Assembly: GCF_000376385.1 (NCBI RefSeq)
Contig: NZ_AQWN01000007.1
Coordinates: 1 to 64,000 of the forward strand
DNA from: Desulfurispora thermophila DSM 16022
GTDB lineage: Bacteria; Bacillota; Desulfotomaculia; Desulfotomaculales; Desulfurisporaceae
Direction: 5' to 3'
Length of the DNA stretch: 64,000 bases
In this document: in pieces, positions 1 through 64,000 of the stretch
Position numbering within the stretch: position 1 is the stretch's first letter
Layout of the letters: every line of letters starts with the position of its first letter
The notes under the pieces: generated by a model
The model's database searches: none
Told to the model about the DNA's origin: nothing
The model's input: the letters and a program-made list of their open reading frames with translations, nothing else
Translations under genes and position numbers: made by a program

Positions 1-282
<282 letters not shown>

Positions 283-507
283 AGAGCGGAAGTTCGAGGT
301 TAGAAGTTGGAAGTTCGATGCGGGAAGGAATTCGGCTGCGCCGAATTCCCAAAGCAAAAGAACCTTGAGCAAAAACCTCGAACAAGGCTTGCCAGCTTGC
401 CAAAAGCTTACTGTGAAGTTTTGAAGGTGCGTAAAGCGGGTGTCGGGCTTCGGACGTCGGACTTCGGAGACATCGAAGTCCGAAATCTGATGACTTAAAA
501 CCCACAC
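283..507 (+). other. 23S-5S internal spacer, first part
   Basis: Spacer without a tRNA. It contains a perfect hairpin at 327-349 (stem GGAATTCGGC, loop TGC) and a GTCGGACTTCGGA-type inverted element at about 448-488. A related TTCGGA/GTCGGAC sequence recurs after oppA near 3883-3910, so it may be a dispersed intergenic element. No protein is supported here. Confidence 0.6.
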
Positions 508-623
508 TTTTGACCCAGGAGAAAAACATTCATATCGACGACTGACAACTGACGACTGACAACCGTTTTGACCCGGGAGAAATGCATTCATACTGACGAC
601 TGACAACTGATGACCGACAACCG
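508..623 (+). repeat. 58-bp tandem repeat, two copies, abutting 5S rRNA
   Basis: Copies lie at 508-565 and 566-623, in register with no gap and with only a few mismatches. Each starts TTTTGACCC and ends GACAACCG, and each carries internal GACGACTGACAACTGA short repeats. A third TTTT begins directly after copy 2, and the 5S starts at 628. The repeat may arise by slippage and would lie in the processing region of the rRNA precursor. Confidence 0.85.
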
Positions 624-627
624 TTTT

Positions 628-741
<114 letters not shown>

Positions 742-750
742 ATAATTTTC

Positions 751-787
751 AAAGGCTGTAGCTTAAGTGGCTGCAGCCTTTTGTGTT
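751..787 (+). terminator. rho-independent terminator of the rRNA operon
   Basis: The stem AAAGGCTGYAGC pairs with GCTGCAGCCTTT around a short loop and is followed by T-rich sequence. It comes directly after the 5S gene. Confidence 0.8.
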
Positions 788-848
788 TATTTATTTGAAA
801 ATAGCTCACGTTTTTTCCTGTCTGGTTGAGCCTGGCAGGGAAGGGTGG

Positions 849-1967
849 TTAGCGAACTGTACCGGTCAACCAGCGGCCATAAGGCAGGCGGCTGACAACG
901 TGGGTAAATAACACAGACAGGGCGCTGCTGAGAAGAAAAGCCGTGCCTGTGGCCAGCAGCAGCATTTGGGCAAAGGAAGGCCAAAGAAACATCATGCACC
1001 TGACAGCCACCACAAGCCCCAGTGCGTGCACAAAATAAGCTCCCAGCGAATACCGTCCTACATATTTGAGAAGTTTGGAATACCAGGAAACCTGCGCGGC
1101 AGCAAATCTCAATCCCGCCATATAGACCAATGCCAGTGAAAATACCGTATATACAAACATTGATGGCTTCAGAGATGTAGATATGTTCAGGTTAACGCGA
1201 CTTCCGGCCAATGTGTTGAACAGCTCGCCGGTTACAATAACCAGCAAAACTGCCCATCCCATGAATACGAAAATAGCTCTTTTCTTTAAGCAGGTGCGCC
1301 AGCCAGGCAACATATACGCCACTGCGCCACCGGTCAGAAAATAAAAGAACCACATAATTAAATTGCGATCGCGGAATTTAACCAGCTGCAGCCACCAGCC
1401 CGGTTGTTTGGCTGTCATGCAGGGAGCTATCCGGTACGACCACCAGACGATAACCGTGTACACTATGGCCCCCCAAAGTACTGCACCCAATATTCTGGTT
1501 TTTCTTTCACCCATCCAGCGGAAAAATGACACCAGCAAGGGGAAAACAAAATACCACTGCATGATCAATACCACAAACCACAAATGGTAGCTTGCGCTTC
1601 CCGTTAACAGGTTATAGACGAAACTTTTGCCTTCGTACACTCTGTCTAAAGAATTCCAGTTGTAATAGGTGGAGTAAATTAGACTCCAGAGCAGATAAGG
1701 TATGAATATTTCCTTCCAGCGCTTTTGGTAAAAATTTAATGGTTTAATCCCTTGTGAGTAATTGTAAACCATTACCAGACCGGAAATAAACATAAAAGCC
1801 GGTACGGAAAATTTGACCAGGTTAAAAATTATGCCCAGTGTCATTTGCTCCTGGAGAGTGCAAACCGGATAGCGGATGAATACTCCCAGCGAATGCTGCA
1901 TAACTACTGCCAGAAAGGCCAATCCCCTGATATAGTCGAGTTCTTCGATCCAGGCCTTATTCTTCAT
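849..1967 (-). CDS. acyltransferase family 3 membrane protein
   Basis: A 372-aa integral membrane protein of the acyltransferase-3 (OafA/NodX/WecH-type) superfamily. These proteins transfer acyl groups to sugars or other surface molecules. The N-terminal motif ELDYIRGLAFLAVVMQHS, with the conserved Arg and His, is typical, and about ten hydrophobic segments follow. The length fits a stand-alone enzyme without a C-terminal SGNH domain. Start ATG at 1967 has a GGGAGC site 7 nt upstream. It is a single gene between the rRNA operon and the divergent opp operon. The acceptor substrate cannot be told from sequence. Confidence 0.87.
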   Translation of the reverse strand: MKNKAWIEELDYIRGLAFLAVVMQHSLGVFIRYPVCTLQEQMTLGIIFNLVKFSVPAFMFISGLVMVYNYSQGIKPLNFYQKRWKEIFIPYLLWSLIYSTYYNWNSLDRVYEGKSFVYNLLTGSASYHLWFVVLIMQWYFVFPLLVSFFRWMGERKTRILGAVLWGAIVYTVIVWWSYRIAPCMTAKQPGWWLQLVKFRDRNLIMWFFYFLTGGAVAYMLPGWRTCLKKRAIFVFMGWAVLLVIVTGELFNTLAGSRVNLNISTSLKPSMFVYTVFSLALVYMAGLRFAAAQVSWYSKLLKYVGRYSLGAYFVHALGLVVAVRCMMFLWPSFAQMLLLATGTAFLLSSALSVLFTHVVSRLPYGRWLTGTVR

Positions 1968-2264
1968 ATTTTTTGCTCCCCAATTACCAGCATTAGTGTT
2001 CGGTTTAACAGTTAATCATAATTATAACAGTCCCCATCATGACAATCACCACATGAAGGATGTTTTTTTTATCCGTCCATGTTTCTGTTAAAATTTTTGT
2101 ATACACAGGATGAAAAAAGCATTGTATAATTTACTGTGGCTCAACATGCGGAATAAGATGAATAGTCAAAGGGGGAATCGATATATAGAGAGATAAGATT
2201 AATATTTATTGGGGCAGCAGATAATAAAAAAAGAAAAACAGTGTAAAATGGGGAGGCGAAGCAA
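1968..2264. promoter_or_regulatory. divergent promoter region, acyltransferase / oppA
   Basis: An AT-rich 297-bp intergenic region. A TATAAT box at 2125-2130 is a plausible -10 for oppA, with only a weak -35 (TACACA, 2102-2107). The oppA ribosome site GGGGAGG is at 2250-2256. No gene is seen. Confidence 0.45.
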
Positions 2265-3881
2265 TTGTTAGCCAGAAAGAACATTTTGTTTGGTCTGCTG
2301 GTGGCGCTGCTCATGGTGGCTCTGCTCAGCGGCTGCGGTGCCAAAAGCCAGGAGGGAGCCAAATCGGCCGCCAAGGAGCAGGTGATCCGTTACAATGTGG
2401 GCGCCGAACCCAAGACGCTGGACCCGGCCAAAGCTACCGGTCTGCCGGAAGGTACCATCATGATGCAGCTCTTTGAGGGACTTACCCGTTACGACGCCAA
2501 ACAGGAGATCAAGCCCGGCATTGCCGAGAGCTGGGAAATTTCCAAGGACGGTCTCACCTACACCTTCAAGCTGCGCGATGCCAAATGGAGCAACGGCGAT
2601 CCGGTTACGGCCAAAGACTTTGTTTACAGCTGGCTGCGCGCCCTGGATCCCAAAACCGCATCGGAATACGCCTACCAGCTCTTCTACATAAAGGGAGCGG
2701 AAGAGTATAACAGCGGCAAGGGCAAGAAGGAAGACGTGGCCTTAAAGGCTCTGGACGACAAGACTCTGCAGGTAACCCTGAAGGCTCCGGCACCGCAGTT
2801 CCTGGGCCTGACCGCTTTTCAGACCCTCTACCCGGTGCACCAGAAAACCGTAGAGGGTAACCCCAACTGGTTTGCTGACCCGGCCAAATATGTCAGCAAC
2901 GGCCCCTTTAAGATGGTCAGCTGGGATCACAACCAGAAAATTGTGGTGGAAAAGAACCCCAACTACTGGGATGCCGGCAATGTTAAACTGAGCAAGCTGG
3001 AGATTTACCTGATCGACTCCATTGATACGGCCTACAACATGTTCAAGACCGGCCAGCTGGACTTCCAGGACGATGTGCCCGTGCAGGAACTGGCCGCGCT
3101 CAAGGGCAGCAAGGAGCTCAAAATTGTGCCCGACGCTTCGGTGTATTTCTACCGCTTCAATGTCACCCGCAAGCCCTTTAATGACGTGCGGGTGAGAAAG
3201 GCGCTGGCCATGGCCATCGACCGCAAAACGTTGGTGGAGCAGGTCACCCAGGCCGGCCAAAAACCCGCCTTTGCCTTTGTGCCCTTTGGTTTTAAAGATG
3301 CCGACGGCAAGGACTTCCGGGAAAATGCCGGCGACTTCTTTAAGGAGGACGTAGAACAGGCCAGAAAACTGCTGGCCGAAGCCGGCTATCCGGATGGCAA
3401 AGGCTTCCCCAAAGTGACCATCATGTACAACACCAATGAGAACCACCAGAAGATTGCCCAGGCCATCCAGCAGATGTGGAAAAAGAACCTGAACATTGAA
3501 GTGGGGCTGCAGAACGTGGAGTGGCAGGTCAAGCTGGACCGGGAGACCAAGTTGGACTACGACATCGCCCGCGCCGGCTGGAGCCCGGACTATATGGATC
3601 CCATGAGCTTTATTGACATGTTTGTAACGGGTGGCGGCAACAACCAGACCGGCTGGAGCAATCCGGAATACGATAAACTGGTACGCCAGGCCAACTCCAG
3701 CGGCGACCAGAAAGTGCGCATGGAAGCCATGCACAAAGCGGAAAAACTGCTCATGGATGAAATGCCGGTAATGCCCATTTACTTCTACACCAACCCCAAC
3801 TTGATCAAGGAAAATATTAAAGGGGTAATCATACCGCCCTTTGGTACCTATGCCGACTTCAAATGGGCTTACGTGGAATAG
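2265..3881 (+). CDS. oppA: oligopeptide ABC transporter, substrate-binding lipoprotein
   Basis: A 538-aa extracytoplasmic solute-binding protein of family 5 (OppA/DppA). It captures peptides or similar ligands for the permease encoded downstream. The N-terminus is a lipoprotein signal with lipobox LLSGC near residue 23. The family signature region (EGLTRYD...PGIAESWEIS...DGLTYTFKLR) and the C-terminal MPVMPIYFY segment are present. Start is TTG with a GGGGAGG site 8 nt upstream. A hairpin lies between this gene and oppB, 190 bp downstream, which fits higher expression of the binding protein than of the permease. Ligand specificity is not visible. Confidence 0.93.
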   Translation: MLARKNILFGLLVALLMVALLSGCGAKSQEGAKSAAKEQVIRYNVGAEPKTLDPAKATGLPEGTIMMQLFEGLTRYDAKQEIKPGIAESWEISKDGLTYTFKLRDAKWSNGDPVTAKDFVYSWLRALDPKTASEYAYQLFYIKGAEEYNSGKGKKEDVALKALDDKTLQVTLKAPAPQFLGLTAFQTLYPVHQKTVEGNPNWFADPAKYVSNGPFKMVSWDHNQKIVVEKNPNYWDAGNVKLSKLEIYLIDSIDTAYNMFKTGQLDFQDDVPVQELAALKGSKELKIVPDASVYFYRFNVTRKPFNDVRVRKALAMAIDRKTLVEQVTQAGQKPAFAFVPFGFKDADGKDFRENAGDFFKEDVEQARKLLAEAGYPDGKGFPKVTIMYNTNENHQKIAQAIQQMWKKNLNIEVGLQNVEWQVKLDRETKLDYDIARAGWSPDYMDPMSFIDMFVTGGGNNQTGWSNPEYDKLVRQANSSGDQKVRMEAMHKAEKLLMDEMPVMPIYFYTNPNLIKENIKGVIIPPFGTYADFKWAYVE

Positions 3882-3992
3882 TCTTCGGATTTCAGGCGTC
3901 GGACATCGGTAATATAATTGTATATCCTGAAAACAGCGGGTTATGGAATAGCAATCTTAAGCGTTGCTTTGTTGGACCAGACTATATTATTT

Positions 3993-4023
3993 GAGGTATA
4001 TGAGCCGCGTGCTCATATACCTC
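3993..4023 (+). terminator. intercistronic hairpin between oppA and oppB
   Basis: A perfect 13-bp stem (GAGGTATATGAGC) with a 5-nt loop, followed by only a weak T run (CGTTTCAT). It is probably a partial terminator or an mRNA-stabilising stem at the end of the oppA message. Confidence 0.65.
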
Positions 4024-4072
4024 GTTTCATGATTTGCGCCTGTTAGCAAAACGTGGATGGGGGGTATAATAT

Positions 4073-5005
4073 TTGGCACAATACCTGCTGCGCCGCTTTG
4101 CCACCATCACCCTGGCCATGTGGCTGATTGTCACCATCACCTTTGCCATCATGCACGCCATTCCGGGCGGGCCCTTCGCCTCGGAGAAAAAGGTGCCCGA
4201 TGCGGTAAAGCGCAACCTGGAGGCCCGCTATCATTTAAATGACCCGTTGTACAAGCAGTACGTTGACTATTTAAAAAACCTGCTGCGGGGCGACCTGGGC
4301 CCGTCCTTTAAGTACGAATACCGCACCGTAAACAGCATTATTAAAGAAAGCTTTCCCGTGTCCGCCATTTTAGGCTCGCTGGCCATTGCCTTTTCCCTGC
4401 TGGTGGGCCTGCTGGCCGGTATCATTTCCGCCCTGCGCCAGAACCGCTGGCAGGACTACACGGCCATGATCCTGGCCACCCTGAGCTTTTCTGTGCCCAG
4501 TTTTATCCTGTCCGGGCTTTTGATGTACGTGTTCGCCTATAAACTGCAGTGGCTGCCGCCGGCCATGTGGGGCACCTGGCAGCAGGCCATTCTGCCCACC
4601 CTGGCCCTGTCCGCCCTGCCCACGGCCTTCATTGCCCGGCTGACCCGCTCCAGCATGCTGGAGGTGCTGCAGCAGGACTATCTGAAAACCGCCCGGGCCA
4701 AGGGCCTTTCCGAAAGGGCCATCGTGGTGCGCCACGCCCTGCGCAACGCCATCCTGCCCGTGGTCACCTATGTGGGGCCGCTGATCGCCACCGTGCTCAC
4801 GGGCAGCTTTGTGGTGGAGTCCATTTTTGCCATCCCCGGCCTGGGCCGCTGGTTTGTGCTCAGTGTGACCAACCGGGATTATACGGTGATCCTGGGCACC
4901 ACCGTGTTTTACAGTGCCTTCTTGATGGCCATGAACTTCCTGGTGGACCTGGCCTATGTGGCTATCGACCCGCGCATTAAGCTGGTGGACCGCAGGGATG
5001 TGTAA
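4073..5005 (+). CDS. oppB: oligopeptide ABC transporter permease, OppB-type
   Basis: A 310-aa inner-membrane permease of the BPD_transp_1 family. It forms the translocation channel with OppC. The N-terminal helix ends in the typical VTITFAIMHAIPGGPF, and the EAA loop (TARAKGLSERAIVVRHALRN) that contacts the ATPases is seen near residues 205-225. The start is TTG after a GGATGGGGGG-rich region. It is followed 24 nt later by oppC. Length and topology are normal for the family. Confidence 0.93.
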   Translation: MAQYLLRRFATITLAMWLIVTITFAIMHAIPGGPFASEKKVPDAVKRNLEARYHLNDPLYKQYVDYLKNLLRGDLGPSFKYEYRTVNSIIKESFPVSAILGSLAIAFSLLVGLLAGIISALRQNRWQDYTAMILATLSFSVPSFILSGLLMYVFAYKLQWLPPAMWGTWQQAILPTLALSALPTAFIARLTRSSMLEVLQQDYLKTARAKGLSERAIVVRHALRNAILPVVTYVGPLIATVLTGSFVVESIFAIPGLGRWFVLSVTNRDYTVILGTTVFYSAFLMAMNFLVDLAYVAIDPRIKLVDRRDV

Positions 5006-5029
5006 TGTAATTAGAAAAGAGGTGAAAAC

Positions 5030-5956
5030 GTGCCGGAAAATATACAGCTGACACCGCAGATGTTTGCGCCGGTTACTGAAAAAAGCATGACCGGCGAGGA
5101 AATTACCCGCCCACCGGTCAGTTACTGGCAGGATGTGTGGATGCGCCTGAAGAAAAACCGCCTGGCCATGAGCGGCCTGGTGATCATCGCCCTGCTGGCC
5201 TTCATGGCCATCTTTGGCCCCTACATGTCGGGGCACACCTACTACGACCAGGACCTGCTGCGCATTAATCAGCCTCCCGGCAGCCAGTACTGGTTCGGCA
5301 CCGACAACCTGGGACGGGACCTGTTCACCCGCGTCTGGTACGGCGCCCGCATCTCCCTGAGCATCGGTCTTTTAACCAGCATCATCTGCCTGGTCATCGG
5401 CGTGCTCTACGGCGGCATATCGGGCTATCTGGGCGGCCGGGTGGACGAAATCATGATGCGCCTGGTGGAAGTGCTCTACAGCATTCCCTTTTTGCTTTAT
5501 GTGATATTGCTCATGGTGCTCATGGAACCGGGCCTGAAAGCCATCTTCATCGCCCTGGGGCTGGTCTACTGGCTGAACATGGCCCGCATAGTGCGCGGCC
5601 AGGTGCTGGCCTTAAAAGAACAGGAATATGTCCTGGCGGCGCGCCTTTTAGGCGCGGGTACCTGGCGCATTTTACTGCGCCACCTCATTCCCAACACCAT
5701 GGGACCGATTATTGTGACCATGACCCTGCTGGTGCCCGAAGCCATTTTCACCGAGGCCTTTTTGAGTTTCCTGGGCCTGGGCGTATCGGCGCCCATGGCC
5801 AGCTGGGGCGTGCTGGCCAGCGAAGGCCTGCAGGGCCTGCGCAACTACCCCTGGCAGCTCTTTTTCCCGGCCTTTTTCATCAGCTTGACCATGCTGGCCT
5901 TCAACTTTTTGGGCGACGGTTTGCGGGACGCTCTGGACCCGCGCCTGCGCCGCTGA
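5030..5956 (+). CDS. oppC: oligopeptide ABC transporter permease, OppC-type
   Basis: A 308-aa second permease subunit. The OppC_N segment (VWMRLKKNRLAMSGLVII) comes first, then the family motif FGTDNLGRDLFTRVWYGAR near residue 90. The EAA loop is AARLLGAGTWRILLRHLIPN. The start is GTG with an AGAGGTG site. It lies between oppB and oppD, with an 18-nt gap to oppD. It forms the transmembrane pore together with OppB. Confidence 0.93.
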   Translation: MPENIQLTPQMFAPVTEKSMTGEEITRPPVSYWQDVWMRLKKNRLAMSGLVIIALLAFMAIFGPYMSGHTYYDQDLLRINQPPGSQYWFGTDNLGRDLFTRVWYGARISLSIGLLTSIICLVIGVLYGGISGYLGGRVDEIMMRLVEVLYSIPFLLYVILLMVLMEPGLKAIFIALGLVYWLNMARIVRGQVLALKEQEYVLAARLLGAGTWRILLRHLIPNTMGPIIVTMTLLVPEAIFTEAFLSFLGLGVSAPMASWGVLASEGLQGLRNYPWQLFFPAFFISLTMLAFNFLGDGLRDALDPRLRR

Positions 5957-5974
5957 TGGGAGGCGTGCCCAACA

Positions 5975-6967
5975 GTGAATGAACCTTTATTGCAAATAAA
6001 AGACCTGTATGTCAATTTCCGCACTTACGCCGGCGAAGTGCAGGCGGTGCGGGGCGTCAGCCTGGCTCTGAATGCCGGGGAGAGCATAGCCATTGTGGGG
6101 GAATCGGGCTGCGGCAAGAGCGTCACCGCCCAGTCCATCATGAAGCTGATTCCGGTGCCGCCCGGACGCTATGCCGGGGGACAAATAATCTTCAGCGGTC
6201 AGGACCTGCTGACCAAGAGCGAGGCCGAGATGCAGCGCGTGCGCGGCAAGAGAATCGGCATGATCTTCCAGGACCCCATGACCTCGCTCAACCCCACCAT
6301 GAAGGTGGGCAAGCAGATTGTGGAGATGCTGCAGAGGCACACTGATTTAACCCCGGCGCAGCAAAGGGAGCGGGCGGTGGAAATGCTCTCCCTGGTGGGG
6401 CTGCCCAACCCGGCAAAGCGCTTCGAGCAGTACCCCCACGAGTTCAGCGGCGGCATGCGCCAGCGGGCCATGATTGCCATGGCCATGGCCTGTAATCCCG
6501 CCCTGCTGCTGGCCGACGAGCCCACCACGGCTCTGGATGTGACCATCCAGGCCCAGATTCTGGAACTGATGCAGGAACTGCGGGCCAAACTGGGTACGGC
6601 CATTATCCTGATCACCCACGACCTGGGTGTGGTGGCCGGCTTTGCTTCCCGGGTACTGGTCATGTATGCCGGCAAAGTAGTGGAGAGCGCCCCCACGCGC
6701 CAGCTGTTCTACCATCCGCAGCACCCCTACACACAAGGGCTGCTGGCTTCGGTGCCCCGTCCGGCCCAGGGCGTGCGCAAAAAGCTGCAGCCCATTGCCG
6801 GCCGGCCGCCCGATTTGCTAAAGCCCCCGCCCGGCTGTGCTTTCTGGCCGCGCTGCCGGCGGGCCATGCGGGTGTGCCAGCAGCTCACCCCGCCGGAGTT
6901 CACAGTCCAGCCGGGACACACAGTCAGCTGCTGGCTGATGCATGAATACGCCCGGGTAACCAGTTGA
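5975..6967 (+). CDS. oppD: oligopeptide ABC transporter ATP-binding protein, OppD-type
   Basis: A 330-aa ATPase that powers peptide import. Walker A is GESGCGKS near residue 43, the signature is FSGGMRQR, Walker B is LLLADEPT, and the H-loop His is present (LITHDLG). The C-terminal oligopeptide/dipeptide extension has the Cys-rich PPGCAFWPRCRRAMRVC, which in OppD homologues binds an Fe-S cluster. The start is GTG with GGGAGG upstream. A 104-bp gap separates it from oppF. Confidence 0.93.
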   Translation: MNEPLLQIKDLYVNFRTYAGEVQAVRGVSLALNAGESIAIVGESGCGKSVTAQSIMKLIPVPPGRYAGGQIIFSGQDLLTKSEAEMQRVRGKRIGMIFQDPMTSLNPTMKVGKQIVEMLQRHTDLTPAQQRERAVEMLSLVGLPNPAKRFEQYPHEFSGGMRQRAMIAMAMACNPALLLADEPTTALDVTIQAQILELMQELRAKLGTAIILITHDLGVVAGFASRVLVMYAGKVVESAPTRQLFYHPQHPYTQGLLASVPRPAQGVRKKLQPIAGRPPDLLKPPPGCAFWPRCRRAMRVCQQLTPPEFTVQPGHTVSCWLMHEYARVTS

Positions 6968-7071
6968 TGCCCAGAGGAGAGGCTTATCCAGATCAAGCCG
7001 CCCAGTGTTTCTTACGCTTGCTGACGTTGTGGGCAGGCGGATGTAGAACATTTTTCAGGAGGTAATCCATT

Positions 7072-8025
7072 TTGGCGGAAAAACTGCTGCAAATAGAAGA
7101 CCTGCACAAGCACTTCCGGGTGGGCAAAGGGCAGATCTTAAAGGCCGTGGACGGCGTGTCCCTGCACATTTACCGGGGGGAAACCCTGGGCGTGGTGGGT
7201 GAAAGCGGCTGCGGCAAGACCACTTTGGGCCGCACTGTGGTGCGCCTGTACCAGCCCAGCGCCGGGCGGGTGCTGTTTGACGGCATTGATGTGCACCGGG
7301 CCGGCGGAAAGGAGAGAGAAAGCCTTTTCCGGCGTATGCAGATGATCTTCCAGGACCCCTATGCCTCGCTCAACCCGCGCATGACCGTGGGGGAAATCAT
7401 CGGTGAGGCGCTGGACATTCACGGGCTGGCCAAAGGCGCCGCCCGCCGGGAGCGCATAGCCGAGCTGCTGGCCATGGTAGGGCTGGCCGGTGAATACGCC
7501 GGGCGCTTCCCCCACGAGTTCAGCGGCGGTCAGCGGCAGCGGGTGGGCATTGCCCGCGCTTTGGCCGTGCAGCCCGAGTTTATCGTCTGCGATGAGCCCA
7601 TTTCGGCCCTGGACGTATCCATCCAGGCCCAGGTGGTCAATTTGCTGGAGGAACTGCAGGAAAAGCTGGGCCTTACGTACATGTTCATCGCCCACGATCT
7701 GTCCATGGTGCGCCATATCAGCGACCGGGTGGCCGTCATGTACCTGGGCCGGGTGGTGGAGCTGGCCGGCTCGGACGAGCTGTACGAAAATCCGCTCCAC
7801 CCCTATACCCGTGCTCTGCTCTCGGCCATCCCCGTGGCCGACCCCGATGTGGAAGCCGGGCGGCAGCGCATCATTCTGCAGGGCGATGTACCCAGCCCGA
7901 TAAACCCACCCGCCGGGTGCAGCTTCCACACCCGCTGCCCGCAGGCAGAAGAGGTTTGCCGCCACGCAGTGCCAGGCTTCCGGGAAGTGGTGCCGGGGCA
8001 CTTTGTGGCCTGTCACGGGGTGTAA
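7072..8025 (+). CDS. oppF: oligopeptide ABC transporter ATP-binding protein, OppF-type
   Basis: A 317-aa second ATPase subunit. Walker A GESGCGKT, signature FSGGQRQRV, Walker [13 protein letters not shown] and H-loop FIAHDLS are all intact. The C-terminal Cys cluster ([17 protein letters not shown]) is also kept. The TTG start follows a CAGGAGGT site. It is the last gene of the operon, and a strong terminator follows at 8078. Confidence 0.93.
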
Positions 8026-8077
8026 TAATCGCCTTGTGCCGGAGTAAAGGGAATGAATAGCATCTGTTCGTGAACAA

Positions 8078-8108
8078 GAAACAGGACCCGCTGGAGGTCC
8101 TGTTTTTT
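8078..8108 (+). terminator. rho-independent terminator of the opp operon
   Basis: The stem AAACAGGACC/GGTCCTGTTT with a 7-nt loop is followed by TTTTTT. It ends the oppABCDF transcript. Confidence 0.9.
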
Positions 8109-8182
8109 GATCGTTATTTTTAAATAAAAATAAATAGCCGGCAGGAATTTGCGTAAATAGATCGAATTGTTTAAATATCTAA

Positions 8183-8194
8183 ATGTATATACAT
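8183..8194. promoter_or_regulatory. putative HutC/GntR operator, copy 1
   Basis: The perfect palindrome ATGTATATACAT contains GTATATAC, which fits the HutC-subfamily GntR operator consensus GTMTAKAC. An 18-bp stretch (8181-8198), preceded by AAATATCTA, is repeated at 8517-8534. A HutC-type regulator is encoded at 14808-15560 in the same gene block. Binding is inferred. Confidence 0.6.
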
Positions 8195-8229
8195 ATATGG
8201 TATAGGAGCCGGGTTAAGCCAATTCATAT

Positions 8230-8424
8230 GTGAATGGCTCCCAGAAATTGAGACAGGAGGAAGTGTTCACCCCCCTGGCCACCAGGATGGGAGCATCGGC
8301 AGCCAAAGCCTCCGGCAATCCGCCGGTGTTTATGCTGCTGCATAAAGGGGCAGACGGCTTCCTTTCGGATCTGCAGTTTAAGACATTCTACATGCCCATC
8401 TTCCGGGGTGGGTATTTGGTATAG
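8230..8424 (+). pseudogene. remnant of a UroD/MtaA-type methyltransferase gene
   Basis: A GTG-started 64-codon frame whose residues ~13-57 resemble an internal stretch of the intact UroD-family protein at 11108-12469. HKGADGFLSDLQFKTFYMP here aligns with HKACFLSPKQFDTFYWP there (about residues 239-255), and the preceding LATRMGA.../LATADPL segment also matches. Both flanks of the domain are missing, so this is best read as a decayed fragment and not a small gene. It lies between the two GTATATAC palindromes. Confidence 0.6.
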
Positions 8425-8518
8425 ACTTTTGATATTTACCGCAATTAATATTTTTATAAAAACTAATAAAATGCCTGAAGGAAAAAATCAAAATTCAGCG
8501 AAATATCTAACCGTATAA

Positions 8519-8530
8519 ATGTATATACAT
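8519..8530. promoter_or_regulatory. putative HutC/GntR operator, copy 2
   Basis: The same ATGTATATACAT palindrome as at 8183-8194, again with AAATATCTAA just upstream. It lies 110 bp before the first MFS gene, where it could control the whole methyl-transfer operon. Confidence 0.6.
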
Positions 8531-8640
8531 ATATATTGCTAGGGAGGGTTGGCAAATTTTTGGGGGAGGTGCTGGATCTGCGATAAGTAAGTGACGTGAA
8601 GTACAGTAAGCGATTACAAAAAAACAAGGGAGGAATAAAT

Positions 8641-9840
8641 ATGGCATCTATGCCCGCTGCCAGTGAAAGGGAAGCCAGCAGTTACAGGTGGGTTATACTC
8701 ATTCTGATGGTGAGTTGCTTTTTGTTCACCTTTATCACCAGATTCTCCTGGCCGCCATTGATTCCAGTGGTGGTTCCGGTGCTGGGGATGAAAATGACCC
8801 AGGCCGGGGCATTCATGAGCGCGTTTTATTTTGGGTATATCATCACGCAGATTCCGGCCGGGGTACTGGCTGACCGTTTTGGTGTGCGCGCTATCCTTGC
8901 TTTAAGTCTGATCATCGAAGGTATTAGCACTTTTGCTATGGGTTATATGACTACATTCGATATGGGCTTCTGGCTCAGGTTTATTACCGGTCTGGGGGCA
9001 GGTGCCGTGTATGCGGCCTGTTCACGTGCATTAATGGAATGGTTTCCCGCCCAGGAACGAGGCACGGCTTTTGGTATCATGCTTGCTGCTCCTTCGGGGG
9101 GAATTGTTTTATCAAACTACATTGTTCCGGCTTTAAACAAGTCTTTTGGCTGGCAGGGCGCACTGCAGATTATTGGTGTAGCAACGGCTATAGTAGGCGT
9201 ACTGATATTTGTGCTGGTACGCACTTCTAATGAAGTTACGTCCAGCGGAAGCATGTTTGGCGGGTTTAAAGTGGTGTTTGGAAGTAAGGATTTGATGCTT
9301 ACTGCACTGGCCGGTTTCTGCTTGATGTGGGTGGAGCTCGGCACCGCGACCTGGGCGAATGCATATATCAAGAAGCTGGGGTATACTGTACAAGCAGCCG
9401 GTTTGGTAATGATATTCTACGGTATAGGCGGTATACTGGCCCCGCTGTTTTCAGGCTATATTTCAGATAAAATTGGTCAGAGAAAAAATATTCTTATCCT
9501 ATCCTATGCGCTGATTATTCCCTTAACCATAGCATTTGGTTATCAAACTTCTATGACCGCGCTTTGCACGCTGGGCTTTATCTTTGGATTTTGTTCTTAC
9601 ATGGCCAACCCTCATCTGACGGTGATGATTTCAGAATTTGCCGGTAAAGAATGGGCGGCTACAGCCAATGGAACAGCCAATTTTATTTTCCAGCTTGCTT
9701 CCATGATTGGTCCTCTGGTGCTCGGTTGGTCCATTGACTTTACGGGGAGCTTCAATTCCGTGTGGTGGATTATGGCGGCCGGTCCGCTGCTGGGTATCAT
9801 CCTGCTTCTGCCGGTGCGTCCGGAAAACAAACGGGCTTAA
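8641..9840 (+). CDS. MFS transporter, first of a tandem pair
   Basis: A 399-aa major facilitator with 12 predicted helices. The MFS motif-A-like ADRFGVR follows helix 2, and FMSAFYFGYIITQIPAG precedes it. The ATG at 8641 is chosen over an upstream GTG because AGGGAGG lies 7-8 nt before it. It is closely similar along its length to the next gene, so the pair is a tandem duplication. As the first gene of the corrinoid methyltransferase operon, it probably imports the methylated substrate or exports the demethylated product. The substrate class is unknown. Confidence 0.87.
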   Translation: MASMPAASEREASSYRWVILILMVSCFLFTFITRFSWPPLIPVVVPVLGMKMTQAGAFMSAFYFGYIITQIPAGVLADRFGVRAILALSLIIEGISTFAMGYMTTFDMGFWLRFITGLGAGAVYAACSRALMEWFPAQERGTAFGIMLAAPSGGIVLSNYIVPALNKSFGWQGALQIIGVATAIVGVLIFVLVRTSNEVTSSGSMFGGFKVVFGSKDLMLTALAGFCLMWVELGTATWANAYIKKLGYTVQAAGLVMIFYGIGGILAPLFSGYISDKIGQRKNILILSYALIIPLTIAFGYQTSMTALCTLGFIFGFCSYMANPHLTVMISEFAGKEWAATANGTANFIFQLASMIGPLVLGWSIDFTGSFNSVWWIMAAGPLLGIILLLPVRPENKRA

Positions 9841-9873
9841 GGTTGTGGTTTTGGCGACAAGGGGGCCTAAGAC

Positions 9874-11070
9874 ATGGAACTTGTAGCGCAAGATATTAAA
9901 CCTTTACGATACCGGTGGGTAATACTCACTTTGTGTGCAGCCTGTTTTTTATTTACATTTATTACCAGATTTACCTGGCCCCCTTTAATTCCCGTAGTAG
10001 TGCCCTCTCTGGGCATGAAAATGAGCCAGGCCGGCGCGTTTATGAGTGCGTTTTATATAGGTTATATCATCACGCAAATCCCCGCGGGCATCCTGGCGGA
10101 CCGTTTTGGGGTGAGGATAATCCTGGCCGGCAGTCTCATTTTGGAAGGGTTATCTACCACATCTTTAGGTTTTATAAGCACATACGAAACCGGTGTTTAC
10201 TTGAGGATCATGTCCGGTTTAGGTGCCGGCGCAGTTTATGCTTCCTGCTCCCGCGCGCTTATGGAATGGTTTCCGGCTTACGAAAGAGGACGCGCCTTTG
10301 GTATTCTGCTGGCTGCTCCTTCCGGAGGCATTCTGGTGACCAATCTAATTGTACCTCCTTTAAATGACTTTATTGGCTGGAAAGGTGCTTTCCATACAGT
10401 TGGTTTTTTAACCATCATGGCAGGGATTCTGGTTTTCCTTTTTATGCGGTCTCAATGCGAACAATCAGGCAATGACAAAAGTTTACTTACCGGTTTTAAA
10501 GTGATATTCAGCAATAAATATTTAATTATGACCGCACTGGCCGGATTTTGCCTGATGTGGCTGGAGTTAGGCATGGCCACCTGGGCTAATATGTATATCA
10601 AGAGATTGGGATATACAGTTAGTACTGCCGGGAGCGTAATGGTGTCTTATGGTTTGGGAGGTGTTATTGCTCCTTTAATTTCAGGTATTGTCTCTGATAT
10701 AACAAGACAGCGCAAATGGATAATTATTATTTCTTATGTACTAGTAATTCCGCTAACATTATTATTTGGGTCCCAGAAAGATCTTTCCGTTTTGCTTTTG
10801 ATGGGTTTTTTATTGGGTTTTAGTTCATATATAGCAAATCCCCAGCTAACAGTAATGATATCTCAATTTGCCGGAAAAAACTGGGCAGCTACTGCCAATG
10901 GCGTATCCAACTTTTTGTTTCAGATTGCTTCTTTGATTAGTCCCTGGTTAATCGGTTTAGTTCTTGATGTTACCGGTAATTTTAGCTGGGTTTGGCTGAT
11001 TATGGCGGCAGGACCACTGATGGGTGTATTGTTTATGTTACCTGTGAGGCAAGAAAAATCAGCACTTTGA
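9874..11070 (+). CDS. MFS transporter, second of a tandem pair
   Basis: A 398-aa MFS carrier, a paralogue of the preceding gene 33 bp upstream. Blocks such as TRFTWPPLIPVVVPSLGMKM, IPAGILADRFGVR and ALAGFCLMWLELGMATWAN are almost the same in both. Loops at the domain linker (after residue 195) differ most. The start is ATG with AAGGGGGCC upstream. Two carriers may separate uptake from efflux, or widen the substrate range. This is inference from the operon context only. Confidence 0.87.
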   Translation: MELVAQDIKPLRYRWVILTLCAACFLFTFITRFTWPPLIPVVVPSLGMKMSQAGAFMSAFYIGYIITQIPAGILADRFGVRIILAGSLILEGLSTTSLGFISTYETGVYLRIMSGLGAGAVYASCSRALMEWFPAYERGRAFGILLAAPSGGILVTNLIVPPLNDFIGWKGAFHTVGFLTIMAGILVFLFMRSQCEQSGNDKSLLTGFKVIFSNKYLIMTALAGFCLMWLELGMATWANMYIKRLGYTVSTAGSVMVSYGLGGVIAPLISGIVSDITRQRKWIIIISYVLVIPLTLLFGSQKDLSVLLLMGFLLGFSSYIANPQLTVMISQFAGKNWAATANGVSNFLFQIASLISPWLIGLVLDVTGNFSWVWLIMAAGPLMGVLFMLPVRQEKSAL

Positions 11071-11107
11071 GCTGATAGCAGAAACTTATGAAAGGGAGGC
11101 ACTATTA

Positions 11108-12469
11108 ATGTTAGCAGATGTTAGACAGCTTTATGAAACAAGGCTTGGTCGTTATCAGGCGGCCATTGCCCTGGAGAAAACCGACCGCATACCCATAGCG
11201 ACCGGTAGCAATTATTTTGCCGAGGTGTATTCAGGAAATACCAAACAGGACACTATTTACGACAGTGTGAAATGGCTCCAGGCCGAAGAAGCTTTTATCC
11301 GCGATTTTCCGGAAGTGGATGTGCTGCGCAATAACCGCATCTGGGGTCCTCTTTACGACGCGGTCGGTTGCAAAACTTATCGTTTGCCTGGCCGCGACCT
11401 GCCCCCCAACACCCAGTTCCAGTTTGTAGAAGATGAGTATATGAAAGCTGACGAGTACGATGTTTTTATCAAAAATCCGCTGGAATTCATGCTGGATCGC
11501 TTTCTGCCCCGGGTGCTGGGTGAGCTGGCCGAACCCGGTTCCATACGGGCGCGCATGGCTCTGTTAAAAGGCGGTATGGCCCAGGCCCAGATGGGCCAGA
11601 TCATGCGCAACAGGGCCATCTATTTAGAAGAAAAGCTGGGTATGCCGCAGCCCATGACCGGCTTTTTCCTGGCTCCCTTTGATGCGCTGGCCGACGTCAT
11701 GCGGGGTTTGAAGGGTACACTGCTCGATATATATCGCCAGCCGGACAAGGTCTTGGAAGCCTGCGATGTGCTGGTTGACGAAATGGTAAATCTTGCCCTT
11801 GCTACAGCGGACCCGCTGAAACGTTACCCCATCTTCGTGCCAACCCACAAGGCGTGCTTCTTGTCGCCCAAGCAATTTGATACCTTCTACTGGCCTTCCT
11901 TCAAGAAGACCATGGAACGGATCATCGAGGCGGGATACACCATCCGCGCCTATCTGGAGGGGGACTGGGGACACCACATCCATCACATGCTGGAATTGCC
12001 CAAAGGGAAAGTGCTGTGTGATATTGATAACCAGGGAGACATTTTCAAAGCGAAAGAAGTGCTGGGAGGCCATCAATGCGTTGCCGGCGGCATACAGGAT
12101 TCCTTGTTTATCCTTGGTACGCCGCAGGAAATTCGGGAAAGAGTTAAACTCCTTTGCGAAACGGTTGGGAAAGACGGAGGATTTATTATCAATGGTGGGT
12201 GTAACATTCCCTATGACACGAAGCCGGAAAACTACCGGGCCATGATTGATGCTGTAATTGAATACGGGACTTATGACAGGAACTTTACCCCCAAACCCAA
12301 AACTGTGCAACCAGATGGAAAAGAGCCGGTCAAGCTTAAAATGGTCACCCCGTGGGAAGTAAAACTTGCCGAGCTGGGAACCGTGATGGGCGAGGAAAGT
12401 TTAATTCGCAAAGCTTGGGAGCAGCTTGAGGTTATGGGGTACACCTGGATCTGGCAGTGGGTACTGTAA
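11108..12469 (+). CDS. UroD/MtaA-family corrinoid methyltransferase
   Basis: A 453-aa protein of the uroporphyrinogen decarboxylase superfamily, in the branch that transfers methyl groups to or from corrinoid proteins and not the haem enzyme. The C-terminal IINGGCNIPYDTKPENYRAM matches the conserved Cys loop of this branch. The His-X-Cys zinc site known from MtaA/MtbA is not evident: the aligned strand reads LEGDWGHH. It lies directly upstream of a corrinoid protein gene, as expected for the substrate-specific methyltransferase (MT1) of a demethylase. Start ATG has GGGAGG 9 nt upstream. The methyl donor is unknown; methoxyaromatics or methylamines/betaines are options. Confidence 0.83.
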   Translation: MLADVRQLYETRLGRYQAAIALEKTDRIPIATGSNYFAEVYSGNTKQDTIYDSVKWLQAEEAFIRDFPEVDVLRNNRIWGPLYDAVGCKTYRLPGRDLPPNTQFQFVEDEYMKADEYDVFIKNPLEFMLDRFLPRVLGELAEPGSIRARMALLKGGMAQAQMGQIMRNRAIYLEEKLGMPQPMTGFFLAPFDALADVMRGLKGTLLDIYRQPDKVLEACDVLVDEMVNLALATADPLKRYPIFVPTHKACFLSPKQFDTFYWPSFKKTMERIIEAGYTIRAYLEGDWGHHIHHMLELPKGKVLCDIDNQGDIFKAKEVLGGHQCVAGGIQDSLFILGTPQEIRERVKLLCETVGKDGGFIINGGCNIPYDTKPENYRAMIDAVIEYGTYDRNFTPKPKTVQPDGKEPVKLKMVTPWEVKLAELGTVMGEESLIRKAWEQLEVMGYTWIWQWVL

Positions 12470-12559
12470 GAGAAGGCGGCTGCTCATCACAGGAATAGAT
12501 TACGTGCAGTGCTATTGGCATTTTATTTAAAATCGATAAAATTTGAAGGAGGAAGAAAA

Positions 12560-13186
12560 ATGACCGAGCTGGCCAAAGCGTTGATGGAACTGGATGAGCA
12601 AAAAGTTTACCAATTGGTTGAGGAAAAACTTAATAATGGCGTTTCCCCGCTGGATATACTGGCCGAGTGCAATGAAGGCATGGCGGGAGTGGGCGATTTA
12701 TTTTCCCAGGGGCAATATTTCCTGAGCCAGATGCTCTTTTCGGCCGAGATCTTCAAGAACGTCATGAAGCAGCTGGAGGCCGTGCTGCCCCAGACGCAGG
12801 AAAGCACGGGCAAGAACAAGGTAGTGATTGGTACAGTCAAAGGCGATATCCACGACATTGGCAAAAACATCGTGGTCAGCCTGCTGAAAGGTTCGGGCTT
12901 TGAGGTCATTGACCTGGGCGTGGACGTGCCGGCGGAAAAATTTGTGGCCGCGCTGCAGGAAAGCGGGGCAAAGGTGCTGGGTTTAAGCGCTCTGCTCAAC
13001 TTCACCTACCCGGAAATGAAAAATGTGGTGCAGGCGGTTACAGATGCCGGCCTGCGGGATCAAGTGACCATTATCATTGGCGGAGCTCCCTGCAATGAGC
13101 AGGTGCGGCAGTTTGCAGGCGCCGACTATTATGCGGAAGATGCCGTAGCAGGGGTTAACATTTGCAAAAAGGTTTACGCTTGCTGA
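12560..13186 (+). CDS. corrinoid (B12-binding) methyl-carrier protein 1
   Basis: A 208-aa methyltransferase corrinoid protein of the MtaC/MtbC/MtvC type. An N-terminal helical cap (~residues 1-85) is followed by a Rossmann B12 domain. The base-off cobalamin motif DIHDIG, with the cobalt-ligating His, is present in GTVKGDIHDIGKNIV, then GLSALL and IIGGAP. The ATG at 12560 follows AGGAGG, and an upstream TTG extension is rejected. It accepts the methyl group from the MT1 protein upstream and hands it to the methyltransferase encoded next. A GC-rich hairpin follows. Confidence 0.92.
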   Translation: MTELAKALMELDEQKVYQLVEEKLNNGVSPLDILAECNEGMAGVGDLFSQGQYFLSQMLFSAEIFKNVMKQLEAVLPQTQESTGKNKVVIGTVKGDIHDIGKNIVVSLLKGSGFEVIDLGVDVPAEKFVAALQESGAKVLGLSALLNFTYPEMKNVVQAVTDAGLRDQVTIIIGGAPCNEQVRQFAGADYYAEDAVAGVNICKKVYAC

Positions 13187-13193
13187 AAAAACG

Positions 13194-13225
13194 GCCTCCG
13201 GCCGGGGGTAACCGCGGCCGGAGGC
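13194..13225 (+). terminator. intercistronic GC-rich hairpin
   Basis: A perfect 10-bp stem GCCTCCGGCC/GGCCGGAGGC with a 12-nt loop and no T tract. It lies between the corrinoid protein and the MeTr gene, so it is more likely an RNA-processing or stability stem than a full terminator. Confidence 0.6.
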
Positions 13226-13244
13226 TGCCCATCAGGAGGTACAC

Positions 13245-14045
13245 ATGCTTATTATTGGCGAAAAGATTAACTCTACGCGCAAAAGCATAGACAGAGCAGT
13301 ACGGGCGAAAGATGTAGAAGTAATACAGGAAGAAGCAAAAAAACAGATCGAGGCCGGGGCACACATGCTGGATGTCAATTGCGGCACTCTGGATGCCCAG
13401 GACGAGCCGGCTACCATGGAGTGGCTGGTCCGGACGGTGCAGGAGGCTGCCGGTGTACCCCTGTGCATTGACAGTCCCAATCACAAGGCCCTGGCGGCCG
13501 GATTGAGTGTGCACCGGGGCAAGGCCATGATCAATTCCATCAGTGGTGAAACGGAAAGATTTGCCAATGTCCTGCCTCTGGTTAAACAGTACGGCGCCTC
13601 GGTAGTGGCTCTCTGCATGGACGACCGGGGCATTCCGGCCAGCATGGGACAGGCCCTGGAAGTGGGCACAAAACTGGTAAACAGACTTCTGGATGCCGGA
13701 GTGCCTGTGGAGGATATTTACTTTGATCCTCTGGTGCGCTCGGTGGCCACCAACCCGGAAACCGTGCTGGAAACATTACAGCTCATGGAGGAAATGTCGG
13801 CCCGTTTCAGCGGACTGCATTTTGTTTCCGGGCTGAGCAATGTATCTTTTGGATTGCCCGAGCGCCGGCATTTGAACCGGGCCTATGTGGTTTTAAGCAT
13901 GGCCAGCGGGCTGGACGCCGTCATTGTCGACCCCCTGGACAGCACCTTGATGGCTCTGGCGTACGCCACAGAGGCCCTGCTGAACAAAGACCGTTTCTGT
14001 ATGCAGTACATCCGCAGCTACCAGCAGGGAAAATTGAAAGGGTAG
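13245..14045 (+). CDS. methyltetrahydrofolate:corrinoid methyltransferase (AcsE/MtvA-like)
   Basis: A 266-aa single-domain pterin-binding TIM barrel, the usual size for AcsE/MtvA/MtgA. The N-terminal IIGEKINSTRKSI and the MLDVNCGT and LCIDSPNHKAL segments form the pterin pocket in this family. It is expected to move the methyl group between the corrinoid protein and tetrahydrofolate (the MT2 role), feeding the Wood-Ljungdahl methyl branch. ATG start with TCAGGAGGT upstream. It is followed after 4 nt by the activation-domain gene. Confidence 0.9.
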   Translation: MLIIGEKINSTRKSIDRAVRAKDVEVIQEEAKKQIEAGAHMLDVNCGTLDAQDEPATMEWLVRTVQEAAGVPLCIDSPNHKALAAGLSVHRGKAMINSISGETERFANVLPLVKQYGASVVALCMDDRGIPASMGQALEVGTKLVNRLLDAGVPVEDIYFDPLVRSVATNPETVLETLQLMEEMSARFSGLHFVSGLSNVSFGLPERRHLNRAYVVLSMASGLDAVIVDPLDSTLMALAYATEALLNKDRFCMQYIRSYQQGKLKG

Positions 14046-14049
14046 AAAG

Positions 14050-14766
14050 TTGAGAAATCGGGCAATGTATGGTTTAATGGATTATTATAAGCTGAATGTT
14101 CAGATATCCGAAGATGATGTTTCCCGTACCGGATGGGGTCCGGGGGCCGGGCTGAGCAACGCTAATTCTCGTTCGTTACTTAATGAGATCTTGCAGGAAG
14201 CGCTTGAACTGGCCCGGGCAGAGGCTGTTTGCCGGGTAGTGCCGGTGCTGGGAATAAGTGACAGCAAGATTTTTCTGGCAGGTGGCCAGGCGCTGACCAG
14301 CAAATTGCTGGTCCGCCTGGCCTGCACTGCCCAGAGCCTGTTTTTGGCTGTCTGCACTCTGGGACGGGAAATTGATCGCCGGGTGGAGGAGTACAGCCGG
14401 GCCGGGCTGACGGCCCATGCCTATTTTCTGGACATAGCCGGTACATGTATTATTGAAGCAGCAGGCAGACAACTGGTGAGCATGATTAAAGAGCAACTCG
14501 CAAGCAGTGGTCTGCAGATCACCATACCCCTGGGTCCCGGTCATTCCTACTGGGAGAGCCTGCAGGACCAGCAAATCATCTATGATCTGGTCAATCCGAC
14601 CCGGATTGGGGTGAGCATACTGGAAAGCGGCGTTATGTTACCCAAAAAGTCTGTGAGCATGGTGATGGGCATCGGGCACCAGCTGCCGCCCAGCGCGGCA
14701 AACCATTGCCATTACTGCAGTATGGGACAGAAATGCCCTCTGAGCCGGGTACGGCAACCGAACTAG
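14050..14766 (+). CDS. stand-alone MetH-activation-domain-like protein
   Basis: A 238-aa protein related to the C-terminal activation domain of B12-dependent methionine synthase. The clearest match is PLGPGHSYWESLQDQ...VNPTRIGVSILESGVMLPKKSVSMVMGIG, the AdoMet/cobalamin-facing part. The C-terminus has Cys residues in CHYCSMGQKC, which could bind a metal or Fe-S cluster. The TTG start at 14050 follows AGGGTAG; a later in-frame ATG is possible. It probably supports the corrinoid proteins, by reactivation or chaperoning. This is inferred from family and position, because the operon already has an ASKHA activator. Confidence 0.8.
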   Translation: MRNRAMYGLMDYYKLNVQISEDDVSRTGWGPGAGLSNANSRSLLNEILQEALELARAEAVCRVVPVLGISDSKIFLAGGQALTSKLLVRLACTAQSLFLAVCTLGREIDRRVEEYSRAGLTAHAYFLDIAGTCIIEAAGRQLVSMIKEQLASSGLQITIPLGPGHSYWESLQDQQIIYDLVNPTRIGVSILESGVMLPKKSVSMVMGIGHQLPPSAANHCHYCSMGQKCPLSRVRQPN

Positions 14767-14807
14767 AATCTGTATCAGAACATTTTCTGGAGGGGGGGAT
14801 AAAGGGT

Positions 14808-15560
14808 TTGGCCGGTGAAAAAATTAACAGAAATTCCTTCGTGCCTCCTTATTTTCAACTGGCCCAAATTTTAGAAGAGAAAATTCTGGCGGGGGAACTC
14901 AAACCTGGCGACTCGCTGCCTTCGGAAAATGATCTGGGTAAAGAATATAATTTAAGCCGCATGACTGTGCGCAAGTGCCTGAATGTGCTGGCCGAGAGGG
15001 GACTGATTTCCGCCCATCCGGGACGGGGGACCTTTGTTTCCCGGCCGGCTCTGGACCGGGCGGTGTTTACCATTGAGGAGTACCGGAATGAGGTTTCCCG
15101 GCGTGGCTGGCAGCCGGAAGCCAGGCTGATGGCCGTGCATGTGCTGAAAGCGGCCGAAGGGATTACTGAAAAACTGGATCTGCAGCCCGATGAGCGGGTT
15201 TTGTATTTTTGCCGCCTGCTTTTGGCCGACAGTGCGCCGCTGGCCATAGAGCGCAAATACATGCGCTTTAAAAAGGGCACCCCCATACTGGAAAACGAGC
15301 TGCAGTACAAAGCCTTTTCCGAAGTGATAGCCATGCACACTGAAGTGCTGCCCGTGCGCAGCCGGATGGTGCTGCGGCCGGCTCTGGCGGAAGAAGAAGA
15401 TGCTTCCCTTTTGCAGATCCCGCCCGGTACGCCCGTTTTTCGCCTGGAACAGTATTTGTATGCCAATAATGAAACAGTAGCCGGCTGGGGTTTTTTTATT
15501 TTCCGCGGCGATCGTTTCCCTTTAATTTCCGAAGTGCGGCCGCTGAAGGAGGTGGAGTGA
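14808..15560 (+). CDS. GntR-family regulator, HutC subfamily (UTRA domain)
   Basis: A 250-aa repressor-type regulator. The N-terminal winged helix has the GntR signature GDSLPSENDLGKEYNLSRMT followed by LAERGLISAHPGRGTFV, and the C-terminal ~150 residues form a UTRA ligand-binding domain. The start TTG at 14808 is chosen because GGAGGGGGG precedes it by about 10 nt. Longer starts would overlap the preceding gene. The probable operators are the two GTATATAC palindromes at 8183 and 8519. It would sense the methylated substrate or a product, with autoregulation from inside the operon. Confidence 0.9.
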   Translation: MAGEKINRNSFVPPYFQLAQILEEKILAGELKPGDSLPSENDLGKEYNLSRMTVRKCLNVLAERGLISAHPGRGTFVSRPALDRAVFTIEEYRNEVSRRGWQPEARLMAVHVLKAAEGITEKLDLQPDERVLYFCRLLLADSAPLAIERKYMRFKKGTPILENELQYKAFSEVIAMHTEVLPVRSRMVLRPALAEEEDASLLQIPPGTPVFRLEQYLYANNETVAGWGFFIFRGDRFPLISEVRPLKEVE

Positions 15561-15561
15561 G

Positions 15562-16191
15562 TTGCCTTCCCTGGCGCAGGTGATCTGCGATTTAAACGAA
15601 AGCTTGGCTTTGGAGCTGGTCAAGCACCGTCTGGCAATGGGAGACAAACCCCTGGATATTGTGGAAGAATGCCGAAACGGCATGATCGCAGTGGGGGAGC
15701 GCTATGCCCGGGGAGAGTATTTCCTGGGTGACCTGGTATTGTCGGCGGAAATTTTTCATGAGATCATGCGGGTGCTGGCTCCGACCCTGGATGTGAAAAA
15801 AACGGCGCGCCGGCCTGTGGGCAAAATTGTGTTCGGAACGGTGGAAGGGGATATTCACGACATTGGAAAAAACATTACCATTTCATTGTTGCGCTGTTAC
15901 GGCTTTGAAGTTTACGACCTGGGGGTCAATGTAGCGCCCGAAAAATTTGTTCACTATCTGAAGGAGACGGGGGCCGATATTCTCTGTCTGTCCGCCCTGC
16001 TCTCCAGCTGTTTTGAAGCCCTGCAGCGCACGGTAAAACTGGTGCGCCTGTTTGATGAGCAGGGCAGGATTAAAATCCTGATCGGGGGCCTGGTCAATGA
16101 AAAGGTGCGGCAGTATGCCGGGGCGGATGACTGGGTAGATGATGCCCGCCGGGGGGTGACCATATGCCAGAAATGGATGGGAGTGTTGTAA
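15562..16191 (+). CDS. corrinoid (B12-binding) methyl-carrier protein 2
   Basis: A 209-aa paralogue of the corrinoid protein at 12560, with the same two-domain layout and the cobalamin motif DIHDIG (GTVEGDIHDIGKNI). The TTG start lies 1 nt after the stop of the regulator, behind GGAGGTGG, so the genes are translationally coupled. A second carrier in one operon suggests a second MT1 partner. The convergent UroD-like protein at 18002-18859 or the lost gene remnant at 8230 are candidates. Confidence 0.92.
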   Translation: MPSLAQVICDLNESLALELVKHRLAMGDKPLDIVEECRNGMIAVGERYARGEYFLGDLVLSAEIFHEIMRVLAPTLDVKKTARRPVGKIVFGTVEGDIHDIGKNITISLLRCYGFEVYDLGVNVAPEKFVHYLKETGADILCLSALLSSCFEALQRTVKLVRLFDEQGRIKILIGGLVNEKVRQYAGADDWVDDARRGVTICQKWMGVL

Positions 16192-16192
16192 C

Positions 16193-18028
16193 TTGGTGGT
16201 TACTGTCGAATTTGAACCTGTTGGCCGCCGTGTAGAGGTAGAGCCGGGCCGGACTGTGCTGCAGGCTGCCCGGGATGTGCTGTCACTGGACGCCGGGGGA
16301 GTAAATGCGCCCTGCGGTGGCAAAGGATTGTGCGGACGTTGCCGGGTGCGCCTGGTGCAGGGGGAGCTTTCACCCCCGGGTGAGCTGGAGAGAAGAATGC
16401 TGGGCCCCCGGGAACTGGCGGATGGTTACCGCCTGGCCTGCCAGGCGCTCATCCTCGGTCCGGTCAAGGTGGAAATACCGCCGGAAACTCTGGCCGGGCG
16501 GCAGAGTTTGCAGGTGGCGGGAACCGCTGAGGAGATTGCGTTGGAACCCGTTATCAAGCGGTATCATATACCTCTGCAGGCGACCACTGTGGATTTCCCC
16601 TTTTCCACCTGGCAACAGGTGGAAGTTTATTTGCGGCAAAATTACGGCATGGAAGACATAAGTATCGACTCCGTGCTGTTTAGCCAGGTGGAGACACTGG
16701 CCGGTAATGATCACCTGACGGTTTCCCTGCGCGGGCGGGAGATCATCAATGCTTTCTGGACGGCCGGCAGCAGAAAACCGCTCGGCCTGGCGGTGGATCT
16801 GGGCACCACCAAGATGGCCGGTTTTTTGCTGGATCTGGAAACCGGCAGCACCCTGGCCGCTGATGGCATTTTAAATCCACAGATTGCTTACGGGGAAGAT
16901 GTGATGAGCCGGCTGGCCTATGCCCTGGAGGGAGCCGAGCAATACAGCCGGATCACCCGGGTGCTGGTGGAGGGGCTGGATCGCCTGCTGCAAACTCTCT
17001 GCAGCCAGGCCGGCGCGCGGCCGGAAGATGTGGAAGAAGCCGTGATTGTGGGCAACACGGCCATGCACCACCTGCTGCTGGGGTTGCCGGTGGGCCAGCT
17101 GGCCAGATCCCCTTATGTGCCGGCGCTGACGCTGCCGCTGGAAGTCAAGGCGCGCCAGCTGGGCCTCGGTATGGCCGGAGGCGCTGTTGTCTATCTGGTG
17201 CCGGCCGTGGCCGGTTTTGTGGGCGGCGACCATGTGGCCATGATCTTGAGCAGCCGCATCCAGGAGGCGCCCGGCGTTACCCTGGGCCTGGACATCGGCA
17301 CCAACACCGAAATTGTCCTCGCCCGCAGCGGCGAGATGATTTCATGTTCCTGCGCTTCCGGTCCGGCCTTTGAAGGGGCCCACATTCAGCAGGGCATGCG
17401 GGCGATTGACGGTGCCGTCAGCAAAGTCTCCGTGACGTCCGGCGGCAGGGAGGTGCACTGCGAGACCATTGGGGGCAAGGCACCGGTGGGCATTTGCGGT
17501 TCGGGCATCCTGGACGCCGTGGCCGGTCTTTACCGGGCGGGTGTAATCAGCGCCAGCGGCCGGCTGGACACCGGGCATCCCCGGGTCCGGTGGAGCAGCG
17601 ACAGGAAGACTGCTGAATATGTGCTGGTGCCGGCAGGGGAAAATGGTGCCGGCCGGGATATTGTGGTAACGCAGAAGGACATCAGCGAAATCCAGCTGGC
17701 CAAGGCGGCTATCGCCGCCGGCATACAGGTGCTGCTGGCACAAACCGGGCTGCAATACACAGATATTGACAGAGTGGTTGTAGCCGGAGCTTTTGGCACC
17801 CACCTGCAGCTGGAAAGTGCCATCGCCATTGGCATGCTGCCCCATCTGCCGCTGCAGCGCTATCAGCAGGTGGGCAATGCGGCCGGCGCCGGGGCCCGGA
17901 TGATTCTTCTGTCGGCCGCTGAGCGCCGGCGAGCGGTGGAAATTGCCAGAAATATCAAATATATCGAGCTGGCGGCCAGGGCCGAGTTCAACAGTATCTA
18001 TTTAAGCCAGATCAGGTTCCCCGGCTGA
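16193..18028 (+). CDS. reductive activator of corrinoid proteins (2Fe-2S + ASKHA)
   Basis: A 611-aa RACE-type protein. An N-terminal plant-type 2Fe-2S ferredoxin domain (~residues 1-90) has Cys ligands in APCGGKGLCGRC and a later Cys in RLACQA. After a middle domain, a DUF4445/ASKHA ATPase region includes VDLGTTKMAG, GLDIGTNTEI and GAFGTHLQLESA. Such proteins use ATP to reduce inactive Co(II) corrinoid back to Co(I). The TTG start is 1 nt after the corrinoid gene stop. Its 3' end overlaps the convergent UroD-like gene by 27 bp. Confidence 0.92.
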   Translation: MVVTVEFEPVGRRVEVEPGRTVLQAARDVLSLDAGGVNAPCGGKGLCGRCRVRLVQGELSPPGELERRMLGPRELADGYRLACQALILGPVKVEIPPETLAGRQSLQVAGTAEEIALEPVIKRYHIPLQATTVDFPFSTWQQVEVYLRQNYGMEDISIDSVLFSQVETLAGNDHLTVSLRGREIINAFWTAGSRKPLGLAVDLGTTKMAGFLLDLETGSTLAADGILNPQIAYGEDVMSRLAYALEGAEQYSRITRVLVEGLDRLLQTLCSQAGARPEDVEEAVIVGNTAMHHLLLGLPVGQLARSPYVPALTLPLEVKARQLGLGMAGGAVVYLVPAVAGFVGGDHVAMILSSRIQEAPGVTLGLDIGTNTEIVLARSGEMISCSCASGPAFEGAHIQQGMRAIDGAVSKVSVTSGGREVHCETIGGKAPVGICGSGILDAVAGLYRAGVISASGRLDTGHPRVRWSSDRKTAEYVLVPAGENGAGRDIVVTQKDISEIQLAKAAIAAGIQVLLAQTGLQYTDIDRVVVAGAFGTHLQLESAIAIGMLPHLPLQRYQQVGNAAGAGARMILLSAAERRRAVEIARNIKYIELAARAEFNSIYLSQIRFPG

Positions 18029-18859
18029 AATCTGGTCGGCCAGCCGGTAGATATGCTTTAGCCTCTCCAGTTGTTGAGCACTGGAGATGCCGCAGGCCGA
18101 GGCCAGAATGAGCGGATAGCTTTGGGAAAGCCCGGCAATGCACTGCCTGATTTCCGCCGCCTGCTCTTCCACCCGGCCCGGTCCCATCAGCCAGGCGGCC
18201 GGGATGCCCCCCAGCAGGGTGGCCTGCCGGGGCAGGCAGCGCTCCAGTTCATCCGGGGTCATGGCCTCGGGTTCCAGGTTGAAGACCGTAAAGCCCTCGG
18301 CGGTGAGTAAGGGCAGGACGGCCGACACTTTGCCGTCCGAGTGAAAGCCCAGCGGCAGACCGGCCGGCAGGGATTCTTTCATCTGCCGGTACAGGGGCAA
18401 AAGGGCGCTTCTAAACTGGGCGGGGGAAAAATACGGCCCGTGGTTATAAGCGATATCATCGCACAGGATGAGCATATCGGCGCCGGCCCGGGCGGCGGCG
18501 GTCAGCTCGGCGGCGGCCTGTGCAGCGGTTTTCTCAAAACGATCCGCCAGGCCGTCGGGCTGTGCAAACCAGTAGAGCACGTCCATAAAGCCGTGCTCGG
18601 CCACGGCCCGCTCAAAGGGCCCGTCCACGGTCACGGCGCAGAGCAGGCCGGCGGCATGGGCCTTTTGCACCAGCCACTCCATGGTGCCGCCCTGGAGAGG
18701 CAGATTTTCCAGCGGGCTGGTGTAGCTGAAAAAGCAGATGTCGGTGCCCAGGCTGGAGGCGAGGGCAATTAAAGACTCCTGCCCTTGTGGCAAACCTATT
18801 TCTTGCAAAACTTCCCCGGCAATCCACAGCTCGCCCCGGGGAATTTTTCTTTTGGCCAT
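18002..18859 (-). CDS. UroD-family methyltransferase-like protein, convergent
   Basis: A 285-aa member of the UroD superfamily, clearly shorter than the enzyme at 11108. Conserved pieces include ADMLILCDDIAYNHGPYFSP, GLPLGFHSDGKVSAVLPLL and FNLEPEA. The usual zinc His-X-Cys appears as HSDG, so the metal site differs. The ATG at 18859 is preceded by GAGGGAG. It runs against the corrinoid operon and could supply a second methyl donor to corrinoid protein 2. Substrate unknown. Confidence 0.8.
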   Translation of the reverse strand: MAKRKIPRGELWIAGEVLQEIGLPQGQESLIALASSLGTDICFFSYTSPLENLPLQGGTMEWLVQKAHAAGLLCAVTVDGPFERAVAEHGFMDVLYWFAQPDGLADRFEKTAAQAAAELTAAARAGADMLILCDDIAYNHGPYFSPAQFRSALLPLYRQMKESLPAGLPLGFHSDGKVSAVLPLLTAEGFTVFNLEPEAMTPDELERCLPRQATLLGGIPAAWLMGPGRVEEQAAEIRQCIAGLSQSYPLILASACGISSAQQLERLKHIYRLADQISAGEPDLA

Positions 18860-18941
18860 GCATACTCCCTCTTTTTTTGGACCGGCTAAAGTCCGCATTG
18901 TGCTTGCGCTACAATTTTATTGCTGCCGTTTCGCTGTTGGC

Positions 18942-19643
18942 TTAAAGCTCCAGCACAGGGTTTGCCGCGTTCACAAGCCCTGTTTTCACCTGACAGCCCA
19001 AAACACTGCTCAAAAAAGCAGCCAGTTCGTCGCGGGCGGCGGTTACCGCGTCCAGGTTGCTATCATGGAACCCGTCAATGGGGAAAAAGATATCCCGGCT
19101 GGCGGTGGTAATTTTGCCGTCCTCGCTCTGCCGCCAGATCCAGCGGCGGGTCTTGATGGTGTTGCCGCTGGCGTAAACCAGCTCGCCCGGGCCGGGCTGC
19201 TCCGCCTCCTGTTTGCCGAAGGGCAGGAAGGTATCCTCCGGCCGGGAAAAGCGCACCATGATGTCGCCCGTAAAGCGGGCCATGTCATGTGCCCCCATGG
19301 GCACCAGGTGCTTTAAACAAAAGGCGTTGGCCAGGTCCACCACGGGGCTGATCCGGGGGCAGTCCCCCCCTTTGGCCAGGCGGCTGAGCAGTGCTTCGAT
19401 GGAGGCGGGAAACTTGTTCGGGTTGATGCCCAGGCGGCTCATAGCCTGGCGGTAGGGAAGGCAGGCCGGGTGCTCTTTGACGTTTACCCCGGCGAACTGT
19501 TCCCGCACCCGGGCCACCTGCTCCTTGAGCAGCTGCTCCACAGCGGGCAGCGGGCGGCTGTTGTCCACTCCCCGGGCCACCACCACGCCGAAACAAACGC
19601 CGGGCAGTTGTTGAAAAACAGCTTCTTCTACAACAAAGCGCAT
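18942..19643 (-). CDS. B3/B4 (tRNA-editing-type) domain protein
   Basis: A 233-aa stand-alone B3/B4 domain, the fold found in the phenylalanyl-tRNA synthetase beta subunit, where it edits mischarged tRNA. Features include LPYRQAMSRLGINPNKFPAS, VVDLANAFCLKHLVPMGAHD and the C-terminal DIFFPIDGFHD. Stand-alone members are common in Firmicutes and their function is mostly untested. It is transcribed in the same direction as the UroD-like gene downstream, with an 82-bp gap. No synthetase is nearby. Confidence 0.82.
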   Translation of the reverse strand: MRFVVEEAVFQQLPGVCFGVVVARGVDNSRPLPAVEQLLKEQVARVREQFAGVNVKEHPACLPYRQAMSRLGINPNKFPASIEALLSRLAKGGDCPRISPVVDLANAFCLKHLVPMGAHDMARFTGDIMVRFSRPEDTFLPFGKQEAEQPGPGELVYASGNTIKTRRWIWRQSEDGKITTASRDIFFPIDGFHDSNLDAVTAARDELAAFLSSVLGCQVKTGLVNAANPVLEL

Positions 19644-19859
19644 CTTTTGGATACCCCTTTTCAGGCGTATTGAAAATGGTATAAAATGGTTTGTACTGAA
19701 AATTTGATCTTCCGGTAAACATTTTGTAAGATTTTTCGGCTATAATTGCAAATTATCCTGCGACATATTTTACCACAAAATGAGGGAGGTTCACTTTCAT
19801 TTTATACAAAGTGATGATCTAGCCAAATTACTGGAGACCTTTACTACAAGGAGCAGTCC

Positions 19860-19946
19860 CACAATTTCTCATAATTTCTTAACTCACAGTTTACATATCT
19901 CCCACATTTGCCCCGTTTCCCCGCGTTAGGCTGGGCAAGAAGCAGT
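19860..19946 (+). promoter_or_regulatory. 87-bp conserved upstream element, copy A
   Basis: This matches 36344-36430 without gaps, with about 69 of 87 positions identical by eye. The core CTCCCACATTTGCCCCG is fully shared. The left half shows TTWACA-like units at 11-bp steps, as used by OmpR/PhoP-type regulators. It lies 80 bp before the ABC ATPase gene; copy B precedes the membrane-fusion protein gene. The rest of 19644-20026 shows no gene. Confidence 0.75.
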
Positions 19947-20026
19947 CTGCTGTTTGGGCATGGTACGGGTAATCGCGCTGGTTACCCGTTCTGGCGACCC
20001 GGGTGAGAAAATGTGAGGTGAGAGCT

Positions 20027-20716
20027 ATGGACACAATGGCCCCCCTGATTTACTGCCAGGACCTGGTGAAAATTTATCCCCTGTCCGGGGTGGAGGTGCA
20101 TGCCCTGCGTGGCGTCAGCCTGCAGATTCAGGCGGGCGAGATGGTGGCCATCATGGGCGCTTCGGGTTCGGGCAAGTCCACACTTTTGAATATACTGGGC
20201 TGCATGGATGAACAGACCGGCGGCCGTTACCTGCTGGACGGGGTGGAAGTGAGCACGCTCCCGGAACAGGAACGGGCGGCGCTGCGCAACCGCAAACTGG
20301 GCTTTGTCTTTCAGCGTTACAATCTGCTGGCCCGGGCCAGCGCGCTGGAAAATGTGCAGCTGCCCCTGTACTACGCCGGTGAGAGCGGTCCGGCCGTGCG
20401 GCAAAAAGCGCTGGAAGCTCTGCAAATGGTGGGGCTGGCCGATTTTGCCCACCACCGGCCCAACCAGCTTTCGGGCGGCCAGCAGCAGCGGGTGGCCATC
20501 GCCCGCGCCGTGGTGGGCAATCCGCTGGTCATCCTGGCCGACGAGCCCACCGGTGCGCTGGATACACAAAACAGCGCCGAGGTGATGGAGATTTTCCAGC
20601 AGCTCAACCGCCAGCAGGGCGTGACCGTGGTCATTGTCACCCACGAGCCCGAGGTGGCCGCCTACTGCCGGCGTAAAATCCTCATGCGCGACGGGCTGAT
20701 TGTGAGTGATGAGTGA
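20027..20716 (+). CDS. ABC transporter ATPase, MacB/LolD type
   Basis: A 229-aa ATPase of the MacB/LolD/FtsE group. Walker A is GASGSGKST, the Q-loop region is FVFQRYNLLARASALENV, the signature is LSGGQQQRV, Walker B is VILADEPTGALD and the H-loop is IVTHEPEVA. The ATG at 20027 is used, with GTGAGGTGAG upstream. It has no permease next to it. The matching membrane-fusion protein and FtsX-type permease are at 36467-39309, preceded by the same 87-bp element, so the three probably form one exporter encoded at two loci. Confidence 0.88.
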   Translation: MDTMAPLIYCQDLVKIYPLSGVEVHALRGVSLQIQAGEMVAIMGASGSGKSTLLNILGCMDEQTGGRYLLDGVEVSTLPEQERAALRNRKLGFVFQRYNLLARASALENVQLPLYYAGESGPAVRQKALEALQMVGLADFAHHRPNQLSGGQQQRVAIARAVVGNPLVILADEPTGALDTQNSAEVMEIFQQLNRQQGVTVVIVTHEPEVAAYCRRKILMRDGLIVSDE

Positions 20717-20809
20717 AATTTAACACCAGCCCGCTTCTCCTGCTGCCGGGGGCATGGTATAATCGACCAAAGAGGAGTTCATGAGGGAAAATTAATTGAT
20801 ATATGACAT

Positions 20810-21043
20810 GTGGGTTATCTGCTGGTGGAGTACCGGGAACTGCTGCCGCCGGAAGTGGCTGCCGAGGTATATAATCTGGCCTGGATATCCAAATGGCTGC
20901 GCAAGGAAAGGGAATTTTCTTTCTACGGTGACCTGGATTTTATTCCCACGGAAGAATATACCGTGCAGGACGCCCGGCGGGCTATGGCCGATGCCGAGCA
21001 TACGGTAAAGCTGGCGCTGCAGATGATCAATGCCACCGCTTGA
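20810..21043 (+). CDS. small hypothetical protein
   Basis: A 77-aa acidic helical protein of no family I recognise, with an aromatic-rich central part (YNLAWISKWLRKEREFSFYG). A GTG start at 20810 is the only one possible, because TGA lies two codons upstream. The Shine-Dalgarno site is weak, which lowers confidence. A short frame ATG AGG GAA AAT TAA at 20781, with AGAGGAG before it, could act as a leader peptide coupled to this gene. It lies between the ABC ATPase gene and a HEPN/MNT module. Confidence 0.45.
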   Translation: MGYLLVEYRELLPPEVAAEVYNLAWISKWLRKEREFSFYGDLDFIPTEEYTVQDARRAMADAEHTVKLALQMINATA

Positions 21044-21096
21044 CGGATCAGGCCGTAAAAAGAACCAGGCCACCGCCCGGAGCGGTGGCTGATTTA

Positions 21097-21504
21097 CTAA
21101 CAACCGATCTTTTTACCCACTGTCTCCACCACATCCCGGGCTATATCCACCGCTGAGCGGGCGGCTTGCTGATTGTAAACCCGGGCCGGAATGCTGTCCG
21201 GCAAGCCGTTCGGATAGCGGGTAAGGATATAATAACCATCCAAAATATTCCAGATTGACTTTTTCTGGGCAATGCACTGTTCATAAGCAGCGGCTTTTTC
21301 TGCCAGCATACTCACGGCATGGCCCAGGACAATAACTTCCCCTTGCGCGTAGAGAAAGGCCTTAAGGGCCTTTTCCGCCACTTGTTGGGCCAGAAAACAG
21401 GCTATATGATAACCGCCCTCTTCGGCCAGGTGATGAGTTCATTTCAAATCTTCCCTGGCCTGTTCCAGCCAGCGGCGGGCTTCTTCATGAGGGGGTTTTC
21501 TCAT
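21097..21504 (-). pseudogene. HEPN-domain protein gene with an in-frame TGA
   Basis: One continuous reading frame encodes a ~135-aa HEPN protein, broken only by TGA at 21436-21438. Before the stop: MRKPPHEEARRWLEQARED; after it: [20 protein letters not shown], where the HEPN core motif is complete. A Trp (TGG) at the stop position would fit. The gene overlaps the nucleotidyltransferase gene by 20 bp, the usual MNT-HEPN toxin-antitoxin order. As written, the HEPN toxin is not made whole. A sequencing error or readthrough cannot be excluded. Confidence 0.8.
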
Positions 21505-21832
21505 AAAGCACAATAGCCTCCTTGAGTGCCTCTTGAATAAAGGGACGGTTTTGCATTTGCTGCCACTCTTCCGGTGTGTAAACCAGTATATCCGTAGCTG
21601 TGCGGGGAGAAATTTGCTGGTAGATGTGAGCGGTTCTTTCAATAAAAGGCAAATCAGTATGCATGACTACAAATATGTCCAAATCGCTGCACAAACCGGC
21701 CTGACCGCGGGCGTAAGAGCCAAAGAGAATAATTTTATTCGCTCCCATTTCTTGCAATTTACTACTGATGCGCTGCAGTTCTGTGGCCATTAGTTTATTA
21801 TGCCGGGAGGTTTCTTTTTCCAGATCAAACAT
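21485..21832 (-). CDS. MNT-type nucleotidyltransferase, antitoxin of a HEPN pair
   Basis: A 115-aa minimal nucleotidyltransferase with the catalytic motif GSYARGQAGLCSDLDIFVV (residues ~38-56), including both Asp residues. In HEPN-MNT modules this enzyme neutralises the HEPN RNase, in studied cases by AMPylation. It is intact here although the partner gene is interrupted by TGA. It could be an orphaned antitoxin, or evidence that the stop is recent or false. Confidence 0.88.
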   Translation of the reverse strand: MFDLEKETSRHNKLMATELQRISSKLQEMGANKIILFGSYARGQAGLCSDLDIFVVMHTDLPFIERTAHIYQQISPRTATDILVYTPEEWQQMQNRPFIQEALKEAIVLYEKTPS

Positions 21833-21918
21833 GGATGTTATCCCCGTTGCTTATTCAAAATATTTCCTGTCTGGCTTTTGGTATTGATTATAGCAAATGC
21901 CAGTTAAAGTGAAAAGCT

Positions 21919-22047
21919 TTATATTTGCCCCGGCCGGATGCCCGCCGGGCCATGTAAAGGAGTTAGTCCCCTTCTGACGCTCTGCCCGCTGGATCGGTAT
22001 TCGGCTGTGCGGGCTTCCCAGAGTTTTTCCCGTTCGGCCTGTATCAT
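21919..22047 (-). pseudogene. IS66 accessory (TnpA-like) gene fragment
   Basis: ATG at 22047 behind a strong GAGGGAGGT site opens a 42-codon frame. Its first ~25 residues (MIQAEREKLWEARTAEYRSS and GQSVR) match the start of IS66-family Orf1/TnpA proteins. The rest is unrelated, and the usual WC-containing second half is missing. No TnpB or transposase follows, so this is a scrap of a past insertion. Confidence 0.6.
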
Positions 22048-22131
22048 GTTGATAACCTCCCTCACTCTGGTGCTTTGAGATTGATTATCTTACAATTCTG
22101 CGGTCATTTCCAGGTGGGTAATACTTGATAC

Positions 22132-22515
22132 TTACGCATTTCCTTTATCCCTGCGGTGTGTTCTTTTTAGCTGCATCAAGAGCAAGAGATCCTCTTTCTC
22201 ATCATCACTCAATGGTCTGCCTGCATAGTAAACCATATTGCTTTCCAGAAAATGCTGTAAATCAAAGTTCACATCTTTTTTCTCCACATAATCGTTCCCC
22301 AACAGGTAATCAACCGATGTTTCCAGAATGCGAGCCAATCGGGGTAATGTTTCAGCGTCGGGCAAGCGTCTTCCCTGTTCCCACATGCCTATAGCAGCCT
22401 CTGTCAAGTTTAAGCGATTGCCCAGTTCTTTTTGGGTAAGCTTTTTCATTTTGCGCAAGCTTCTCAGCCTTTGAGCGAAAATATGTCTGGTTTCCACGTA
22501 TACCACCGGGATCAA
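22132..22515 (-). CDS. XRE-family transcriptional regulator
   Basis: A ~120-127-aa DNA-binding protein with an N-terminal helix-turn-helix of the Cro/CI (XRE) type: LRSLRKMKKLTQKELGNRLN, LTEAAIGMWEQGRRLPDAET, then LPRLARILETSVDYLLG. The C-terminal ~50 residues are acidic and helical. A TTG at 22515 or a GTG six codons later (after GGTGG) could be the start. It is divergent from the unknown 534-aa protein. Two similar palindromes in the gap are the likely operators. Confidence 0.88.
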   Translation of the reverse strand: MIPVVYVETRHIFAQRLRSLRKMKKLTQKELGNRLNLTEAAIGMWEQGRRLPDAETLPRLARILETSVDYLLGNDYVEKKDVNFDLQHFLESNMVYYAGRPLSDDEKEDLLLLMQLKRTHRRDKGNA

Positions 22516-22552
22516 TTATATATCATCCAGACTTGGTTTTTATCTTAACCAA

Positions 22553-22599
22553 ACACAATGCATTGTAATACTTGAAACAAAACACAATGTTGTGTAATA
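22553..22599. promoter_or_regulatory. paired operators between XRE regulator and 534-aa gene
   Basis: Two 18-bp related sites, ACACAATGCATTGTAATA (22553-22570) and ACACAATGTTGTGTAATA (22582-22599), lie 29 bp apart and match at 15 of 18 positions. The first contains the perfect palindrome ACAATGCATTGT; the second contains ACACAA-TG-TTGTGT. They sit in the divergent promoter region, as expected for an XRE repressor controlling itself and the gene opposite. Confidence 0.65.
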
Positions 22600-22656
22600 T
22601 AAAGCAAGTAGATGCTACTGCTCTGAGCACATAAGTAGCTTTAAGGGGGCCTTTAT

Positions 22657-24261
22657 ATGGGTGTTTACATTGGCCTGAATATACTGCCCGAGTTAATCCG
22701 CAGTGAAGAGTGGGAAGAGGTGTTTCAGGAAACCTGGCAACTTTTGCGGGCCTACCCGTTTATTACACTGCGTCATGAGAAAATTGGTAACAAATCGCGC
22801 ATTACATACAGCAGAAATCTGGAATTCGACCGGGACACAAACCAGCATTGCTGGACGGTTACTGGAGATGCCGTCAGCAAAAAAACCGGCGAGACTTTTG
22901 TAATGTATCGCCATTTGCATCATTATGGTACGACATATTCAGGAAAAGAACCCGTGGACAGCAGAGGCGGCGACATCATAAAAAATTTGACTGATGAGAA
23001 CCTGCACACATCTGTAGTGTTTAACGACAAAACGCAGGGAGAACACTATCATCTTTATGTGCTGGCTATTGCCATGCTGGTTGAAAGCAGGCTGCCACGC
23101 GCGGCCATTGTAAGGGGTAATTTTACACTTCAGCAAGCTATCATGGCACGCGATTGGGCCAACCGTTATTTGGAACGACCTCTGGACTTACCTGTTCTGG
23201 TTTGTCCAGAACGTTTACTGGCAAGACTTTCTTCTTTTTTTTCTGGCAAAGAGTTAATTAACAAGTTTATGAGCCTGCACATAAACCATGAAGAAACCAT
23301 CCCGGGGGTTTTAATAAAATTTTTGGGATGGCACGTTCTCACAGAATGGCTGGCTGACTCCATTAAAGAATACGCATCCCTTACCCGGCTGGGAGCCAAG
23401 AAAATTATGATTGACTGGCTCAATTCTACTACAGATTTGGCTACGCTTCTGTATGTATGCTGCCTGCAGGAGAAAGGACCGAATATTGATGTACTGGAAT
23501 TCACCCGTGAATTATGTGCAACCTGGGTCACAATACCAGAAGAGAAACGCTTTTGGATGGGAAGCGAAAATCCGTACCAGCCTGAAACAATTGATGGCCA
23601 GTTTGGTCGATTTATGCTTGATCTTGGTTTTTATGGCAGACATACGCGTTGTTACATTTCGTGCCAACAGGTAGTGGAAACAATAGCGGGTTTTTTCCCC
23701 GATTTGCGGCAGCAGATTGCTGCTGTTGTAGATGAGGAAACGGCCAGAGTAGAAAGATTGCTGCCTGAACTGGAAAAGTTTTATGTTCCTTTGGAGAGAA
23801 GCAGCGCGAACAAACCAGCTACAGCAGATGAACTGATGGACGCATTCTTGTATTATAACGAAACATCGAGTTTAAGCGAGGAGGAACTGTATTATCCGCT
23901 TTTCACGGCTTACAATGTCTGGGAGATGTTCAACCGGGCCCTGGAGGAGGAACCAATGGCAGGCCAGTACCGTCTGGTATGGAACAATCCGGCTTTGCTT
24001 AAATCACTGATTTATGAGCAAAGCTGGAATAATAGGATTGGACTAACGGAAGATGCCTGGCAATGGATCGACCGGGAGGAAAATGTGCGAGCTTTACAGG
24101 TAGTGCTGGCCCTGACTGCCATGAGAAACAATGAATTGTACTTTGTGCAGTTGAGACGTGCTTTGCTGGAAAACAGGCTGTTACTGGTCAAAGTGGTGAA
24201 AATGGCCGAAAAACAGCTCCACGCCTTCACTGGACAGGACATCATAAACCAGCCTGGTTAG
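22657..24261 (+). CDS. hypothetical protein, 534 aa, divergent from XRE regulator
   Basis: I do not recognise a named family. The protein is soluble with no signal peptide or membrane segment. Residues ~125-190 hold GEHYHLYVLAIAMLVESRLP, AAIVRGNFTLQQAIMARDWAN and LPVLVCPERLLARL, a pattern I recall from large uncharacterised Firmicutes proteins. The remainder is helical and rich in Trp, Leu and Glu. ATG start with AAGGGGGCC upstream. It is alone on its strand and faces an XRE regulator with paired operators. Inducible, stress or defence roles are possible but unproven. Confidence 0.7.
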   Translation: MGVYIGLNILPELIRSEEWEEVFQETWQLLRAYPFITLRHEKIGNKSRITYSRNLEFDRDTNQHCWTVTGDAVSKKTGETFVMYRHLHHYGTTYSGKEPVDSRGGDIIKNLTDENLHTSVVFNDKTQGEHYHLYVLAIAMLVESRLPRAAIVRGNFTLQQAIMARDWANRYLERPLDLPVLVCPERLLARLSSFFSGKELINKFMSLHINHEETIPGVLIKFLGWHVLTEWLADSIKEYASLTRLGAKKIMIDWLNSTTDLATLLYVCCLQEKGPNIDVLEFTRELCATWVTIPEEKRFWMGSENPYQPETIDGQFGRFMLDLGFYGRHTRCYISCQQVVETIAGFFPDLRQQIAAVVDEETARVERLLPELEKFYVPLERSSANKPATADELMDAFLYYNETSSLSEEELYYPLFTAYNVWEMFNRALEEEPMAGQYRLVWNNPALLKSLIYEQSWNNRIGLTEDAWQWIDREENVRALQVVLALTAMRNNELYFVQLRRALLENRLLLVKVVKMAEKQLHAFTGQDIINQPG

Positions 24262-24311
24262 ACGGTACAGATTGTTGCCGGCTTTTTTCACATCGTCATC
24301 GCTGCAGCGGG

Positions 24312-24398
24312 GCGGCCTACCTGATTCAGACGCGCATTGTGCGGCCCATTGTGCACCTGCTCGACACCGCCCACCGCATTGCCCGGGGCGATTTTAAT
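24312..24398 (+). pseudogene. HAMP-domain gene remnant
   Basis: Residues encoded here read AAYLIQTRIVRPIVHLLDTA then HRIARGDFN, the classic end of a membrane helix plus the first HAMP helix of chemotaxis receptors or sensor kinases. The preceding hydrophobic segment (24282-24311) is in another frame, and no domain follows before a stop at 24435. It is a short decayed piece of a lost sensor gene. Confidence 0.55.
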
Positions 24399-24414
24399 GA
24401 TTATTTATTATTTC

Positions 24415-24443
24415 TTGTTGTATTTCAACAATAATGTTATAAT
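24415..24443 (+). promoter_or_regulatory. promoter/operator of the Phd-PIN module
   Basis: A TTGTTG -35 (24415-24420) and TATAAT -10 (24438-24443) with a 17-bp spacer. The inverted repeat TTGTTG-TATTT-CAACAA overlaps the -35, as expected for antitoxin autoregulation. The AGGAGG-like CTGGAGGT follows at about 24467-24473. Confidence 0.65.
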
Positions 24444-24480
24444 AAATGCAAAGCTACACTAATACCTGGAGGTATACGTT

Positions 24481-24768
24481 ATGGAAAAAATCATAGGAAT
24501 TAACGAATTCCGCCCCAGGCTCTCGGCCATTATGGAAGCGCTGGATAACCCGGTGATTATCACAGTTAATTCCGAGCCCAGAGGCGTACTGGTTCGCTAT
24601 GATGAGTACGCCAGGCTGGTCAAAGCAGAGCAGGAGAATAAAAGGTTGATTTTGCAGCTGGCTGTGGAAAAAGCCAGGCTGCAGGCGGCGGAAAAAGGAC
24701 TTGCTGCTGAGGATGTAAACCGGGAGATAAAAGAGTACCGTGAGTCCAGAAGGAGTAGAAGCCGGTGA
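24481..24768 (+). CDS. Phd/YefM-family antitoxin
   Basis: A 95-aa antitoxin. The N-terminal Phd fold (IIGINEFRPRLSAIMEAL, then VIITVNSEPRGVLVRYDEY) dimerises and binds operator DNA. The charged C-terminal tail (residues ~50-95) would wrap the toxin. ATG start with a CTGGAGGT site. It overlaps the PIN toxin gene by 4 nt (GTGA). The promoter at 24415 carries an inverted repeat that fits autoregulation. Confidence 0.87.
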   Translation: MEKIIGINEFRPRLSAIMEALDNPVIITVNSEPRGVLVRYDEYARLVKAEQENKRLILQLAVEKARLQAAEKGLAAEDVNREIKEYRESRRSRSR

Positions 24769-25184
24769 GAGTGGTTATTGATACCAATGTGTTGATTTCC
24801 GGCCTGCTTTCACCGGCCGGACCTCCGGCGGCTGTTCTGGATATGTGGATTTCCGGCCGGATCAATGTTTGTGTCAGCCCGGATATTGTGGAGGAATATG
24901 TATCCGTGCTCTTGCGACCGCGCTTTGCCGCCATGGGAACGCATACCGAAAGGTATAACATCATGGCCGGGCTTCTGGAATTGCCCAATACCGTCATGAT
25001 TTACCCAACTTGCCAGTTAAATGTAATTGAAGATGATCCGGACGACAACATTTTTCTGGCCTGTGCCGTGGAAGCGCGGGCCGAAGTTATTGTTTCCGGG
25101 GATGAGCACCTGCTTGCCCTGGGGGAATACCAGGGCATCGCCATCTGGCAACCGGCGCAGTTTGTTAAAGTGCAGCAAAATTAA
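24765..25184 (+). CDS. PIN-domain toxin (VapC-like RNase)
   Basis: A 139-aa PIN-domain ribonuclease. Acidic metal ligands are seen at DTNVLISGLL (N-terminus), SPDIVEEY, EDDPDDNIFLACAVEA and SGDEHLL (C-terminus), the usual four-acid site. It is coupled to the Phd antitoxin through a 4-nt overlap with a GTG start. It would cleave RNA when released from the antitoxin. It belongs to the same PIN subgroup as the toxin at 45523, which pairs with a different antitoxin type (AbrB). Confidence 0.88.
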   Translation: MRVVIDTNVLISGLLSPAGPPAAVLDMWISGRINVCVSPDIVEEYVSVLLRPRFAAMGTHTERYNIMAGLLELPNTVMIYPTCQLNVIEDDPDDNIFLACAVEARAEVIVSGDEHLLALGEYQGIAIWQPAQFVKVQQN

Positions 25185-25279
25185 TTAGGGCAAAGCACGC
25201 GATCGCATGCCGTGATGGTATAATTTTACCAGTACTGTCACGGGAAGGTGGAAATATTGGATAGAGCAAGGCGGATAAT

Positions 25280-25840
25280 TTGCGCTTATCCGGACAGGAC
25301 GCCCGGGAGCGGGCAAAAGCCCCTCCGGTCCCCGGGAGAGCAGTGTATCCAGGAGGACTGGTTTTTTTGCTGCTGTCGGTGCTGGCGGGAAGCCTCTGGC
25401 TGGGCACGGCCGAGTGGTATTATCAGGGGGCGGTGCGCCGCTGGATGGCCGGTGATCTGGTGGCAGGAAAAACAAAATTGGAGCGCGCTCTGGCCATGCA
25501 CCCCCTGCATAGCGATTATTACCAGCTGGCCAGTAAACTGGCCATGGCCGGTGGAAACACCACTGCTGCGCTCCAGTGGGCCCGCAGGGCGCAGGAGGTG
25601 GCGCCGCGCTCGGTGCTGGCCGCAGAGCAGGCAGTGCAGGCGGCGCAGGCAGCCGGGCAACTGGAAGAGGCGGTGGCAGCCGCGTGCCGCTATAGCCAGC
25701 TTTTCCCCTGTGATATAGCCGGCCGGGACAGGCTGGTCCGGCTGCAGCTGGATGCAGCTGTACAAAGCCTGCAGCAGGGCGATAAACATAGGGCGCGGCA
25801 GTACCTGGCGGCCTGTCGCACCACCCTGGAACAGTCGTAG
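25280..25840 (+). CDS. membrane-anchored TPR-like protein
   Basis: A 186-aa protein with one N-terminal transmembrane helix (VFLLLSVLAGSLWLGT, residues ~28-45) and a helical repeat region outside. Repeats such as GDLVAGKTKLERALAMHP and AALQWARRAQEVAP resemble tetratricopeptide units; a similar arrangement ends some O-antigen ligase/polymerase proteins. TTG at 25280 is preceded by AAGGCGG. An in-frame TAG lies not far upstream. It is followed by a pilin pseudogene on the other strand. Function unknown; envelope or pilus assembly is a guess. Confidence 0.65.
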   Translation: MRLSGQDARERAKAPPVPGRAVYPGGLVFLLLSVLAGSLWLGTAEWYYQGAVRRWMAGDLVAGKTKLERALAMHPLHSDYYQLASKLAMAGGNTTAALQWARRAQEVAPRSVLAAEQAVQAAQAAGQLEEAVAAACRYSQLFPCDIAGRDRLVRLQLDAAVQSLQQGDKHRARQYLAACRTTLEQS

Positions 25841-25963
25841 CGCTTCTGGGCGCAGGTTCCGGAAAAGTACCGGAAAATGTGGTACGATCCGCCCCGCATG
25901 CCCACAAAAAGCCAGCTCTGGCTTACAGAGCAGATAACTGTTTTCCAGGCGCAAATAAAATAA

Positions 25964-25988
25964 CCCGGCAGCCCGTGGTGTTGCCGGG
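25964..25988 (-). terminator. terminator after the pilin pseudogene
   Basis: On the minus strand CCCGGCA pairs with TGCCGGG around an 11-nt loop and is followed by TTATTTTATTT. It lies just beyond the original stop codon of the pilin frame. Confidence 0.65.
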
Positions 25989-25995
25989 AGTGGTG

Positions 25996-26547
25996 CTATT
26001 CAGACTGTTTAGCAATGATAAGGTAAAGGTCGGCTGTTGTAGATGTGTTTTTGGGTAACCAGCGGACAGTACCTGCTGCGTAATTATCGCTATTACTACT
26101 GCTGCTGCCATCCAGGTCGGAATCAATGCGCGTGCAGGCAGTGGCAGGGACCTTGTCCAACCAGAGGTAGTAAGTATTGCCTTCTGTTACACTATTATTA
26201 TCGTCTTTGTATTTATAATCTCCACCCTAGGGGTTTTTGCTGGGCCAGCGCTCCAGGTAGGGGCCGTTCCAGTTAGCATCTGAAGGTAGGTTATTCCATT
26301 CGTTCTTGTTAACTAGCCCGGGATCTTCACCTGCATTGTCAGAACTAGGAACCCACAACCCTGTATCAGTATAAGCATTCAACGCCGCTGCCTTGATGGC
26401 CTTGTAGTCCGCTTTAGTCCGGGCGATTTTGCCCTTCTCAATGGCCTTGAAGGTATTGGGGGCGGTGATGTCGGCCAGGATGCCGATGATGGCGATGACC
26501 ACCAGCAGTTCTACCAGGGTGAAGCCCCGGCGCTGTCTGATTACTTT
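25996..26547 (-). pseudogene. type IV pilin-like gene, start lost and internal TAG
   Basis: A complete pilin frame reads from the class III signal [19 protein letters not shown] to a normal end at 25996, but has two defects. TAG at 26227-26229 follows RWPSKNP, where the intact paralogue at 29556 has Trp (NPWGDDY), so a TGG-to-TAG change fits. At the 5' end, codons directly before RQRRGF run back to a TAA at 26548 with no ATG, GTG or TTG. The DNA still encodes a plausible C-terminal pilin domain after the stop. A c-di-GMP riboswitch still precedes it. Confidence 0.8.
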
Positions 26548-26587
26548 TTAAACGCTCACCTCTCTCAAAATAGCACAACGGGCCGTC

Positions 26588-26675
26588 GGAGATGCCCGGC
26601 GGCCATGGCGGTTAATCTTTAGGCCTGTGGCTTTGCGCCTGTGCCCTTTCGGGCGCAGTTGCCCCACATGGGTAA
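26588..26675 (-). promoter_or_regulatory. c-di-GMP-I (GEMM) riboswitch, copy 1
   Basis: Read on the minus strand the motif order is GGGGCAACTGC, a GAAA tetraloop hairpin (GCCCGAAAGGGC), GGCGCAAAGCCAC, GGCCTAAAG, and a closing GCCGCCGGGC hairpin. This is the GEMM-I arrangement. A G at the ligand-contact position in GGGGCAA favours c-di-GMP over cGAMP, if my alignment is right. A GGCCG...CGGCC stem and T-rich run next to it could be the expression platform. It controls the degenerate pilin gene at 25996. Confidence 0.82.
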
Positions 26676-26888
26676 ATGGTGACAGTATTTTACTGCTCTG
26701 TTAGTTAAATTGTATTGACAAAAGGCAGAGGGTGCAAGAGGCCCGCTGCTTTCTAAATGGTTAAATCTTTTTGTGAAAGGATCAGACCTCACCAGGTGAG
26801 CAGAATCACCGGTCTATCCCTTTTTCGGCAACTTTTCACATGGCCGCCCCTGTGGTATAATCAAAACCACAAAGGAGTGCGCTTTAAG

Positions 26889-27893
26889 ATGCCCCACCCT
26901 GTCCACCAGCCGCACGACAAGGGCTACAAGTACCTGTTCAAAAACAAAGATGCTTTTTTACAGCTTTTGCGCAGCTTTGTGCCGGCCACCTGGGTGCAAA
27001 GCATTGACCCTCAGTGCCTGGTGCTGGTGGATAAAAGCTACATCACCCAGGAATTTGCCGACAAAGAGGCCGACATAGTCTACCGGCTGAAAAGCACCGA
27101 AGACGACGTTATCTTTTACGTCCTGCTGGAACTGCAGTCCACAGTGGACTACCTGATGCCCTTTCGCCTGCTCCTGTACATGGTGGAAATCTGGCGGGAA
27201 GTGTATAGCAACACACCGCAAAATGAGCGGGAAAGTAAAAACTTTCGTCTGCCGGCCATAGTACCCCTGGTGCTGTACAACGGCCGGCCCCGCTGGACGG
27301 CGGCCACATCTTTTCAGGACATCCTGGCTGGAAATGAGCAGTTTGCCGGGCATCTGCTTAATTTTAACTATGAGCTAATCAGTGTACAAAGCTATAGCGA
27401 CCAGCACCTGATGCGCCTGGCCAACCTGGTGGCCGCCGTGTTCATGCTGGACAAAAGCCGGAACTTAAAGCAGGTGTTCAAAACATTGCGCCGGCTGCAG
27501 CGCGTACTCAGCCAGATGACCCCCGATGATTTTCAGCGGTTTAAAACCTTTTTGCGCAAAATTATTGCACCATATCTATCGGAGAAAGAACAGGCCAGGG
27601 TAGAGGAAATACTGCAACAAGCCGGGCCAGAGGAGGGAAAGGTGATGGTGACCAACATTGAGCGGATACTGGCGGAGAGTATGGCCGATGCCGAGCAAAG
27701 GGGGATACAGCAGGGCATAGCTCAGGGTATGGCTCAGGGTATGGCTCAGGGTTTAGCCCGGGGCGAACTCAAAAAAGCCCGGGAAAGCGCCCTGGCTGCC
27801 CTCAGGGAGGGATTAGACCCGCAACTGGTGAGCAAAATTACTGGCCTGCCCCAGGAAGAAGTACTGGAGCTACAAAAGAAAATTGTCCATTAG
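26889..27893 (+). CDS. Rpn/transposase_31-family putative nuclease
   Basis: A 334-aa member of the Rpn (recombination-promoting nuclease, PD-(D/E)XK-type) family. The N-terminal HDKGYKYLFKNKDAFLQLL and the core ADIVYRLK...FYVLLELQSTVDYLMPFRLLLYM supply the acidic/ELQ catalytic pattern. The C-terminal region has short QGIAQGMAQGMAQGLA repeats, encoded by a 12-bp tandem repeat. ATG at 26889 is used because AAGGAGTG precedes it. A TATAAT at 26856-26861 sits inside the inverted repeat GTGGT-N9-ACCAC, a possible operator. Such genes spread as mobile or toxin-like units. Confidence 0.85.
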   Translation: MPHPVHQPHDKGYKYLFKNKDAFLQLLRSFVPATWVQSIDPQCLVLVDKSYITQEFADKEADIVYRLKSTEDDVIFYVLLELQSTVDYLMPFRLLLYMVEIWREVYSNTPQNERESKNFRLPAIVPLVLYNGRPRWTAATSFQDILAGNEQFAGHLLNFNYELISVQSYSDQHLMRLANLVAAVFMLDKSRNLKQVFKTLRRLQRVLSQMTPDDFQRFKTFLRKIIAPYLSEKEQARVEEILQQAGPEEGKVMVTNIERILAESMADAEQRGIQQGIAQGMAQGMAQGLARGELKKARESALAALREGLDPQLVSKITGLPQEEVLELQKKIVH

Positions 27894-27906
27894 GTTCCAC
27901 AAACCC

Positions 27907-27932
27907 GCACCACCGCAAAGGCGGTGGTTTTC
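27907..27932 (+). terminator. terminator after the Rpn-family gene
   Basis: The stem ACCACCGC/GCGGTGGT with an AAAG loop is followed by TTTTCTT. It lies 14 bp after the stop codon. Confidence 0.85.
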
Positions 27933-28013
27933 TTGCTTTAAGGGGTCAGACCCCTTTTGGGAGGAACTGGCAGCCTGGCAGGGTTGCCAGAAGTGACGGG
28001 TTTAAGTTAGAAT

Positions 28014-28106
28014 GATGCTTTAATGCTTTAACGTAATGAGGGGCTGTCCCCTGTTGGGGTAGACTGGAAGCCTTTCGGGGAGGCTTCCAGGTGCAAGTGC
28101 GATTAC
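28014..28106 (-). repeat. 93-bp pilin 3' repeat, copy 1 (with hairpin)
   Basis: It matches 29467-29559 without gaps, with about 75 of 93 positions identical by eye. It lies immediately 3' of the pilin gene at 28114. Internal CTGGAAGCC/GGCTTCCAG and GGGGCTGTCCCC inverted repeats suggest terminator or 3'-end structure on the minus strand. Confidence 0.8.
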
Positions 28107-28113
28107 GGGGTGG

Positions 28114-28782
28114 CTAATTACTGTAAGCTACGCAGTAATAGGCCGTGTGCTGGGGCCAGCTGGTGGATGGACGGTAGCGGAACATGCCTTCTTTCAGATC
28201 CCCATCGTCCAGCGCGGTGTCAATATTCTGCATAATGGCGGAAATCTGGGTGTCGCTGAAGCCGGATCCGCCGAAGTTCAGCTCGATGCAGGGGTCGGCT
28301 ACACCGTCATTGTTGAAGTCCAGAGGGGTGGAGCCGTAGGTGTAAACTCCCTGCCACTGGTAGGTGCCGCCGTGTTTGCCCGCCCAGTACTGGGCTTGGG
28401 GCCACTTTTCCAGATAGGGGCCGTTCCAGCCGGCGGGGTTCCAGACATTGCCACTCCAGCCGGCAGGATCGCCGGGCGGGTCGTAAGACATGGTTACCGC
28501 CTGCTGTAAAAAGAAAATGCCCCGCTTGCCCGGCGCAGAAGGGCCGGCGCCCGCCACATCATCATCATTGGGCGGAAAAACGCCTGTATCGGCGTAATAA
28601 GCCAGAGCCGCCCCTTTGATGGCTTTCAGGTCGGCCACAGAACGGCTGATCTTGGACTTTTCCACCGCCCGGAAAACATTGGGCGTGACAATAGCCGCCA
28701 GCACGCCAATGATAGCGATGACCACTAAAAGCTCCACCAGGGTGAAGGCGGGGCGGTGGGATTTATGGTGTTTGGGATGCAT
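28114..28782 (-). CDS. type IV pilin-like protein (long form)
   Basis: A 222-aa prepilin with a short leader and the hydrophobic helix [20 protein letters not shown], used for pseudopilus or pilus assembly. The residue before the cleavage site is Ala (RPA/FTLVEL) instead of the usual Gly, which could slow processing by the prepilin peptidase. The globular part is longer than in the paralogue at 29556, with Asp/Gly/Trp-rich segments and two late Cys residues. ATG start with GGGGGAA upstream. No riboswitch is seen before it. Confidence 0.85.
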   Translation of the reverse strand: MHPKHHKSHRPAFTLVELLVVIAIIGVLAAIVTPNVFRAVEKSKISRSVADLKAIKGAALAYYADTGVFPPNDDDVAGAGPSAPGKRGIFFLQQAVTMSYDPPGDPAGWSGNVWNPAGWNGPYLEKWPQAQYWAGKHGGTYQWQGVYTYGSTPLDFNNDGVADPCIELNFGGSGFSDTQISAIMQNIDTALDDGDLKEGMFRYRPSTSWPQHTAYYCVAYSN

Positions 28783-28824
28783 CTGATTCTTTCCCCCTTT
28801 GCGGGAGGTATTGGGCTAAAGGTG

Positions 28825-29364
28825 TTAAAAGTGAGGGTTGCTGCTGCTGGATAAGAGTTCATCTATTACTGCCGACTTGCAGCTGATAAACATATGACGT
28901 TTGCACTTGGCATAATAGCTAAGACTGTAAATAATCAAACAGGCTATTAATGATACTATAACCGCTGTCATCCAAATTTTTAGCATTTGCTGAATAAAAT
29001 CTGTGGCAAATTGCTTGTAAAAAGCGGGAAACTTATCGGCAGGCTGGTTGGTAGATGTTAGAATCTCTAAAACATAGGCATTGGCTGTACTGTACATTTG
29101 GGTCATAAATGAAGCTGCCAAGGTTATCACAGAGATAATCAATGGTACTACTATCGAAGAGACCAGATAATAGCCCAATTTATTTTCTTCATTAGCCATT
29201 TTTTGAACCTGCAGGCTTTCTTTTAATATCTGCAGGGACTCCCTGTCCAGGGAAGATAGCTCTTTTTTAATGCTTTCCCTGATGCTTTTGTACTGGCAAA
29301 ATGCCCTTTGCTGGTCTTTGTGGATACTGGAATCGATACAGTTTCTCAAACAACTGAGCAACAT
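28825..29364 (-). CDS. hypothetical membrane protein
   Basis: A ~179-aa protein of no family I recognise. The cytoplasmic N-terminus is helical and charged (ESIKKELSSLDRESLQILKE). Two transmembrane segments lie near residues 80-100 (VVPLIISVITLAASFM) and 145-165 (MTAVIVSLIACLIIYSLSYY). The start ATG at 29364 is a choice; an in-frame start as far up as 29433 exists without a clear ribosome site. It sits between two pilin genes and is probably co-transcribed with the downstream one. A role in pilus anchoring is only a guess. Confidence 0.55.
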   Translation of the reverse strand: MLLSCLRNCIDSSIHKDQQRAFCQYKSIRESIKKELSSLDRESLQILKESLQVQKMANEENKLGYYLVSSIVVPLIISVITLAASFMTQMYSTANAYVLEILTSTNQPADKFPAFYKQFATDFIQQMLKIWMTAVIVSLIACLIIYSLSYYAKCKRHMFISCKSAVIDELLSSSSNPHF

Positions 29365-29466
29365 GGCAGATGCCTCCCGGCTGGCTGTCGGAGGGTGGTG
29401 AATAGTGTATTTGTTGAGTCCTGGCAGCCCCAAGACTGTCCGGAATATTCCGGTATAGGATGAGTC

Positions 29467-29559
29467 GATGTTTTAACGCTTTAGCATAGTGGGGGACTGT
29501 CCCCTTTTGGGAGCACCTGGAAGCATCGTGGGGAGGCTTCCAGGTGCGAGTGCGATTAC
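29467..29559 (-). repeat. 93-bp pilin 3' repeat, copy 2
   Basis: Second copy of the element at 28014-28106. It overlaps the stop codon of the pilin gene at 29556. It is shared DNA at the 3' ends of two pilin genes whose coding parts have diverged more. Confidence 0.8.
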
Positions 29560-30101
29560 TCAACTTCACCATCTGCAGAAATTAGTATATAAACATCTGT
29601 GGATGAATTGTTGGCATACCTAACAGTACCTTTGTCTTTATCAATAGTTCCATCCATATCTATATCTATACGTTCTGCTGCGCTTTTGGGCACGTTCTCA
29701 ACTGTAAGATAGCGCTCTTGCCCTGATGTGCCTGATTTGATAAATTTACCAGTAGCTGAAGTAGTAATGTCTTTTTTGTTATAATTGTAATCATCTCCCC
29801 ACGGATTTTTTGGCCAGCGTTCCAGATAGGGTCCGTTCCAATTTGGGGTGCTATCATCTTTAACGAATCCATCATCGTTATTACCATCTGCAGGCCAGAT
29901 TCCCGTATCCGTATAATAATTCAACGCCGCTGCCTTGATCGCCTTGTAGTCCGCCTCGGCCCGGGCGATTTTGCCCTTCTCAATCGCCTTGAACGCATTG
30001 GGCGCGATGATGGCGGCCAGGATGCCGATGATGGCGATGACCACCAGCAGCTCTACCAGGGTGAAGCCCCGGCGCTGCTTCTGGGTGAGCTTTTTCCACA
30101 T
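29556..30101 (-). CDS. type IV pilin-like protein (short form)
   Basis: A 181-aa prepilin with the class III signal [20 protein letters not shown] (Gly before the cleavage site, Glu5 of the mature protein present) and a soluble Asp/Asn-rich domain (NPWGDDYNYNKKD, DIDMDGTIDKDKG). ATG at 30101 has GAGGAGG 8 nt upstream. It is close in sequence to the pseudogene at 25996, which kept the same domain layout. A c-di-GMP riboswitch lies ~300 bp upstream on the same strand, so pilus formation is probably tied to c-di-GMP level. Confidence 0.88.
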   Translation of the reverse strand: MWKKLTQKQRRGFTLVELLVVIAIIGILAAIIAPNAFKAIEKGKIARAEADYKAIKAAALNYYTDTGIWPADGNNDDGFVKDDSTPNWNGPYLERWPKNPWGDDYNYNKKDITTSATGKFIKSGTSGQERYLTVENVPKSAAERIDIDMDGTIDKDKGTVRYANNSSTDVYILISADGEVE

Positions 30102-30397
30102 GGGGTTTTGCCTCCTCGTCAATGTGTTTTTGGGGCAGTCCGTGGTGCGGGCTGCCGCTGAGCGGGTTTTAGACGAAAAATACCGGTTTTAGAAAATAGA
30201 GTTTCTGTCAGCAAGCTAGCTAGAAAGATGTGTGTTTGCTGCGCATAGTAACACGGAACGTGCACATACGCCAGGTAACGCCTGCCTTTGTCCAGCAGCA
30301 TGGCCGGACGTGTTAAGTAAAACATGTCTTCGCCCGGCGGTGTCCGTTTCCTCTTTCGTTCACCTCCCTCAAAATGACAACAGGCCACCGGACATAC

Positions 30398-30495
30398 CCG
30401 GCGGCCCGGCGACCATGGCATGAAAGCTTTAGGCCCGTGGCTTTGCGCCTGCGCCCTTTCGAGCGCAGTTGCCCCACATGGGTAAATGGTGACAG
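30398..30495 (-). promoter_or_regulatory. c-di-GMP-I (GEMM) riboswitch, copy 2
   Basis: Same motif series as at 26588: GGGGCAACTGC, CGAAAG tetraloop stem, GGCGCAAAGCCACGG, GCCTAAAG, then a CCGCCGG...CCGGTGG hairpin with T-rich sequence as a possible terminator. The ~296 bp from here to the pilin start (30102-30397) hold a weak 68-codon frame with poor ribosome site; I see no supported gene there. AT-rich DNA upstream (TGTCAATA.AATTTTAA) is shared with copy 1 and may be the promoter. Confidence 0.84.
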
Positions 30496-30665
30496 TATTT
30501 TACTGCTCAGTTAATTAAAATTATATTGACAGACAGCGGCGGGCGCAATAGGCCCGCCGCTGTTGTAATGATTAAATCTTTAAAACAAATGCTTAACTTT
30601 TTATAAACTTAGACTTCCCCAATTGCCGCCGGTGCCGCGCCTGCGGCATATAGGTCAGGATGAAA

Positions 30666-32483
30666 CTAAAGCCTGCCCGCCAGCTCGCCCAGCCCCAGCT
30701 CGGCCAGCTTATTCGCGTCCGGCCGGCCGCTGCCGTCCCAGCCGCGCAGCGCGTAATACTCTACCAGGGCGGCGGTGAGGTCCACGGCCTGGCCGGCGGC
30801 GCCCCCGTCGGCGTAGGCCTGGCTCAAAATGCGGGGCAGGCGGTCGCCGGCCGCCGTCACACCCCAGTGATTGTTCAAAAGCCGCTTCAAGTTGAAGCTG
30901 CGCTCACCCGCTTTGAGCAAATCCTCCACCGTCCAGGGCTGGCCGGTGAGTAGCCCCAGCAGCCCGGCCGTGGCATCCACGGGCAGGGAGGCGAAGACGC
31001 AGCGCAATAAAGAATTGTCCAGCTCGCGGATGTTCTGCAGAGTGATCACCGCATCCACCCGGCCGCTCAAAGAATGGCGCGGCCCGGGCGTAAGGCCGGT
31101 CTTCTCGTCGGTGTACAGCCCCAGGTCCACCAGGTAGAAATCGCCCCGCAGGTGGCAGGCGCCGCGCGGCCCGGTGGCGTAGGAGAGGGCCTGGCCGGCA
31201 AAGGCGCGCGGGTCGTGCATGGGCATTTCCAGCCCTTTCACCTGGGCGGCCAGTTCGGGATCCACGCCCAGCGCGGCGGCCATGACCCGGGTGCCCTGAC
31301 CCAGCAGCTGGCCACAGCCCCGCCGGTAGGCCATGTCCTCCACCAGCTGTTTGATCACCGCCGCGTCGCCCCAGGGAATGGCCCGGCCGAACCTTTCCGC
31401 CGGCACCAGCCCTTCCCCCTGCAGGTACATGGCAAAGGCAATGCTGGCCCCGGCCGAAATGGTGTCAAGGCCCAGCCGGTTGCAGAGGTGGTTGATCTCA
31501 ATCACACTGGCCAGGTCGTAGTTGTCGCAGAGCGGCCCGAAAGCCACCACTGTCTCGTACTCCGGCCCGTCCACAGAAACTGTCTGGCCGTCCATAACAT
31601 ACTTCACCCGCCGGCCGCAGGCCGTCTGACAGCCGAAACAGGCGCTGTTTTTCACCACAAAATCCTCGCGCAGCCTTTTGCCGGTCACCTTTTCCGCCGG
31701 GAAGATGCCCGCCGTGTAATAGCGGGCCGGCACATCGCCGAAGTAAAAGCCCACGTCCAGGTAGCCCAACGTGCCGTAGTGGCGCAGTGTACCCGTGGCC
31801 TGGCGCACCTGCTCCGCGGCAAAGTCGCTGACCATCTTGAATGTGTTAAAGTCGGCGTAAGTGACCTTTTCCTGGCCTTCCGCCACCACGGCTTTTAAAT
31901 TTTTGGACCCCATCACCGCTCCCAGACCGCAACGGCCGGCAGCCCGTCCGGCATCGTTCATCACCGCCGCCATGGGCACCAGCTTTTCTCCGGCCGGGCC
32001 GATGCAGGCCACGCTGGCCCGGGGATGCTGCGCTTTCAGCGCCTGCTGGGTGGCGTAGCTGTCCAGCCCCCACAGCTTATCGGCCGGTTGGATGCTTACC
32101 TGCCCGCCAGTTACGTGCAGGTATACCGGGCCGGCGGCCCGGCCCGTGATCACCAGCCCGTCCAGGCCGGCCATCTTCAGCCGCACGCCGAAAACGCCGC
32201 CCGAGGTGGCCTCGCCCCAGATGCCGGTGAGGGGCGAGCGGGCGCACACGGCAAAGCGCGAAGCGGAAGGGGCCACCGTGCCCACCAGCGGCCCGGTCAT
32301 AAAGATGAGCGGGTTTTCCGGTGCCAGCGGCTCCGCGTCTTGAGCGCCCAGATCCAGGAAGAGGCGGGCGGCCAGAGCGCTGCCGCCAAGATAATTGCGG
32401 GCCAGGGCCGGGTCCAACTCCCGGATTTCCACCTGCTCCCGGTTTAAATCCACAAAAGCTATTTTACCCATGTAACCGTGCAT
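30666..32483 (-). CDS. tungsten-type aldehyde:ferredoxin oxidoreductase
   Basis: A 605-aa AOR-family enzyme that interconverts aldehydes and carboxylic acids with ferredoxin. The N-terminal tungstopterin-binding domain is clear (YLGGSALAARLF, SRFAVCARSPLTGIWGEA), and the 4Fe-4S ligands CFGCQTAC are near residue 285, with a further Cys late in the protein (LLRCVFASLP). The length is normal. ATG at 32483 follows GAGGGGG. It lies 14 bp after an iron alcohol dehydrogenase gene, a pairing that allows carboxylate-aldehyde-alcohol interconversion. A MoaD/ThiS gene nearby fits pterin cofactor need. Confidence 0.92.
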   Translation of the reverse strand: MHGYMGKIAFVDLNREQVEIRELDPALARNYLGGSALAARLFLDLGAQDAEPLAPENPLIFMTGPLVGTVAPSASRFAVCARSPLTGIWGEATSGGVFGVRLKMAGLDGLVITGRAAGPVYLHVTGGQVSIQPADKLWGLDSYATQQALKAQHPRASVACIGPAGEKLVPMAAVMNDAGRAAGRCGLGAVMGSKNLKAVVAEGQEKVTYADFNTFKMVSDFAAEQVRQATGTLRHYGTLGYLDVGFYFGDVPARYYTAGIFPAEKVTGKRLREDFVVKNSACFGCQTACGRRVKYVMDGQTVSVDGPEYETVVAFGPLCDNYDLASVIEINHLCNRLGLDTISAGASIAFAMYLQGEGLVPAERFGRAIPWGDAAVIKQLVEDMAYRRGCGQLLGQGTRVMAAALGVDPELAAQVKGLEMPMHDPRAFAGQALSYATGPRGACHLRGDFYLVDLGLYTDEKTGLTPGPRHSLSGRVDAVITLQNIRELDNSLLRCVFASLPVDATAGLLGLLTGQPWTVEDLLKAGERSFNLKRLLNNHWGVTAAGDRLPRILSQAYADGGAAGQAVDLTAALVEYYALRGWDGSGRPDANKLAELGLGELAGRL

Positions 32484-32497
32484 CACAAAACCCCCTC

Positions 32498-33751
32498 TTA
32501 AAAGTCCACCAGCAGGCCGTCATAGGCGTACTGATACAGGCGGCGGTAATTTTCCGCCGTGGCCGGCCGGCGGGAGAGCAGGCTCACGCCGTCGGTCAGG
32601 GCCAGTTCCACCAGTTCGGGCAGCCGGGCTTCGAAATCCGGGCGGGTGATGCCCAGTTCGCCAATGGTGGTCGGAGCGCCCACGGCGCGGGTGAAGTCCA
32701 GGTAGCGCCGGCAGAGGGCCGCCAGGCGTTCCCGGGCGGGGCCGGGCTCGATGCCCAGCCAGTCGGCCAGCTTGAGGTATTTATCACTCACCCTGGCCAC
32801 ATAGCCCATGGCGTAAGGGGTGAACAGGCCCACGGCCGCGCCGTGGTGTACGCCGAACACCTTGCCCAGGGAGTGCCCCAGGGCGTGGTCCGGCCCACAG
32901 GCCGCGTTGGCAAAGGCAATACCGGCCAGGCAGGCGGCCAGCTGCATCTTGGTGCGCGCCTCCATGTCAGCGCCGTCTGCTACGGCCCGGGGCAGGTACT
33001 GGAAGACCAGGTCGATGGCCTGCAAAGCCAGCGGATCGGTGAACTCATTAGCCCAGTGGGAGAGAAAAGCGCCCGTGGCGTGGGACAGGGCATCCAGTCC
33101 GGTGTAGGCGGTGAGTTGGGGCGGCATGCCCGCGGTAAAAGCCGGGTCCAGCACGGCAAAGTCAGGCACCAGCTCGGGGTGGGTGGTGGACATTTTCTGT
33201 CCGCCCTCGGTGAGCACGGCGGCACCGGTGGCTTCCGAGCCCGTGCCCGCCGTGGTGGGTATGGCCACCAGCAGGGCCTTCTTGCGCAGGCCCAGGGGTT
33301 CCAGGATGTTGATCTGGCGGAAGTCGAAGTCGGGCTTTTCGTACCTCACCCAGATGATCTTGGCGGCGTCAATAGCCGAGCCGCCGCCCACGGCCATGAT
33401 CAGCTGCGGGGCAAATTGCTGCGCCACCGCCGCCCCCTGTTCCACCACTTCCACCGGCACTTCGGGCAGCACGCCGTCCAAAATTTCCACCGTGTGGCCG
33501 GCCGGGCGCAAAGCGGCTGCTACCCGCTCGGCCAGGGGGCGCACCACCTGGTCGGTGATGATCAGCACACGGGCCGCCGCGGCAATGCCGGCCACGGCGC
33601 TCTGCAGCATATTAAGGGCCTGGGCGCCAGCCAGGATGCGCGGCACGAAAAAGGCGGTCTGCAGCCCGCGCACACTGCTGGCCCCGGCGGCCAGGGCCAG
33701 GGTGCGATTGAAAGGATCTTCGGCCCACCATGTGGGACGCTGTCTGGTCAC
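32498..33751 (-). CDS. iron-containing alcohol dehydrogenase
   Basis: A ~417-aa group III (iron-dependent) alcohol dehydrogenase. The NAD(P)-binding motif MAVGGGSAIDAAK, the TTAGTGSEAT loop and the metal-site region GPDHALGHSLGKVFGVHHGAA (split by Asp/His ligands) are intact. GTG at 33751 with GCGAGG upstream is preferred; an ATG at 33790 lacks a ribosome site. A TTGACA/TAACTA promoter at 33810-33838 drives it together with the AOR gene. The pair likely handles aldehyde/alcohol redox balance. Confidence 0.9.
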   Translation of the reverse strand: MTRQRPTWWAEDPFNRTLALAAGASSVRGLQTAFFVPRILAGAQALNMLQSAVAGIAAAARVLIITDQVVRPLAERVAAALRPAGHTVEILDGVLPEVPVEVVEQGAAVAQQFAPQLIMAVGGGSAIDAAKIIWVRYEKPDFDFRQINILEPLGLRKKALLVAIPTTAGTGSEATGAAVLTEGGQKMSTTHPELVPDFAVLDPAFTAGMPPQLTAYTGLDALSHATGAFLSHWANEFTDPLALQAIDLVFQYLPRAVADGADMEARTKMQLAACLAGIAFANAACGPDHALGHSLGKVFGVHHGAAVGLFTPYAMGYVARVSDKYLKLADWLGIEPGPARERLAALCRRYLDFTRAVGAPTTIGELGITRPDFEARLPELVELALTDGVSLLSRRPATAENYRRLYQYAYDGLLVDF

Positions 33752-33809
33752 TGGGTTCACCTCGCAGGAAATTTTTCTCAATAGTAACATGGAGGGTTAA
33801 TTATGTAAA

Positions 33810-33838
33810 TAGTTAAAATAGTTAAAAAATAGTGTCAA
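33810..33838 (-). promoter_or_regulatory. promoter of the alcohol dehydrogenase-AOR operon
   Basis: On the minus strand TTGACA (33833-33838) and TAACTA (33810-33815) are 17 bp apart. It lies back-to-back with a plus-strand promoter that starts at 33849. Confidence 0.65.
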
Positions 33839-33848
33839 TAGCGTGTAC

Positions 33849-33985
33849 TTGACAGGCAAGTAAGACTGGTTCCTAATAAAAATAGGAATGCTGATAACCT
33901 AAAAGCGGCTCGGGTTGCCTCTCTGCCGGGGCTTTCATTTTCAGCCTCTGAAACTGCTGCCAACAGTTTCAGAGGTTTTGCGTTT
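33849..33985 (+). ncRNA. possible small structured RNA with own promoter and terminator
   Basis: A plus-strand TTGACA (33849-33854) and CTAATA (33873-33878), 18 bp apart, are followed by two stem-loops and no gene on that strand. The first stem-loop is AAAGC-gg-CTCGG / CCGGG-GCTTT with a 12-nt loop. The second is a perfect 12-bp stem CCTCTGAAACTG (33945-33975) followed by TTTTGCGTTTT, a good terminator. A ~100-nt transcript would end just before the 3' end of the opposite moaD-like gene. It could be an sRNA or an orphan riboswitch. Confidence 0.4.
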
Positions 33986-34034
33986 TACTTACCCCCACTG
34001 GTTAGCTGAACAACGAGGGTTAGCAGGAGCCCAT

Positions 34035-34292
34035 TTACCCTCCGGCAATGGCGGGGAAAATGACTACCCGGCCATCCGGGGGCAGCGGCCGCTGAAGATC
34101 CCGCCCGGCAATGCCGTCCACCAGCATTACCACCTGGCCGGGCGGCACCTGCCGGGCAAAAAGCGGGTAGCGCCGGGAGAGTTCCTCCAGCAGTTCCCCC
34201 GCCCGGGCCGTCGCGGGCAGCTCCAGCCGGACACCTTCCCGCAGCTCCTTTTCCACTTCCCAGAATAGCACCTGCACTTGCACCTGTATCAA
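34035..34292 (-). CDS. MoaD/ThiS-family sulfur carrier protein
   Basis: An 85-aa ubiquitin-fold sulfur carrier that ends in the required Gly-Gly (VVIFPAIAGG). In this family the C-terminal thiocarboxylate donates sulfur to molybdopterin or thiazole. The body (VRLELPATARAGELLEELSR, QVVMLVDGI) fits MoaD-like proteins, many of which are next to AOR genes. TTG start with GGGGGA upstream. It is ~240 bp upstream of the alcohol dehydrogenase-AOR pair on the same strand, so a role in tungstopterin synthesis is likely. Confidence 0.85.
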   Translation of the reverse strand: MIQVQVQVLFWEVEKELREGVRLELPATARAGELLEELSRRYPLFARQVPPGQVVMLVDGIAGRDLQRPLPPDGRVVIFPAIAGG

Positions 34293-34462
34293 GGTTTTCC
34301 GTCCCCCTTGCTCTGGAAAACGCCTGCGTGATGATTTCCGCTCGATTTAAAAAGTACCATCGGGATGAGAGAAACTTCATGAATAAACTGGCATTGCTAT
34401 TATAACAACCCGAAATGCTATATGTATAGCTGTGGATGTCAATGATCCGCCAGATATTTTTA

Positions 34463-34490
34463 ACCGCCGGCCGGGAACGGGCATAAAATA
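34463..34490 (+). promoter_or_regulatory. putative sigma-K promoter of the 319-aa protein gene
   Basis: AC (34463-34464), 17 bp, then CATAAAATA (34482-34490), fitting the mother-cell sigma-K consensus AC-N16/17-CATANNNTA. It lies 30 bp before the TTG start. A matching promoter serves the convergent gene at 35533. Confidence 0.5.
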
Positions 34491-34519
34491 TATGCAAATG
34501 TAACCGGGAGCTGATCACC

Positions 34520-35479
34520 TTGCTCAGCATCACCCTGCACGAAAAATCACCCGCCGGCGATCATTTGAGCCAGGTACGGGTGGAGCATAATACGGTCATT
34601 TTGAACAACTTTATGTTAACCTTACGGAAAGTGAGCTACGACCAGGCCGGCAAAACCTCTTACTGGCACTACTCCCTGCGAGGGATCTGTGACGGCCCCG
34701 CCCTGGAAGCCTGGGCCATCGGCTTGCCTGACCCCGCTGTGGTTAGTGATGTCAGCCATGATTACATGGTGATTGACCGTAAGGGTACCTTTGGCTTTGC
34801 CGGTATTCAATTCACCCACACCATTGAGCCCGGCCAAAGCAGCGATTTTATGCTGGCGGTTTCCACCCGTCCGGAAGCAGCTCTGGTTCCAGTAGCGGTT
34901 CAGGTGGGGGGCGTGGTGTTCAGCGGTTGGTTGAGCGGTCCACGGCCGGAACAGGCGGAACATAAGGTCGATACAGCGCCGGCAGAAGTAACTGCGGAAA
35001 CACCGGCAGGCACTGTGGAAGTGGATGGTATTGGGGATGAAACAGATGAAACCAGCAGATGCGGCCCCTCAAATGATTCAATAACGAATCATTCAATAAC
35101 AAAAACAATGGAAACAGATGGAGTGTCGGGGGAGGAAAAAGCAAAGGAAACTGGTGGTACGCCGGGCGGGGTGAAAGAAAAGGACGCAAATGGTGTGACG
35201 GATGAGGCCAGATTAATGATAGCCGGCACAACTACAATTATGGAAAAAATGAACAGGCTTTTGCGGGATATGGAGAGTGTTTGTGCGGTCAGGGAAGCCG
35301 CTTTAGAGGGATTGATTGAACAATTGACAGCAATAGTGAACACTGGCGGGAAAATCCTGCCGGTGGGTGATACCGCCCGCAATGCTGATCTGGGCAGTAG
35401 AACTGCATCCCGGCATACTGTTTGCACCCACCAGCACTGCCCTTATTATGGCCGCTGCCAGGCGGTTTTCAGGGGATAG
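34520..35479 (+). CDS. hypothetical protein, probable sporulation/structural
   Basis: A 319-aa protein of no family I recognise. The N-terminal ~130 residues form a beta-rich domain (FTHTIEPGQSSDFMLAVS). A low-complexity Thr/Glu/Gly/Asp linker follows (~140-235), with perfect small repeats such as ITNHSITK. A helical segment and a C-terminal Cys/His cluster (CTHQHCPYYGRC) complete it. TTG start with GGGAG upstream. The sigma-K-like promoter and the convergent Cys-rich neighbour suggest a spore-coat or exosporium part. This is inferred, not proven. Confidence 0.65.
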   Translation: MLSITLHEKSPAGDHLSQVRVEHNTVILNNFMLTLRKVSYDQAGKTSYWHYSLRGICDGPALEAWAIGLPDPAVVSDVSHDYMVIDRKGTFGFAGIQFTHTIEPGQSSDFMLAVSTRPEAALVPVAVQVGGVVFSGWLSGPRPEQAEHKVDTAPAEVTAETPAGTVEVDGIGDETDETSRCGPSNDSITNHSITKTMETDGVSGEEKAKETGGTPGGVKEKDANGVTDEARLMIAGTTTIMEKMNRLLRDMESVCAVREAALEGLIEQLTAIVNTGGKILPVGDTARNADLGSRTASRHTVCTHQHCPYYGRCQAVFRG

Positions 35480-35532
35480 GTGTGCTCAATTATGTATTGA
35501 AGAGCGCTCCAGATAAATGGAGCGCCCAATTA

Positions 35533-36141
35533 TTAGCGATGTTTTTTGCATGCTGTGTCTGCTTCGCAGGGATCGGGGCAGACCGGGCCGCCAGTGCAGG
35601 GATCGGGCAGAACAATCTCTTCCCTGGTGACAATCTTGCGCACCCGGAAGATGCACTTCATGACCACTATCGCCACAGGTTCTTCGGCGGTGTCGGGCAG
35701 AGTCTCGAAGACCACGCAAGTAACTTCCCCTTCTTTTTCAGCCACAAATTCTGTGATCGTGTCGGTCGGGAGAACGCCGCAGGCCAACTGCACTTCTTGG
35801 AATACCAGGGACACCGGCAAACATTCAATGGTTACTCCAGTTTTAGCGTTCTTAATAATCAGCGTGCCCCGCACCCAGCCGCAGTTGACGATCTTGTCCT
35901 TGATCAGTCTGGGCCGGAACACCGGCTCCTGGCAGCATACTTCAAATTTGATGGGTATCCTTTCATATGGGCCATCTGTAGAGTTGTCATCAGCAGGTAC
36001 GGAGAACACCTTGCCGGTCTCCTCACTAACCACCAGGTTGAGTTCCGTAGCTTCGCTGATGGCGGAAACCTTCAGCCTGGCCTCAGCAACTTTTTGCACA
36101 CACTCGTCAAAAACCAGGCAGTTGTTAAACGTAATACCCAT
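35533..36141 (-). CDS. Cys-rich SPOCS/DUF3794-like protein, probable spore coat
   Basis: A 202-aa Cys-rich protein. The central part (VCCQEPVFRPRLIKDKIVNC, LIIKNAKTGV) resembles beta-strand spore-coat (SPOCS, DUF3794) domains by pattern, though I cannot confirm the match. The C-terminus is Pro/Cys-rich (PDPCTGGPVCPDPCEADTAC), suited to disulfide crosslinking. ATG at 36141 has a perfect AAGGAGG site. It runs convergent to the gene at 34520 with a 53-bp gap. A sigma-K-like promoter lies 107 bp upstream. Confidence 0.65.
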   Translation of the reverse strand: MGITFNNCLVFDECVQKVAEARLKVSAISEATELNLVVSEETGKVFSVPADDNSTDGPYERIPIKFEVCCQEPVFRPRLIKDKIVNCGWVRGTLIIKNAKTGVTIECLPVSLVFQEVQLACGVLPTDTITEFVAEKEGEVTCVVFETLPDTAEEPVAIVVMKCIFRVRKIVTREEIVLPDPCTGGPVCPDPCEADTACKKHR

Positions 36142-36247
36142 TTGATGTTCCTCCTTATTATTTAAATGCTGTAGGAAAAGTGGTGACGAATGCCGGCTGG
36201 TAAAATTAGCACTCATCCCTTCTTATGGGAATATATATATTTGTTGC

Positions 36248-36274
36248 TATAATATGTCTAAACATGCCAATTGT
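36248..36274 (-). promoter_or_regulatory. putative sigma-K promoter of the Cys-rich protein gene
   Basis: On the minus strand AC (36273-36274), 16 bp, CATATTATA (36248-36256), which fits AC-N16-CATANNNTA exactly. Confidence 0.5.
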
Positions 36275-36343
36275 TACTGCAACGGGTCGCCTTGTTTAAA
36301 TTTTAAGTAGAGGCAGATGTTATCCGGACGCCCCGACCCTGTC

Positions 36344-36430
36344 CACAATTTCCCACAATCTTTTAATCAACTGTTAACACAGCTCCCACATTTGCCCCGC
36401 CTGGCCGCGCTAGGCTGGTCAAAAAGCAGT
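36344..36430 (+). promoter_or_regulatory. 87-bp conserved upstream element, copy B
   Basis: Counterpart of 19860-19946. Units TTAATCAACTG, TTAACACAGCT and CCCACATTTGC follow each other at 11-bp steps, the spacing of OmpR/PhoP-family direct repeats. It lies 36 bp before the start of the membrane-fusion protein gene. Confidence 0.75.
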
Positions 36431-36466
36431 GCTATTTACCGGTGTCTATTTCACAAAGGGAGAGGA

Positions 36467-38065
36467 GTGGCCAGAGCCTTGAGCAAACTGCCATCATTCA
36501 TGTCCAGAATTTTTCCAGGGGCGGCCGCCCGCCGCATCTGGCTGGCGGCTGCCGTTCTATTGGTGGCCGGCGCCGCTTTTGCCTGGCGGCTCATGTCCGG
36601 CGGGGCGGAGAGCGGTGGCTACATCACCCGCCAGGTGGCCTACGGTGATATTGTCCAGTCCATCAGTGCCAGCGGCACGGTGGAACCGGTGCAGCAGGTG
36701 ACGCTCACCTTTAAAAGTCAGGGCTATGTGGAAAGCTGCTCTGTAAAAGTGGGCGACCGGGTGCAAAAGGGCCAGCTGCTGGCCAAGGAGCGCGACGATG
36801 ATCTGCAGGCCCAGCTGGACAGCGCCCAGGCCAGCCTGGCCGAAGCCCGCGCCGCCTACGAAAGCCTGCTGGCCACCCGGCCGCAAAAGGTGGCCAGCGC
36901 GGCGGCCCAGCTGGCCCAGGCCGAAAGCAATTTGCAAAGCGCCCGCAACAATCTAAACCGTTACCAGGAACTGTATGCGGCGGGCGCCATCAGCCAGAGC
37001 GAGCTGGAAAACGCCCAAAACAGCTACCGGGCGGCGCTGGCCAGCTACCAGTCGGCCCGCTTGAACCAGACCAGTACCGGCCAGCCGTCCGAACTGACCT
37101 CGGCCGCCGCCCGGGTGCAGGCGGCCCAGGCCCAGGTGGAACTGGCCCGCAGCAACCTGGCCGGAGCGCATATTGTAGCACCCTTTGACGGCTATGTGAT
37201 GCAGATCAACGGCAGTGTGGGGCAGTGGACCCAGGGTGGCGCGCCACCGGTGGGCACGGCCACCTCCTCCCAGTTCGGCATTATCCTTTGCTCCACTGCG
37301 CTCAAGCTGACCGCCCAGATCAACGAAGCCGACATCAGCCGGGTGAAAGTGGGGCAGCAGGTCACCTTTACGGTCAATACATACCCCGACCGGACCTTCA
37401 GCGGCCGCATCACCTCCCTCGACCCCATGGCCAGCACAGTGAGCAATGTGCAGATGTACGGGGCGGTGATTGAAATAGATGACTACAGCGGCCTGAAGGC
37501 GGGCATGCCGGCCGCGGTGAACATCATCACCGGCGAGGCCAAACATGTGCTCACCGTGCCGCAAACCGCCCTGGATTTTGCCAGCTCATACCTGGCGGCT
37601 AATCGCGCAGCTCTGGCTAAAGCAGGGCGCAGTGGTGCTGCCGGGCAGTCCACCGGCAATGCCGCGGGTAACGGCCGGTGGCAACGGAATACGGCTGGTA
37701 GTGGTGAACAGATGGCGAGCGGCGAAACGACTGCCAATAGCATGACGGCGGCGGACGGCGCTGCAGCCCCGGCAGCGAGTGCGAACAATACCGGCAACCG
37801 GGCCTTTGTGCTGGTCATGGTGGACGGCCAGCCCCAGCCCCGGCGGGTGCAGACCGGGCTGACCGATGATATGAATGTGGAAATAAAGTCCGGTTTGCAG
37901 GAGGGTGAGGTAATCATCACCGGCCAGGCGGGGGCGGCCGGCAAATCGGCCGCCGCGGGCGCAAGCGCGTCCGACGGGCAGTCCGCCGCAGGCCGCAGCA
38001 ACGCCGCCCGGGATGGCGGCCCGCCGCCCGAGGGCATGTTCATGCGCGCCCTGGGCGGTCGCTGA
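36467..38065 (+). CDS. HlyD/MacA-type membrane-fusion (adaptor) protein
   Basis: A ~532-aa periplasmic-adaptor-like protein of a tripartite-type or Gram-positive ABC exporter. It has one N-terminal transmembrane helix (LAAAVLLVAGAAFAW), a biotinyl-lipoyl half (VEPVQQVTLTFKSQGYVESC), a long coiled coil (~residues 110-240), and a beta-barrel domain (LTAQINEADISRVKVGQQVTF). A Ser/Ala/Gly-rich insert (~residues 380-450) precedes the C-terminal QPQPRRVQTGLTDDMNVEIKSG region. GTG at 36467 or TTG at 36479 are both possible starts. It is followed 16 bp later by the permease gene. Confidence 0.87.
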   Translation: MARALSKLPSFMSRIFPGAAARRIWLAAAVLLVAGAAFAWRLMSGGAESGGYITRQVAYGDIVQSISASGTVEPVQQVTLTFKSQGYVESCSVKVGDRVQKGQLLAKERDDDLQAQLDSAQASLAEARAAYESLLATRPQKVASAAAQLAQAESNLQSARNNLNRYQELYAAGAISQSELENAQNSYRAALASYQSARLNQTSTGQPSELTSAAARVQAAQAQVELARSNLAGAHIVAPFDGYVMQINGSVGQWTQGGAPPVGTATSSQFGIILCSTALKLTAQINEADISRVKVGQQVTFTVNTYPDRTFSGRITSLDPMASTVSNVQMYGAVIEIDDYSGLKAGMPAAVNIITGEAKHVLTVPQTALDFASSYLAANRAALAKAGRSGAAGQSTGNAAGNGRWQRNTAGSGEQMASGETTANSMTAADGAAAPAASANNTGNRAFVLVMVDGQPQPRRVQTGLTDDMNVEIKSGLQEGEVIITGQAGAAGKSAAAGASASDGQSAAGRSNAARDGGPPPEGMFMRALGGR

Positions 38066-38081
38066 GGAAGGGGCGGTAAAT

Positions 38082-39309
38082 TTGGCCGTAAAATACCATG
38101 TGCTGGTGCAGTTTTCCCTGCAGGCGCTCAAAGCCAACAAACTGCGCTCATTCTTAACCGTGCTGGGCATCATCATCGGCGTGGCCGCCGTGATCGTCAT
38201 GCTGGCCATCGGCCGGGGGGGCACAGGAGCGGGTGCTGGCCCAGATCAACAGCCTGGGGTCCAATTTGCTGATGGTTTTTCCCGGCGCGGCCGGCCAGTT
38301 TGTGCGCGGCTCCGGCGGCAGTGTGAATACCCTCACCCTGGGCGACGCCCGGGCCATCGAAACCCTGCCCGGCGTGGCCCATGTGGCACCCATGGTGCGC
38401 AGCAGCGTCCTGGTCACATACCGGAACAAAACCTGGACCAGCAGTGTGCAGGGCACCACACCGGATATCGTTTCTATTTCCTCCCTGCAGCTGGCCCAGG
38501 GCCGCTTTTTCAACGACGCCGAGGTGAAAAGCCTGGCCCCCGTGGCCGTGCTGGGGCAGACGGTATACGAAAACCTTTTCCCCTACGGCGGGGATGCCGT
38601 GGGCAGCCGCATCCGCCTGCGCGGCGAGACCTTCCGCGTGGTGGGCGTGCTGCAGTCCCTGGGCGCCTCCAGCGGCGGCCAGGACCGGGACGACGTGGTC
38701 TATGTCCCGGTGACCACGGCCCAGATTCGCCTGATGGGCGTGAGCGACCAGTCGGTGCAGCTTTTGCAGGTGCAGGTGGCTGGAAAGGACCAGATGGCCG
38801 CAGTGCAGAGCGACATCAGCACCCTGCTGCGCAAACGGCACCGCCTGGGACCCAAACAGGCCAATGACTTCAACATCAGGAACATCGCCCAGGTGCAGAG
38901 CACTGCGGAGAGCGTCACCGGGCTGCTCACGGTCTTTCTGGCCGGCGTGGCCGCCATCTCCCTGCTGGTGGGCGGTATTGGCGTGATGAACATCATGCTG
39001 GTTTCGGTCACCGAGCGCACCCGGGAAATCGGTGTGCGCATGGCCGTGGGGGCCTCCCGGCAGGACATCTTGCGACAGTTTTTGCTGGAAGCGGTGCTGC
39101 TGAGCCTGGCTGGGTGCTTCTTCGGTATTCTGACCGGCATAATCGGGGCGAAGATCTTTGCCGCCCTGGCCGGATGGGCGGCACCGGTCTCGCTTTTCTC
39201 CGTGCTGCTGGCGGTGGGCTTTTCCCTGGCCATAGGTATTTTCTTCGGTTACTATCCGGCCCGCCGGGCCGCGGGCCTCAATCCGGCCGAGGCGCTGGGG
39301 TACGAATAA
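38082..39309 (+). pseudogene. MacB/FtsX-type ABC permease gene, frameshifted at poly-G
   Basis: TTG at 38082 (GGAAGGGG upstream) begins FSLQALKANKLRSFLTVLGI and IIGVAAVIVMLAIGR, the typical first helix of this permease. The frame then fails at a run of seven G at 38215-38221. With six G it would continue as AQERVLAQINSLGSNLLMV into the frame at 38233, which holds the extracellular MacB domain and three helices (GIGVMNIMLVSVTERTREIG) to the stop at 39309. The complete protein would be ~408 aa. Causes could be mutation, phase variation or base-call error in the run. The other exporter genes are intact. Confidence 0.85.
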
Positions 39310-39415
39310 GCCCCGGCCCTTGTTTTTAGGGGAAAAATAATGTAAACTTACTTGTTAGTGATAATCTTTCCCCCGCGCTGAAAAAGCGCCAGCGGTGAAA
39401 TGGAGGCGTTACATC

Positions 39416-40300
39416 TTGACCGAAAAAGGAACCTGGACCGTGAAAAAAGGCCTGGCCGAAATGCTCAAGGGCGGCGTGATCATGGACGTAACCACGCCCG
39501 AGCAGGCCAAAATCGCCGAAGAAGCCGGCGCCTGCGCGGTCATGGCTTTGGAAAGAGTACCGGCCGACATCCGGGCGGCCGGGGGCGTGGCCCGCATGGC
39601 CGACCCCACCGTCATCCTGTCCATCATGGAGGCCGTGACCATCCCCGTCATGGCCAAAGTGCGCATCGGCCACTTCGTGGAAGCGCAAATCCTGGAACAG
39701 CTGGGCGTGGACTACATTGACGAAAGCGAAGTGCTCACCCCGGCCGACGAGCAGCACCACATCGACAAGCACGCCTTTAAAGTCCCCTTTGTCTGCGGCG
39801 CCCGCAACCTGGGTGAAGCCCTGCGCCGCATCGCCGAAGGCGCGGCCATGATCCGCACCAAGGGCGAGCCGGGTACGGGCAACGTGGTGGAAGCCGTGCG
39901 CCACATGCGCATGGTCATGAGCGAAATCCGCCGCCTGCAAAACATGCCCCGGGAAGAACTGATGGCGGCGGCCAAAGAAATGGGCGCCCCCTACGACCTG
40001 GTGCTCTACGTGGCCGAAAACGGCCGCCTGCCCGTGGTCAACTTCGCCGCCGGCGGCATTGCCACCCCGGCCGACGCCGCTTTAATGATGCAGCTGGGCT
40101 GCGACGGCATCTTCGTGGGCTCGGGCATCTTCAAATCCAAGGACCCGGCGGCGCGGGCCAAAGCCATTGTGGCCGCCACCACCCACTACAACGACCCCAA
40201 AATCCTGGCCGAGGTATCCAAAGGTTTGGGCGAGGCCATGCCCGGCATTGAGATTGCCAGCATTGCACCCGAAAACCGCATGCAGGAGCGGGGCTGGTAA
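39416..40300 (+). CDS. pdxS: pyridoxal 5'-phosphate synthase, PdxS subunit
   Basis: A 294-aa PdxS, which makes pyridoxal phosphate from ribose 5-phosphate, glyceraldehyde 3-phosphate and ammonia. Characteristic segments are [40 protein letters not shown] with the catalytic Lys regions, and [16 protein letters not shown]. The TTG start follows ATGGAGG and gives the standard length. It overlaps pdxT by 1 nt (TAATG). Several PLP enzymes, such as the aminotransferase at 42044, lie nearby. Confidence 0.96.
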
Positions 40301-40881
40301 TGGAACGGGCGGAAAAAATGCTGGTGGGCGTCCTGGCCCTGCAGGGCGCCTTCCGGGAACACGAACACATGCTGCAAAAATGCGGGGCGGCCACCCGCCA
40401 GGTGCGCCTGCCCCACCAGCTGGACGGCCTGGACGCCCTGGTCATTCCCGGCGGCGAAAGCACCACCATGGGCAAGCTGATGCTGGAATATGACCTCTTT
40501 AACCCTCTGCGCTCCTTCATCCAGAGCGGCCGGCCGGTCTTTGGCACCTGTGCCGGGCTGATCATGCTGGCCAAAGAGATCGTGGGCTCAAATCAGCCCC
40601 GCCTGGGCCTCATGGACATAGCCGTGGAGCGCAACGCTTTCGGGCGCCAGGTGGAAAGCTTTGAAACCCACCTGGAAATGCCCGCCCTGGGGCCGGAGCC
40701 CCTGCGGGCCGTCTTCATCCGCGCCCCCTACATCGTCTCGGCCGGGCCGGACGTGCAGGTGCTGGCCACCTTCCAGGACAAAATTGTCTGCGCCCGCCAG
40801 GCCAACATGCTGGTGGCCGCCTTTCACCCCGAGCTCACCGAGGACGACCGGCTGCACCGGTATTTTCTGGATATGGTGTAA
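40300..40881 (+). CDS. pdxT: pyridoxal 5'-phosphate synthase glutaminase, PdxT subunit
   Basis: A 193-aa class I glutamine amidotransferase that supplies ammonia to PdxS. It contains VGVLALQGAFREH, VIPGGESTTMGKL, the nucleophile Cys in FGTCAGLIMLA (residue ~86) and the His-Glu pair in AAFHPELTED. The ATG overlaps the pdxS stop, so the two subunits are translationally coupled. Confidence 0.96.
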   Translation: MERAEKMLVGVLALQGAFREHEHMLQKCGAATRQVRLPHQLDGLDALVIPGGESTTMGKLMLEYDLFNPLRSFIQSGRPVFGTCAGLIMLAKEIVGSNQPRLGLMDIAVERNAFGRQVESFETHLEMPALGPEPLRAVFIRAPYIVSAGPDVQVLATFQDKIVCARQANMLVAAFHPELTEDDRLHRYFLDMV

Positions 40882-40941
40882 TGAGCAGGTTTCTCCGAGG
40901 GAAATTTGTGATTTGTGATCTGATCATGGCGGGTGAGACCA

Positions 40942-41139
40942 ATGAACCCGGGTAAGGGTATCTTATTAAAATTAATTGATGAAATGCCAGAAAGTCAGGT
41001 GCAGCAAGTTATCGACTTTATTTTGTTTCTAAAAAACAAGCAAGATAATCAGGTGTTCAAGGATTTATTGTCTGCCAGTGAGAGCAGTATAAGTTTTTGG
41101 GACAACGATATTGATGATGAGGTCTGGAATAATGTATAA
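40942..41139 (+). CDS. small antitoxin-like protein, partner of MazF
   Basis: A 65-aa protein with KLIDEMPESQVQQVIDFILF near the N-terminus, a helix pattern common in DUF2281-like antitoxins, and an acidic C-terminal tail (SFWDNDIDDEVWNN) that could bind the toxin. ATG at 40942 has GGCGGGTGAG upstream. It overlaps the MazF-type gene by 8 nt. No DNA-binding fold of the MazE type is evident. Confidence 0.72.
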   Translation: MNPGKGILLKLIDEMPESQVQQVIDFILFLKNKQDNQVFKDLLSASESSISFWDNDIDDEVWNNV

Positions 41140-41470
41140 GCGGGGCGATATTTTATTAATTCCCATTCCTTTCAGTGATTTGACCTCGCATAAAAAACGC
41201 CCTGTTCTTGTACTGTCTAATGACAATTATAATGCTAGAACTCAGGATATAGTGGTTGTGGCAATTACTTCCAATCTGACAGCAAAAGATTATGTCGTTA
41301 TGCTCACCAGGAGTGACCTTGACGAGGGAGTTTTAAAAGTAGATTCCTGTATAAGAGTGGATAAAATTTATACCTTGTCCCAGAATATTGTAATCAGCAA
41401 ATTTGGTGTAGTGAAAAAGCATATTATTGATGCAGTAAGGGAAAAACTTCACGAGTTAATCTTAAAATAA
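41132..41470 (+). CDS. MazF/PemK-family mRNA interferase
   Basis: A 112-aa toxin of the MazF/PemK family, a sequence-specific RNase. The N-terminal MYKRGDILLIPIPFSDLTSH, then KRPVLVLSNDNYNARTQDIV and DSCIRVDKIYTL, carry the conserved Arg/Ser/Thr active-site region. The ATG lies inside the end of the antitoxin gene. It is one of several toxin-antitoxin modules in the window. Confidence 0.9.
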   Translation: MYKRGDILLIPIPFSDLTSHKKRPVLVLSNDNYNARTQDIVVVAITSNLTAKDYVVMLTRSDLDEGVLKVDSCIRVDKIYTLSQNIVISKFGVVKKHIIDAVREKLHELILK

Positions 41471-41599
41471 CCTGTGAAATGACACGGGTGTGCCAGCGTA
41501 CCGGGTAAATTTCAGACAATTAAAACATTTATCGCCCGGCAAAATCCCTGTTGCCAAATGTAAAACCCTGTAGTATTATTTATTTTAAATTCAAAACAA

Positions 41600-41909
41600 A
41601 CCCGATGCAGGGGTAGAGTAACCAGCAGGTGCCTTTCCCAGAGAGCCGGTGGTGGGTGCAAACCGGCAGGGCGGCTGGCGAAAGAGCTCCCCGTAGGGGG
41701 CCGGCTGAAAGCAGCAGTAGGCCGGCACGGTCACCATACCGTTACCAGGGCAGAGTGGACAGCGGGTAAAGGGTTATTTGCCCCTGTCAATAAGGGTGGC
41801 ACCGCGGGAGAACTATGCCTCTCGTCCCTGTTGCGACTAGCAGCGGGGGCGGGAGGCTTAAATTTTTTTCAGCTTCAAACAAGGCGCGCCGTTTGAGGCT
41901 GAAAACCAC
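41600..41909 (+). promoter_or_regulatory. T-box leader, probably serine-specific
   Basis: The T-box sequence AAGGGTGGCACCGCGGG is at 41792-41808, and the Stem I distal motif AGAGAGCCGGTGG is at 41640-41652. The specifier loop has AGTA on the 5' side (41617-41620) and GAA on the 3' side (41680-41682). AGC (Ser) at 41685-41687 is the best specifier reading. A GCCTCTCG...GGGAGGC terminator with T run is at 41817-41869, and a second weaker hairpin is at 41867-41905. It precedes the serine genes, so uncharged tRNA-Ser would turn them on. Confidence 0.88.
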
Positions 41910-42043
41910 CTTTGCGCCACTTGCTGTACCGTCCGGGGGTGCGGCAGGCGGGCGAGCGCTTATTCCCGCTCCATGAAGCGAGAACCTGTGAGCAGAAAAA
42001 GTAAATCTATAGTGTCAATTTTCGATAAATGGAGGTAAACCAA

Positions 42044-43186
42044 ATGCTGCCAGACAAACACTACCTGATGATTCCCGGCCCCACGCCGGTTCCCCCGGCG
42101 GTCTTCGCCGCCATGTCCCGGCCCATCATTGGCCACCGCACCGAGGACTTCGCCGCCATCCACAAGTCCATAGTGGAAAAACTGCAGGCGGTCTTCCAGA
42201 CCAAAAACGAGATTTTCGTGCTCACCAGCTCGGGCACCGGCGCCATGGAAACCGCCATTGCCAACACCGTAAGCCCGGGCGACAAAGTGCTGGCCCTGGT
42301 CACGGGTAACTTCGGCGAGCGCTTTGCCAAACTGGCCCGCATCTACGGCGGCGAAGTGGACGAAGTGAACTTCGGCTGGGGCAAAAATGTGGACATAAAC
42401 GTGGTGGCCGAAAAACTGGCCCAGAACCAGTACAAAGTGGTGCTGGCCACCCAGAACGAAACCTCCACCGGCGTGCTCAACGACATCGCCGCCATCGGGG
42501 CCCTGGTGGCCAAAACCCCCGCCCTGTTCATCGTGGACGGCATCAGCGGCGTGGGCGGCATTGAGATCAAGGTGGACGAATGGGGCATCGACCTTTTGTG
42601 CACCGGCTCGCAAAAGGGCTTCATGCTGCCCCCCGGCCTGGCCATGATCAGCGTCAGCCCCAAAGCCTGGCCGGTGATTGAGCAAAACACCTCGCCCCGC
42701 TTTTACTTCAGCCTGCCGGCGGCCAAAAAGAGTTACGAAAAGTGGAACACCGCCTACACCCCGGCCGTGACCCTGTTCATAGGCTTAAACGCCGCCCTGG
42801 AAATCATGCTGCAGGAAGGGCTGGACAACGTCTACGCCCGGCACCAGCGGCTGGCCCGGGCCACCCGCGCCGCGGTAAAGGCTCTGGGCTTAAAGCTCCT
42901 GCCCGAAGAACACTACGCCTCGCCCGTGCTCACCGCGGTCTGGGGACCGGAGGGCATCGAAGCCGACAAGCTGCGGGCCACGGCCAAGAAAGAGTTTGGC
43001 GTCACCTTTGCCGGCGGCCAGGGCATCTTGAAGGGCAAGATCTTCCGCATCGCCCACATGGGTTACGCCGACAAGATGGATGTGATTGTGGCCATCGGCG
43101 CCCTGGAAATGGCGCTGGCCCGCCTGGGCTACCCGGTGGAACTGGGTGCCGGTGTGCGCGCGGCGCAGAGCGTGCTGCTGGATTAG
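42044..43186 (+). CDS. class V aminotransferase (serine/alanine-glyoxylate type)
   Basis: A 380-aa PLP enzyme of the AGXT/PucG/serine-glyoxylate aminotransferase group. The N-terminal MIPGPTPVPPAV, the GTGAMETAIANTVSPGD loop and the PLP-lysine segment LCTGSQKGFMLPPGLA (Lys ~199) are intact. ATG at 42044 follows TGGAGG. Under a serine T-box and next to serA, it probably acts in serine biosynthesis, as similar enzymes do in organisms without standard SerC. This is inferred from context. Confidence 0.9.
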   Translation: MLPDKHYLMIPGPTPVPPAVFAAMSRPIIGHRTEDFAAIHKSIVEKLQAVFQTKNEIFVLTSSGTGAMETAIANTVSPGDKVLALVTGNFGERFAKLARIYGGEVDEVNFGWGKNVDINVVAEKLAQNQYKVVLATQNETSTGVLNDIAAIGALVAKTPALFIVDGISGVGGIEIKVDEWGIDLLCTGSQKGFMLPPGLAMISVSPKAWPVIEQNTSPRFYFSLPAAKKSYEKWNTAYTPAVTLFIGLNAALEIMLQEGLDNVYARHQRLARATRAAVKALGLKLLPEEHYASPVLTAVWGPEGIEADKLRATAKKEFGVTFAGGQGILKGKIFRIAHMGYADKMDVIVAIGALEMALARLGYPVELGAGVRAAQSVLLD

Positions 43187-43520
43187 GAGCGGTGTGTTAT
43201 CAGCGGTACCCGGTACAGTGGAGGATGTGCCAATCCTGCGTAAGTCCGTCCGGAGCGCCGGATGCAGCACCCGGCGAGGCCGCAGCGCGAAATGGAAAAA
43301 ATCATGCGCGGCAGTGTCCGCGTTCGCTCCGTATTTCGCGTCGACGGCAATATGGAGCGTCTGCAGGCTAAATTGCCAACTGGCGAGCGTTGCACATGCT
43401 CGCCGGCAATGATTCGGCCCGCCCGTGGCCGAACCGCTGGTGCTGCCCGATGCGAAGTTTGGGCGAGCGGGGAAAACATGGCCAACACTTACAGAGTAAA
43501 AACAAGGAGGCATCCCGTTC
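43187..43520 (+). other. structured leader between aminotransferase and serA
   Basis: A 334-bp gap without a convincing gene; an 88-codon frame at 43262 looks random and overlaps serA. Several GC-rich stems are visible, including GGCGAGC-N9-GCTCGCC (43382-43404) and TTCGGCC-N7-GGCCGAA (43413-43433). It matches no riboswitch class I know. The serA ribosome site AAGGAGG is at 43504-43510. Confidence 0.4.
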
Positions 43521-45104
43521 ATGTATAAAGTCCTGGTCATGGACAACGTAGCCGAAGAGGGCCTGGCGCCCCTGCGGCAGAATCCCGAAATAGAAGTGGT
43601 CATCGGCGGCAAAATGACCGAAGACGAACTGTGCGCCGCCATCGGCGAATACGACGCCATGATCGTGCGCAGCGCCACCAAAGTCACCGCCCGCGTGGTG
43701 GAAAACGCCGCCCGCCTGAAAATCGTGGGCCGGGCCGGCGTGGGCGTGGACAACATCGACCTGGCCGCCTGCACCGCCAAAGGCATCCTGGTGGTCAACG
43801 CCCCGGACGGCAACACCATCGCCGCCACCGAACACACCATCGCCATGATGCTGGCCCTGGCCCGCAACATTCCCCAGGCCGCCGGCAAAATGCGCGAAGG
43901 CATCTGGGACAAAAAAGCCTTCCTGGGCGTGGAACTGCGGGGCAAGACCCTGGGCATCCTGGGGCTGGGCCGCATCGGTTCGGCCGTGGCCAAACGGGCC
44001 CAGGCCATGGAAATGGAAGTGGTGGCCTACGACCCCTTCATCACCGAGGAAAAAGCCGCCACACTGGCCGTGCGCCTGCTGCCCCTGGAAGAAGTGCTGC
44101 AGAAGGCCGACTTCCTGACCATCCACATGCCCAAAACCAAGGAATCCTACCACCTGATCAACGACGACACCATCGCCCTGATGAAGGACGGCGTGCGCAT
44201 CATCAACTGCGCCCGGGGCGGCATCATTGACGAGGCAGCCCTCTACCGGGCCATGCAGAGCGGCAAAGTGGCCGGCGCGGCGCTGGACGTGTTTGAAAAA
44301 GAGCCCAATACCGACAGCCCGCTGCTGGCCCTGCCCAATTTCATCGCCACCCCCCACCTGGGCGCTTCCACCTGCGAGGCCCAGCTCAATGTGGCCGTGG
44401 ATGTGGCCGAGGAAATCGTGGCCGCCCTCACCGGCGGTCTGGTGAAAAACACGGTGAACATTCCCTCCATCAGCCCCAAAGCGCTGGCCGCCGTACGCCC
44501 CTACCTGGGCCTGGCGGAAAAAATGGGGCGCATGTTGGCCCAGCTGGTGGACGGCCGCCTGAAGAAGATCGAAGTGGTGTACAGCGGCGACGTGGCCAAA
44601 TGCGAAGTGGCCCCCATCACCACCGCCCTGGTCAAGGGCGTGCTGGATCCCATCCTGCAGGAAGTGGTCAACTTTGTCAACGCCTCCTTCCTGGCCAAAA
44701 ACCGCGGCATCCAGGTCTTCCAGGCCTGTGACGGCGAGGGTGAGGGCTACAGCAGCCTGATCACCGTGCGCCTGTACACCGACAAGGGGGAGAACTCCCT
44801 GGCCGGCACCCTCACCGGGCAGAACGAAGAACGCATCGTGATGATCGACGGCTACCGGGTGGATCTGGTGCCCGCGCGGCACATGCTCTACGTGCCGCAC
44901 CAGGATAAGCCGCGCATCATCGGCCCCGTGGGCACGCTGATTGGCGAGCACAGCATCAACATCGCCGCCATGCAGGTGGGCCGCAAAGAAATCGGCGGCA
45001 AAGCCGTTATGCTGCTCTCGGTGGACTGCCCCGTGCCGCCCGAAACCTTGAAAGCCATTGCCGCCATTGACGGCGTATTCAGTGTCAAAATGATCAACCT
45101 GTAA
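43521..45104 (+). CDS. serA: D-3-phosphoglycerate dehydrogenase
   Basis: A 527-aa SerA of the long type that catalyses the first step of serine synthesis. The catalytic domain has the NAD motif GLGRIGSAVAKRAQAM, the Arg in NCARGGIIDEAAL, and the His in FIATPHLGASTCEAQ. An allosteric substrate-binding domain and a C-terminal ACT domain (PRIIGPVGTLIGEHSINIAA) for serine feedback follow. ATG with AAGGAGG upstream. It lies downstream of the serine T-box, and a terminator follows. Confidence 0.96.
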   Translation: MYKVLVMDNVAEEGLAPLRQNPEIEVVIGGKMTEDELCAAIGEYDAMIVRSATKVTARVVENAARLKIVGRAGVGVDNIDLAACTAKGILVVNAPDGNTIAATEHTIAMMLALARNIPQAAGKMREGIWDKKAFLGVELRGKTLGILGLGRIGSAVAKRAQAMEMEVVAYDPFITEEKAATLAVRLLPLEEVLQKADFLTIHMPKTKESYHLINDDTIALMKDGVRIINCARGGIIDEAALYRAMQSGKVAGAALDVFEKEPNTDSPLLALPNFIATPHLGASTCEAQLNVAVDVAEEIVAALTGGLVKNTVNIPSISPKALAAVRPYLGLAEKMGRMLAQLVDGRLKKIEVVYSGDVAKCEVAPITTALVKGVLDPILQEVVNFVNASFLAKNRGIQVFQACDGEGEGYSSLITVRLYTDKGENSLAGTLTGQNEERIVMIDGYRVDLVPARHMLYVPHQDKPRIIGPVGTLIGEHSINIAAMQVGRKEIGGKAVMLLSVDCPVPPETLKAIAAIDGVFSVKMINL

Positions 45105-45111
45105 GCCAAAA

Positions 45112-45149
45112 GCCGCTCCCTGCCCGGCCCACCGGGCGGAGCGGTTTTT
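45112..45149 (+). terminator. terminator after serA
   Basis: The stem CCGCTCC/GGAGCGG encloses an inner GCCCGG.../CCGGGC stem and is followed by TTTTT. Confidence 0.87.
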
Positions 45150-45283
45150 GCTCTGGCGGCTCCCGGGCGGGGTAATGGCCGGCGGTCGTTTGGCTGAGGG
45201 CGAAGTGTAAAAGGGCCGTGGCAAGTGATATAATACAAGTAAGAAATCCTTACAAAGGGGTGCCGCAAGTGAGGGAATTGTTC

Positions 45284-45526
45284 ATGGCCCGTTTAACTAC
45301 CAAAGGGCAAATCACCATACCGGTGGAATTGCGCCGCTTTCTGGATTTGCAGGCGGGAGATTATATCATCTTTGAAAAAAAAGATTCTCGGGTGGAAGTA
45401 AAAAAAATGCCCGCGGCCGACCTGGCCAGCTTTGCCCGTCCCATTCGCCAGCGCTTTCAAGAAAGGGGCATAACGCCGCAGGATATAGAGGAGGCCATTG
45501 CCTGGGCGCGGGGCCATAAACCATGA
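45284..45526 (+). CDS. AbrB/SpoVT-type antitoxin
   Basis: An 80-aa swapped-hairpin AbrB-family protein (ARLTTKGQITIPVELRRFLD, then GDYIIFEKKDSRVEVKKM) that binds DNA and inhibits the PIN toxin encoded next. The ATG at 45284 follows GTGAGGGA. A TATAAT at about 45230 is a plausible -10. It overlaps the toxin gene by 4 nt (ATGA). Confidence 0.87.
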   Translation: MARLTTKGQITIPVELRRFLDLQAGDYIIFEKKDSRVEVKKMPAADLASFARPIRQRFQERGITPQDIEEAIAWARGHKP

Positions 45527-45930
45527 TCATCACAGTGGATACCAATGTCCTGATCTCCGCCCTGGGCTGGGATGGGGCGGAAGCGGCCGTGCTGGAACTG
45601 GTGCTGGAAGGACAGCTGACCCTGTGCATTTCTGCTCCCATACTCAGTGAGTTTTACCGCGTGGTGCAGTATCCCAAATTTGGCTTTACCGCCGCGGAGA
45701 TCGATGGTTTTATCGGCCGATTGCTGCCGGTGGTCAAGCTGGTTCAGCCACAGCACAGAATACGCGCTGTAGCAGCAGATCCCGATGATGATAAAATTAT
45801 TGAATGTGCGGTAACAGGAGGGGCGGCATACATTATTTCCGGCGATAAGCACCTCCTGGAACTCAAGGAGTATGCCGGCATCAAGATCATGCGGGCGGCC
45901 CGGTTTTTAAAAGAAGTTTTACTTATTTAA
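45523..45930 (+). CDS. PIN-domain toxin, second copy in window
   Basis: A 135-aa PIN RNase with acidic residues in TVDTNVLISALGWDG, APILSEFYRVV, ADPDDDKIIECAVTGGA and SGDKHLLEL. It is coupled to the AbrB-type antitoxin by ATGA. It is related to the PIN protein at 24765 (same putative toxin group I, DPDD and SGDxHLL motifs), although that one pairs with a Phd antitoxin. The module sits between serA and serS. Confidence 0.87.
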   Translation: MIITVDTNVLISALGWDGAEAAVLELVLEGQLTLCISAPILSEFYRVVQYPKFGFTAAEIDGFIGRLLPVVKLVQPQHRIRAVAADPDDDKIIECAVTGGAAYIISGDKHLLELKEYAGIKIMRAARFLKEVLLI

Positions 45931-45985
45931 GAAATGTATTATACTACTAAGTATACAGAATGCTACAACTTGGCGGTGATTGTAA

Positions 45986-47263
45986 TTGCTGGACATTAAA
46001 CTGGTCCGGGCCAACCCGGAAAAAGTGGAGCAGGCTCTGCAAAAGCGCGGCGCCCAGATCGGGCTGGAAGAATTTTTGCAGCTGGATGAGCAGCGACGGC
46101 AAAAGCTGGTACTGGTGGAGCAGCTGAAAAACCGGCGCAACACCGTATCCGAGGAAATCGGCCGCCTAAAGCGTGCCGGCCAGGAACCGGTGGAAATGAT
46201 GCAGGAGATGCGCCAGGTGTCCGCCCGGATCAAAGAGCTGGACGACGAACTGCGCGGCCTGGAAGAGCAACTGCATGCCCTTTTGCTCACCATTCCCAAC
46301 ATTCCCCACGAAACCGTGCCCACGGGCAAAGACGAGCACGACAACCAGGAAGTGCGCCGCTGGGGCGAAATTCCCCGGTTTTCCTTTGCTCCCCGTCCCC
46401 ACTGGGAGATCGGCGAAATGCTGGACATTCTGGACTTCGAGCGGGCCGGCAAGGTCACCGGCACGCGCTTTACCTTTTTAAAAGGCGCCGGGGCGGCCCT
46501 GGAGCGGGCCGTGTTCAACTTCATGCTGGACGTACATACCCGCCAGCACGGCTATACCGAAATTTTCCCGCCCTTTATTGTCAACGCCGCCAGCATGACG
46601 GGCACCGGCCAGCTGCCCAAATTTGCCGGCGACATGTTCAAGCTGGAGGGGCTGGACTACTACCTCATCCCCACGGCCGAAGTACCCGTCACCAACCTGT
46701 ACGCGGGCGAGATCCTGGACGCCGCCCGCCTGCCCATCTACCACTGCGCCTACAGCGCCTGCTTCCGGGCCGAGGCCGGGGCGGCCGGGCGGGACACCCG
46801 GGGCCTCATTCGCCAGCACCAGTTCAACAAGGTGGAGCTGGTCAAATTCACCCGCCCCGAGGACTCCTACGAGGAGCTGGAGCTCTTAACCCGCAACGCC
46901 GAGCGCATCCTGCAACTGCTGGAGCTGCCCTACCGGGTGGTGCTGCTGTGCACGGGCGATATGGGCTTTGCCTCGGCCAAGACCTACGACATAGAGGTGT
47001 GGCTGCCCTCCTACCAGACCTACCGGGAGATATCCTCCTGCAGCAACTTCGAGGACTTCCAGGCCCGCCGGGCCAACATCCGCTTCAAAGAGGGCAAACA
47101 AAAGCCCCGCTTTGTGCACACTTTAAACGGCTCGGGTCTGGCCGTGGGCCGCACCGTGGCCGCCATCCTGGAAAACTACCAGCAGGAGGACGGCAGTGTG
47201 CGCGTGCCCGGGGCGCTGCAGCCCTACATGGGCGGGCTGACCGAAATCCGGCCGGTGAAATAG
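45986..47263 (+). CDS. serS: seryl-tRNA synthetase
   Basis: A 425-aa class II synthetase that charges tRNA-Ser. The N-terminal long coiled-coil tRNA arm (residues ~25-105) is followed by class II motifs: motif 2 in [20 protein letters not shown] and motif 3 in [20 protein letters not shown]. The start is TTG with GGCGGTGAT upstream. It belongs to a serine group with the T-box, serA and three tRNA-Ser genes within 12 kb. No second T-box is seen just before it. Confidence 0.96.
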
Positions 47264-47318
47264 CCCGCTGCCGGGTGCGGCGCAGGGCGTGGGCGATATA
47301 TGATCAAATAGCATAAAA

Positions 47319-47352
47319 GCCCGGGCTGACGTATAAAGCCCGGGCAATTATT
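47319..47352 (+). terminator. terminator after serS
   Basis: The perfect stem GCCCGGGC/GCCCGGGC with an 11-nt loop is followed by AATTATTATT. It may serve both directions. Confidence 0.75.
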
Positions 47353-47412
47353 ATTCAGGAGCAAATTGTGCGCAATACACCTTCGTCGGTGCCGGAATTC
47401 ACCGGGGGATGT

Positions 47413-48039
47413 TCAGGATAGCCTGTGGACATCATGCAAAAATGCCGTAAACAGAGCGGGAGCCTTTTCCAGCAACTCTTTTTGAGTGATCAGCAGGGCC
47501 TGTGCTTCCCGGTAATAAATCTGCTGCAATTTGGTCCAGCGGCGCTGTAAAATATCCAGCCTGGGCAGAAGCAAGCGGGCCTGGCTCAATAATTCGCCTT
47601 TTCTTTCCTGATAGACCGCGGCAGTATCAATAATATCCCTGGCTTTTAAAGTTTCCGTGCGAAAAAAAAGTTTTTTCAGCACGATCTCCGCCGGGGTCTC
47701 AATGTTGACTTGTTCATCCTGCAGCTCGATGCGGAAATACGGTGGGCTGGTCAGGTAAGGGGCAACAATAAAATCTATTTCCCCTGTATTTAGCTTGAGC
47801 TTGAGAAAACTGGCCGCTTCGATGTAATCGCTACTCATACCGGCCGTGGTGGGATTCAGGCGGGGTGTGAGCAGGGTGAGATACTGGGCGTCAGTAAAGA
47901 AAATATCGATATCCCGGCTCTCCCGGTGTTGCAGGAAAAGGGCCAGGGCCGTGCCACCACCAAAGGACCATTCCGAAGCTGGAATGCCCGCCTTCTCCAG
48001 TATGGTACGGGCAGTTTTCAGTAGATCCAGCCAGGTCAC
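47413..48039 (-). CDS. AbiEii-type nucleotidyltransferase toxin
   Basis: A 208-aa protein of the AbiEii/DUF1814 nucleotidyltransferase family. It has the GGGTALALFLQHRESRDIDIFF motif split around Gly and the two catalytic Asp, and ETPAEIVLKKLFFRTETLKARD later on. Family members act as toxins of type IV-like systems or abortive infection modules. It overlaps the upstream partner gene by 4 nt, the usual layout. ATG or equivalent start at 48039. Confidence 0.85.
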   Translation of the reverse strand: MTWLDLLKTARTILEKAGIPASEWSFGGGTALALFLQHRESRDIDIFFTDAQYLTLLTPRLNPTTAGMSSDYIEAASFLKLKLNTGEIDFIVAPYLTSPPYFRIELQDEQVNIETPAEIVLKKLFFRTETLKARDIIDTAAVYQERKGELLSQARLLLPRLDILQRRWTKLQQIYYREAQALLITQKELLEKAPALFTAFLHDVHRLS

Positions 48040-48323
48040 AGGAGCATCTCCTCCAGTTCCGGGCGGGGGTAAAATTCTTTAATATATTTAAGATAATAGC
48101 AGCGCATCTGGGCATCGGAAATCCCGTGCCGGTGCAGAAAGCGCTCCATGTCGGCCAGCGGCACATCGGCAAACAAATTGTGCAGCTGGGCGGCAAAACG
48201 GGGCGGGTAGGCCATCTGGCGAATCAGGGCGGCCAGTTCGGCTTCGCTTAGCCAGGCCGTTGTTTGGGCATTGATGGTGGTTTCTATGGAAGGGACGCTT
48301 TCAGTTTTCCACTGGCTTTTCAT
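48036..48323 (-). CDS. AbiEii partner protein (putative antitoxin)
   Basis: A 95-aa mostly helical protein upstream of and overlapping the AbiEii-type toxin. It contains LSEAELAALIRQMAYPPRFA, then DMERFLHRHGISDAQMRCYY. Small partners of this type often accompany AbiEii-like toxins. ATG at 48323 is chosen with AAGGGG upstream. No helix-turn-helix is evident, unlike AbiEi. Confidence 0.7.
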   Translation of the reverse strand: MKSQWKTESVPSIETTINAQTTAWLSEAELAALIRQMAYPPRFAAQLHNLFADVPLADMERFLHRHGISDAQMRCYYLKYIKEFYPRPELEEMLL

Positions 48324-48438
48324 ACAGGATAATCCCCTTGCGGATAATCTCATCTTATACACATTTTAACATTCAGAATGATTGTTGACAACCGGCCGTT
48401 CTTTTTGCTATAATTCTATGTGCCGCCGGAAAAACCAC

Positions 48439-48528
48439 GGAGGGGTGTCCGAGCGGTTTAAGGAGGCGGTCTTGAAAACCGTTGAGCCCTTGCGGGTTCC
48501 GTGGGTTCGAATCCCACTCCCTCCGCCA
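48439..48528 (+). tRNA. tRNA-Ser (anticodon TGA)
   Basis: A 90-nt class II tRNA with a long variable arm. The acceptor stem GGAGGGG/CCCTCC closes, the anticodon loop is CTTGAAA (TGA), the T-loop GGTTCGAATCC is present, and CCA is encoded. It reads UCN serine codons. Confidence 0.95.
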
Positions 48529-48541
48529 GAAAAATATTTAC

Positions 48542-48636
48542 GGAGAGCTGGCCGAGTAGGTCGAAGGCGCTCGCCTGCTAAGCGAGTAGACGGTTCTAAA
48601 GCTGTCTCGAGGGTTCGAATCCCTCGCTCTCCGCCA
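48542..48636 (+). tRNA. tRNA-Ser (anticodon GCT)
   Basis: A 95-nt class II tRNA with a long variable arm, anticodon loop CTGCTAA (GCT), T-loop GGTTCGAATCC and encoded CCA. It reads AGC/AGU codons, the same codon class as the T-box specifier proposed at 41685. It lies 13 nt after tRNA-Ser(TGA). Confidence 0.95.
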
Positions 48637-48640
48637 AATG

Positions 48641-48675
48641 AAAGGCACCTGTCGCAAAAAACGGCAGGTGCCTTT
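48641..48675 (+). terminator. terminator after the tRNA-Ser pair
   Basis: A perfect 14-bp stem AAAGGCACCTGTCG...CGGCAGGTGCCTTT with a 7-nt loop. Confidence 0.87.
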
Positions 48676-48824
48676 GCTGTTCCTTGCGCCGGAGGCCGGA
48701 CGCAACCGGTCTTTTGCATATATATACCGGGACTGTAAAAATCAAGGCGGATAAGATATAATAAAAAAAGAACATGCTGGACAGCAGTGTGCGGACCACA
48801 ATTTGCCGACACGGGGTGTAAACC

Positions 48825-49691
48825 ATGCCCGCCAGGATACTGATAGTGGAAGACGACCCCAACATTGCCGAGTTGGTTAGCATATATTTGCAAGCCGGGG
48901 GCTATGAGACCCACACTGCCACCGGCGGCCCCCAGGCGCTGGAGATGTACCGGCAGCTCAGCCCCGATTTGATCATTCTGGACCTGAACCTGCCCGGGCT
49001 GGACGGGCGGGAGGTGTGCCGGCGCATCCGCGCCGCGGGGGGAGGGCTGCCCATCATCATGCTCACCGCCCGGGACAGCCGGGAGGACAAAATCGCCGGC
49101 CTGGACGACGGGGCCGACGACTATGTGGTCAAGCCCTTCGATCCGCTGGAACTCACCGCCCGGGTGCGCGCCCGGCTGCGGCGGGCGGGTGTGCCGGCCG
49201 GTGCGGCCGGGGCAGCCGGTGCCGGTGCGGCTGTTGCGCCTGTCCTGTCCGGCTGGTGCGCCGGGACGGAAAAACCGGTTGCCGCGCATATGCCTGCCAT
49301 TCCGCCGGATAGAGAGGGTGGGAGTGCAGCTGTCACTACCAAGCCGAATGGCGAAACCCTGGCAAACGTCTTGCCTGCCGTCAATACCCAGGCCGTGGCC
49401 CGCGCCGGCGACCTGGTGGTGGATATAGCTACTTTTACCGCCACCTGCCGGGGCTGCCCTCTGGAGCTCACCCGCCGCGAACTGCAGCTACTGCACCATT
49501 TGCTCACCCACCCGGAACAGGTTTTCAGCCGCGACCAGCTGCTGGACGCGGTCTGGGGCTACGACTACGCCGGGGAAACCCGCACCGTGGACATGCACAT
49601 CCGCCGCCTGCGGGAAAAGCTGGCCCCGCACGGCGCCGATAAATATATCAAAACGGTTTACGGTGTGGGGTACAAGTTTTCCCGGCGCTAG
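48825..49691 (+). CDS. OmpR-family response regulator with long linker
   Basis: A 288-aa two-component response regulator. The receiver domain has acidic residues in LIVEDDPN, the phospho-Asp in LIILDLNLPG (~residue 52) and the Lys in DYVVKPFDP. The OmpR winged helix is C-terminal (residues ~195-288, TRTVDMHIRRLREKL). Between them lies an unusual ~70-residue Gly/Ala/Val/Pro-rich linker, so the protein is about 60 aa longer than most relatives. ATG with GGGGTG upstream. The kinase gene follows after 62 bp. Confidence 0.92.
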   Translation: MPARILIVEDDPNIAELVSIYLQAGGYETHTATGGPQALEMYRQLSPDLIILDLNLPGLDGREVCRRIRAAGGGLPIIMLTARDSREDKIAGLDDGADDYVVKPFDPLELTARVRARLRRAGVPAGAAGAAGAGAAVAPVLSGWCAGTEKPVAAHMPAIPPDREGGSAAVTTKPNGETLANVLPAVNTQAVARAGDLVVDIATFTATCRGCPLELTRRELQLLHHLLTHPEQVFSRDQLLDAVWGYDYAGETRTVDMHIRRLREKLAPHGADKYIKTVYGVGYKFSRR

Positions 49692-49753
49692 TCTTCATAC
49701 CGTGTACTCCGGGTGCCACCGTAGATTACCCGAGCTTAAGGAGGGCGAGCCCG

Positions 49754-51397
49754 CTGCGCCGCACCATTTTTTCTCGCCTGCTCATTACCTACTCCACAGT
49801 CATCCTGCTGGTCATTGTGGTACTGGCCCTGCTCTTCACCCGCTGGGCCGAAAGCTACGTCTACCGGCAAAAGCAAGAACAGCTGCTGGCCGCCGGGCGG
49901 TCGCTCCAGCCCGTGGCCGGCCGCTATCTGGCCGGCGAACTGGGCCAGGCCGGCCTGGAGAGCTATTTCAACACTGCCGCCCGGACGGCCGGGGCGCGGG
50001 TCTACCTGCTGGGCGAGCGCCGCGTGCGCGCCCTGTTGCCCGGCGGGTCCCCGGCCGCCGGCCCAAATGCGGCCGGGGCAAAGACCGGTGCGCAGCCAAA
50101 GCCATCCGGCGGGCCAGGCAGCAATGCCGTCTTTGGGCAGACCATCCGTTCCATCTGGCAGGGTCAGACCGTTTTAAGCCGTAAAATCACCCTGCCCGCC
50201 CTGCAGAGCGAAGTGGTGCTGGTGGGCCTGCCCGTTACCACCAACGGTTCAGTGCGGGGCGTGCTCCTGCTGGCCTCACCTTTAGCAGAAATCCAGCAGC
50301 TTTTGCGCCAGATTTACCTGCGCATCTGGCTGGCTGCTTTTCTGGCCCTGCTGCCCGCTCTGGTCCTGGTCTACCTGGCGGCCCGGCGCCTGGTGGCACC
50401 CATCAAAGAGTTGCAACAGGCGGCGCTGCACCTGGCCGCGGGGGAAACCCCGCCCGACCTGCCCGCGCAGGAGAGCAGCGAAATTGCCGACCTGGCCGCG
50501 GCGTTTAATTATATGAAGAACCGCCTGCGCCAGCTGGAAAAACTGCGCAGCGAAATGATCGCCGCCATCTCCCACGAACTGCGCACACCGCTCACTTCGT
50601 TGCGCGGCTTCATCCAGGCCATGCGCGACGGAGTGATTGACCGGGAGCAGTACCCCCGCTATCTGCAGCTGGCCCACAGCGAAACCATGCGCCTGATCCA
50701 GCTGGTGCAGGACCTGATGGATCTGGCCCGCCTGCAGAGCGGCAACTTCACCCTGCAGCCCGCCCCCTGCCCGGTGAACCAGCTGCTGGAAGAAGTGGTG
50801 GCCGCCCTGCAGCTGGCGGCGCAGGAAAAACATATTGACCTGCAGCTGCAGCCTCTGCCGCGGGAGATCGCCATTACCTGCGACCGGGACCGCCTCAAGC
50901 AAGTGCTGCTCAACCTGCTGCACAACGCCGTCAAATTTTCCCCGCCCGGCCGGTCGGTGACTGTACAGGCGGCCCGTTCACAGCCGCCCCGCCCCGGTTT
51001 TGTCCCCCCTCATTCCGCTACCGGTGGAGATGTCCCGTCCCGGCCGGTTTCCGGGGATGGCGCCCGGCGGGAAAACGGTTCGGGTAAGCCGGGGCTGAGC
51101 ATTACGGTGATGGATCAGGGGCCGGGCATCCCGGCGGAAGACCTGCCCTTTGTCTTTGAAAAATTCTACCGCGCGGAAAAAAACGCCCGCTCGGCCGGCG
51201 GCATCGGCCTGGGCCTGGCCATTGCCAAAAACCTGGTGGAACTGCACGGCGGGCACATTGCCATAGACAGCCAGCCCGGCCGGGGCACTGCCGTAACCGT
51301 GTGGCTGCCGGCTGCTGATACAACGCGGCAATGTGAGCCGGAGTCAGGTTTACCCGGGGAAAAAATTTCACCTGAGACAGAGCACACGTTACAATGA
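49754..51397 (+). CDS. sensor histidine kinase, probable CTG start
   Basis: A ~547-aa membrane kinase. Two helices flank an extracytoplasmic domain with a Gly/Pro/Ala-rich insert. HAMP, HisKA (AAISHELRTPLTSLRGF, phospho-His) and HATPase (NLLHNAVKFSPPG, DQGPGIPAEDLPFVF, GIGLGLAIAKNLV) domains follow. Another low-complexity insert of ~45 aa lies between the N and G1 boxes. The hydrophobic start region RRTIFSRLLITYSTVILLV is only included from CTG at 49754, which sits 9 nt after AAGGAGGG. The first conventional start, GTG at 49817, would cut through the helix. Confidence 0.87.
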   Translation: MRRTIFSRLLITYSTVILLVIVVLALLFTRWAESYVYRQKQEQLLAAGRSLQPVAGRYLAGELGQAGLESYFNTAARTAGARVYLLGERRVRALLPGGSPAAGPNAAGAKTGAQPKPSGGPGSNAVFGQTIRSIWQGQTVLSRKITLPALQSEVVLVGLPVTTNGSVRGVLLLASPLAEIQQLLRQIYLRIWLAAFLALLPALVLVYLAARRLVAPIKELQQAALHLAAGETPPDLPAQESSEIADLAAAFNYMKNRLRQLEKLRSEMIAAISHELRTPLTSLRGFIQAMRDGVIDREQYPRYLQLAHSETMRLIQLVQDLMDLARLQSGNFTLQPAPCPVNQLLEEVVAALQLAAQEKHIDLQLQPLPREIAITCDRDRLKQVLLNLLHNAVKFSPPGRSVTVQAARSQPPRPGFVPPHSATGGDVPSRPVSGDGARRENGSGKPGLSITVMDQGPGIPAEDLPFVFEKFYRAEKNARSAGGIGLGLAIAKNLVELHGGHIAIDSQPGRGTAVTVWLPAADTTRQCEPESGLPGEKISPETEHTLQ

Positions 51398-51432
51398 GTT
51401 TACATTCATGTCACACTCTTGTTATACCCCGC
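51389..51432 (+). promoter_or_regulatory. four 11-bp TTACA-type direct repeats
   Basis: TTACAATGAGT, TTACATTCATG, TCACACTCTTG and TTATACCCCGC follow without gaps. The spacing is typical of OmpR/PhoP-family binding sites. They overlap the end of the kinase gene and precede the lipoprotein gene by ~137 bp. They resemble units in the 87-bp elements at 19860 and 36344. Confidence 0.55.
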
Positions 51433-51568
51433 CTCCATAATTAAACTCACCAAAAACCCCGGTGCTGCAGGCCGGACTTCCCACGCTGGCGGTGGGTGAG
51501 CACGGGTACCGGGCGCCGGAAGGAGCGGGGGTGAGCGAAAGGGAAATAAACAAGTGCGAGGTGGTTGA

Positions 51569-51997
51569 ATGAACCGGCAGAGGAAAAGTCTTATCGTCCT
51601 GTTACTGGCCATGCTGGTACTGGGGTTGCTGACCGGTTGTGGAGGCAACAAGGCTACCACAGTGCCATCCGGTACGACCGGGCAAGCGCAGACAACGGAC
51701 GCTGTGGCACCACAGCAGGGCACGCCGGGTGAACAACCGGCAACTACCGGACAGCCGCCCGCCGGCGCCCCGGACGCCTCTGCATCCAACGGAGTGCCGC
51801 AGAGCGGCGCGGGTGTCGCTGCGCCAAATAATCCCGCTGCGGGAGGACAGTCTACCGGCGGGCTGGTTAAATCCAGCAGCAAACTGAGCGACCCGCAGGC
51901 CGAAGCAGCCCTGGAGCAACTGGACAGCCAGCTGCAGCAGCTGGAGCAGCAACTGGATCAGATGGACGACGTGCTGGACGAGGATACAACATTTTAA
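51569..51997 (+). CDS. lipoprotein with Gln-rich C-terminal coiled coil
   Basis: A 142-aa probable lipoprotein. The signal and lipobox LGLLTGC (Cys ~24) are followed by a low-complexity Thr/Gly/Pro/Ala region (~30-105) and a coiled-coil end (LEQLDSQLQQLEQQLDQMDD). I recognise no family. ATG start, with GTGCGAGGTGG upstream. It follows the two-component genes and 11-bp repeats, so it may be a target of that system. The next gene, 15 bp on, also encodes an exported Gln-rich protein. Confidence 0.75.
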   Translation: MNRQRKSLIVLLLAMLVLGLLTGCGGNKATTVPSGTTGQAQTTDAVAPQQGTPGEQPATTGQPPAGAPDASASNGVPQSGAGVAAPNNPAAGGQSTGGLVKSSSKLSDPQAEAALEQLDSQLQQLEQQLDQMDDVLDEDTTF

Positions 51998-52012
51998 AGG
52001 GGTGAATAATTT

Positions 52013-52576
52013 ATGCTGCGCAAAAAATTTCTGACCGTGACCGCCGCTTTGAGCATTGCCGCCCTTTTATCCACCGGCAGCCTGGCCCTGGCCGGGGAAA
52101 ACGCCGCTTCAGCCGGCGGGCAGAATGTAAAGGTGCGCGTGGAAACCAAACTGACACCCGAACAAAAAGCCCGTAAAGGCCAGTGGCAAAACACCAAAGA
52201 CCAGATTAAACCCAGGGCCGAACAAATCAAGGCCAAACACCAGCAGGTGGTGCAGCTGCGCAATCAGATCAAGCAGGAAATCAAGAACGTGCGCCAGCAA
52301 ATTAAAGCACTGCGCCAGAGCGGCCAGATTGACCAGCAAAAATTGGAACAAATCAAGCAGCAGGTGCAGGTAATGCACCAGGAGATGCAGCAGTTACGGG
52401 CCACCTACGGCCAGATTAAAAACCAGCGACCCGATCTCAAGCAGGCCCGCCAGGCCCGCGACCTGGATAAATTCCTGGCCGAACTGGATCAAATAGCGGG
52501 CATCCAGCAAAACCGCATCGACCTGCTGCAAAAAGTGCTGGCCGACATCAAAGCGCTGCGGGCGGCACTGCAGTAA
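52013..52576 (+). CDS. exported Gln/Lys-rich coiled-coil protein
   Basis: A 187-aa protein with a signal peptide (KFLTVTAALSIAALLSTGSL, cleavage near ALA/GE) and an almost wholly helical remainder, rich in Gln, Lys and Arg in heptads (IKQEIKNVRQQIKALRQSG). No family is clear; the layout recalls small envelope-stress chaperones such as Spy/CpxP only loosely. ATG with AAAGGGGTG upstream. It is co-directional with the two-component operon and lipoprotein. It ends before a tRNA cluster. Confidence 0.75.
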   Translation: MLRKKFLTVTAALSIAALLSTGSLALAGENAASAGGQNVKVRVETKLTPEQKARKGQWQNTKDQIKPRAEQIKAKHQQVVQLRNQIKQEIKNVRQQIKALRQSGQIDQQKLEQIKQQVQVMHQEMQQLRATYGQIKNQRPDLKQARQARDLDKFLAELDQIAGIQQNRIDLLQKVLADIKALRAALQ

Positions 52577-52645
52577 ATTTGTCAGTCACTACTGGCTGCC
52601 AGGGGGCGCGAAAAGGCTCCTGGCCAGACAAAACAGCTTAAAAAA

Positions 52646-52669
52646 GCCGGCGGCAATTTGGCCGCCGGC
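52646..52669 (+). terminator. hairpin terminator before the tRNA-Arg genes
   Basis: The perfect stem GCCGGCGGC/GCCGCCGGC with a 6-nt loop is followed by ACAATTTG. Confidence 0.7.
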
Positions 52670-52743
52670 ACAATTTGCCTGTTGACTTTGCCTGCCGCTT
52701 TTGCTACAATTACTTTTGCCGGTGCAAAACCGCGCTGAAAAAT

Positions 52744-52820
<77 letters not shown>

Positions 52821-52822
52821 TC

Positions 52823-52845
52823 GCCCGGAGCGCAAAGCTCCGGGC
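52823..52845 (+). terminator. hairpin between the two tRNA-Arg genes
   Basis: The perfect stem GCCCGGAGC/GCTCCGGGC with loop GCAAA lies directly after the CCA of tRNA-Arg(ACG) and may act as a terminator or processing site. The T run is weak. Confidence 0.6.
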
Positions 52846-52857
52846 ATTAAATTACAG

Positions 52858-52934
52858 GCGCCCGTAGCTCAGGTGGACAGAGCAGCGGTTTCCTAAACCG
52901 CGTGCCGGGGGTTCGAGTCCCTCCGGGCGCACCA
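52858..52934 (+). tRNA. tRNA-Arg (anticodon CCT)
   Basis: A 77-nt tRNA with acceptor stem GCGCCCG/CGGGCGC, anticodon loop TTCCTAA (CCT), T-loop GGTTCGAGTCC and encoded CCA. It reads the AGG codon. Confidence 0.95.
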
Positions 52935-53068
52935 TCTGCCCCTTTGGGGTGGGAAAAAACTACCGGTACCCGGTGGAATGGATCTGTGCCCTGAGAGTCC
53001 GGTATGCCAGCAGAAAGGCTTTTCCCTCATTGGAAATGGATAAGTACAGCGAGCAGAACGCGGAAATA

Positions 53069-53596
53069 ATGGACACGCACGCTCACTGGATGCGCTGCGC
53101 CCTGCGGGAGGCCGGACTGGCCGCCGGGAAGGGTGAAGTGCCCATCGGTGCCGTGGTGGTCAAAGATGGTGCCATCATCGGCCGGGGGCACAACCTGCGG
53201 GAAACGCTCAAGGACGCCAGCGCCCACGCCGAAATCCTGGCCCTGCGCCAGGCCGCGCAAACCATAGGCGACTGGCGCCTCACCGGTGCCACCATTTACA
53301 GCACCATCGAGCCCTGCCCCATGTGTGCCGGGGCCCTGGTGCAGTTCCGGGTGGACTGCCTGGTCTACGGTGCCCGGGACCCCAAAGCCGGGGCGGTGGA
53401 CTCGCTGTACAACATCGTGCGCGACAGCCGCCTGAATCACCGCCTGCAGGTGGTGGAGGGTGTGCTGGCCGCAGAGTGCGCCGCCATCATCCGGGATTTT
53501 TTCCGCACCCGGCGGGCCGAGAAAAAGGCCGCGCGGCAGGATATGGGCGGGCATAAGGTTGCTGAATGTCCGGCAGAAGGACAAGAGGGTGGGTAA
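53069..53596 (+). CDS. tadA: tRNA adenosine(34) deaminase
   Basis: A 175-aa cytidine-deaminase-fold enzyme that converts A34 of tRNA-Arg(ACG) to inosine. The zinc motif is HAEILAL (His and Glu, residues ~54-60) plus PCPMCAG, all intact. Start at 53069 ([15 protein letters not shown]) matches family N-termini; the longer frame from 52949 lacks a good site and overlaps the tRNA. The substrate tRNA gene is at 52744, in the same direction. The C-terminal ~25 residues are a basic/Gly tail. Confidence 0.92.
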
Positions 53597-53665
53597 TACG
53601 GCACCCGGAAAAATGAGCAGGTTGTATGGCGTGGACAAACAGATAACTTTATAATGCTGCCATAC

Positions 53666-53761
53666 GGAGAGATGGCCGAGTCCGGTTGAAGGCGCTCGAC
53701 TCGAAATCGAGTAGGCGGGCCAAAACCTGCCTCGTGGGTTCGAATCCCACTCTCTCCGCCA
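53666..53761 (+). tRNA. tRNA-Ser (anticodon CGA)
   Basis: A 96-nt class II tRNA with a long variable arm, anticodon loop CTCGAAA (CGA), T-loop GGTTCGAATCC and encoded CCA. It reads UCG. It is the third tRNA-Ser in the window. Confidence 0.95.
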
Positions 53762-53775
53762 AAAGCTTTACAAAT

Positions 53776-53815
53776 CAAGGGGTTACCGCCTTTCAGGGTG
53801 GTAGCCCCTTGAACA
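53776..53815 (+). terminator. terminator after tRNA-Ser(CGA)
   Basis: The stem CAAGGGGTTACCGCC/GGGTGGTAGCCCCTTG is nearly perfect, with a 5-nt loop, and is followed by AACATTTTTG. Confidence 0.8.
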
Positions 53816-53946
53816 TTTTTGTGCCCCAAACGGGCTGCAGCCGGCGGTAACCGCCGGAATGGGAGAAAAAAGCAGCTCTATTTAAGTAGGTATTTGTCTG
53901 ACATTGTCGAAGCTTAACATTATTATTTGCCCGAGCGGTGGTACAT

Positions 53947-55089
53947 ATGGGTATAACTGTACAGGAAGCATTAAGCCTGGATGTGCTCAAAGAAGCCCGC
54001 TTAATCGCCGGGGCCGGGGGCCTTCAGCGGGTGATCAAGAGGGTAAGTGTGCTGGAATGTCCCGGTTGTGACGAATACAAGGGGTTATTAAGAGAAGGGG
54101 ACTTTTTTCTCACCAGTTTCTACGCCTTCAAAGACGATGAGCCATCCCTGTTTACTGCTGTGGAAACTCTGATTGAATCGGGATCCAGCGGGCTGTGTGT
54201 GCTGGACCTGTATATGGAGGATCTGCCGGCTGAGCTGAAACAGGTGGCCGACCGGGAGAGGTATCCCATTTTCATGATTTCCAGGGATCTGCCCTATGCG
54301 GATGTAATTACCGACATTATGGATTTAATCATTCAAAACAAAGAAAATATCATCACCGAAATGCAGGTGGACCAGCTCTTGCAGGCGGGCGCAGATAAAA
54401 ACAGGGTCAGGAGCATTGCCCATCAAATAAATCCCCAATTTGGCGAACATATCTTAGCCATTTACTGCACTGGCGATGCAGGTATCAGAAAAATAAGCCC
54501 CGGGGTGAAGGAGAAATTTAACGGTAAAGACAGTTGGGCGGTACTGCCATACCGGCAGGGGATTCTGTTGCTGATAAGTTTTATGACCCGGCCCGAGGAC
54601 AAGCGCCTGAACAATGAGTTAAACTCCGTAATTGAAACGGTTAAAGCCTGTGCCGGCCGGTGCCGGTTGGGGATTAGCCAGCTTTATACCGGACTGGAAA
54701 ACATTGGCCTTTGCATTAAGGAAGCCATGCTGGCCGGTAGCCTGGGGGAAAAAGCGCTGGGCCGGCAGGTGACCTGGTACAGGGACCTGGGCGTGTACCG
54801 GATCCTGACCGCAGTACAGGATGTCCCCGAAGTCAGGGCATTTCATGACGAAATAATTCTCCCCCTGCTGGACTATGACAGCAAGAACCATACTAATTTG
54901 TTCAAGACGGCCGTGGCATATATTGATAATGACGGCGATATAGGCCGCACCGCCCAGGAACTCTTTCAGCACGCCAACACCGTCCGCTACCGCCTGACTA
55001 AAATAAAGGAAATCTTGCAGATGGAAGCATTGGAAGGGAGCTTTTACGAGCAGTTATCTCTGGCGGTAAAAATTCATAAGTTGTTGTAA
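53947..55089 (+). CDS. PucR-family transcriptional regulator
   Basis: A 380-aa PucR-type regulator. The N-terminal PucR domain (MGITVQEALSLDVLKEARLI; SSGLCVLDLYM) is thought to sense a purine or related ligand. The C-terminal helix-turn-helix (IDNDGDIGRTAQELFQHANT) is of the PucR C-terminal type. ATG at 53947, or GTG three codons earlier. It sits upstream of the ABC importer and hydrolase genes in the same direction and probably controls them. In relatives it controls purine or amino-acid breakdown. Confidence 0.9.
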   Translation: MGITVQEALSLDVLKEARLIAGAGGLQRVIKRVSVLECPGCDEYKGLLREGDFFLTSFYAFKDDEPSLFTAVETLIESGSSGLCVLDLYMEDLPAELKQVADRERYPIFMISRDLPYADVITDIMDLIIQNKENIITEMQVDQLLQAGADKNRVRSIAHQINPQFGEHILAIYCTGDAGIRKISPGVKEKFNGKDSWAVLPYRQGILLLISFMTRPEDKRLNNELNSVIETVKACAGRCRLGISQLYTGLENIGLCIKEAMLAGSLGEKALGRQVTWYRDLGVYRILTAVQDVPEVRAFHDEIILPLLDYDSKNHTNLFKTAVAYIDNDGDIGRTAQELFQHANTVRYRLTKIKEILQMEALEGSFYEQLSLAVKIHKLL

Positions 55090-55092
55090 AAC

Positions 55093-55134
55093 GGCAGCCC
55101 TTGTTAATCCCACAAAGCAAGGGTTGCCTTTTTG
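55093..55134 (+). terminator. terminator after the PucR-type gene
   Basis: The stem GGCAGCCCTTG/CAAGGGTTGCC with a 14-nt loop is followed by TTTTTG. The ABC operon after it therefore has its own promoter. Confidence 0.85.
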
Positions 55135-55327
55135 TATATTTTACAAAGGTTAAATAAAATTATTGTCGAATATCACCCATTTAAAATGCTCATGCATATG
55201 TATAAGAAATTGTACATATTCATGCAAGGCTTCGGGCAGCGGTGGAGGTGACTATAAAGAGAACAGGGTTCGACCCCGGTCTGGAAAAATTTAATTTGGG
55301 AGACGAAGATTATAGAGGGAGGTAACT

Positions 55328-56911
55328 TTGGTGAATAAGAGCAGGATAAGTTTTATAGCCTTGATGGTACTGACTGTCCTCACCCTGACCATTGTCACCG
55401 GTTGCGGCGGCAATCAAGCGGGACAGGGCGGTCAAAAGGCCAAAATTGCTTACTACGCCTTCAACAGTGAACCGGTTTTGGACTGGGATCCCAGTGTGGA
55501 ATTTTCCAACGGCATTGTGGTCATGAACAACATTTACGAGACCCTGCTCAGATATGACCCGGCCGAAAACAAGATCATCCCCGTGCTGGCCACCGCTTAC
55601 ACCAAATCCCCGGACGGCCTGACCTGGACATTCCACTTGAGAAAAGGCGTCAAGTTCCATGACGGCACCGAGATGAAAGCCGATGCGGTTAAATTCTCCA
55701 TTGAAAGGACCAAGAAAATAAACAAAGGTGCCGCCTATATCTGGGATCCGGTACAACAAATTAACGTGAAAGATGATTATACCGTTGAATTTAAACTGAG
55801 TTACGCCGCCCCGCTGGACTTGATTGCCAGCTGCGGTTATGCCGCCTTCATCATGTCGCCCAAAGTGGCCGGGCAGCCCGAAGATTGGTTCGCTAAGGGT
55901 AACGATGCCGGCACCGGCCCTTACAAGGTGCAGAGCACCAAGCGGGGTGAAGAAGTGGTGCTCACCCGCTTTGCAGAATACTGGCGGGGCTGGGAAGGCA
56001 ACCACTTCGACAAGGTGATTATCAAAAAAGTGCCGGAAACCGCCTCCAGGCGCCAGCTGGTGGAAAAGGGCGAAGCCGATGTAACCATCGAGCTGCCTTA
56101 CGAAGATGTGGAGGCTTTGAAGAACAATCCCAATGTGGAGGTGTTGACCGCCCCCGCTTTCCAGAACCTGTTCTTCTGCCTGAACACAGAAAAAGCTCCA
56201 TTAAACAATAAACTGGTCAGACAGGCTTTATCCTATGCCTTCCCCTATGACGATGTGGTGAAATACGCCATGGGCAACTACGCTACCCAGGCCCGGGGCC
56301 CCATACCGCACGGGCACTGGGGGCATGGCGATGACCTGTTCCAGTACAAACATGACCTGGTCAAGGCTAAAGAGCTGCTGGCCAGGGCCGGTTACCCCAA
56401 TGGGGGATTTAAACTGCTGCTTACCTACATGTCGGGAGACGAAGCGGAAAAGAAAGCCGTCGAACTATATAAAGCTGAGCTGGCCAAGCTGAACATTAAC
56501 CTGGAAGTAAGAGGTATGCCCTGGGAAAGCCAGTGGGAGTTGGCCAAGAGCAAGGATCCCAACCAGCGGCAGGACATTTTGGTTATGTACTGGTGGGTGG
56601 ACTATGCCAGCCCCTACAGCTGGTTGCGCAGTATCTTCCACAGTGAAGAGGATATCCTGTTCAACCTGAACTATTACAAAAACCCCGCTTTCGACAAGCT
56701 GATAGATGAGGCCAACGCCAGGAGCGGTATCGACCGGGCCGGGGCCGAAAAAATGTTTATTGACGCCCAGAAAATACTGGTGGAAGATGCGCCGGCCATC
56801 TTTGCTTACGATAAGAAGTATGTATGGATATACAACAAGCACTTTAAAGGGCTGAAAAGCAACGCCGCCTATCCCAACACCATTTTCTTCTACGATACCT
56901 ACCGCGAGTAA
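55328..56911 (+). CDS. ABC transporter substrate-binding lipoprotein, family 5
   Basis: A 527-aa DppA/OppA-type binding protein with lipobox TIVTGCGG (Cys ~23). The family region ETLLRYDPAENKIIPVLATA and DGLTWTFHLRKGVKFHDGTE is clear. TTG at 55328 or GTG at 55331 may be the start; GGGAGGT lies just before. It differs from the oppA product at 2265, and with the hydrolase genes downstream its ligand is more likely a small nitrogenous compound or modified peptide than a general peptide. The ligand itself is unknown. Confidence 0.92.
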   Translation: MVNKSRISFIALMVLTVLTLTIVTGCGGNQAGQGGQKAKIAYYAFNSEPVLDWDPSVEFSNGIVVMNNIYETLLRYDPAENKIIPVLATAYTKSPDGLTWTFHLRKGVKFHDGTEMKADAVKFSIERTKKINKGAAYIWDPVQQINVKDDYTVEFKLSYAAPLDLIASCGYAAFIMSPKVAGQPEDWFAKGNDAGTGPYKVQSTKRGEEVVLTRFAEYWRGWEGNHFDKVIIKKVPETASRRQLVEKGEADVTIELPYEDVEALKNNPNVEVLTAPAFQNLFFCLNTEKAPLNNKLVRQALSYAFPYDDVVKYAMGNYATQARGPIPHGHWGHGDDLFQYKHDLVKAKELLARAGYPNGGFKLLLTYMSGDEAEKKAVELYKAELAKLNINLEVRGMPWESQWELAKSKDPNQRQDILVMYWWVDYASPYSWLRSIFHSEEDILFNLNYYKNPAFDKLIDEANARSGIDRAGAEKMFIDAQKILVEDAPAIFAYDKKYVWIYNKHFKGLKSNAAYPNTIFFYDTYRE

Positions 56912-56917
56912 AACAAT

Positions 56918-56947
56918 AATCAGGGGCTAATCACTTAGCCCCTGATT
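56918..56947 (+). terminator. intercistronic hairpin after the binding protein gene
   Basis: A perfect 13-bp stem AATCAGGGGCTAA with loop TCAC. It probably reduces or stabilises transcription past the binding-protein gene, as at 3993 in the other importer operon. Confidence 0.75.
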
Positions 56948-56967
56948 GGTTTCAGGAGGGAAGCAGG

Positions 56968-57978
56968 GTGCGTTCATTTATTCTCAAAAGACTGGGGCTG
57001 GGGGTTCTGGTGCTTTTGGGTGTCATAACGGTCACCTTTTTTATCACCAGGGTGATTCCCTCCGACCCGGCTGCCCAGTGGGTGGGACCCCGGGCCACAC
57101 CCCAGCAAATCGCGGCGGCCAGGGCGGAGCTGGGCCTGGACCAGCCGCTTTATGTCCAGTACGGCAAATATATTTCTCAACTGGTACACGGTGATCTGGG
57201 CCGGTCCCTGCGCAGCCACCAGCCGGTTGTTGACGAACTGAAGGCCTACCTGCCGGCCACCATTGAACTGGTGGTCCTGTCCACCATCATGGCTGTTTTT
57301 CTGGGCATACCGCTGGGAGTTATATCGGCCAAAAGGAAAGACCACCTGGTGGACCACATCAGCCGCATTTTTTCTGTGGGAGCGGTATCCCTGCCCACGT
57401 TCTGGGTGGGGTTGTTTCTGCAGCTGGTGTTCTACAGACTGCTGGGCGTGCTGCCATTGGGGGATCAGTTAAGTACAGATGTCAAACTGTTATATGAAAT
57501 TCCCCATATCACCGGGTTCTTGCTTTTGGACAGCCTGGTCACCGGCAACCTGGTGGTTTTTAAAGATGCTCTGGTACACATGATTCTGCCGGGTATTACT
57601 GTTGCCTTGTATCCCTTGGGCCTGGTGGCCAGAATGACCCGTTCCGCCCTGCTGGAGATCTTAAATGAAGACTACATCAGTGCGGCCAGGTCTTACGGCT
57701 TGCCCGAGCGGCTTTTGTTATGGAAATACGCCTTGAAGAATTCCCTGGGCCCCACTGTGACGGTGGTAACCCTTTCCATCGGTTATACCCTGGTCAATAC
57801 CTTTTTAATTGAAGCCATTTTCAGCTGGCCGGGGATCGGCAGTTATATCTCTACGGCAGTCATCAGTTTGGATTACCCGGCCATTATGGGCGTGACCATT
57901 TTTTCCGCCATCGCCTATGTCATCCTGAACATGATTGCCGACCTGATCATTGCCCTGGACCCGCGGGTGCGGGCATAA
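56968..57978 (+). CDS. ABC transporter permease, DppB/OppB type
   Basis: A 336-aa permease. The N-terminal LLGVITVTFFITRVIPSDPA and the EAA loop SARSYGLPERLLLWKYALKN (~residue 240) are typical. The start is GTG with CAGGAGGG upstream. It is followed by the second permease gene after 15 bp. An extra ~25-residue loop (~170-195) lies between helices compared with OppB at 4073. Confidence 0.93.
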   Translation: MRSFILKRLGLGVLVLLGVITVTFFITRVIPSDPAAQWVGPRATPQQIAAARAELGLDQPLYVQYGKYISQLVHGDLGRSLRSHQPVVDELKAYLPATIELVVLSTIMAVFLGIPLGVISAKRKDHLVDHISRIFSVGAVSLPTFWVGLFLQLVFYRLLGVLPLGDQLSTDVKLLYEIPHITGFLLLDSLVTGNLVVFKDALVHMILPGITVALYPLGLVARMTRSALLEILNEDYISAARSYGLPERLLLWKYALKNSLGPTVTVVTLSIGYTLVNTFLIEAIFSWPGIGSYISTAVISLDYPAIMGVTIFSAIAYVILNMIADLIIALDPRVRA

Positions 57979-57993
57979 AAAAGAGGTGAAAAA

Positions 57994-58881
57994 ATGTCCC
58001 TGGCAGTTGGCAAGGCTTTAAAGCCGCGGCTGAAAGAGTGGAAATTTTCCATATATCTCCTGAACAGAAACAAGCTCACCAGGCTATCCCTGCTGGTGGT
58101 ACTGGCTTTAATATTCATTGCTGTGGTGGCGCCCCTCATCGTGCCCTATCCGCAGCACATCAGTCTGGAAACCAACCCCCGGGATAAGCTGCTGCCGCCC
58201 TCGGCTCAATATTTCTTTGGCACCGATGAACTGGGCCGGGATATCTTCAGCCGGGTGCTCTATGGCACCAGAATCTCCCTGCAGACCGCCCTGCTGGCCG
58301 TGGGCCTGGCTCTGCTGATCGGTATACCCCTGGGGGCGGTGGCCGGTTACTGCGGTGGTTTCATTGACGAATTAATCATGCGCATCACCGACATTTTCCT
58401 GAGTTTCCCGCCCCTTTTGCTGGCCATTACCATTGCCGCCTTTATGGGACCCAGCCTGCACAACGCCATGCTGGCCATCGCCCTGTCCTGGTGGCCCTGG
58501 TACACCAGGTTGATCCGCGGCCAGGCGGTTTCCATCCGGGAAAGACAATTTGTCAAAGCCGCCCGGGCCATCGGCACACCGCCCTTCAGGATCATCTTCA
58601 GCCACATTGTGCCCAACTGTATAGCGCCGGTGATTGTGCAGGCTTCCATGGATATTGGCGGGGTTATTTTAACCATTGCTTCCCTGAGCTTTCTGGGGTT
58701 GGGGGCCCAGCCCCCCATGCCCGATTGGGGGCTGATGGTGAGCACCAGCCGGAACTACTTCCTGGAAGCCTGGTGGTACAGCATCTTTCCGGGCCTGGCC
58801 ATCTTCATCACGGTGCTGGTCTTCAACCTGCTGGGCGACGGTTTGCGCGAAATCATGGACCCCAGGACCCGCAAACTTTAG
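57994..58881 (+). CDS. ABC transporter permease, DppC/OppC type
   Basis: A 295-aa permease with the family motif FGTDELGRDIFSRVLYGTR and the EAA loop KAARAIGTPPFRIIFSHIVPN. Six hydrophobic helices. ATG with AAGAGGTG upstream. It forms the channel with the DppB-type protein and is followed by the fused ATPase gene 12 bp later. Confidence 0.93.
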   Translation: MSLAVGKALKPRLKEWKFSIYLLNRNKLTRLSLLVVLALIFIAVVAPLIVPYPQHISLETNPRDKLLPPSAQYFFGTDELGRDIFSRVLYGTRISLQTALLAVGLALLIGIPLGAVAGYCGGFIDELIMRITDIFLSFPPLLLAITIAAFMGPSLHNAMLAIALSWWPWYTRLIRGQAVSIRERQFVKAARAIGTPPFRIIFSHIVPNCIAPVIVQASMDIGGVILTIASLSFLGLGAQPPMPDWGLMVSTSRNYFLEAWWYSIFPGLAIFITVLVFNLLGDGLREIMDPRTRKL

Positions 58882-58893
58882 GAGAGGGTGGGC

Positions 58894-60711
58894 ATGAATT
58901 ACTATTTTGAAATAAAAGACTTGAAACTGAGCTTCCACACCTTTGAAGGCCAGAAAAGAGTGCTGGATATAGAACATCTGGCCTTGCATAAAGGGGAGAC
59001 TTACGGCCTGATTGGCGAGAGCGGTGCGGGGAAAACCGTGCTGGCTTTAACCATATTAAGGCTGCTGGCCATGCCGCCGGCCCGGGTGGAAAGCGGCCAG
59101 ATCCTTTTCAACGGGGAAGATCTGTTAACCAAACCGGAAAATGAAATGCGGGCCATCCGGGGCAAGAAAATAGCCATGATCTTTCAGGACCCCATGTCCA
59201 CCTTGAACCCGGTCTTTACCGTGGGTGAACAGCTGCGCCGGGTGATTCAGCACAACAGGGGCGTATCCCCCAGAGAAGCCCACCGCCTGGCCCTGGAAAC
59301 CATCGACCTGGTCAAACTGCCCGATGCCCGGAATCTCATGAACAAATACCCCCATGAACTGAGCGGCGGCCAGCGGCAGCGCATGATCATTGCCATGGCC
59401 CTGTCCTGCGGCCCCGAGTTGTTAATTGCCGATGAGCCCACCCGCAACCTGGATGTGACCATTCAGGCCGGAATTCTCAAATTGATGGCCGAACTGCAGC
59501 GAGAGCTCCAGGTTTCCGTGCTCTTTATCGCCAATAATCCCGGCCTGGTTTCGGCCGTGTGCAACCAGGTGGCCATCTTGCAACAGGGCCGAATTGTGGA
59601 AAAGGGCACAGTCCGCCAGGTGCTGCGGCAACCCGCACACCCCTATACAGCGGCCCTGCTCAATGCCATCCCCGGGCACAGGCGGGAGAAAATCGGGGGG
59701 CAGAAAGACGCGGGGCAAAGCAGTGTTCCTCTCCTGCAAGTAAAATCTCTGAAAAAATACTATCCCGTGCGGCAGGGCCTGCTGGCCGGGCCGGCGGACC
59801 GGGTCAAGGCAGTGGACGGCGTCAGCTTTGACCTGAAGCCCGGCGAAGTGCTGGGGCTGGTGGGGGAGTCCGGTTGCGGTAAAACCACCCTGGTCAACAC
59901 CCTGCTGCGGCTGGAAGAGCCCACCGCCGGGCAAGTGCTGTTTGAAGGCAAAGACATATTTAAGCTTGGCCAGAAGGAATTGCGAGAGCTGCGGGAACAC
60001 CTGCAGATAGTGTTTCAGGACCCCTTCTGGTCTCTGAACCCCCGGATGCTGATCAAGGATATCGTGGGCGAACCGCTGAAAGTACACGGCCACCCCGGTA
60101 GGGAAGAGCTGGCGGACCAGGTGGGCCACCTGCTGGAAATGGTGGGCCTGCCCAGGGAAGGAGTTTATAAATATCCCCATGAATTCAGCGGCGGCCAGCG
60201 GCAAAGGATTGCCATTGCCCGGGCCCTGGCTTTAAGGCCCAAATTAATGGTACTGGACGAGCCCACCTCATCCATTGACATATTCTCCCAGGCCCAGATC
60301 CTGGAGCTGTTAAAGGAAATCAAGGATAAGTTTGGCCTGACCTACATTCTCATTTCCCACGACCTGAGCGTGGTGAATTACATGGCGGACAAAATTGCTG
60401 TTATGTATTTGGGCCAGCTGGTGGAATATGGCGCCGCCAGTGAGGTTTTTAACAATCCGGCCCATCCCTATACCAGGGCTTTATTTGCCGCCATTCCCGA
60501 CCTGGATACCGCAGGGGTGGATGCTCTGGTCACCCTGGACGAGAATGTGCCCAGTGCCATTAATCCGCCCGCCGGTTGCCGGTTCCATACCAGGTGTCCC
60601 GAGGCCATGGAAATCTGCCGGACCATAGAGCCGGAAATGCAGTTTCTGGCCCACCACCACCGGGCGGCCTGCCACCGGTTAAATCAAAATAAGGAGGAGG
60701 CAAAAGCATGA
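58894..60711 (+). CDS. fused DppD-DppF-type double ABC ATPase
   Basis: A 605-aa protein with two ATP-binding cassettes joined in one chain. Cassette 1 has Walker A GESGAGKT, signature LSGGQRQRM and Walker B LLIADEPT. Its H-loop reads FIANNPG where FITHDLG is usual, so the switch His is missing and that site may be weak or inactive. Cassette 2 has [25 protein letters not shown] and an intact ISHDLS, plus the C-terminal PAGCRFHTRCPEAMEIC cluster. ATG at 58894 follows GGAGAGGG. Its end overlaps the M29 gene by 4 nt. Confidence 0.92.
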   Translation: MNYYFEIKDLKLSFHTFEGQKRVLDIEHLALHKGETYGLIGESGAGKTVLALTILRLLAMPPARVESGQILFNGEDLLTKPENEMRAIRGKKIAMIFQDPMSTLNPVFTVGEQLRRVIQHNRGVSPREAHRLALETIDLVKLPDARNLMNKYPHELSGGQRQRMIIAMALSCGPELLIADEPTRNLDVTIQAGILKLMAELQRELQVSVLFIANNPGLVSAVCNQVAILQQGRIVEKGTVRQVLRQPAHPYTAALLNAIPGHRREKIGGQKDAGQSSVPLLQVKSLKKYYPVRQGLLAGPADRVKAVDGVSFDLKPGEVLGLVGESGCGKTTLVNTLLRLEEPTAGQVLFEGKDIFKLGQKELRELREHLQIVFQDPFWSLNPRMLIKDIVGEPLKVHGHPGREELADQVGHLLEMVGLPREGVYKYPHEFSGGQRQRIAIARALALRPKLMVLDEPTSSIDIFSQAQILELLKEIKDKFGLTYILISHDLSVVNYMADKIAVMYLGQLVEYGAASEVFNNPAHPYTRALFAAIPDLDTAGVDALVTLDENVPSAINPPAGCRFHTRCPEAMEICRTIEPEMQFLAHHHRAACHRLNQNKEEAKA

Positions 60712-61751
60712 CAAAACTTTACGAATACGAACTGCACCAGGCGGCCGACATTTTAATGCGGGACATGTTCCGGCTCCAGCCGGGCGAAACCATCATCATC
60801 ACCGCCGACACCGAGTCGGACGAACGGGTGGTCAATGCCGCGGCCGGCAGTGCCTTTGCCCTGGGTGCCAGGCCCATGGTCATCTGGCTGCCGGCGCCGC
60901 ACGGCGTGGGCAAAGCGGCCGACCCCTGGCTGCCGGTGGACGCCCTGGCCGGTGCTTTATGCCATGCCGATGCCTGGGTGGAGTTCAACAACCAGTGGCT
61001 TTTGTATTCCACCCCCTTTGAAGTGGCGGTGGAGAAAAATAAAAAGCTGCGTTATATCTGCCTGGTGGGCATGGATGCCGACATGCTGGTGCGGGTGATT
61101 GGCCGGGTGGACCGGGCGGCCCTGTCGGTCTTTTTGCACCGGGTGGCCGATATGACGGCCAAAGCCGGAAAAATGCGCATTACCACCCCCGCCGGTACCG
61201 ACCTGGAGTTTGCGCTGCTGCCCTCCCGGACTGTCACCTGCGATGATGGGGATGCTTCACGGCCCGGTGTACATATGCTGGCCGGGCAAATCTCCTTTTT
61301 CCCGGATTTTGACAGTATTAACGGCACCCTGGTCTTTGACGGCTCCCTGGTACCACCCTGCGGCCTGCTCACCGAGCCCGTGGTAATGAAAGTGGAAAGG
61401 GGCAGAGTTGTGGAAATCAGCGGCGGTGCCCAGGCCGGGGAATTTGCCGCCTGGCTGGAAAGCTTTGCCGATCCCAATATGTACCGGCTGGCCCACGGCT
61501 GCTATGGCTTCAATCCCGGGGCCAGACTCACCGGCAATATTCTGGAAGATGAAAGGGTATGGGGCTGTACCGAATGGGGCCTGGGCTACTTAAGTCCCCT
61601 GGATGCTCCTCCGGATGGCATCAATGCCAAATCCCACTGCGACGGAATTTGTCTTAATTCCTCGGTCTGGCTGGACGGTGTACAGATCATGGACCGGGGT
61701 GTGGTGATCCATCCTGAACTCAAGCCACTGGCCGATAAGTTGAAAAAATAG
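60708..61751 (+). CDS. M29-family peptidase-like protein 1
   Basis: A 347-aa protein of the M29/AmpS superfamily, which holds metal aminopeptidases and ring-cleaving relatives such as the NicX dioxygenase. The C-terminal metal region has Glu/His candidates in NILEDERVWGCTEWGLG and a His-X-Asp in KSHCDGICLNSSVWLDG. ATG overlaps the ATPase gene stop (ATGA), so they are coupled. It shares family with the gene at 62892 but only distantly. Whether it is a peptidase or acts on another C-N bond is unknown. Confidence 0.8.
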   Translation: MTKLYEYELHQAADILMRDMFRLQPGETIIITADTESDERVVNAAAGSAFALGARPMVIWLPAPHGVGKAADPWLPVDALAGALCHADAWVEFNNQWLLYSTPFEVAVEKNKKLRYICLVGMDADMLVRVIGRVDRAALSVFLHRVADMTAKAGKMRITTPAGTDLEFALLPSRTVTCDDGDASRPGVHMLAGQISFFPDFDSINGTLVFDGSLVPPCGLLTEPVVMKVERGRVVEISGGAQAGEFAAWLESFADPNMYRLAHGCYGFNPGARLTGNILEDERVWGCTEWGLGYLSPLDAPPDGINAKSHCDGICLNSSVWLDGVQIMDRGVVIHPELKPLADKLKK

Positions 61752-61773
61752 ACATCAGGTGAGGTGTACGGCA

Positions 61774-62892
61774 ATGAAGAAGCTAACCAAACAGGATTTG
61801 TACGATATTCTTTACGGTTGCACCATTCTGGGCACCGGTGGTGGCGGCGATCTGGCCGAAGGGCTGGCCATGATCGATGATGCTCTGGCCAAAGGCAAGG
61901 AATTCAACCTGGTCAGCCTGGATGAAGTGCCGGATGATGCTTACATTGCCACCCCCTATATGTGCGGGGCGGTTTCTCCGGCCGTCGGGGAAGGGGAAGC
62001 ACCGCCGGACCCCTGGCCCACCATTGACGAAGAACCGTGCCTTAAAGCCTTTCGGGCCATGGAAAAATATATGGGCAGGGAGTTTTATGGAGTCATATCC
62101 ACCGAACTGGGCGGCGGCAATACGGCCATCGCCTTTTACGTGGCCGCCCTGGCGGGCAAATACATCATTGATGCCGACCCGGCCGGCCGCTCGGTGCCCG
62201 AGCTGCAGCATTCCACCTACTACATTCACGGCCTGCCCATCGCCCCTATCGCCGTGGCCAACCATTTCGGCGATGTGGCCATCTTGACCGAAGTGGTGGA
62301 CGATTTGCGGGCGGAAGCACTGGTGCGGGCCATGGCCGTGGCCAGCAAAAACCACATCGGAGTGGTGGACCACCCGGCCCGGGCCGGAGTTCTGAAAAAG
62401 GCCGTGATCCCCGGGGCCATTTCCTGTGCCTTAAAACTGGGACAGGCCTTCCGGGAAGCCAGAGAACAGGGAAGGGACCTGGCCGGGGCCCTGTGCCGGG
62501 CCGGCAACGGCGTGGTGCTGTTTAGAGGTACGGTGCGGGACTTTGGCTGGGATACCGTTGATGGCTTTACGGTGGGCGAAACCTTCCTGGAAGGCAGCGG
62601 GGAATATGCCGGTTCCACCTACAAGGTCTGGTTTAAAAACGAACATATCATTGCCTGGCGCAACGGGGAAATTGATGTCACCGTGCCCGACCTGATTTGC
62701 ATGGTCTGCGACGATACCGGAGAGCCCATCACCAATCCCAACTACCGGGTGGGGATGCGGGTTTCGGTATTTGCCCTGCCCGCACCGGCGCAGTGGAGAA
62801 CCGAAAAGGGCCTGCAGTGCTTTGGCCCCAAGCATTTTGGCTATAATATCGACTATATACCCGTGGAAAAGAAATTTGCCAGGGCGGAGTGA
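61774..62892 (+). CDS. DUF917-family protein
   Basis: A 372-aa DUF917 member. The N-terminal Gly-rich GCTILGTGGGGDLAEG and the central TELGGGNTAIAFYVAALAGK are diagnostic. DUF917 proteins occur beside hydantoinases and in sulfur/thiohydantoin metabolism, where some act as desulfurases or hydrolases. ATG at 61774 follows TGAGGTG. Its stop overlaps the start of the second M29 gene. The trio M29-DUF917-M29 suggests one pathway for the imported compound. Confidence 0.83.
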   Translation: MKKLTKQDLYDILYGCTILGTGGGGDLAEGLAMIDDALAKGKEFNLVSLDEVPDDAYIATPYMCGAVSPAVGEGEAPPDPWPTIDEEPCLKAFRAMEKYMGREFYGVISTELGGGNTAIAFYVAALAGKYIIDADPAGRSVPELQHSTYYIHGLPIAPIAVANHFGDVAILTEVVDDLRAEALVRAMAVASKNHIGVVDHPARAGVLKKAVIPGAISCALKLGQAFREAREQGRDLAGALCRAGNGVVLFRGTVRDFGWDTVDGFTVGETFLEGSGEYAGSTYKVWFKNEHIIAWRNGEIDVTVPDLICMVCDDTGEPITNPNYRVGMRVSVFALPAPAQWRTEKGLQCFGPKHFGYNIDYIPVEKKFARAE

Positions 62893-63914
62893 TGCCGATG
62901 TTTAACTGGGAAGAAATCAAACCGGCCGTAGTATCCATGCTGCGGGTGAACATGGGGCTGAAAGAAGGGGAATCCCTGCTGGTGGTCAATGACGTGCCCG
63001 GCCCGGAAGACTGGTACCGGGGCTTTGCGGAAATAAAGGACCTGGCCCGGCGGTCGGTCCTGGCCCGGAGTATATATGAGCTTTGCCGGGAGGAATTTAA
63101 AGACAACCGGGTGGACTACCTGGTTTACCCCGCGCTGGGCCAGAGCGGTCAGGAACCCCCCGGCTTTGTAGCCGAAAAACTCCCGGCCTACGACGTGGTC
63201 ATTTTGCTTACCACTTACTCCCTGTCCCACACCAACGCCCGGGAAAAAGCCACCCGGGCCGGCGCCCGCATCGCCAGCATGCCCGGCATAGAATACGAAA
63301 TGTTCCTGCCCGGCGGCCCCATGGCGGTGGATTATGCAGCGATCCGGAAGGAGACGGAAACCCTGGCGGCCATGTTGACCGGGGCTCAAACCGTCCGGGT
63401 TGTCACCGACCTGGGTACGGATTTGACCTTCAGCATCGCCGGACGGGAGGGCGGCCCGGATACCGGAATTTACGATGCCCGGGGCGAGTGGGGCAACCTG
63501 CCGGGCGGCGAAGCCTTTGTGGCCCCGGTGGAAGGAACCGCCAACGGCAAACTGGTGGTGCCCAAAGGCTGGTACCCCGGCCTGACAGAAGACATGGTGC
63601 TGGAGTTCAAGGAAGGTTATGTGGTGTCCCTGCAGGGTGGCGGCCGGGTGGGGGCGGAATTCACCAGGCTGCTGGCCTTTGGCAATGATAGCCTCAAGCA
63701 CCGGAGAAATTGTGCCGAGCTGGGTATCGGTACCAATCCCAAAGCCAGGAAACCCGACAATGTGCTGGAGGCGGAAAAAATCAAAGGCACCATCCACATT
63801 GCCATTGGCGACAGTTCCCACCTGGGCGGCGTGACCGAATCCGATTTACACGAAGACTTCGTCATACCCCACCCCCGGCTGTACCTGGACGGGGAGCTGG
63901 TTTTGGGCAAGTAA
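62892..63914 (+). CDS. M29-family peptidase-like protein 2
   Basis: A 340-aa M29/AmpS-type protein that fits the family better than the copy at 60708. The metal-site series runs AELGIGTNP, LEAEKIKGTIHIAIGD, then DLHEDFVIPHP with His-X-Asp. The N-terminal substrate domain is also typical. ATG at 62892 overlaps the DUF917 stop (TGATG); a GTG at 62889 is the alternative. It is the last gene seen; the 86 bp after it hold no gene and the operon may continue outside the window. Confidence 0.85.
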   Translation: MPMFNWEEIKPAVVSMLRVNMGLKEGESLLVVNDVPGPEDWYRGFAEIKDLARRSVLARSIYELCREEFKDNRVDYLVYPALGQSGQEPPGFVAEKLPAYDVVILLTTYSLSHTNAREKATRAGARIASMPGIEYEMFLPGGPMAVDYAAIRKETETLAAMLTGAQTVRVVTDLGTDLTFSIAGREGGPDTGIYDARGEWGNLPGGEAFVAPVEGTANGKLVVPKGWYPGLTEDMVLEFKEGYVVSLQGGGRVGAEFTRLLAFGNDSLKHRRNCAELGIGTNPKARKPDNVLEAEKIKGTIHIAIGDSSHLGGVTESDLHEDFVIPHPRLYLDGELVLGK

Positions 63915-64000
63915 CCCCCTTATCTGTTAAACTTAACTTGAAGCAGGAATACCCTGCTAAATCAGCAAAGTATTACGGTTAAAGATTTCCGGAAAAAGGA

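Follow-up and report, generated by a model that had tools for sequence, protein, structure and literature searches.

The Cdm system of Acetobacterium dehalogenans (CdmBCA) is made up of a zinc-free methyltransferase of the UroD superfamily (MT1), a separate corrinoid protein (CP), a pterin-binding methyltransferase (MT2) and an external activator (PMC13222342). No regulatory system has been identified so far for Cdm, and how the 26 methyltransferase systems of A. dehalogenans are regulated is largely unexplored (PMC13222342). A further set of relatives comprises the O-demethylases MtvB, OdmB and VdmB with the corrinoid protein CobDH (Dhaf0720), which was placed with MT1 and MT2 genes (PMC3727330).

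On the regulatory side, the HutC, YvoA and DasR repressors combine a GntR domain with a UTRA domain and use a GTNTANAC-type palindrome. UTRA domains of the HutC-type family usually bind small molecules, and those of YvoA and DasR bind sugar phosphates. CarH unites a MerR domain and a B12 domain in one chain and senses light with adenosylcobalamin.

The locus described here comes from Desulfurispora thermophila, a sulfate-reducing bacterium, the genome of which encodes CdhC and dsrA. The window, i.e., the whole stretch of DNA that was analysed, was 64,000 nt long. The operon (Table 1) shared all four of the Cdm features listed above and had the same component set as the O-demethylases. In comparison with Cdm, it additionally contained two MFS genes, a MetH-activation-like protein, a regulator and a second CP.

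The predicted demethylase operon

Every gene listed in the first-pass annotation, including the convergent second UroD-like gene (URO2), was found on the strand given there, and the families were confirmed by domain matches. For the first MFS gene, ATG 8641 is a more probable start than GTG 8596, since GGGAGG precedes that ATG.

Table 1. Features of the demethylase locus and its surroundings in the window
Feature	Position	Strand	Evidence or remark
Operator 1, extended palindrome around TCTAAATGTATATACATATAT, core ATGTATATACAT	8178..8199	.	exact TGTATATACA at 8184-8193
Remnant (scar) of another UroD-type MT1 gene (MT1a)	about 8260-8410	+	between the two operators
Operator 2, second palindrome copy upstream of the first intact gene	8514..8535	.	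exact TGTATATACA at 8520-8529
Operon (MFS x2, MT1b, CP1, MT2, MetH-activation-like, GntR, CP2, RACE)	8596-18028	+	
MFS transporter 1	8596..9840	+	MFS_1 6.1e-71
MFS transporter 2	9874..11070	+	MFS_1 2e-49
MT1b, UroD-superfamily corrinoid methyltransferase, CdmB/O-demethylase kin	11108..12469	+	URO-D 1.9e-27
CP1, catalytic corrinoid protein	12509..13186	+	B12-binding 2.3e-25, pyl_corrinoid 8.3e-50
MT2, AcsE/DhpS-like methyltransferase, corrinoid to tetrahydrofolate	13245..14045	+	Pterin_bind, PRK07535
MetH activation-domain-like protein	14050..14766	+	invariant Cys220-x2-Cys223-x5-Cys229
HutC-family GntR/UTRA repressor	14706..15560	+	GntR 2.7e-22, UTRA 5.1e-24
CP2, regulator-paired corrinoid protein and putative sensor subunit	15562..16191	+	B12-binding 4.1e-18
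RACE, ferredoxin-domain corrinoid reductive activator	16193..18028	+	RACo domains
URO2, short UroD-superfamily protein, HSDG motif, convergent	18002..18898	-	URO-D 4.6e-15

The closest solved relative of MT1b was CdmB (9rui, 1.1e-50), with 34% identity over 360 aligned residues; hence, the enzyme part of the operon was a new member of an already known kind. An AlphaFold2 model of MT1b (pLDDT 93.6) adopted the UroD-superfamily fold, and in Foldseek it matched UroD and the methyltransferase 4ay7, the library holding entries up to April 2026 and 9rui not being among the matches. Grouping of this protein with haem UroD had been named in the annotation as an observation that would speak against its proposal; it reached 26 of the 303 bits required by the hemE model and CdmB was nearest, so that a haem UroD identity was ruled out. 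Membership in the MtaA/CmuA family was likewise rejected (TIGR01463, 42.1 bits against a cut-off of 235.4). MT1b was not the CdmB chloromethane dehalogenase proper either, its 34% identity lying below the limit of at least 40% of the conservation set in the CdmB paper (PMC13222342). The lack of a His-X-Cys zinc site, also noted earlier, proved to be true, the position reading E284-x-D286 with E284 invariant in 27 orthologues. Such a lack is not unusual, because CdmB is likewise without zinc (PMC13222342).

The MT1b operon also held a stand-alone corrinoid protein, a pterin-binding MT2 and RACE. MT2 scored 334 bits against PRK07535, exceeding the cut-off of 259, and gave matches to 2yci (8.4e-57) and 4o0q (2.9e-54), while RACE matched RACo_C_ter (1.5e-87), Raco_middle (2.6e-52) and Fer2 (1.3e-11). 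At E 0.001, no Pfam family was matched by the MetH-activation-like protein itself. Met_synt_B12 was matched by all 17 of its 17 aligned homologues (E<=1, best 1.7e-6), and the best structural match of its AlphaFold2 model (pLDDT 86) was the MetH activation domain 1j6r (E 6.5e-13). CP1 grouped with MT1-adjacent CPs in the CP tree. The HSDG motif of URO2 was kept in 19 of 20 homologues, many of which adjoined regulator-CP pairs.

The predicted repressor and its operators

The regulator had the HutC-family architecture, a GntR DNA-binding domain combined with a UTRA domain, and was the sole UTRA protein of the host genome. Its real start lay near 14808-14817, as YvoA (4u0v, 2.4e-34) aligned from residue 39. 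Identity with the HutC histidine-utilisation repressor proper was ruled out by TIGR02018 (127.5 bits against a cut-off of 220).

A GTMTAKAC-type operator was present at the predicted controlled promoter of the operon. The palindromes seen there in the first-pass annotation were strongly confirmed as a predicted operator by their genome-wide rarity and by phylogenetic footprinting. In the 2.82 Mb genome TGTATATACA occurred three times, at 8184, at 8520 and within an ORF on another contig (C4), the last of which was taken as a chance occurrence; the only two intergenic sites both stood ahead of the demethylase operon. The GTATATAC motif had 3 copies in the window against 0.17 expected, and across 90 loci 45 intergenic copies were counted against 2.06 expected (shuffle maximum 7). 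The extended sequence of operator 1 recurred unchanged upstream of orthologous operons, and operator 2 lay in a 44-nt repeat of the operator-1 region that was 77% identical. Seven related loci each had a single operator copy ahead of their first gene. A site with one mismatch to the extended operator, CGTATATACA, was observed at position 1147 in the window. A sigma-70 scan of the region upstream of the operon gave no signal above chance, and no Rfam match, be it to a cobalamin riboswitch or to another known type of RNA, was obtained in 8000-19700.

The scar between the operators was 75-78% identical over about 130 bp of DNA to the MT1a genes of two other loci (L238 and L044), and its translated piece was 63-67% identical to them; no DNA-level match was found between the scar and the window's own MT1 gene. 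MT1a and MT1b were about 35% identical to each other.

Taken with the family matches and about 30 orthologue neighbourhoods, the operator footprinting makes the predicted role of the operon as an inducible corrinoid demethylase, as put forward in the annotation, well supported.

Pairing of the repressor with a second corrinoid protein

The earlier reading was incomplete because CP2 had been counted as an enzyme component, and comparative evidence tied CP2 to the regulator. The two genes were nearly contiguous, the TTG start of CP2 lying one base past the regulator stop. Among the unique regulators with at least 33% identity, 84 of 85 had a dedicated CP next to them, the sole unpaired one being L093. 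By identity, the paired regulators numbered 9/9 (60% or more), 26/26 (40-60%) and 49/50 (33-40%), and 19/32 (30-33%) and 4/15 (under 30%) at the low end; 80 loci of this count had been retrieved by regulator similarity alone. The pairing spanned about 100 loci and several phyla. When the search was reversed and 29 CPs were collected by similarity to CP2 (17 of them already in the CP tree), an adjacent regulator was present for 13/13 of the regulator-linked type and for 0/16 of the others. No natural regulator-CP fusion occurred among the matches listed; one 809-residue frame held a regulator without a CP.

CP2 fell in a regulator-linked clade of the CP tree. Such CPs formed clades of their own: the tree required 15 label changes, as against 60.2 after shuffling, where the lowest value was 50. 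The regulator and its CP were co-inherited: over 55 loci, the regulator co-evolved with the paired CP at r 0.81 and with the catalytic CP at 0.39, and the partial correlations were 0.76 and -0.02, respectively.

Both CP1 and CP2 contained the B12-binding and B12-binding_2 domains. The cobalamin ligands of CP2 were intact; D, H and G of the DxHxxG motif were kept in 100% of regulator-linked CPs, CP2 included, on a protein separate from the regulator. The closest solved relative of CP2 was CobDH (4jgi, 8.4e-41), which carries Phe at the cap position, whereas CP2 has Tyr48. This Tyr is equivalent to Phe708 of MetH and was found in 99/99 regulator-linked CPs, other CPs having Phe in 65/80 and Tyr in 15/80.

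The regulator was indifferent to the MT1 that it accompanied. Regulators of same-genus genomes holding only MT1a or only MT1b were 94-95% identical, and no residue distinguished the two groups in this comparison. One genome had both MT1a and MT1b in a single operon, and regulator-linked CPs remained unchanged when an operon exchanged its MT1 for one about 35% identical.

Proposed mechanism and alternative explanations

It was proposed that the MFS proteins would import a small substrate, probably a methoxyaromatic one, that MT1b would transfer a methyl group of this substrate to CP1, and that MT2 would pass the methyl group on to tetrahydrofolate and the Wood-Ljungdahl pathway. The cobalt would be held reduced by RACE, perhaps with the help of the MetH-activation-like protein. 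The GntR repressor is predicted to bind the TGTATATACA palindromes ahead of the operon and to form a functional pair with CP2; this separate paralogue, which carries cobalamin, would serve as the sensor. Methyl flow would methylate the CP2 cobalamin or change its redox state, and the altered CP2 would then alter the repressor and induce the operon. The comparative evidence suggests that these anaerobes monitor the state that a B12 protein is in, and do not sense the methylated food by binding it. The joint reading, namely a three-component demethylase operon with a GntR repressor on the palindromes and CP2 as the sensor, was considered somewhat probable. Its generalization to a widespread two-component sensor, in which a dedicated corrinoid protein is the methyl- or redox-sensing subunit of a HutC-family repressor, was held tentatively, with doubt slightly outweighing confidence.

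The repressor could also bind the methylated substrate or the demethylated product directly through its UTRA domain, CP2 being a second methyl carrier that lies downstream by chance. The UTRA domain is indeed intact and related to those of YvoA and DasR, and CP2 has retained all cobalamin ligands; the substrates of MT1a and MT1b may, moreover, be related ones. Further, a second CP was found in 62 of 74 loci with an MT1 and sufficient flanking DNA, and in the other 12 the regulator-linked CP was the sole one nearby; such a CP may therefore also carry methyl groups. However, direct sensing leaves unexplained why the clades of the regulator-linked, and not the catalytic, CPs follow the regulator in about 100 loci, and it requires one inducer for enzymes as divergent as MT1a and MT1b; it was judged rather unlikely. 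Quite improbable was a disposal or recycling side branch, in which CP2 would carry the methyl group for another methyltransferase, e.g., URO2, and no sensor would exist. URO2-like genes do adjoin regulator-CP pairs in many loci, sometimes as one unit (L192, L133), but many pairs have no URO2 nearby, and a side branch does not predict co-evolution of CP2 with a DNA-binding protein.

No earlier description of a two-protein repressor and corrinoid sensor was found in the literature. The proposed pair differs from HutC, YvoA and DasR in the link to a dedicated corrinoid protein. With CarH it would share a cobalamin-binding helix-bundle/Rossmann module coupled with a DNA-binding protein; unlike in CarH, there are two separate genes, the DNA-binding protein is of the GntR/UTRA and not the MerR type, and a methyl or redox state would presumably be read. 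If CP2 is the sensor, one regulator could serve interchangeable methyltransferases, and the reading of methyl-corrinoid would join the known routes of gene control by B12 proteins. The regulator-CP pair offers a direct, testable mechanism for methylated-substrate sensing in anaerobes, and the regulator, the adjacent CP and TGTATATACA together provide a sequence marker for the target operons of dozens of uncharacterised methyltransferases.

Independently of the sensing question, the substrate might not be a methoxyaromatic compound but a haloalkane, e.g., chloromethane. CdmB was the sole solved relative of MT1b in the profile search and both are without the zinc site, but MT1b (34%) and the O-demethylase MtoB (31%) show similar identities to CdmB, and a gas would need no MFS importers. 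Moreover, Desulfofundulus thermobenzoicus, which has an orthologous operon (L043), is recorded as using methoxylated benzoates (Tasaki 1992, as cited in PMC4585845). A haloalkane was thus regarded as improbable. The neighbours of orthologues included no recurrent marker enzyme as a substrate clue and consisted of mixed transporters (MFS, TRAP), tetrahydrofolate enzymes and unrelated genes; the gene of MFS transporter 1 adjoined MT1 in many orthologous loci.

Operon layout and host genome

The genome of 2.82 Mb (99.6% complete) was found to contain dsrA and CODH/ACS, and the host was therefore regarded as a sulfate reducer whose Wood-Ljungdahl pathway includes the carbonyl branch. Two CdhC matches with equal scores (G000:C1:19-483, at the end of contig C1, and G000:C6:216235-216699) possibly represented duplicated sequence or a contig overlap in the assembly. 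The same genome held a 636-residue open frame, G000:C4:5018-6424 (L001/L154), in which a UroD domain was joined to a B12-binding domain.

Features of the operon and its surroundings
Feature	Position	Strand
Dipeptide/oligopeptide-type ABC transporter genes, immediately upstream of the operon	4073-8025	+
Terminator-like hairpin setting these genes apart from the operon	8075-8109	
TGTATATACA copies (putative operators)	8184, 8520	
Operon: MFS1, MFS2, MT1b (UroD-superfamily methyltransferase), CP1 (catalytic corrinoid protein), MT2, MetH-activation-like, GntR/UTRA regulator, CP2 (regulator-paired corrinoid protein), RACE (reductive activator)	8596-18028	+
MetH-activation-like gene	14050-14766	+
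Regulator stop codon	15558-15560	+
URO2, short UroD gene	18002-18898	converges on operon

The TTG start of CP2 lay one base beyond the regulator stop codon, preceded by AAGGAGG within the 3' end of the regulator gene; this arrangement suggests that the two genes are translationally coupled.

The regulator, its operator and its corrinoid partner

HutC-type palindromic operators had been placed at the 5' end of the operon by the first-pass annotation, and this assignment was strongly supported by the rarity, placement and enrichment of the putative sites. Only three copies of TGTATATACA were present in the whole genome, the third lying inside an ORF elsewhere, and the operon's regulator was the genome's one UTRA protein. 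In seven related loci (L035, L044, L045, L103, L238, L239 and L240) a single copy stood right before the first operon gene, mostly embedded in a longer stretch, for example TCTAAATGTATATACATATAGA. In 90 loci carrying a regulator-corrinoid protein pair, 45 intergenic GTATATAC sites were counted against 2.06 in shuffles (maximum 7), spread over 30 loci, while eight control words, most of like composition, occurred 0-6 times each. The extension of the candidate operator to regulator relatives down to ~30% identity was likewise strongly supported.

The gene next to the regulator encoded a corrinoid protein in most orthologous loci having a regulator. A regulator-only search covered 398 genomes of the phylum, with 80 places retrieved and mapped. 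After removal of duplicates, a corrinoid protein adjoined 84 of 85 regulators of at least 33% identity and 4 of 15 below 30%. The pairs spanned Bacillota, Chloroflexota, Thermodesulfobacteriota and Actinomycetota. A tree built from 179 corrinoid proteins placed the regulator-linked ones in two clades (15 changes versus a shuffled mean of 60.2). A reverse search with CP2 gave 29 corrinoid proteins: a regulator was present for all 13 of the regulator-linked type (2 absent from the earlier tree) and for none of the 16 others (10 absent). The pair was co-inherited, regulator distances correlating with those of its own corrinoid protein (r 0.81); the partial correlation with the catalytic one was -0.02 once the former was allowed for. 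A second corrinoid protein was found in 62 of 74 loci with an MT1 and was lacking in 12; three pairs had no nearby UroD-type MT1.

At L158, L159 and L160 one regulator-linked-type corrinoid protein was flanked by two different GntR regulators. In a second branch of the pair (L138-L143, L217-L229) the corrinoid protein lay upstream of the regulator, often with RACE next, and some of these loci, e.g. L229 and L219, carried several GTATATAC sites.

At the position that corresponds in the alignment to Phe708 of MetH, the methyl-capping residue, Tyr occupied 99 of 99 proteins of the regulator-linked clades. This is suggestive of a changed upper face, but Tyr was also present in 15 of the 80 other proteins, the remaining 65 having Phe. 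Both regulator-linked groups kept the cobalamin motif DxHxxG with its D, H and G invariant, and CP2 should therefore bind cobalamin base-off/His-on, as CobDH does (4jgi; PMC3727330).

No description of such a pair as a sensor was found in the open-access GntR/HutC and corrinoid literature, and an earlier one may exist elsewhere. In Eubacterium limosum SA11, GntR and B12-binding genes adjoin genes of the trimethylamine-methyltransferase family (PMC4791908).

MT1 exchange and the proposed signal

A 130 bp remnant of a different UroD-type methyltransferase, MT1a, was located between the two putative operators, with 75-78% DNA identity to intact MT1a of L044 and L238. In L044 the operator, MT1a, CP1, MFS, MT1b and the remainder formed one operon, whereas MT1a occurred alone in L238, L239, L240 and L103, and MT1b alone in L035, L045 and the window. 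The two enzymes shared only ~35% identity. The regulator was nevertheless insensitive to MT1 type: that of L035 and its counterparts in relatives with MT1a alone shared 94-95% identity, over the UTRA domain as well, and no column in their alignment distinguished the two groups.

The main competing explanation was that UTRA might sense the substrate directly, with CP2 as a spare carrier. Given such similar regulators, however, a single inducer would have to serve both MT1a and MT1b. A signal downstream of MT1 and common to both would explain the regulator identity more simply. We proposed that the regulator and CP2 would be in physical contact, that the signal would be a methylation or redox state, and that the response would be derepression.

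Enzyme components and candidate substrates

MT1b matched URO-D in a profile search, and its predicted structure was a confident UroD-superfamily barrel. Its scores as hemE, MtaA/CmuA, MtaA or MtbA were far under all four model cut-offs. The sole solved relative retrieved by profile search was CdmB (1.1e-56; 34% identity), a zinc-free protein (PMC13222342). By our own reading of the profile coordinates, E284-x-D286 replaces the zinc ligands of MtaA, in agreement with CdmB. About 30 orthologues (49-87% identity) were separated by a gap from the next relatives at 40% and occurred in Desulfofundulus, Desulfoscipio, Desulfacinum, Sporomusa, Pelotomaculum and deltaproteobacterial and actinobacterial MAGs.

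An orthologous operon was present in Desulfofundulus thermobenzoicus (L043), which reportedly uses methoxylated benzoates (Tasaki 1992, as listed by title among the references of PMC4585845); a methoxyaromatic acid was therefore our first guess for the substrate, and a haloalkane the second.

MT2 was AcsE/DhpS-like by profile searches. The MetH-activation-like protein was a relative of the MetH activation domain, and its three cysteines were invariant among homologues in a Cys-x2-Cys-x5-Cys tail. This tail is possibly an Fe-S or zinc site and suggests a redox activator separate from RACE.

Short UroD-superfamily proteins (~300 aa) like URO2 repeatedly stood beside regulator-corrinoid protein pairs (also L048:8877-9815 and L192:4293-5234), and in 19 of 20 of them HSDG replaced the zinc motif His-X-Cys-Gly.
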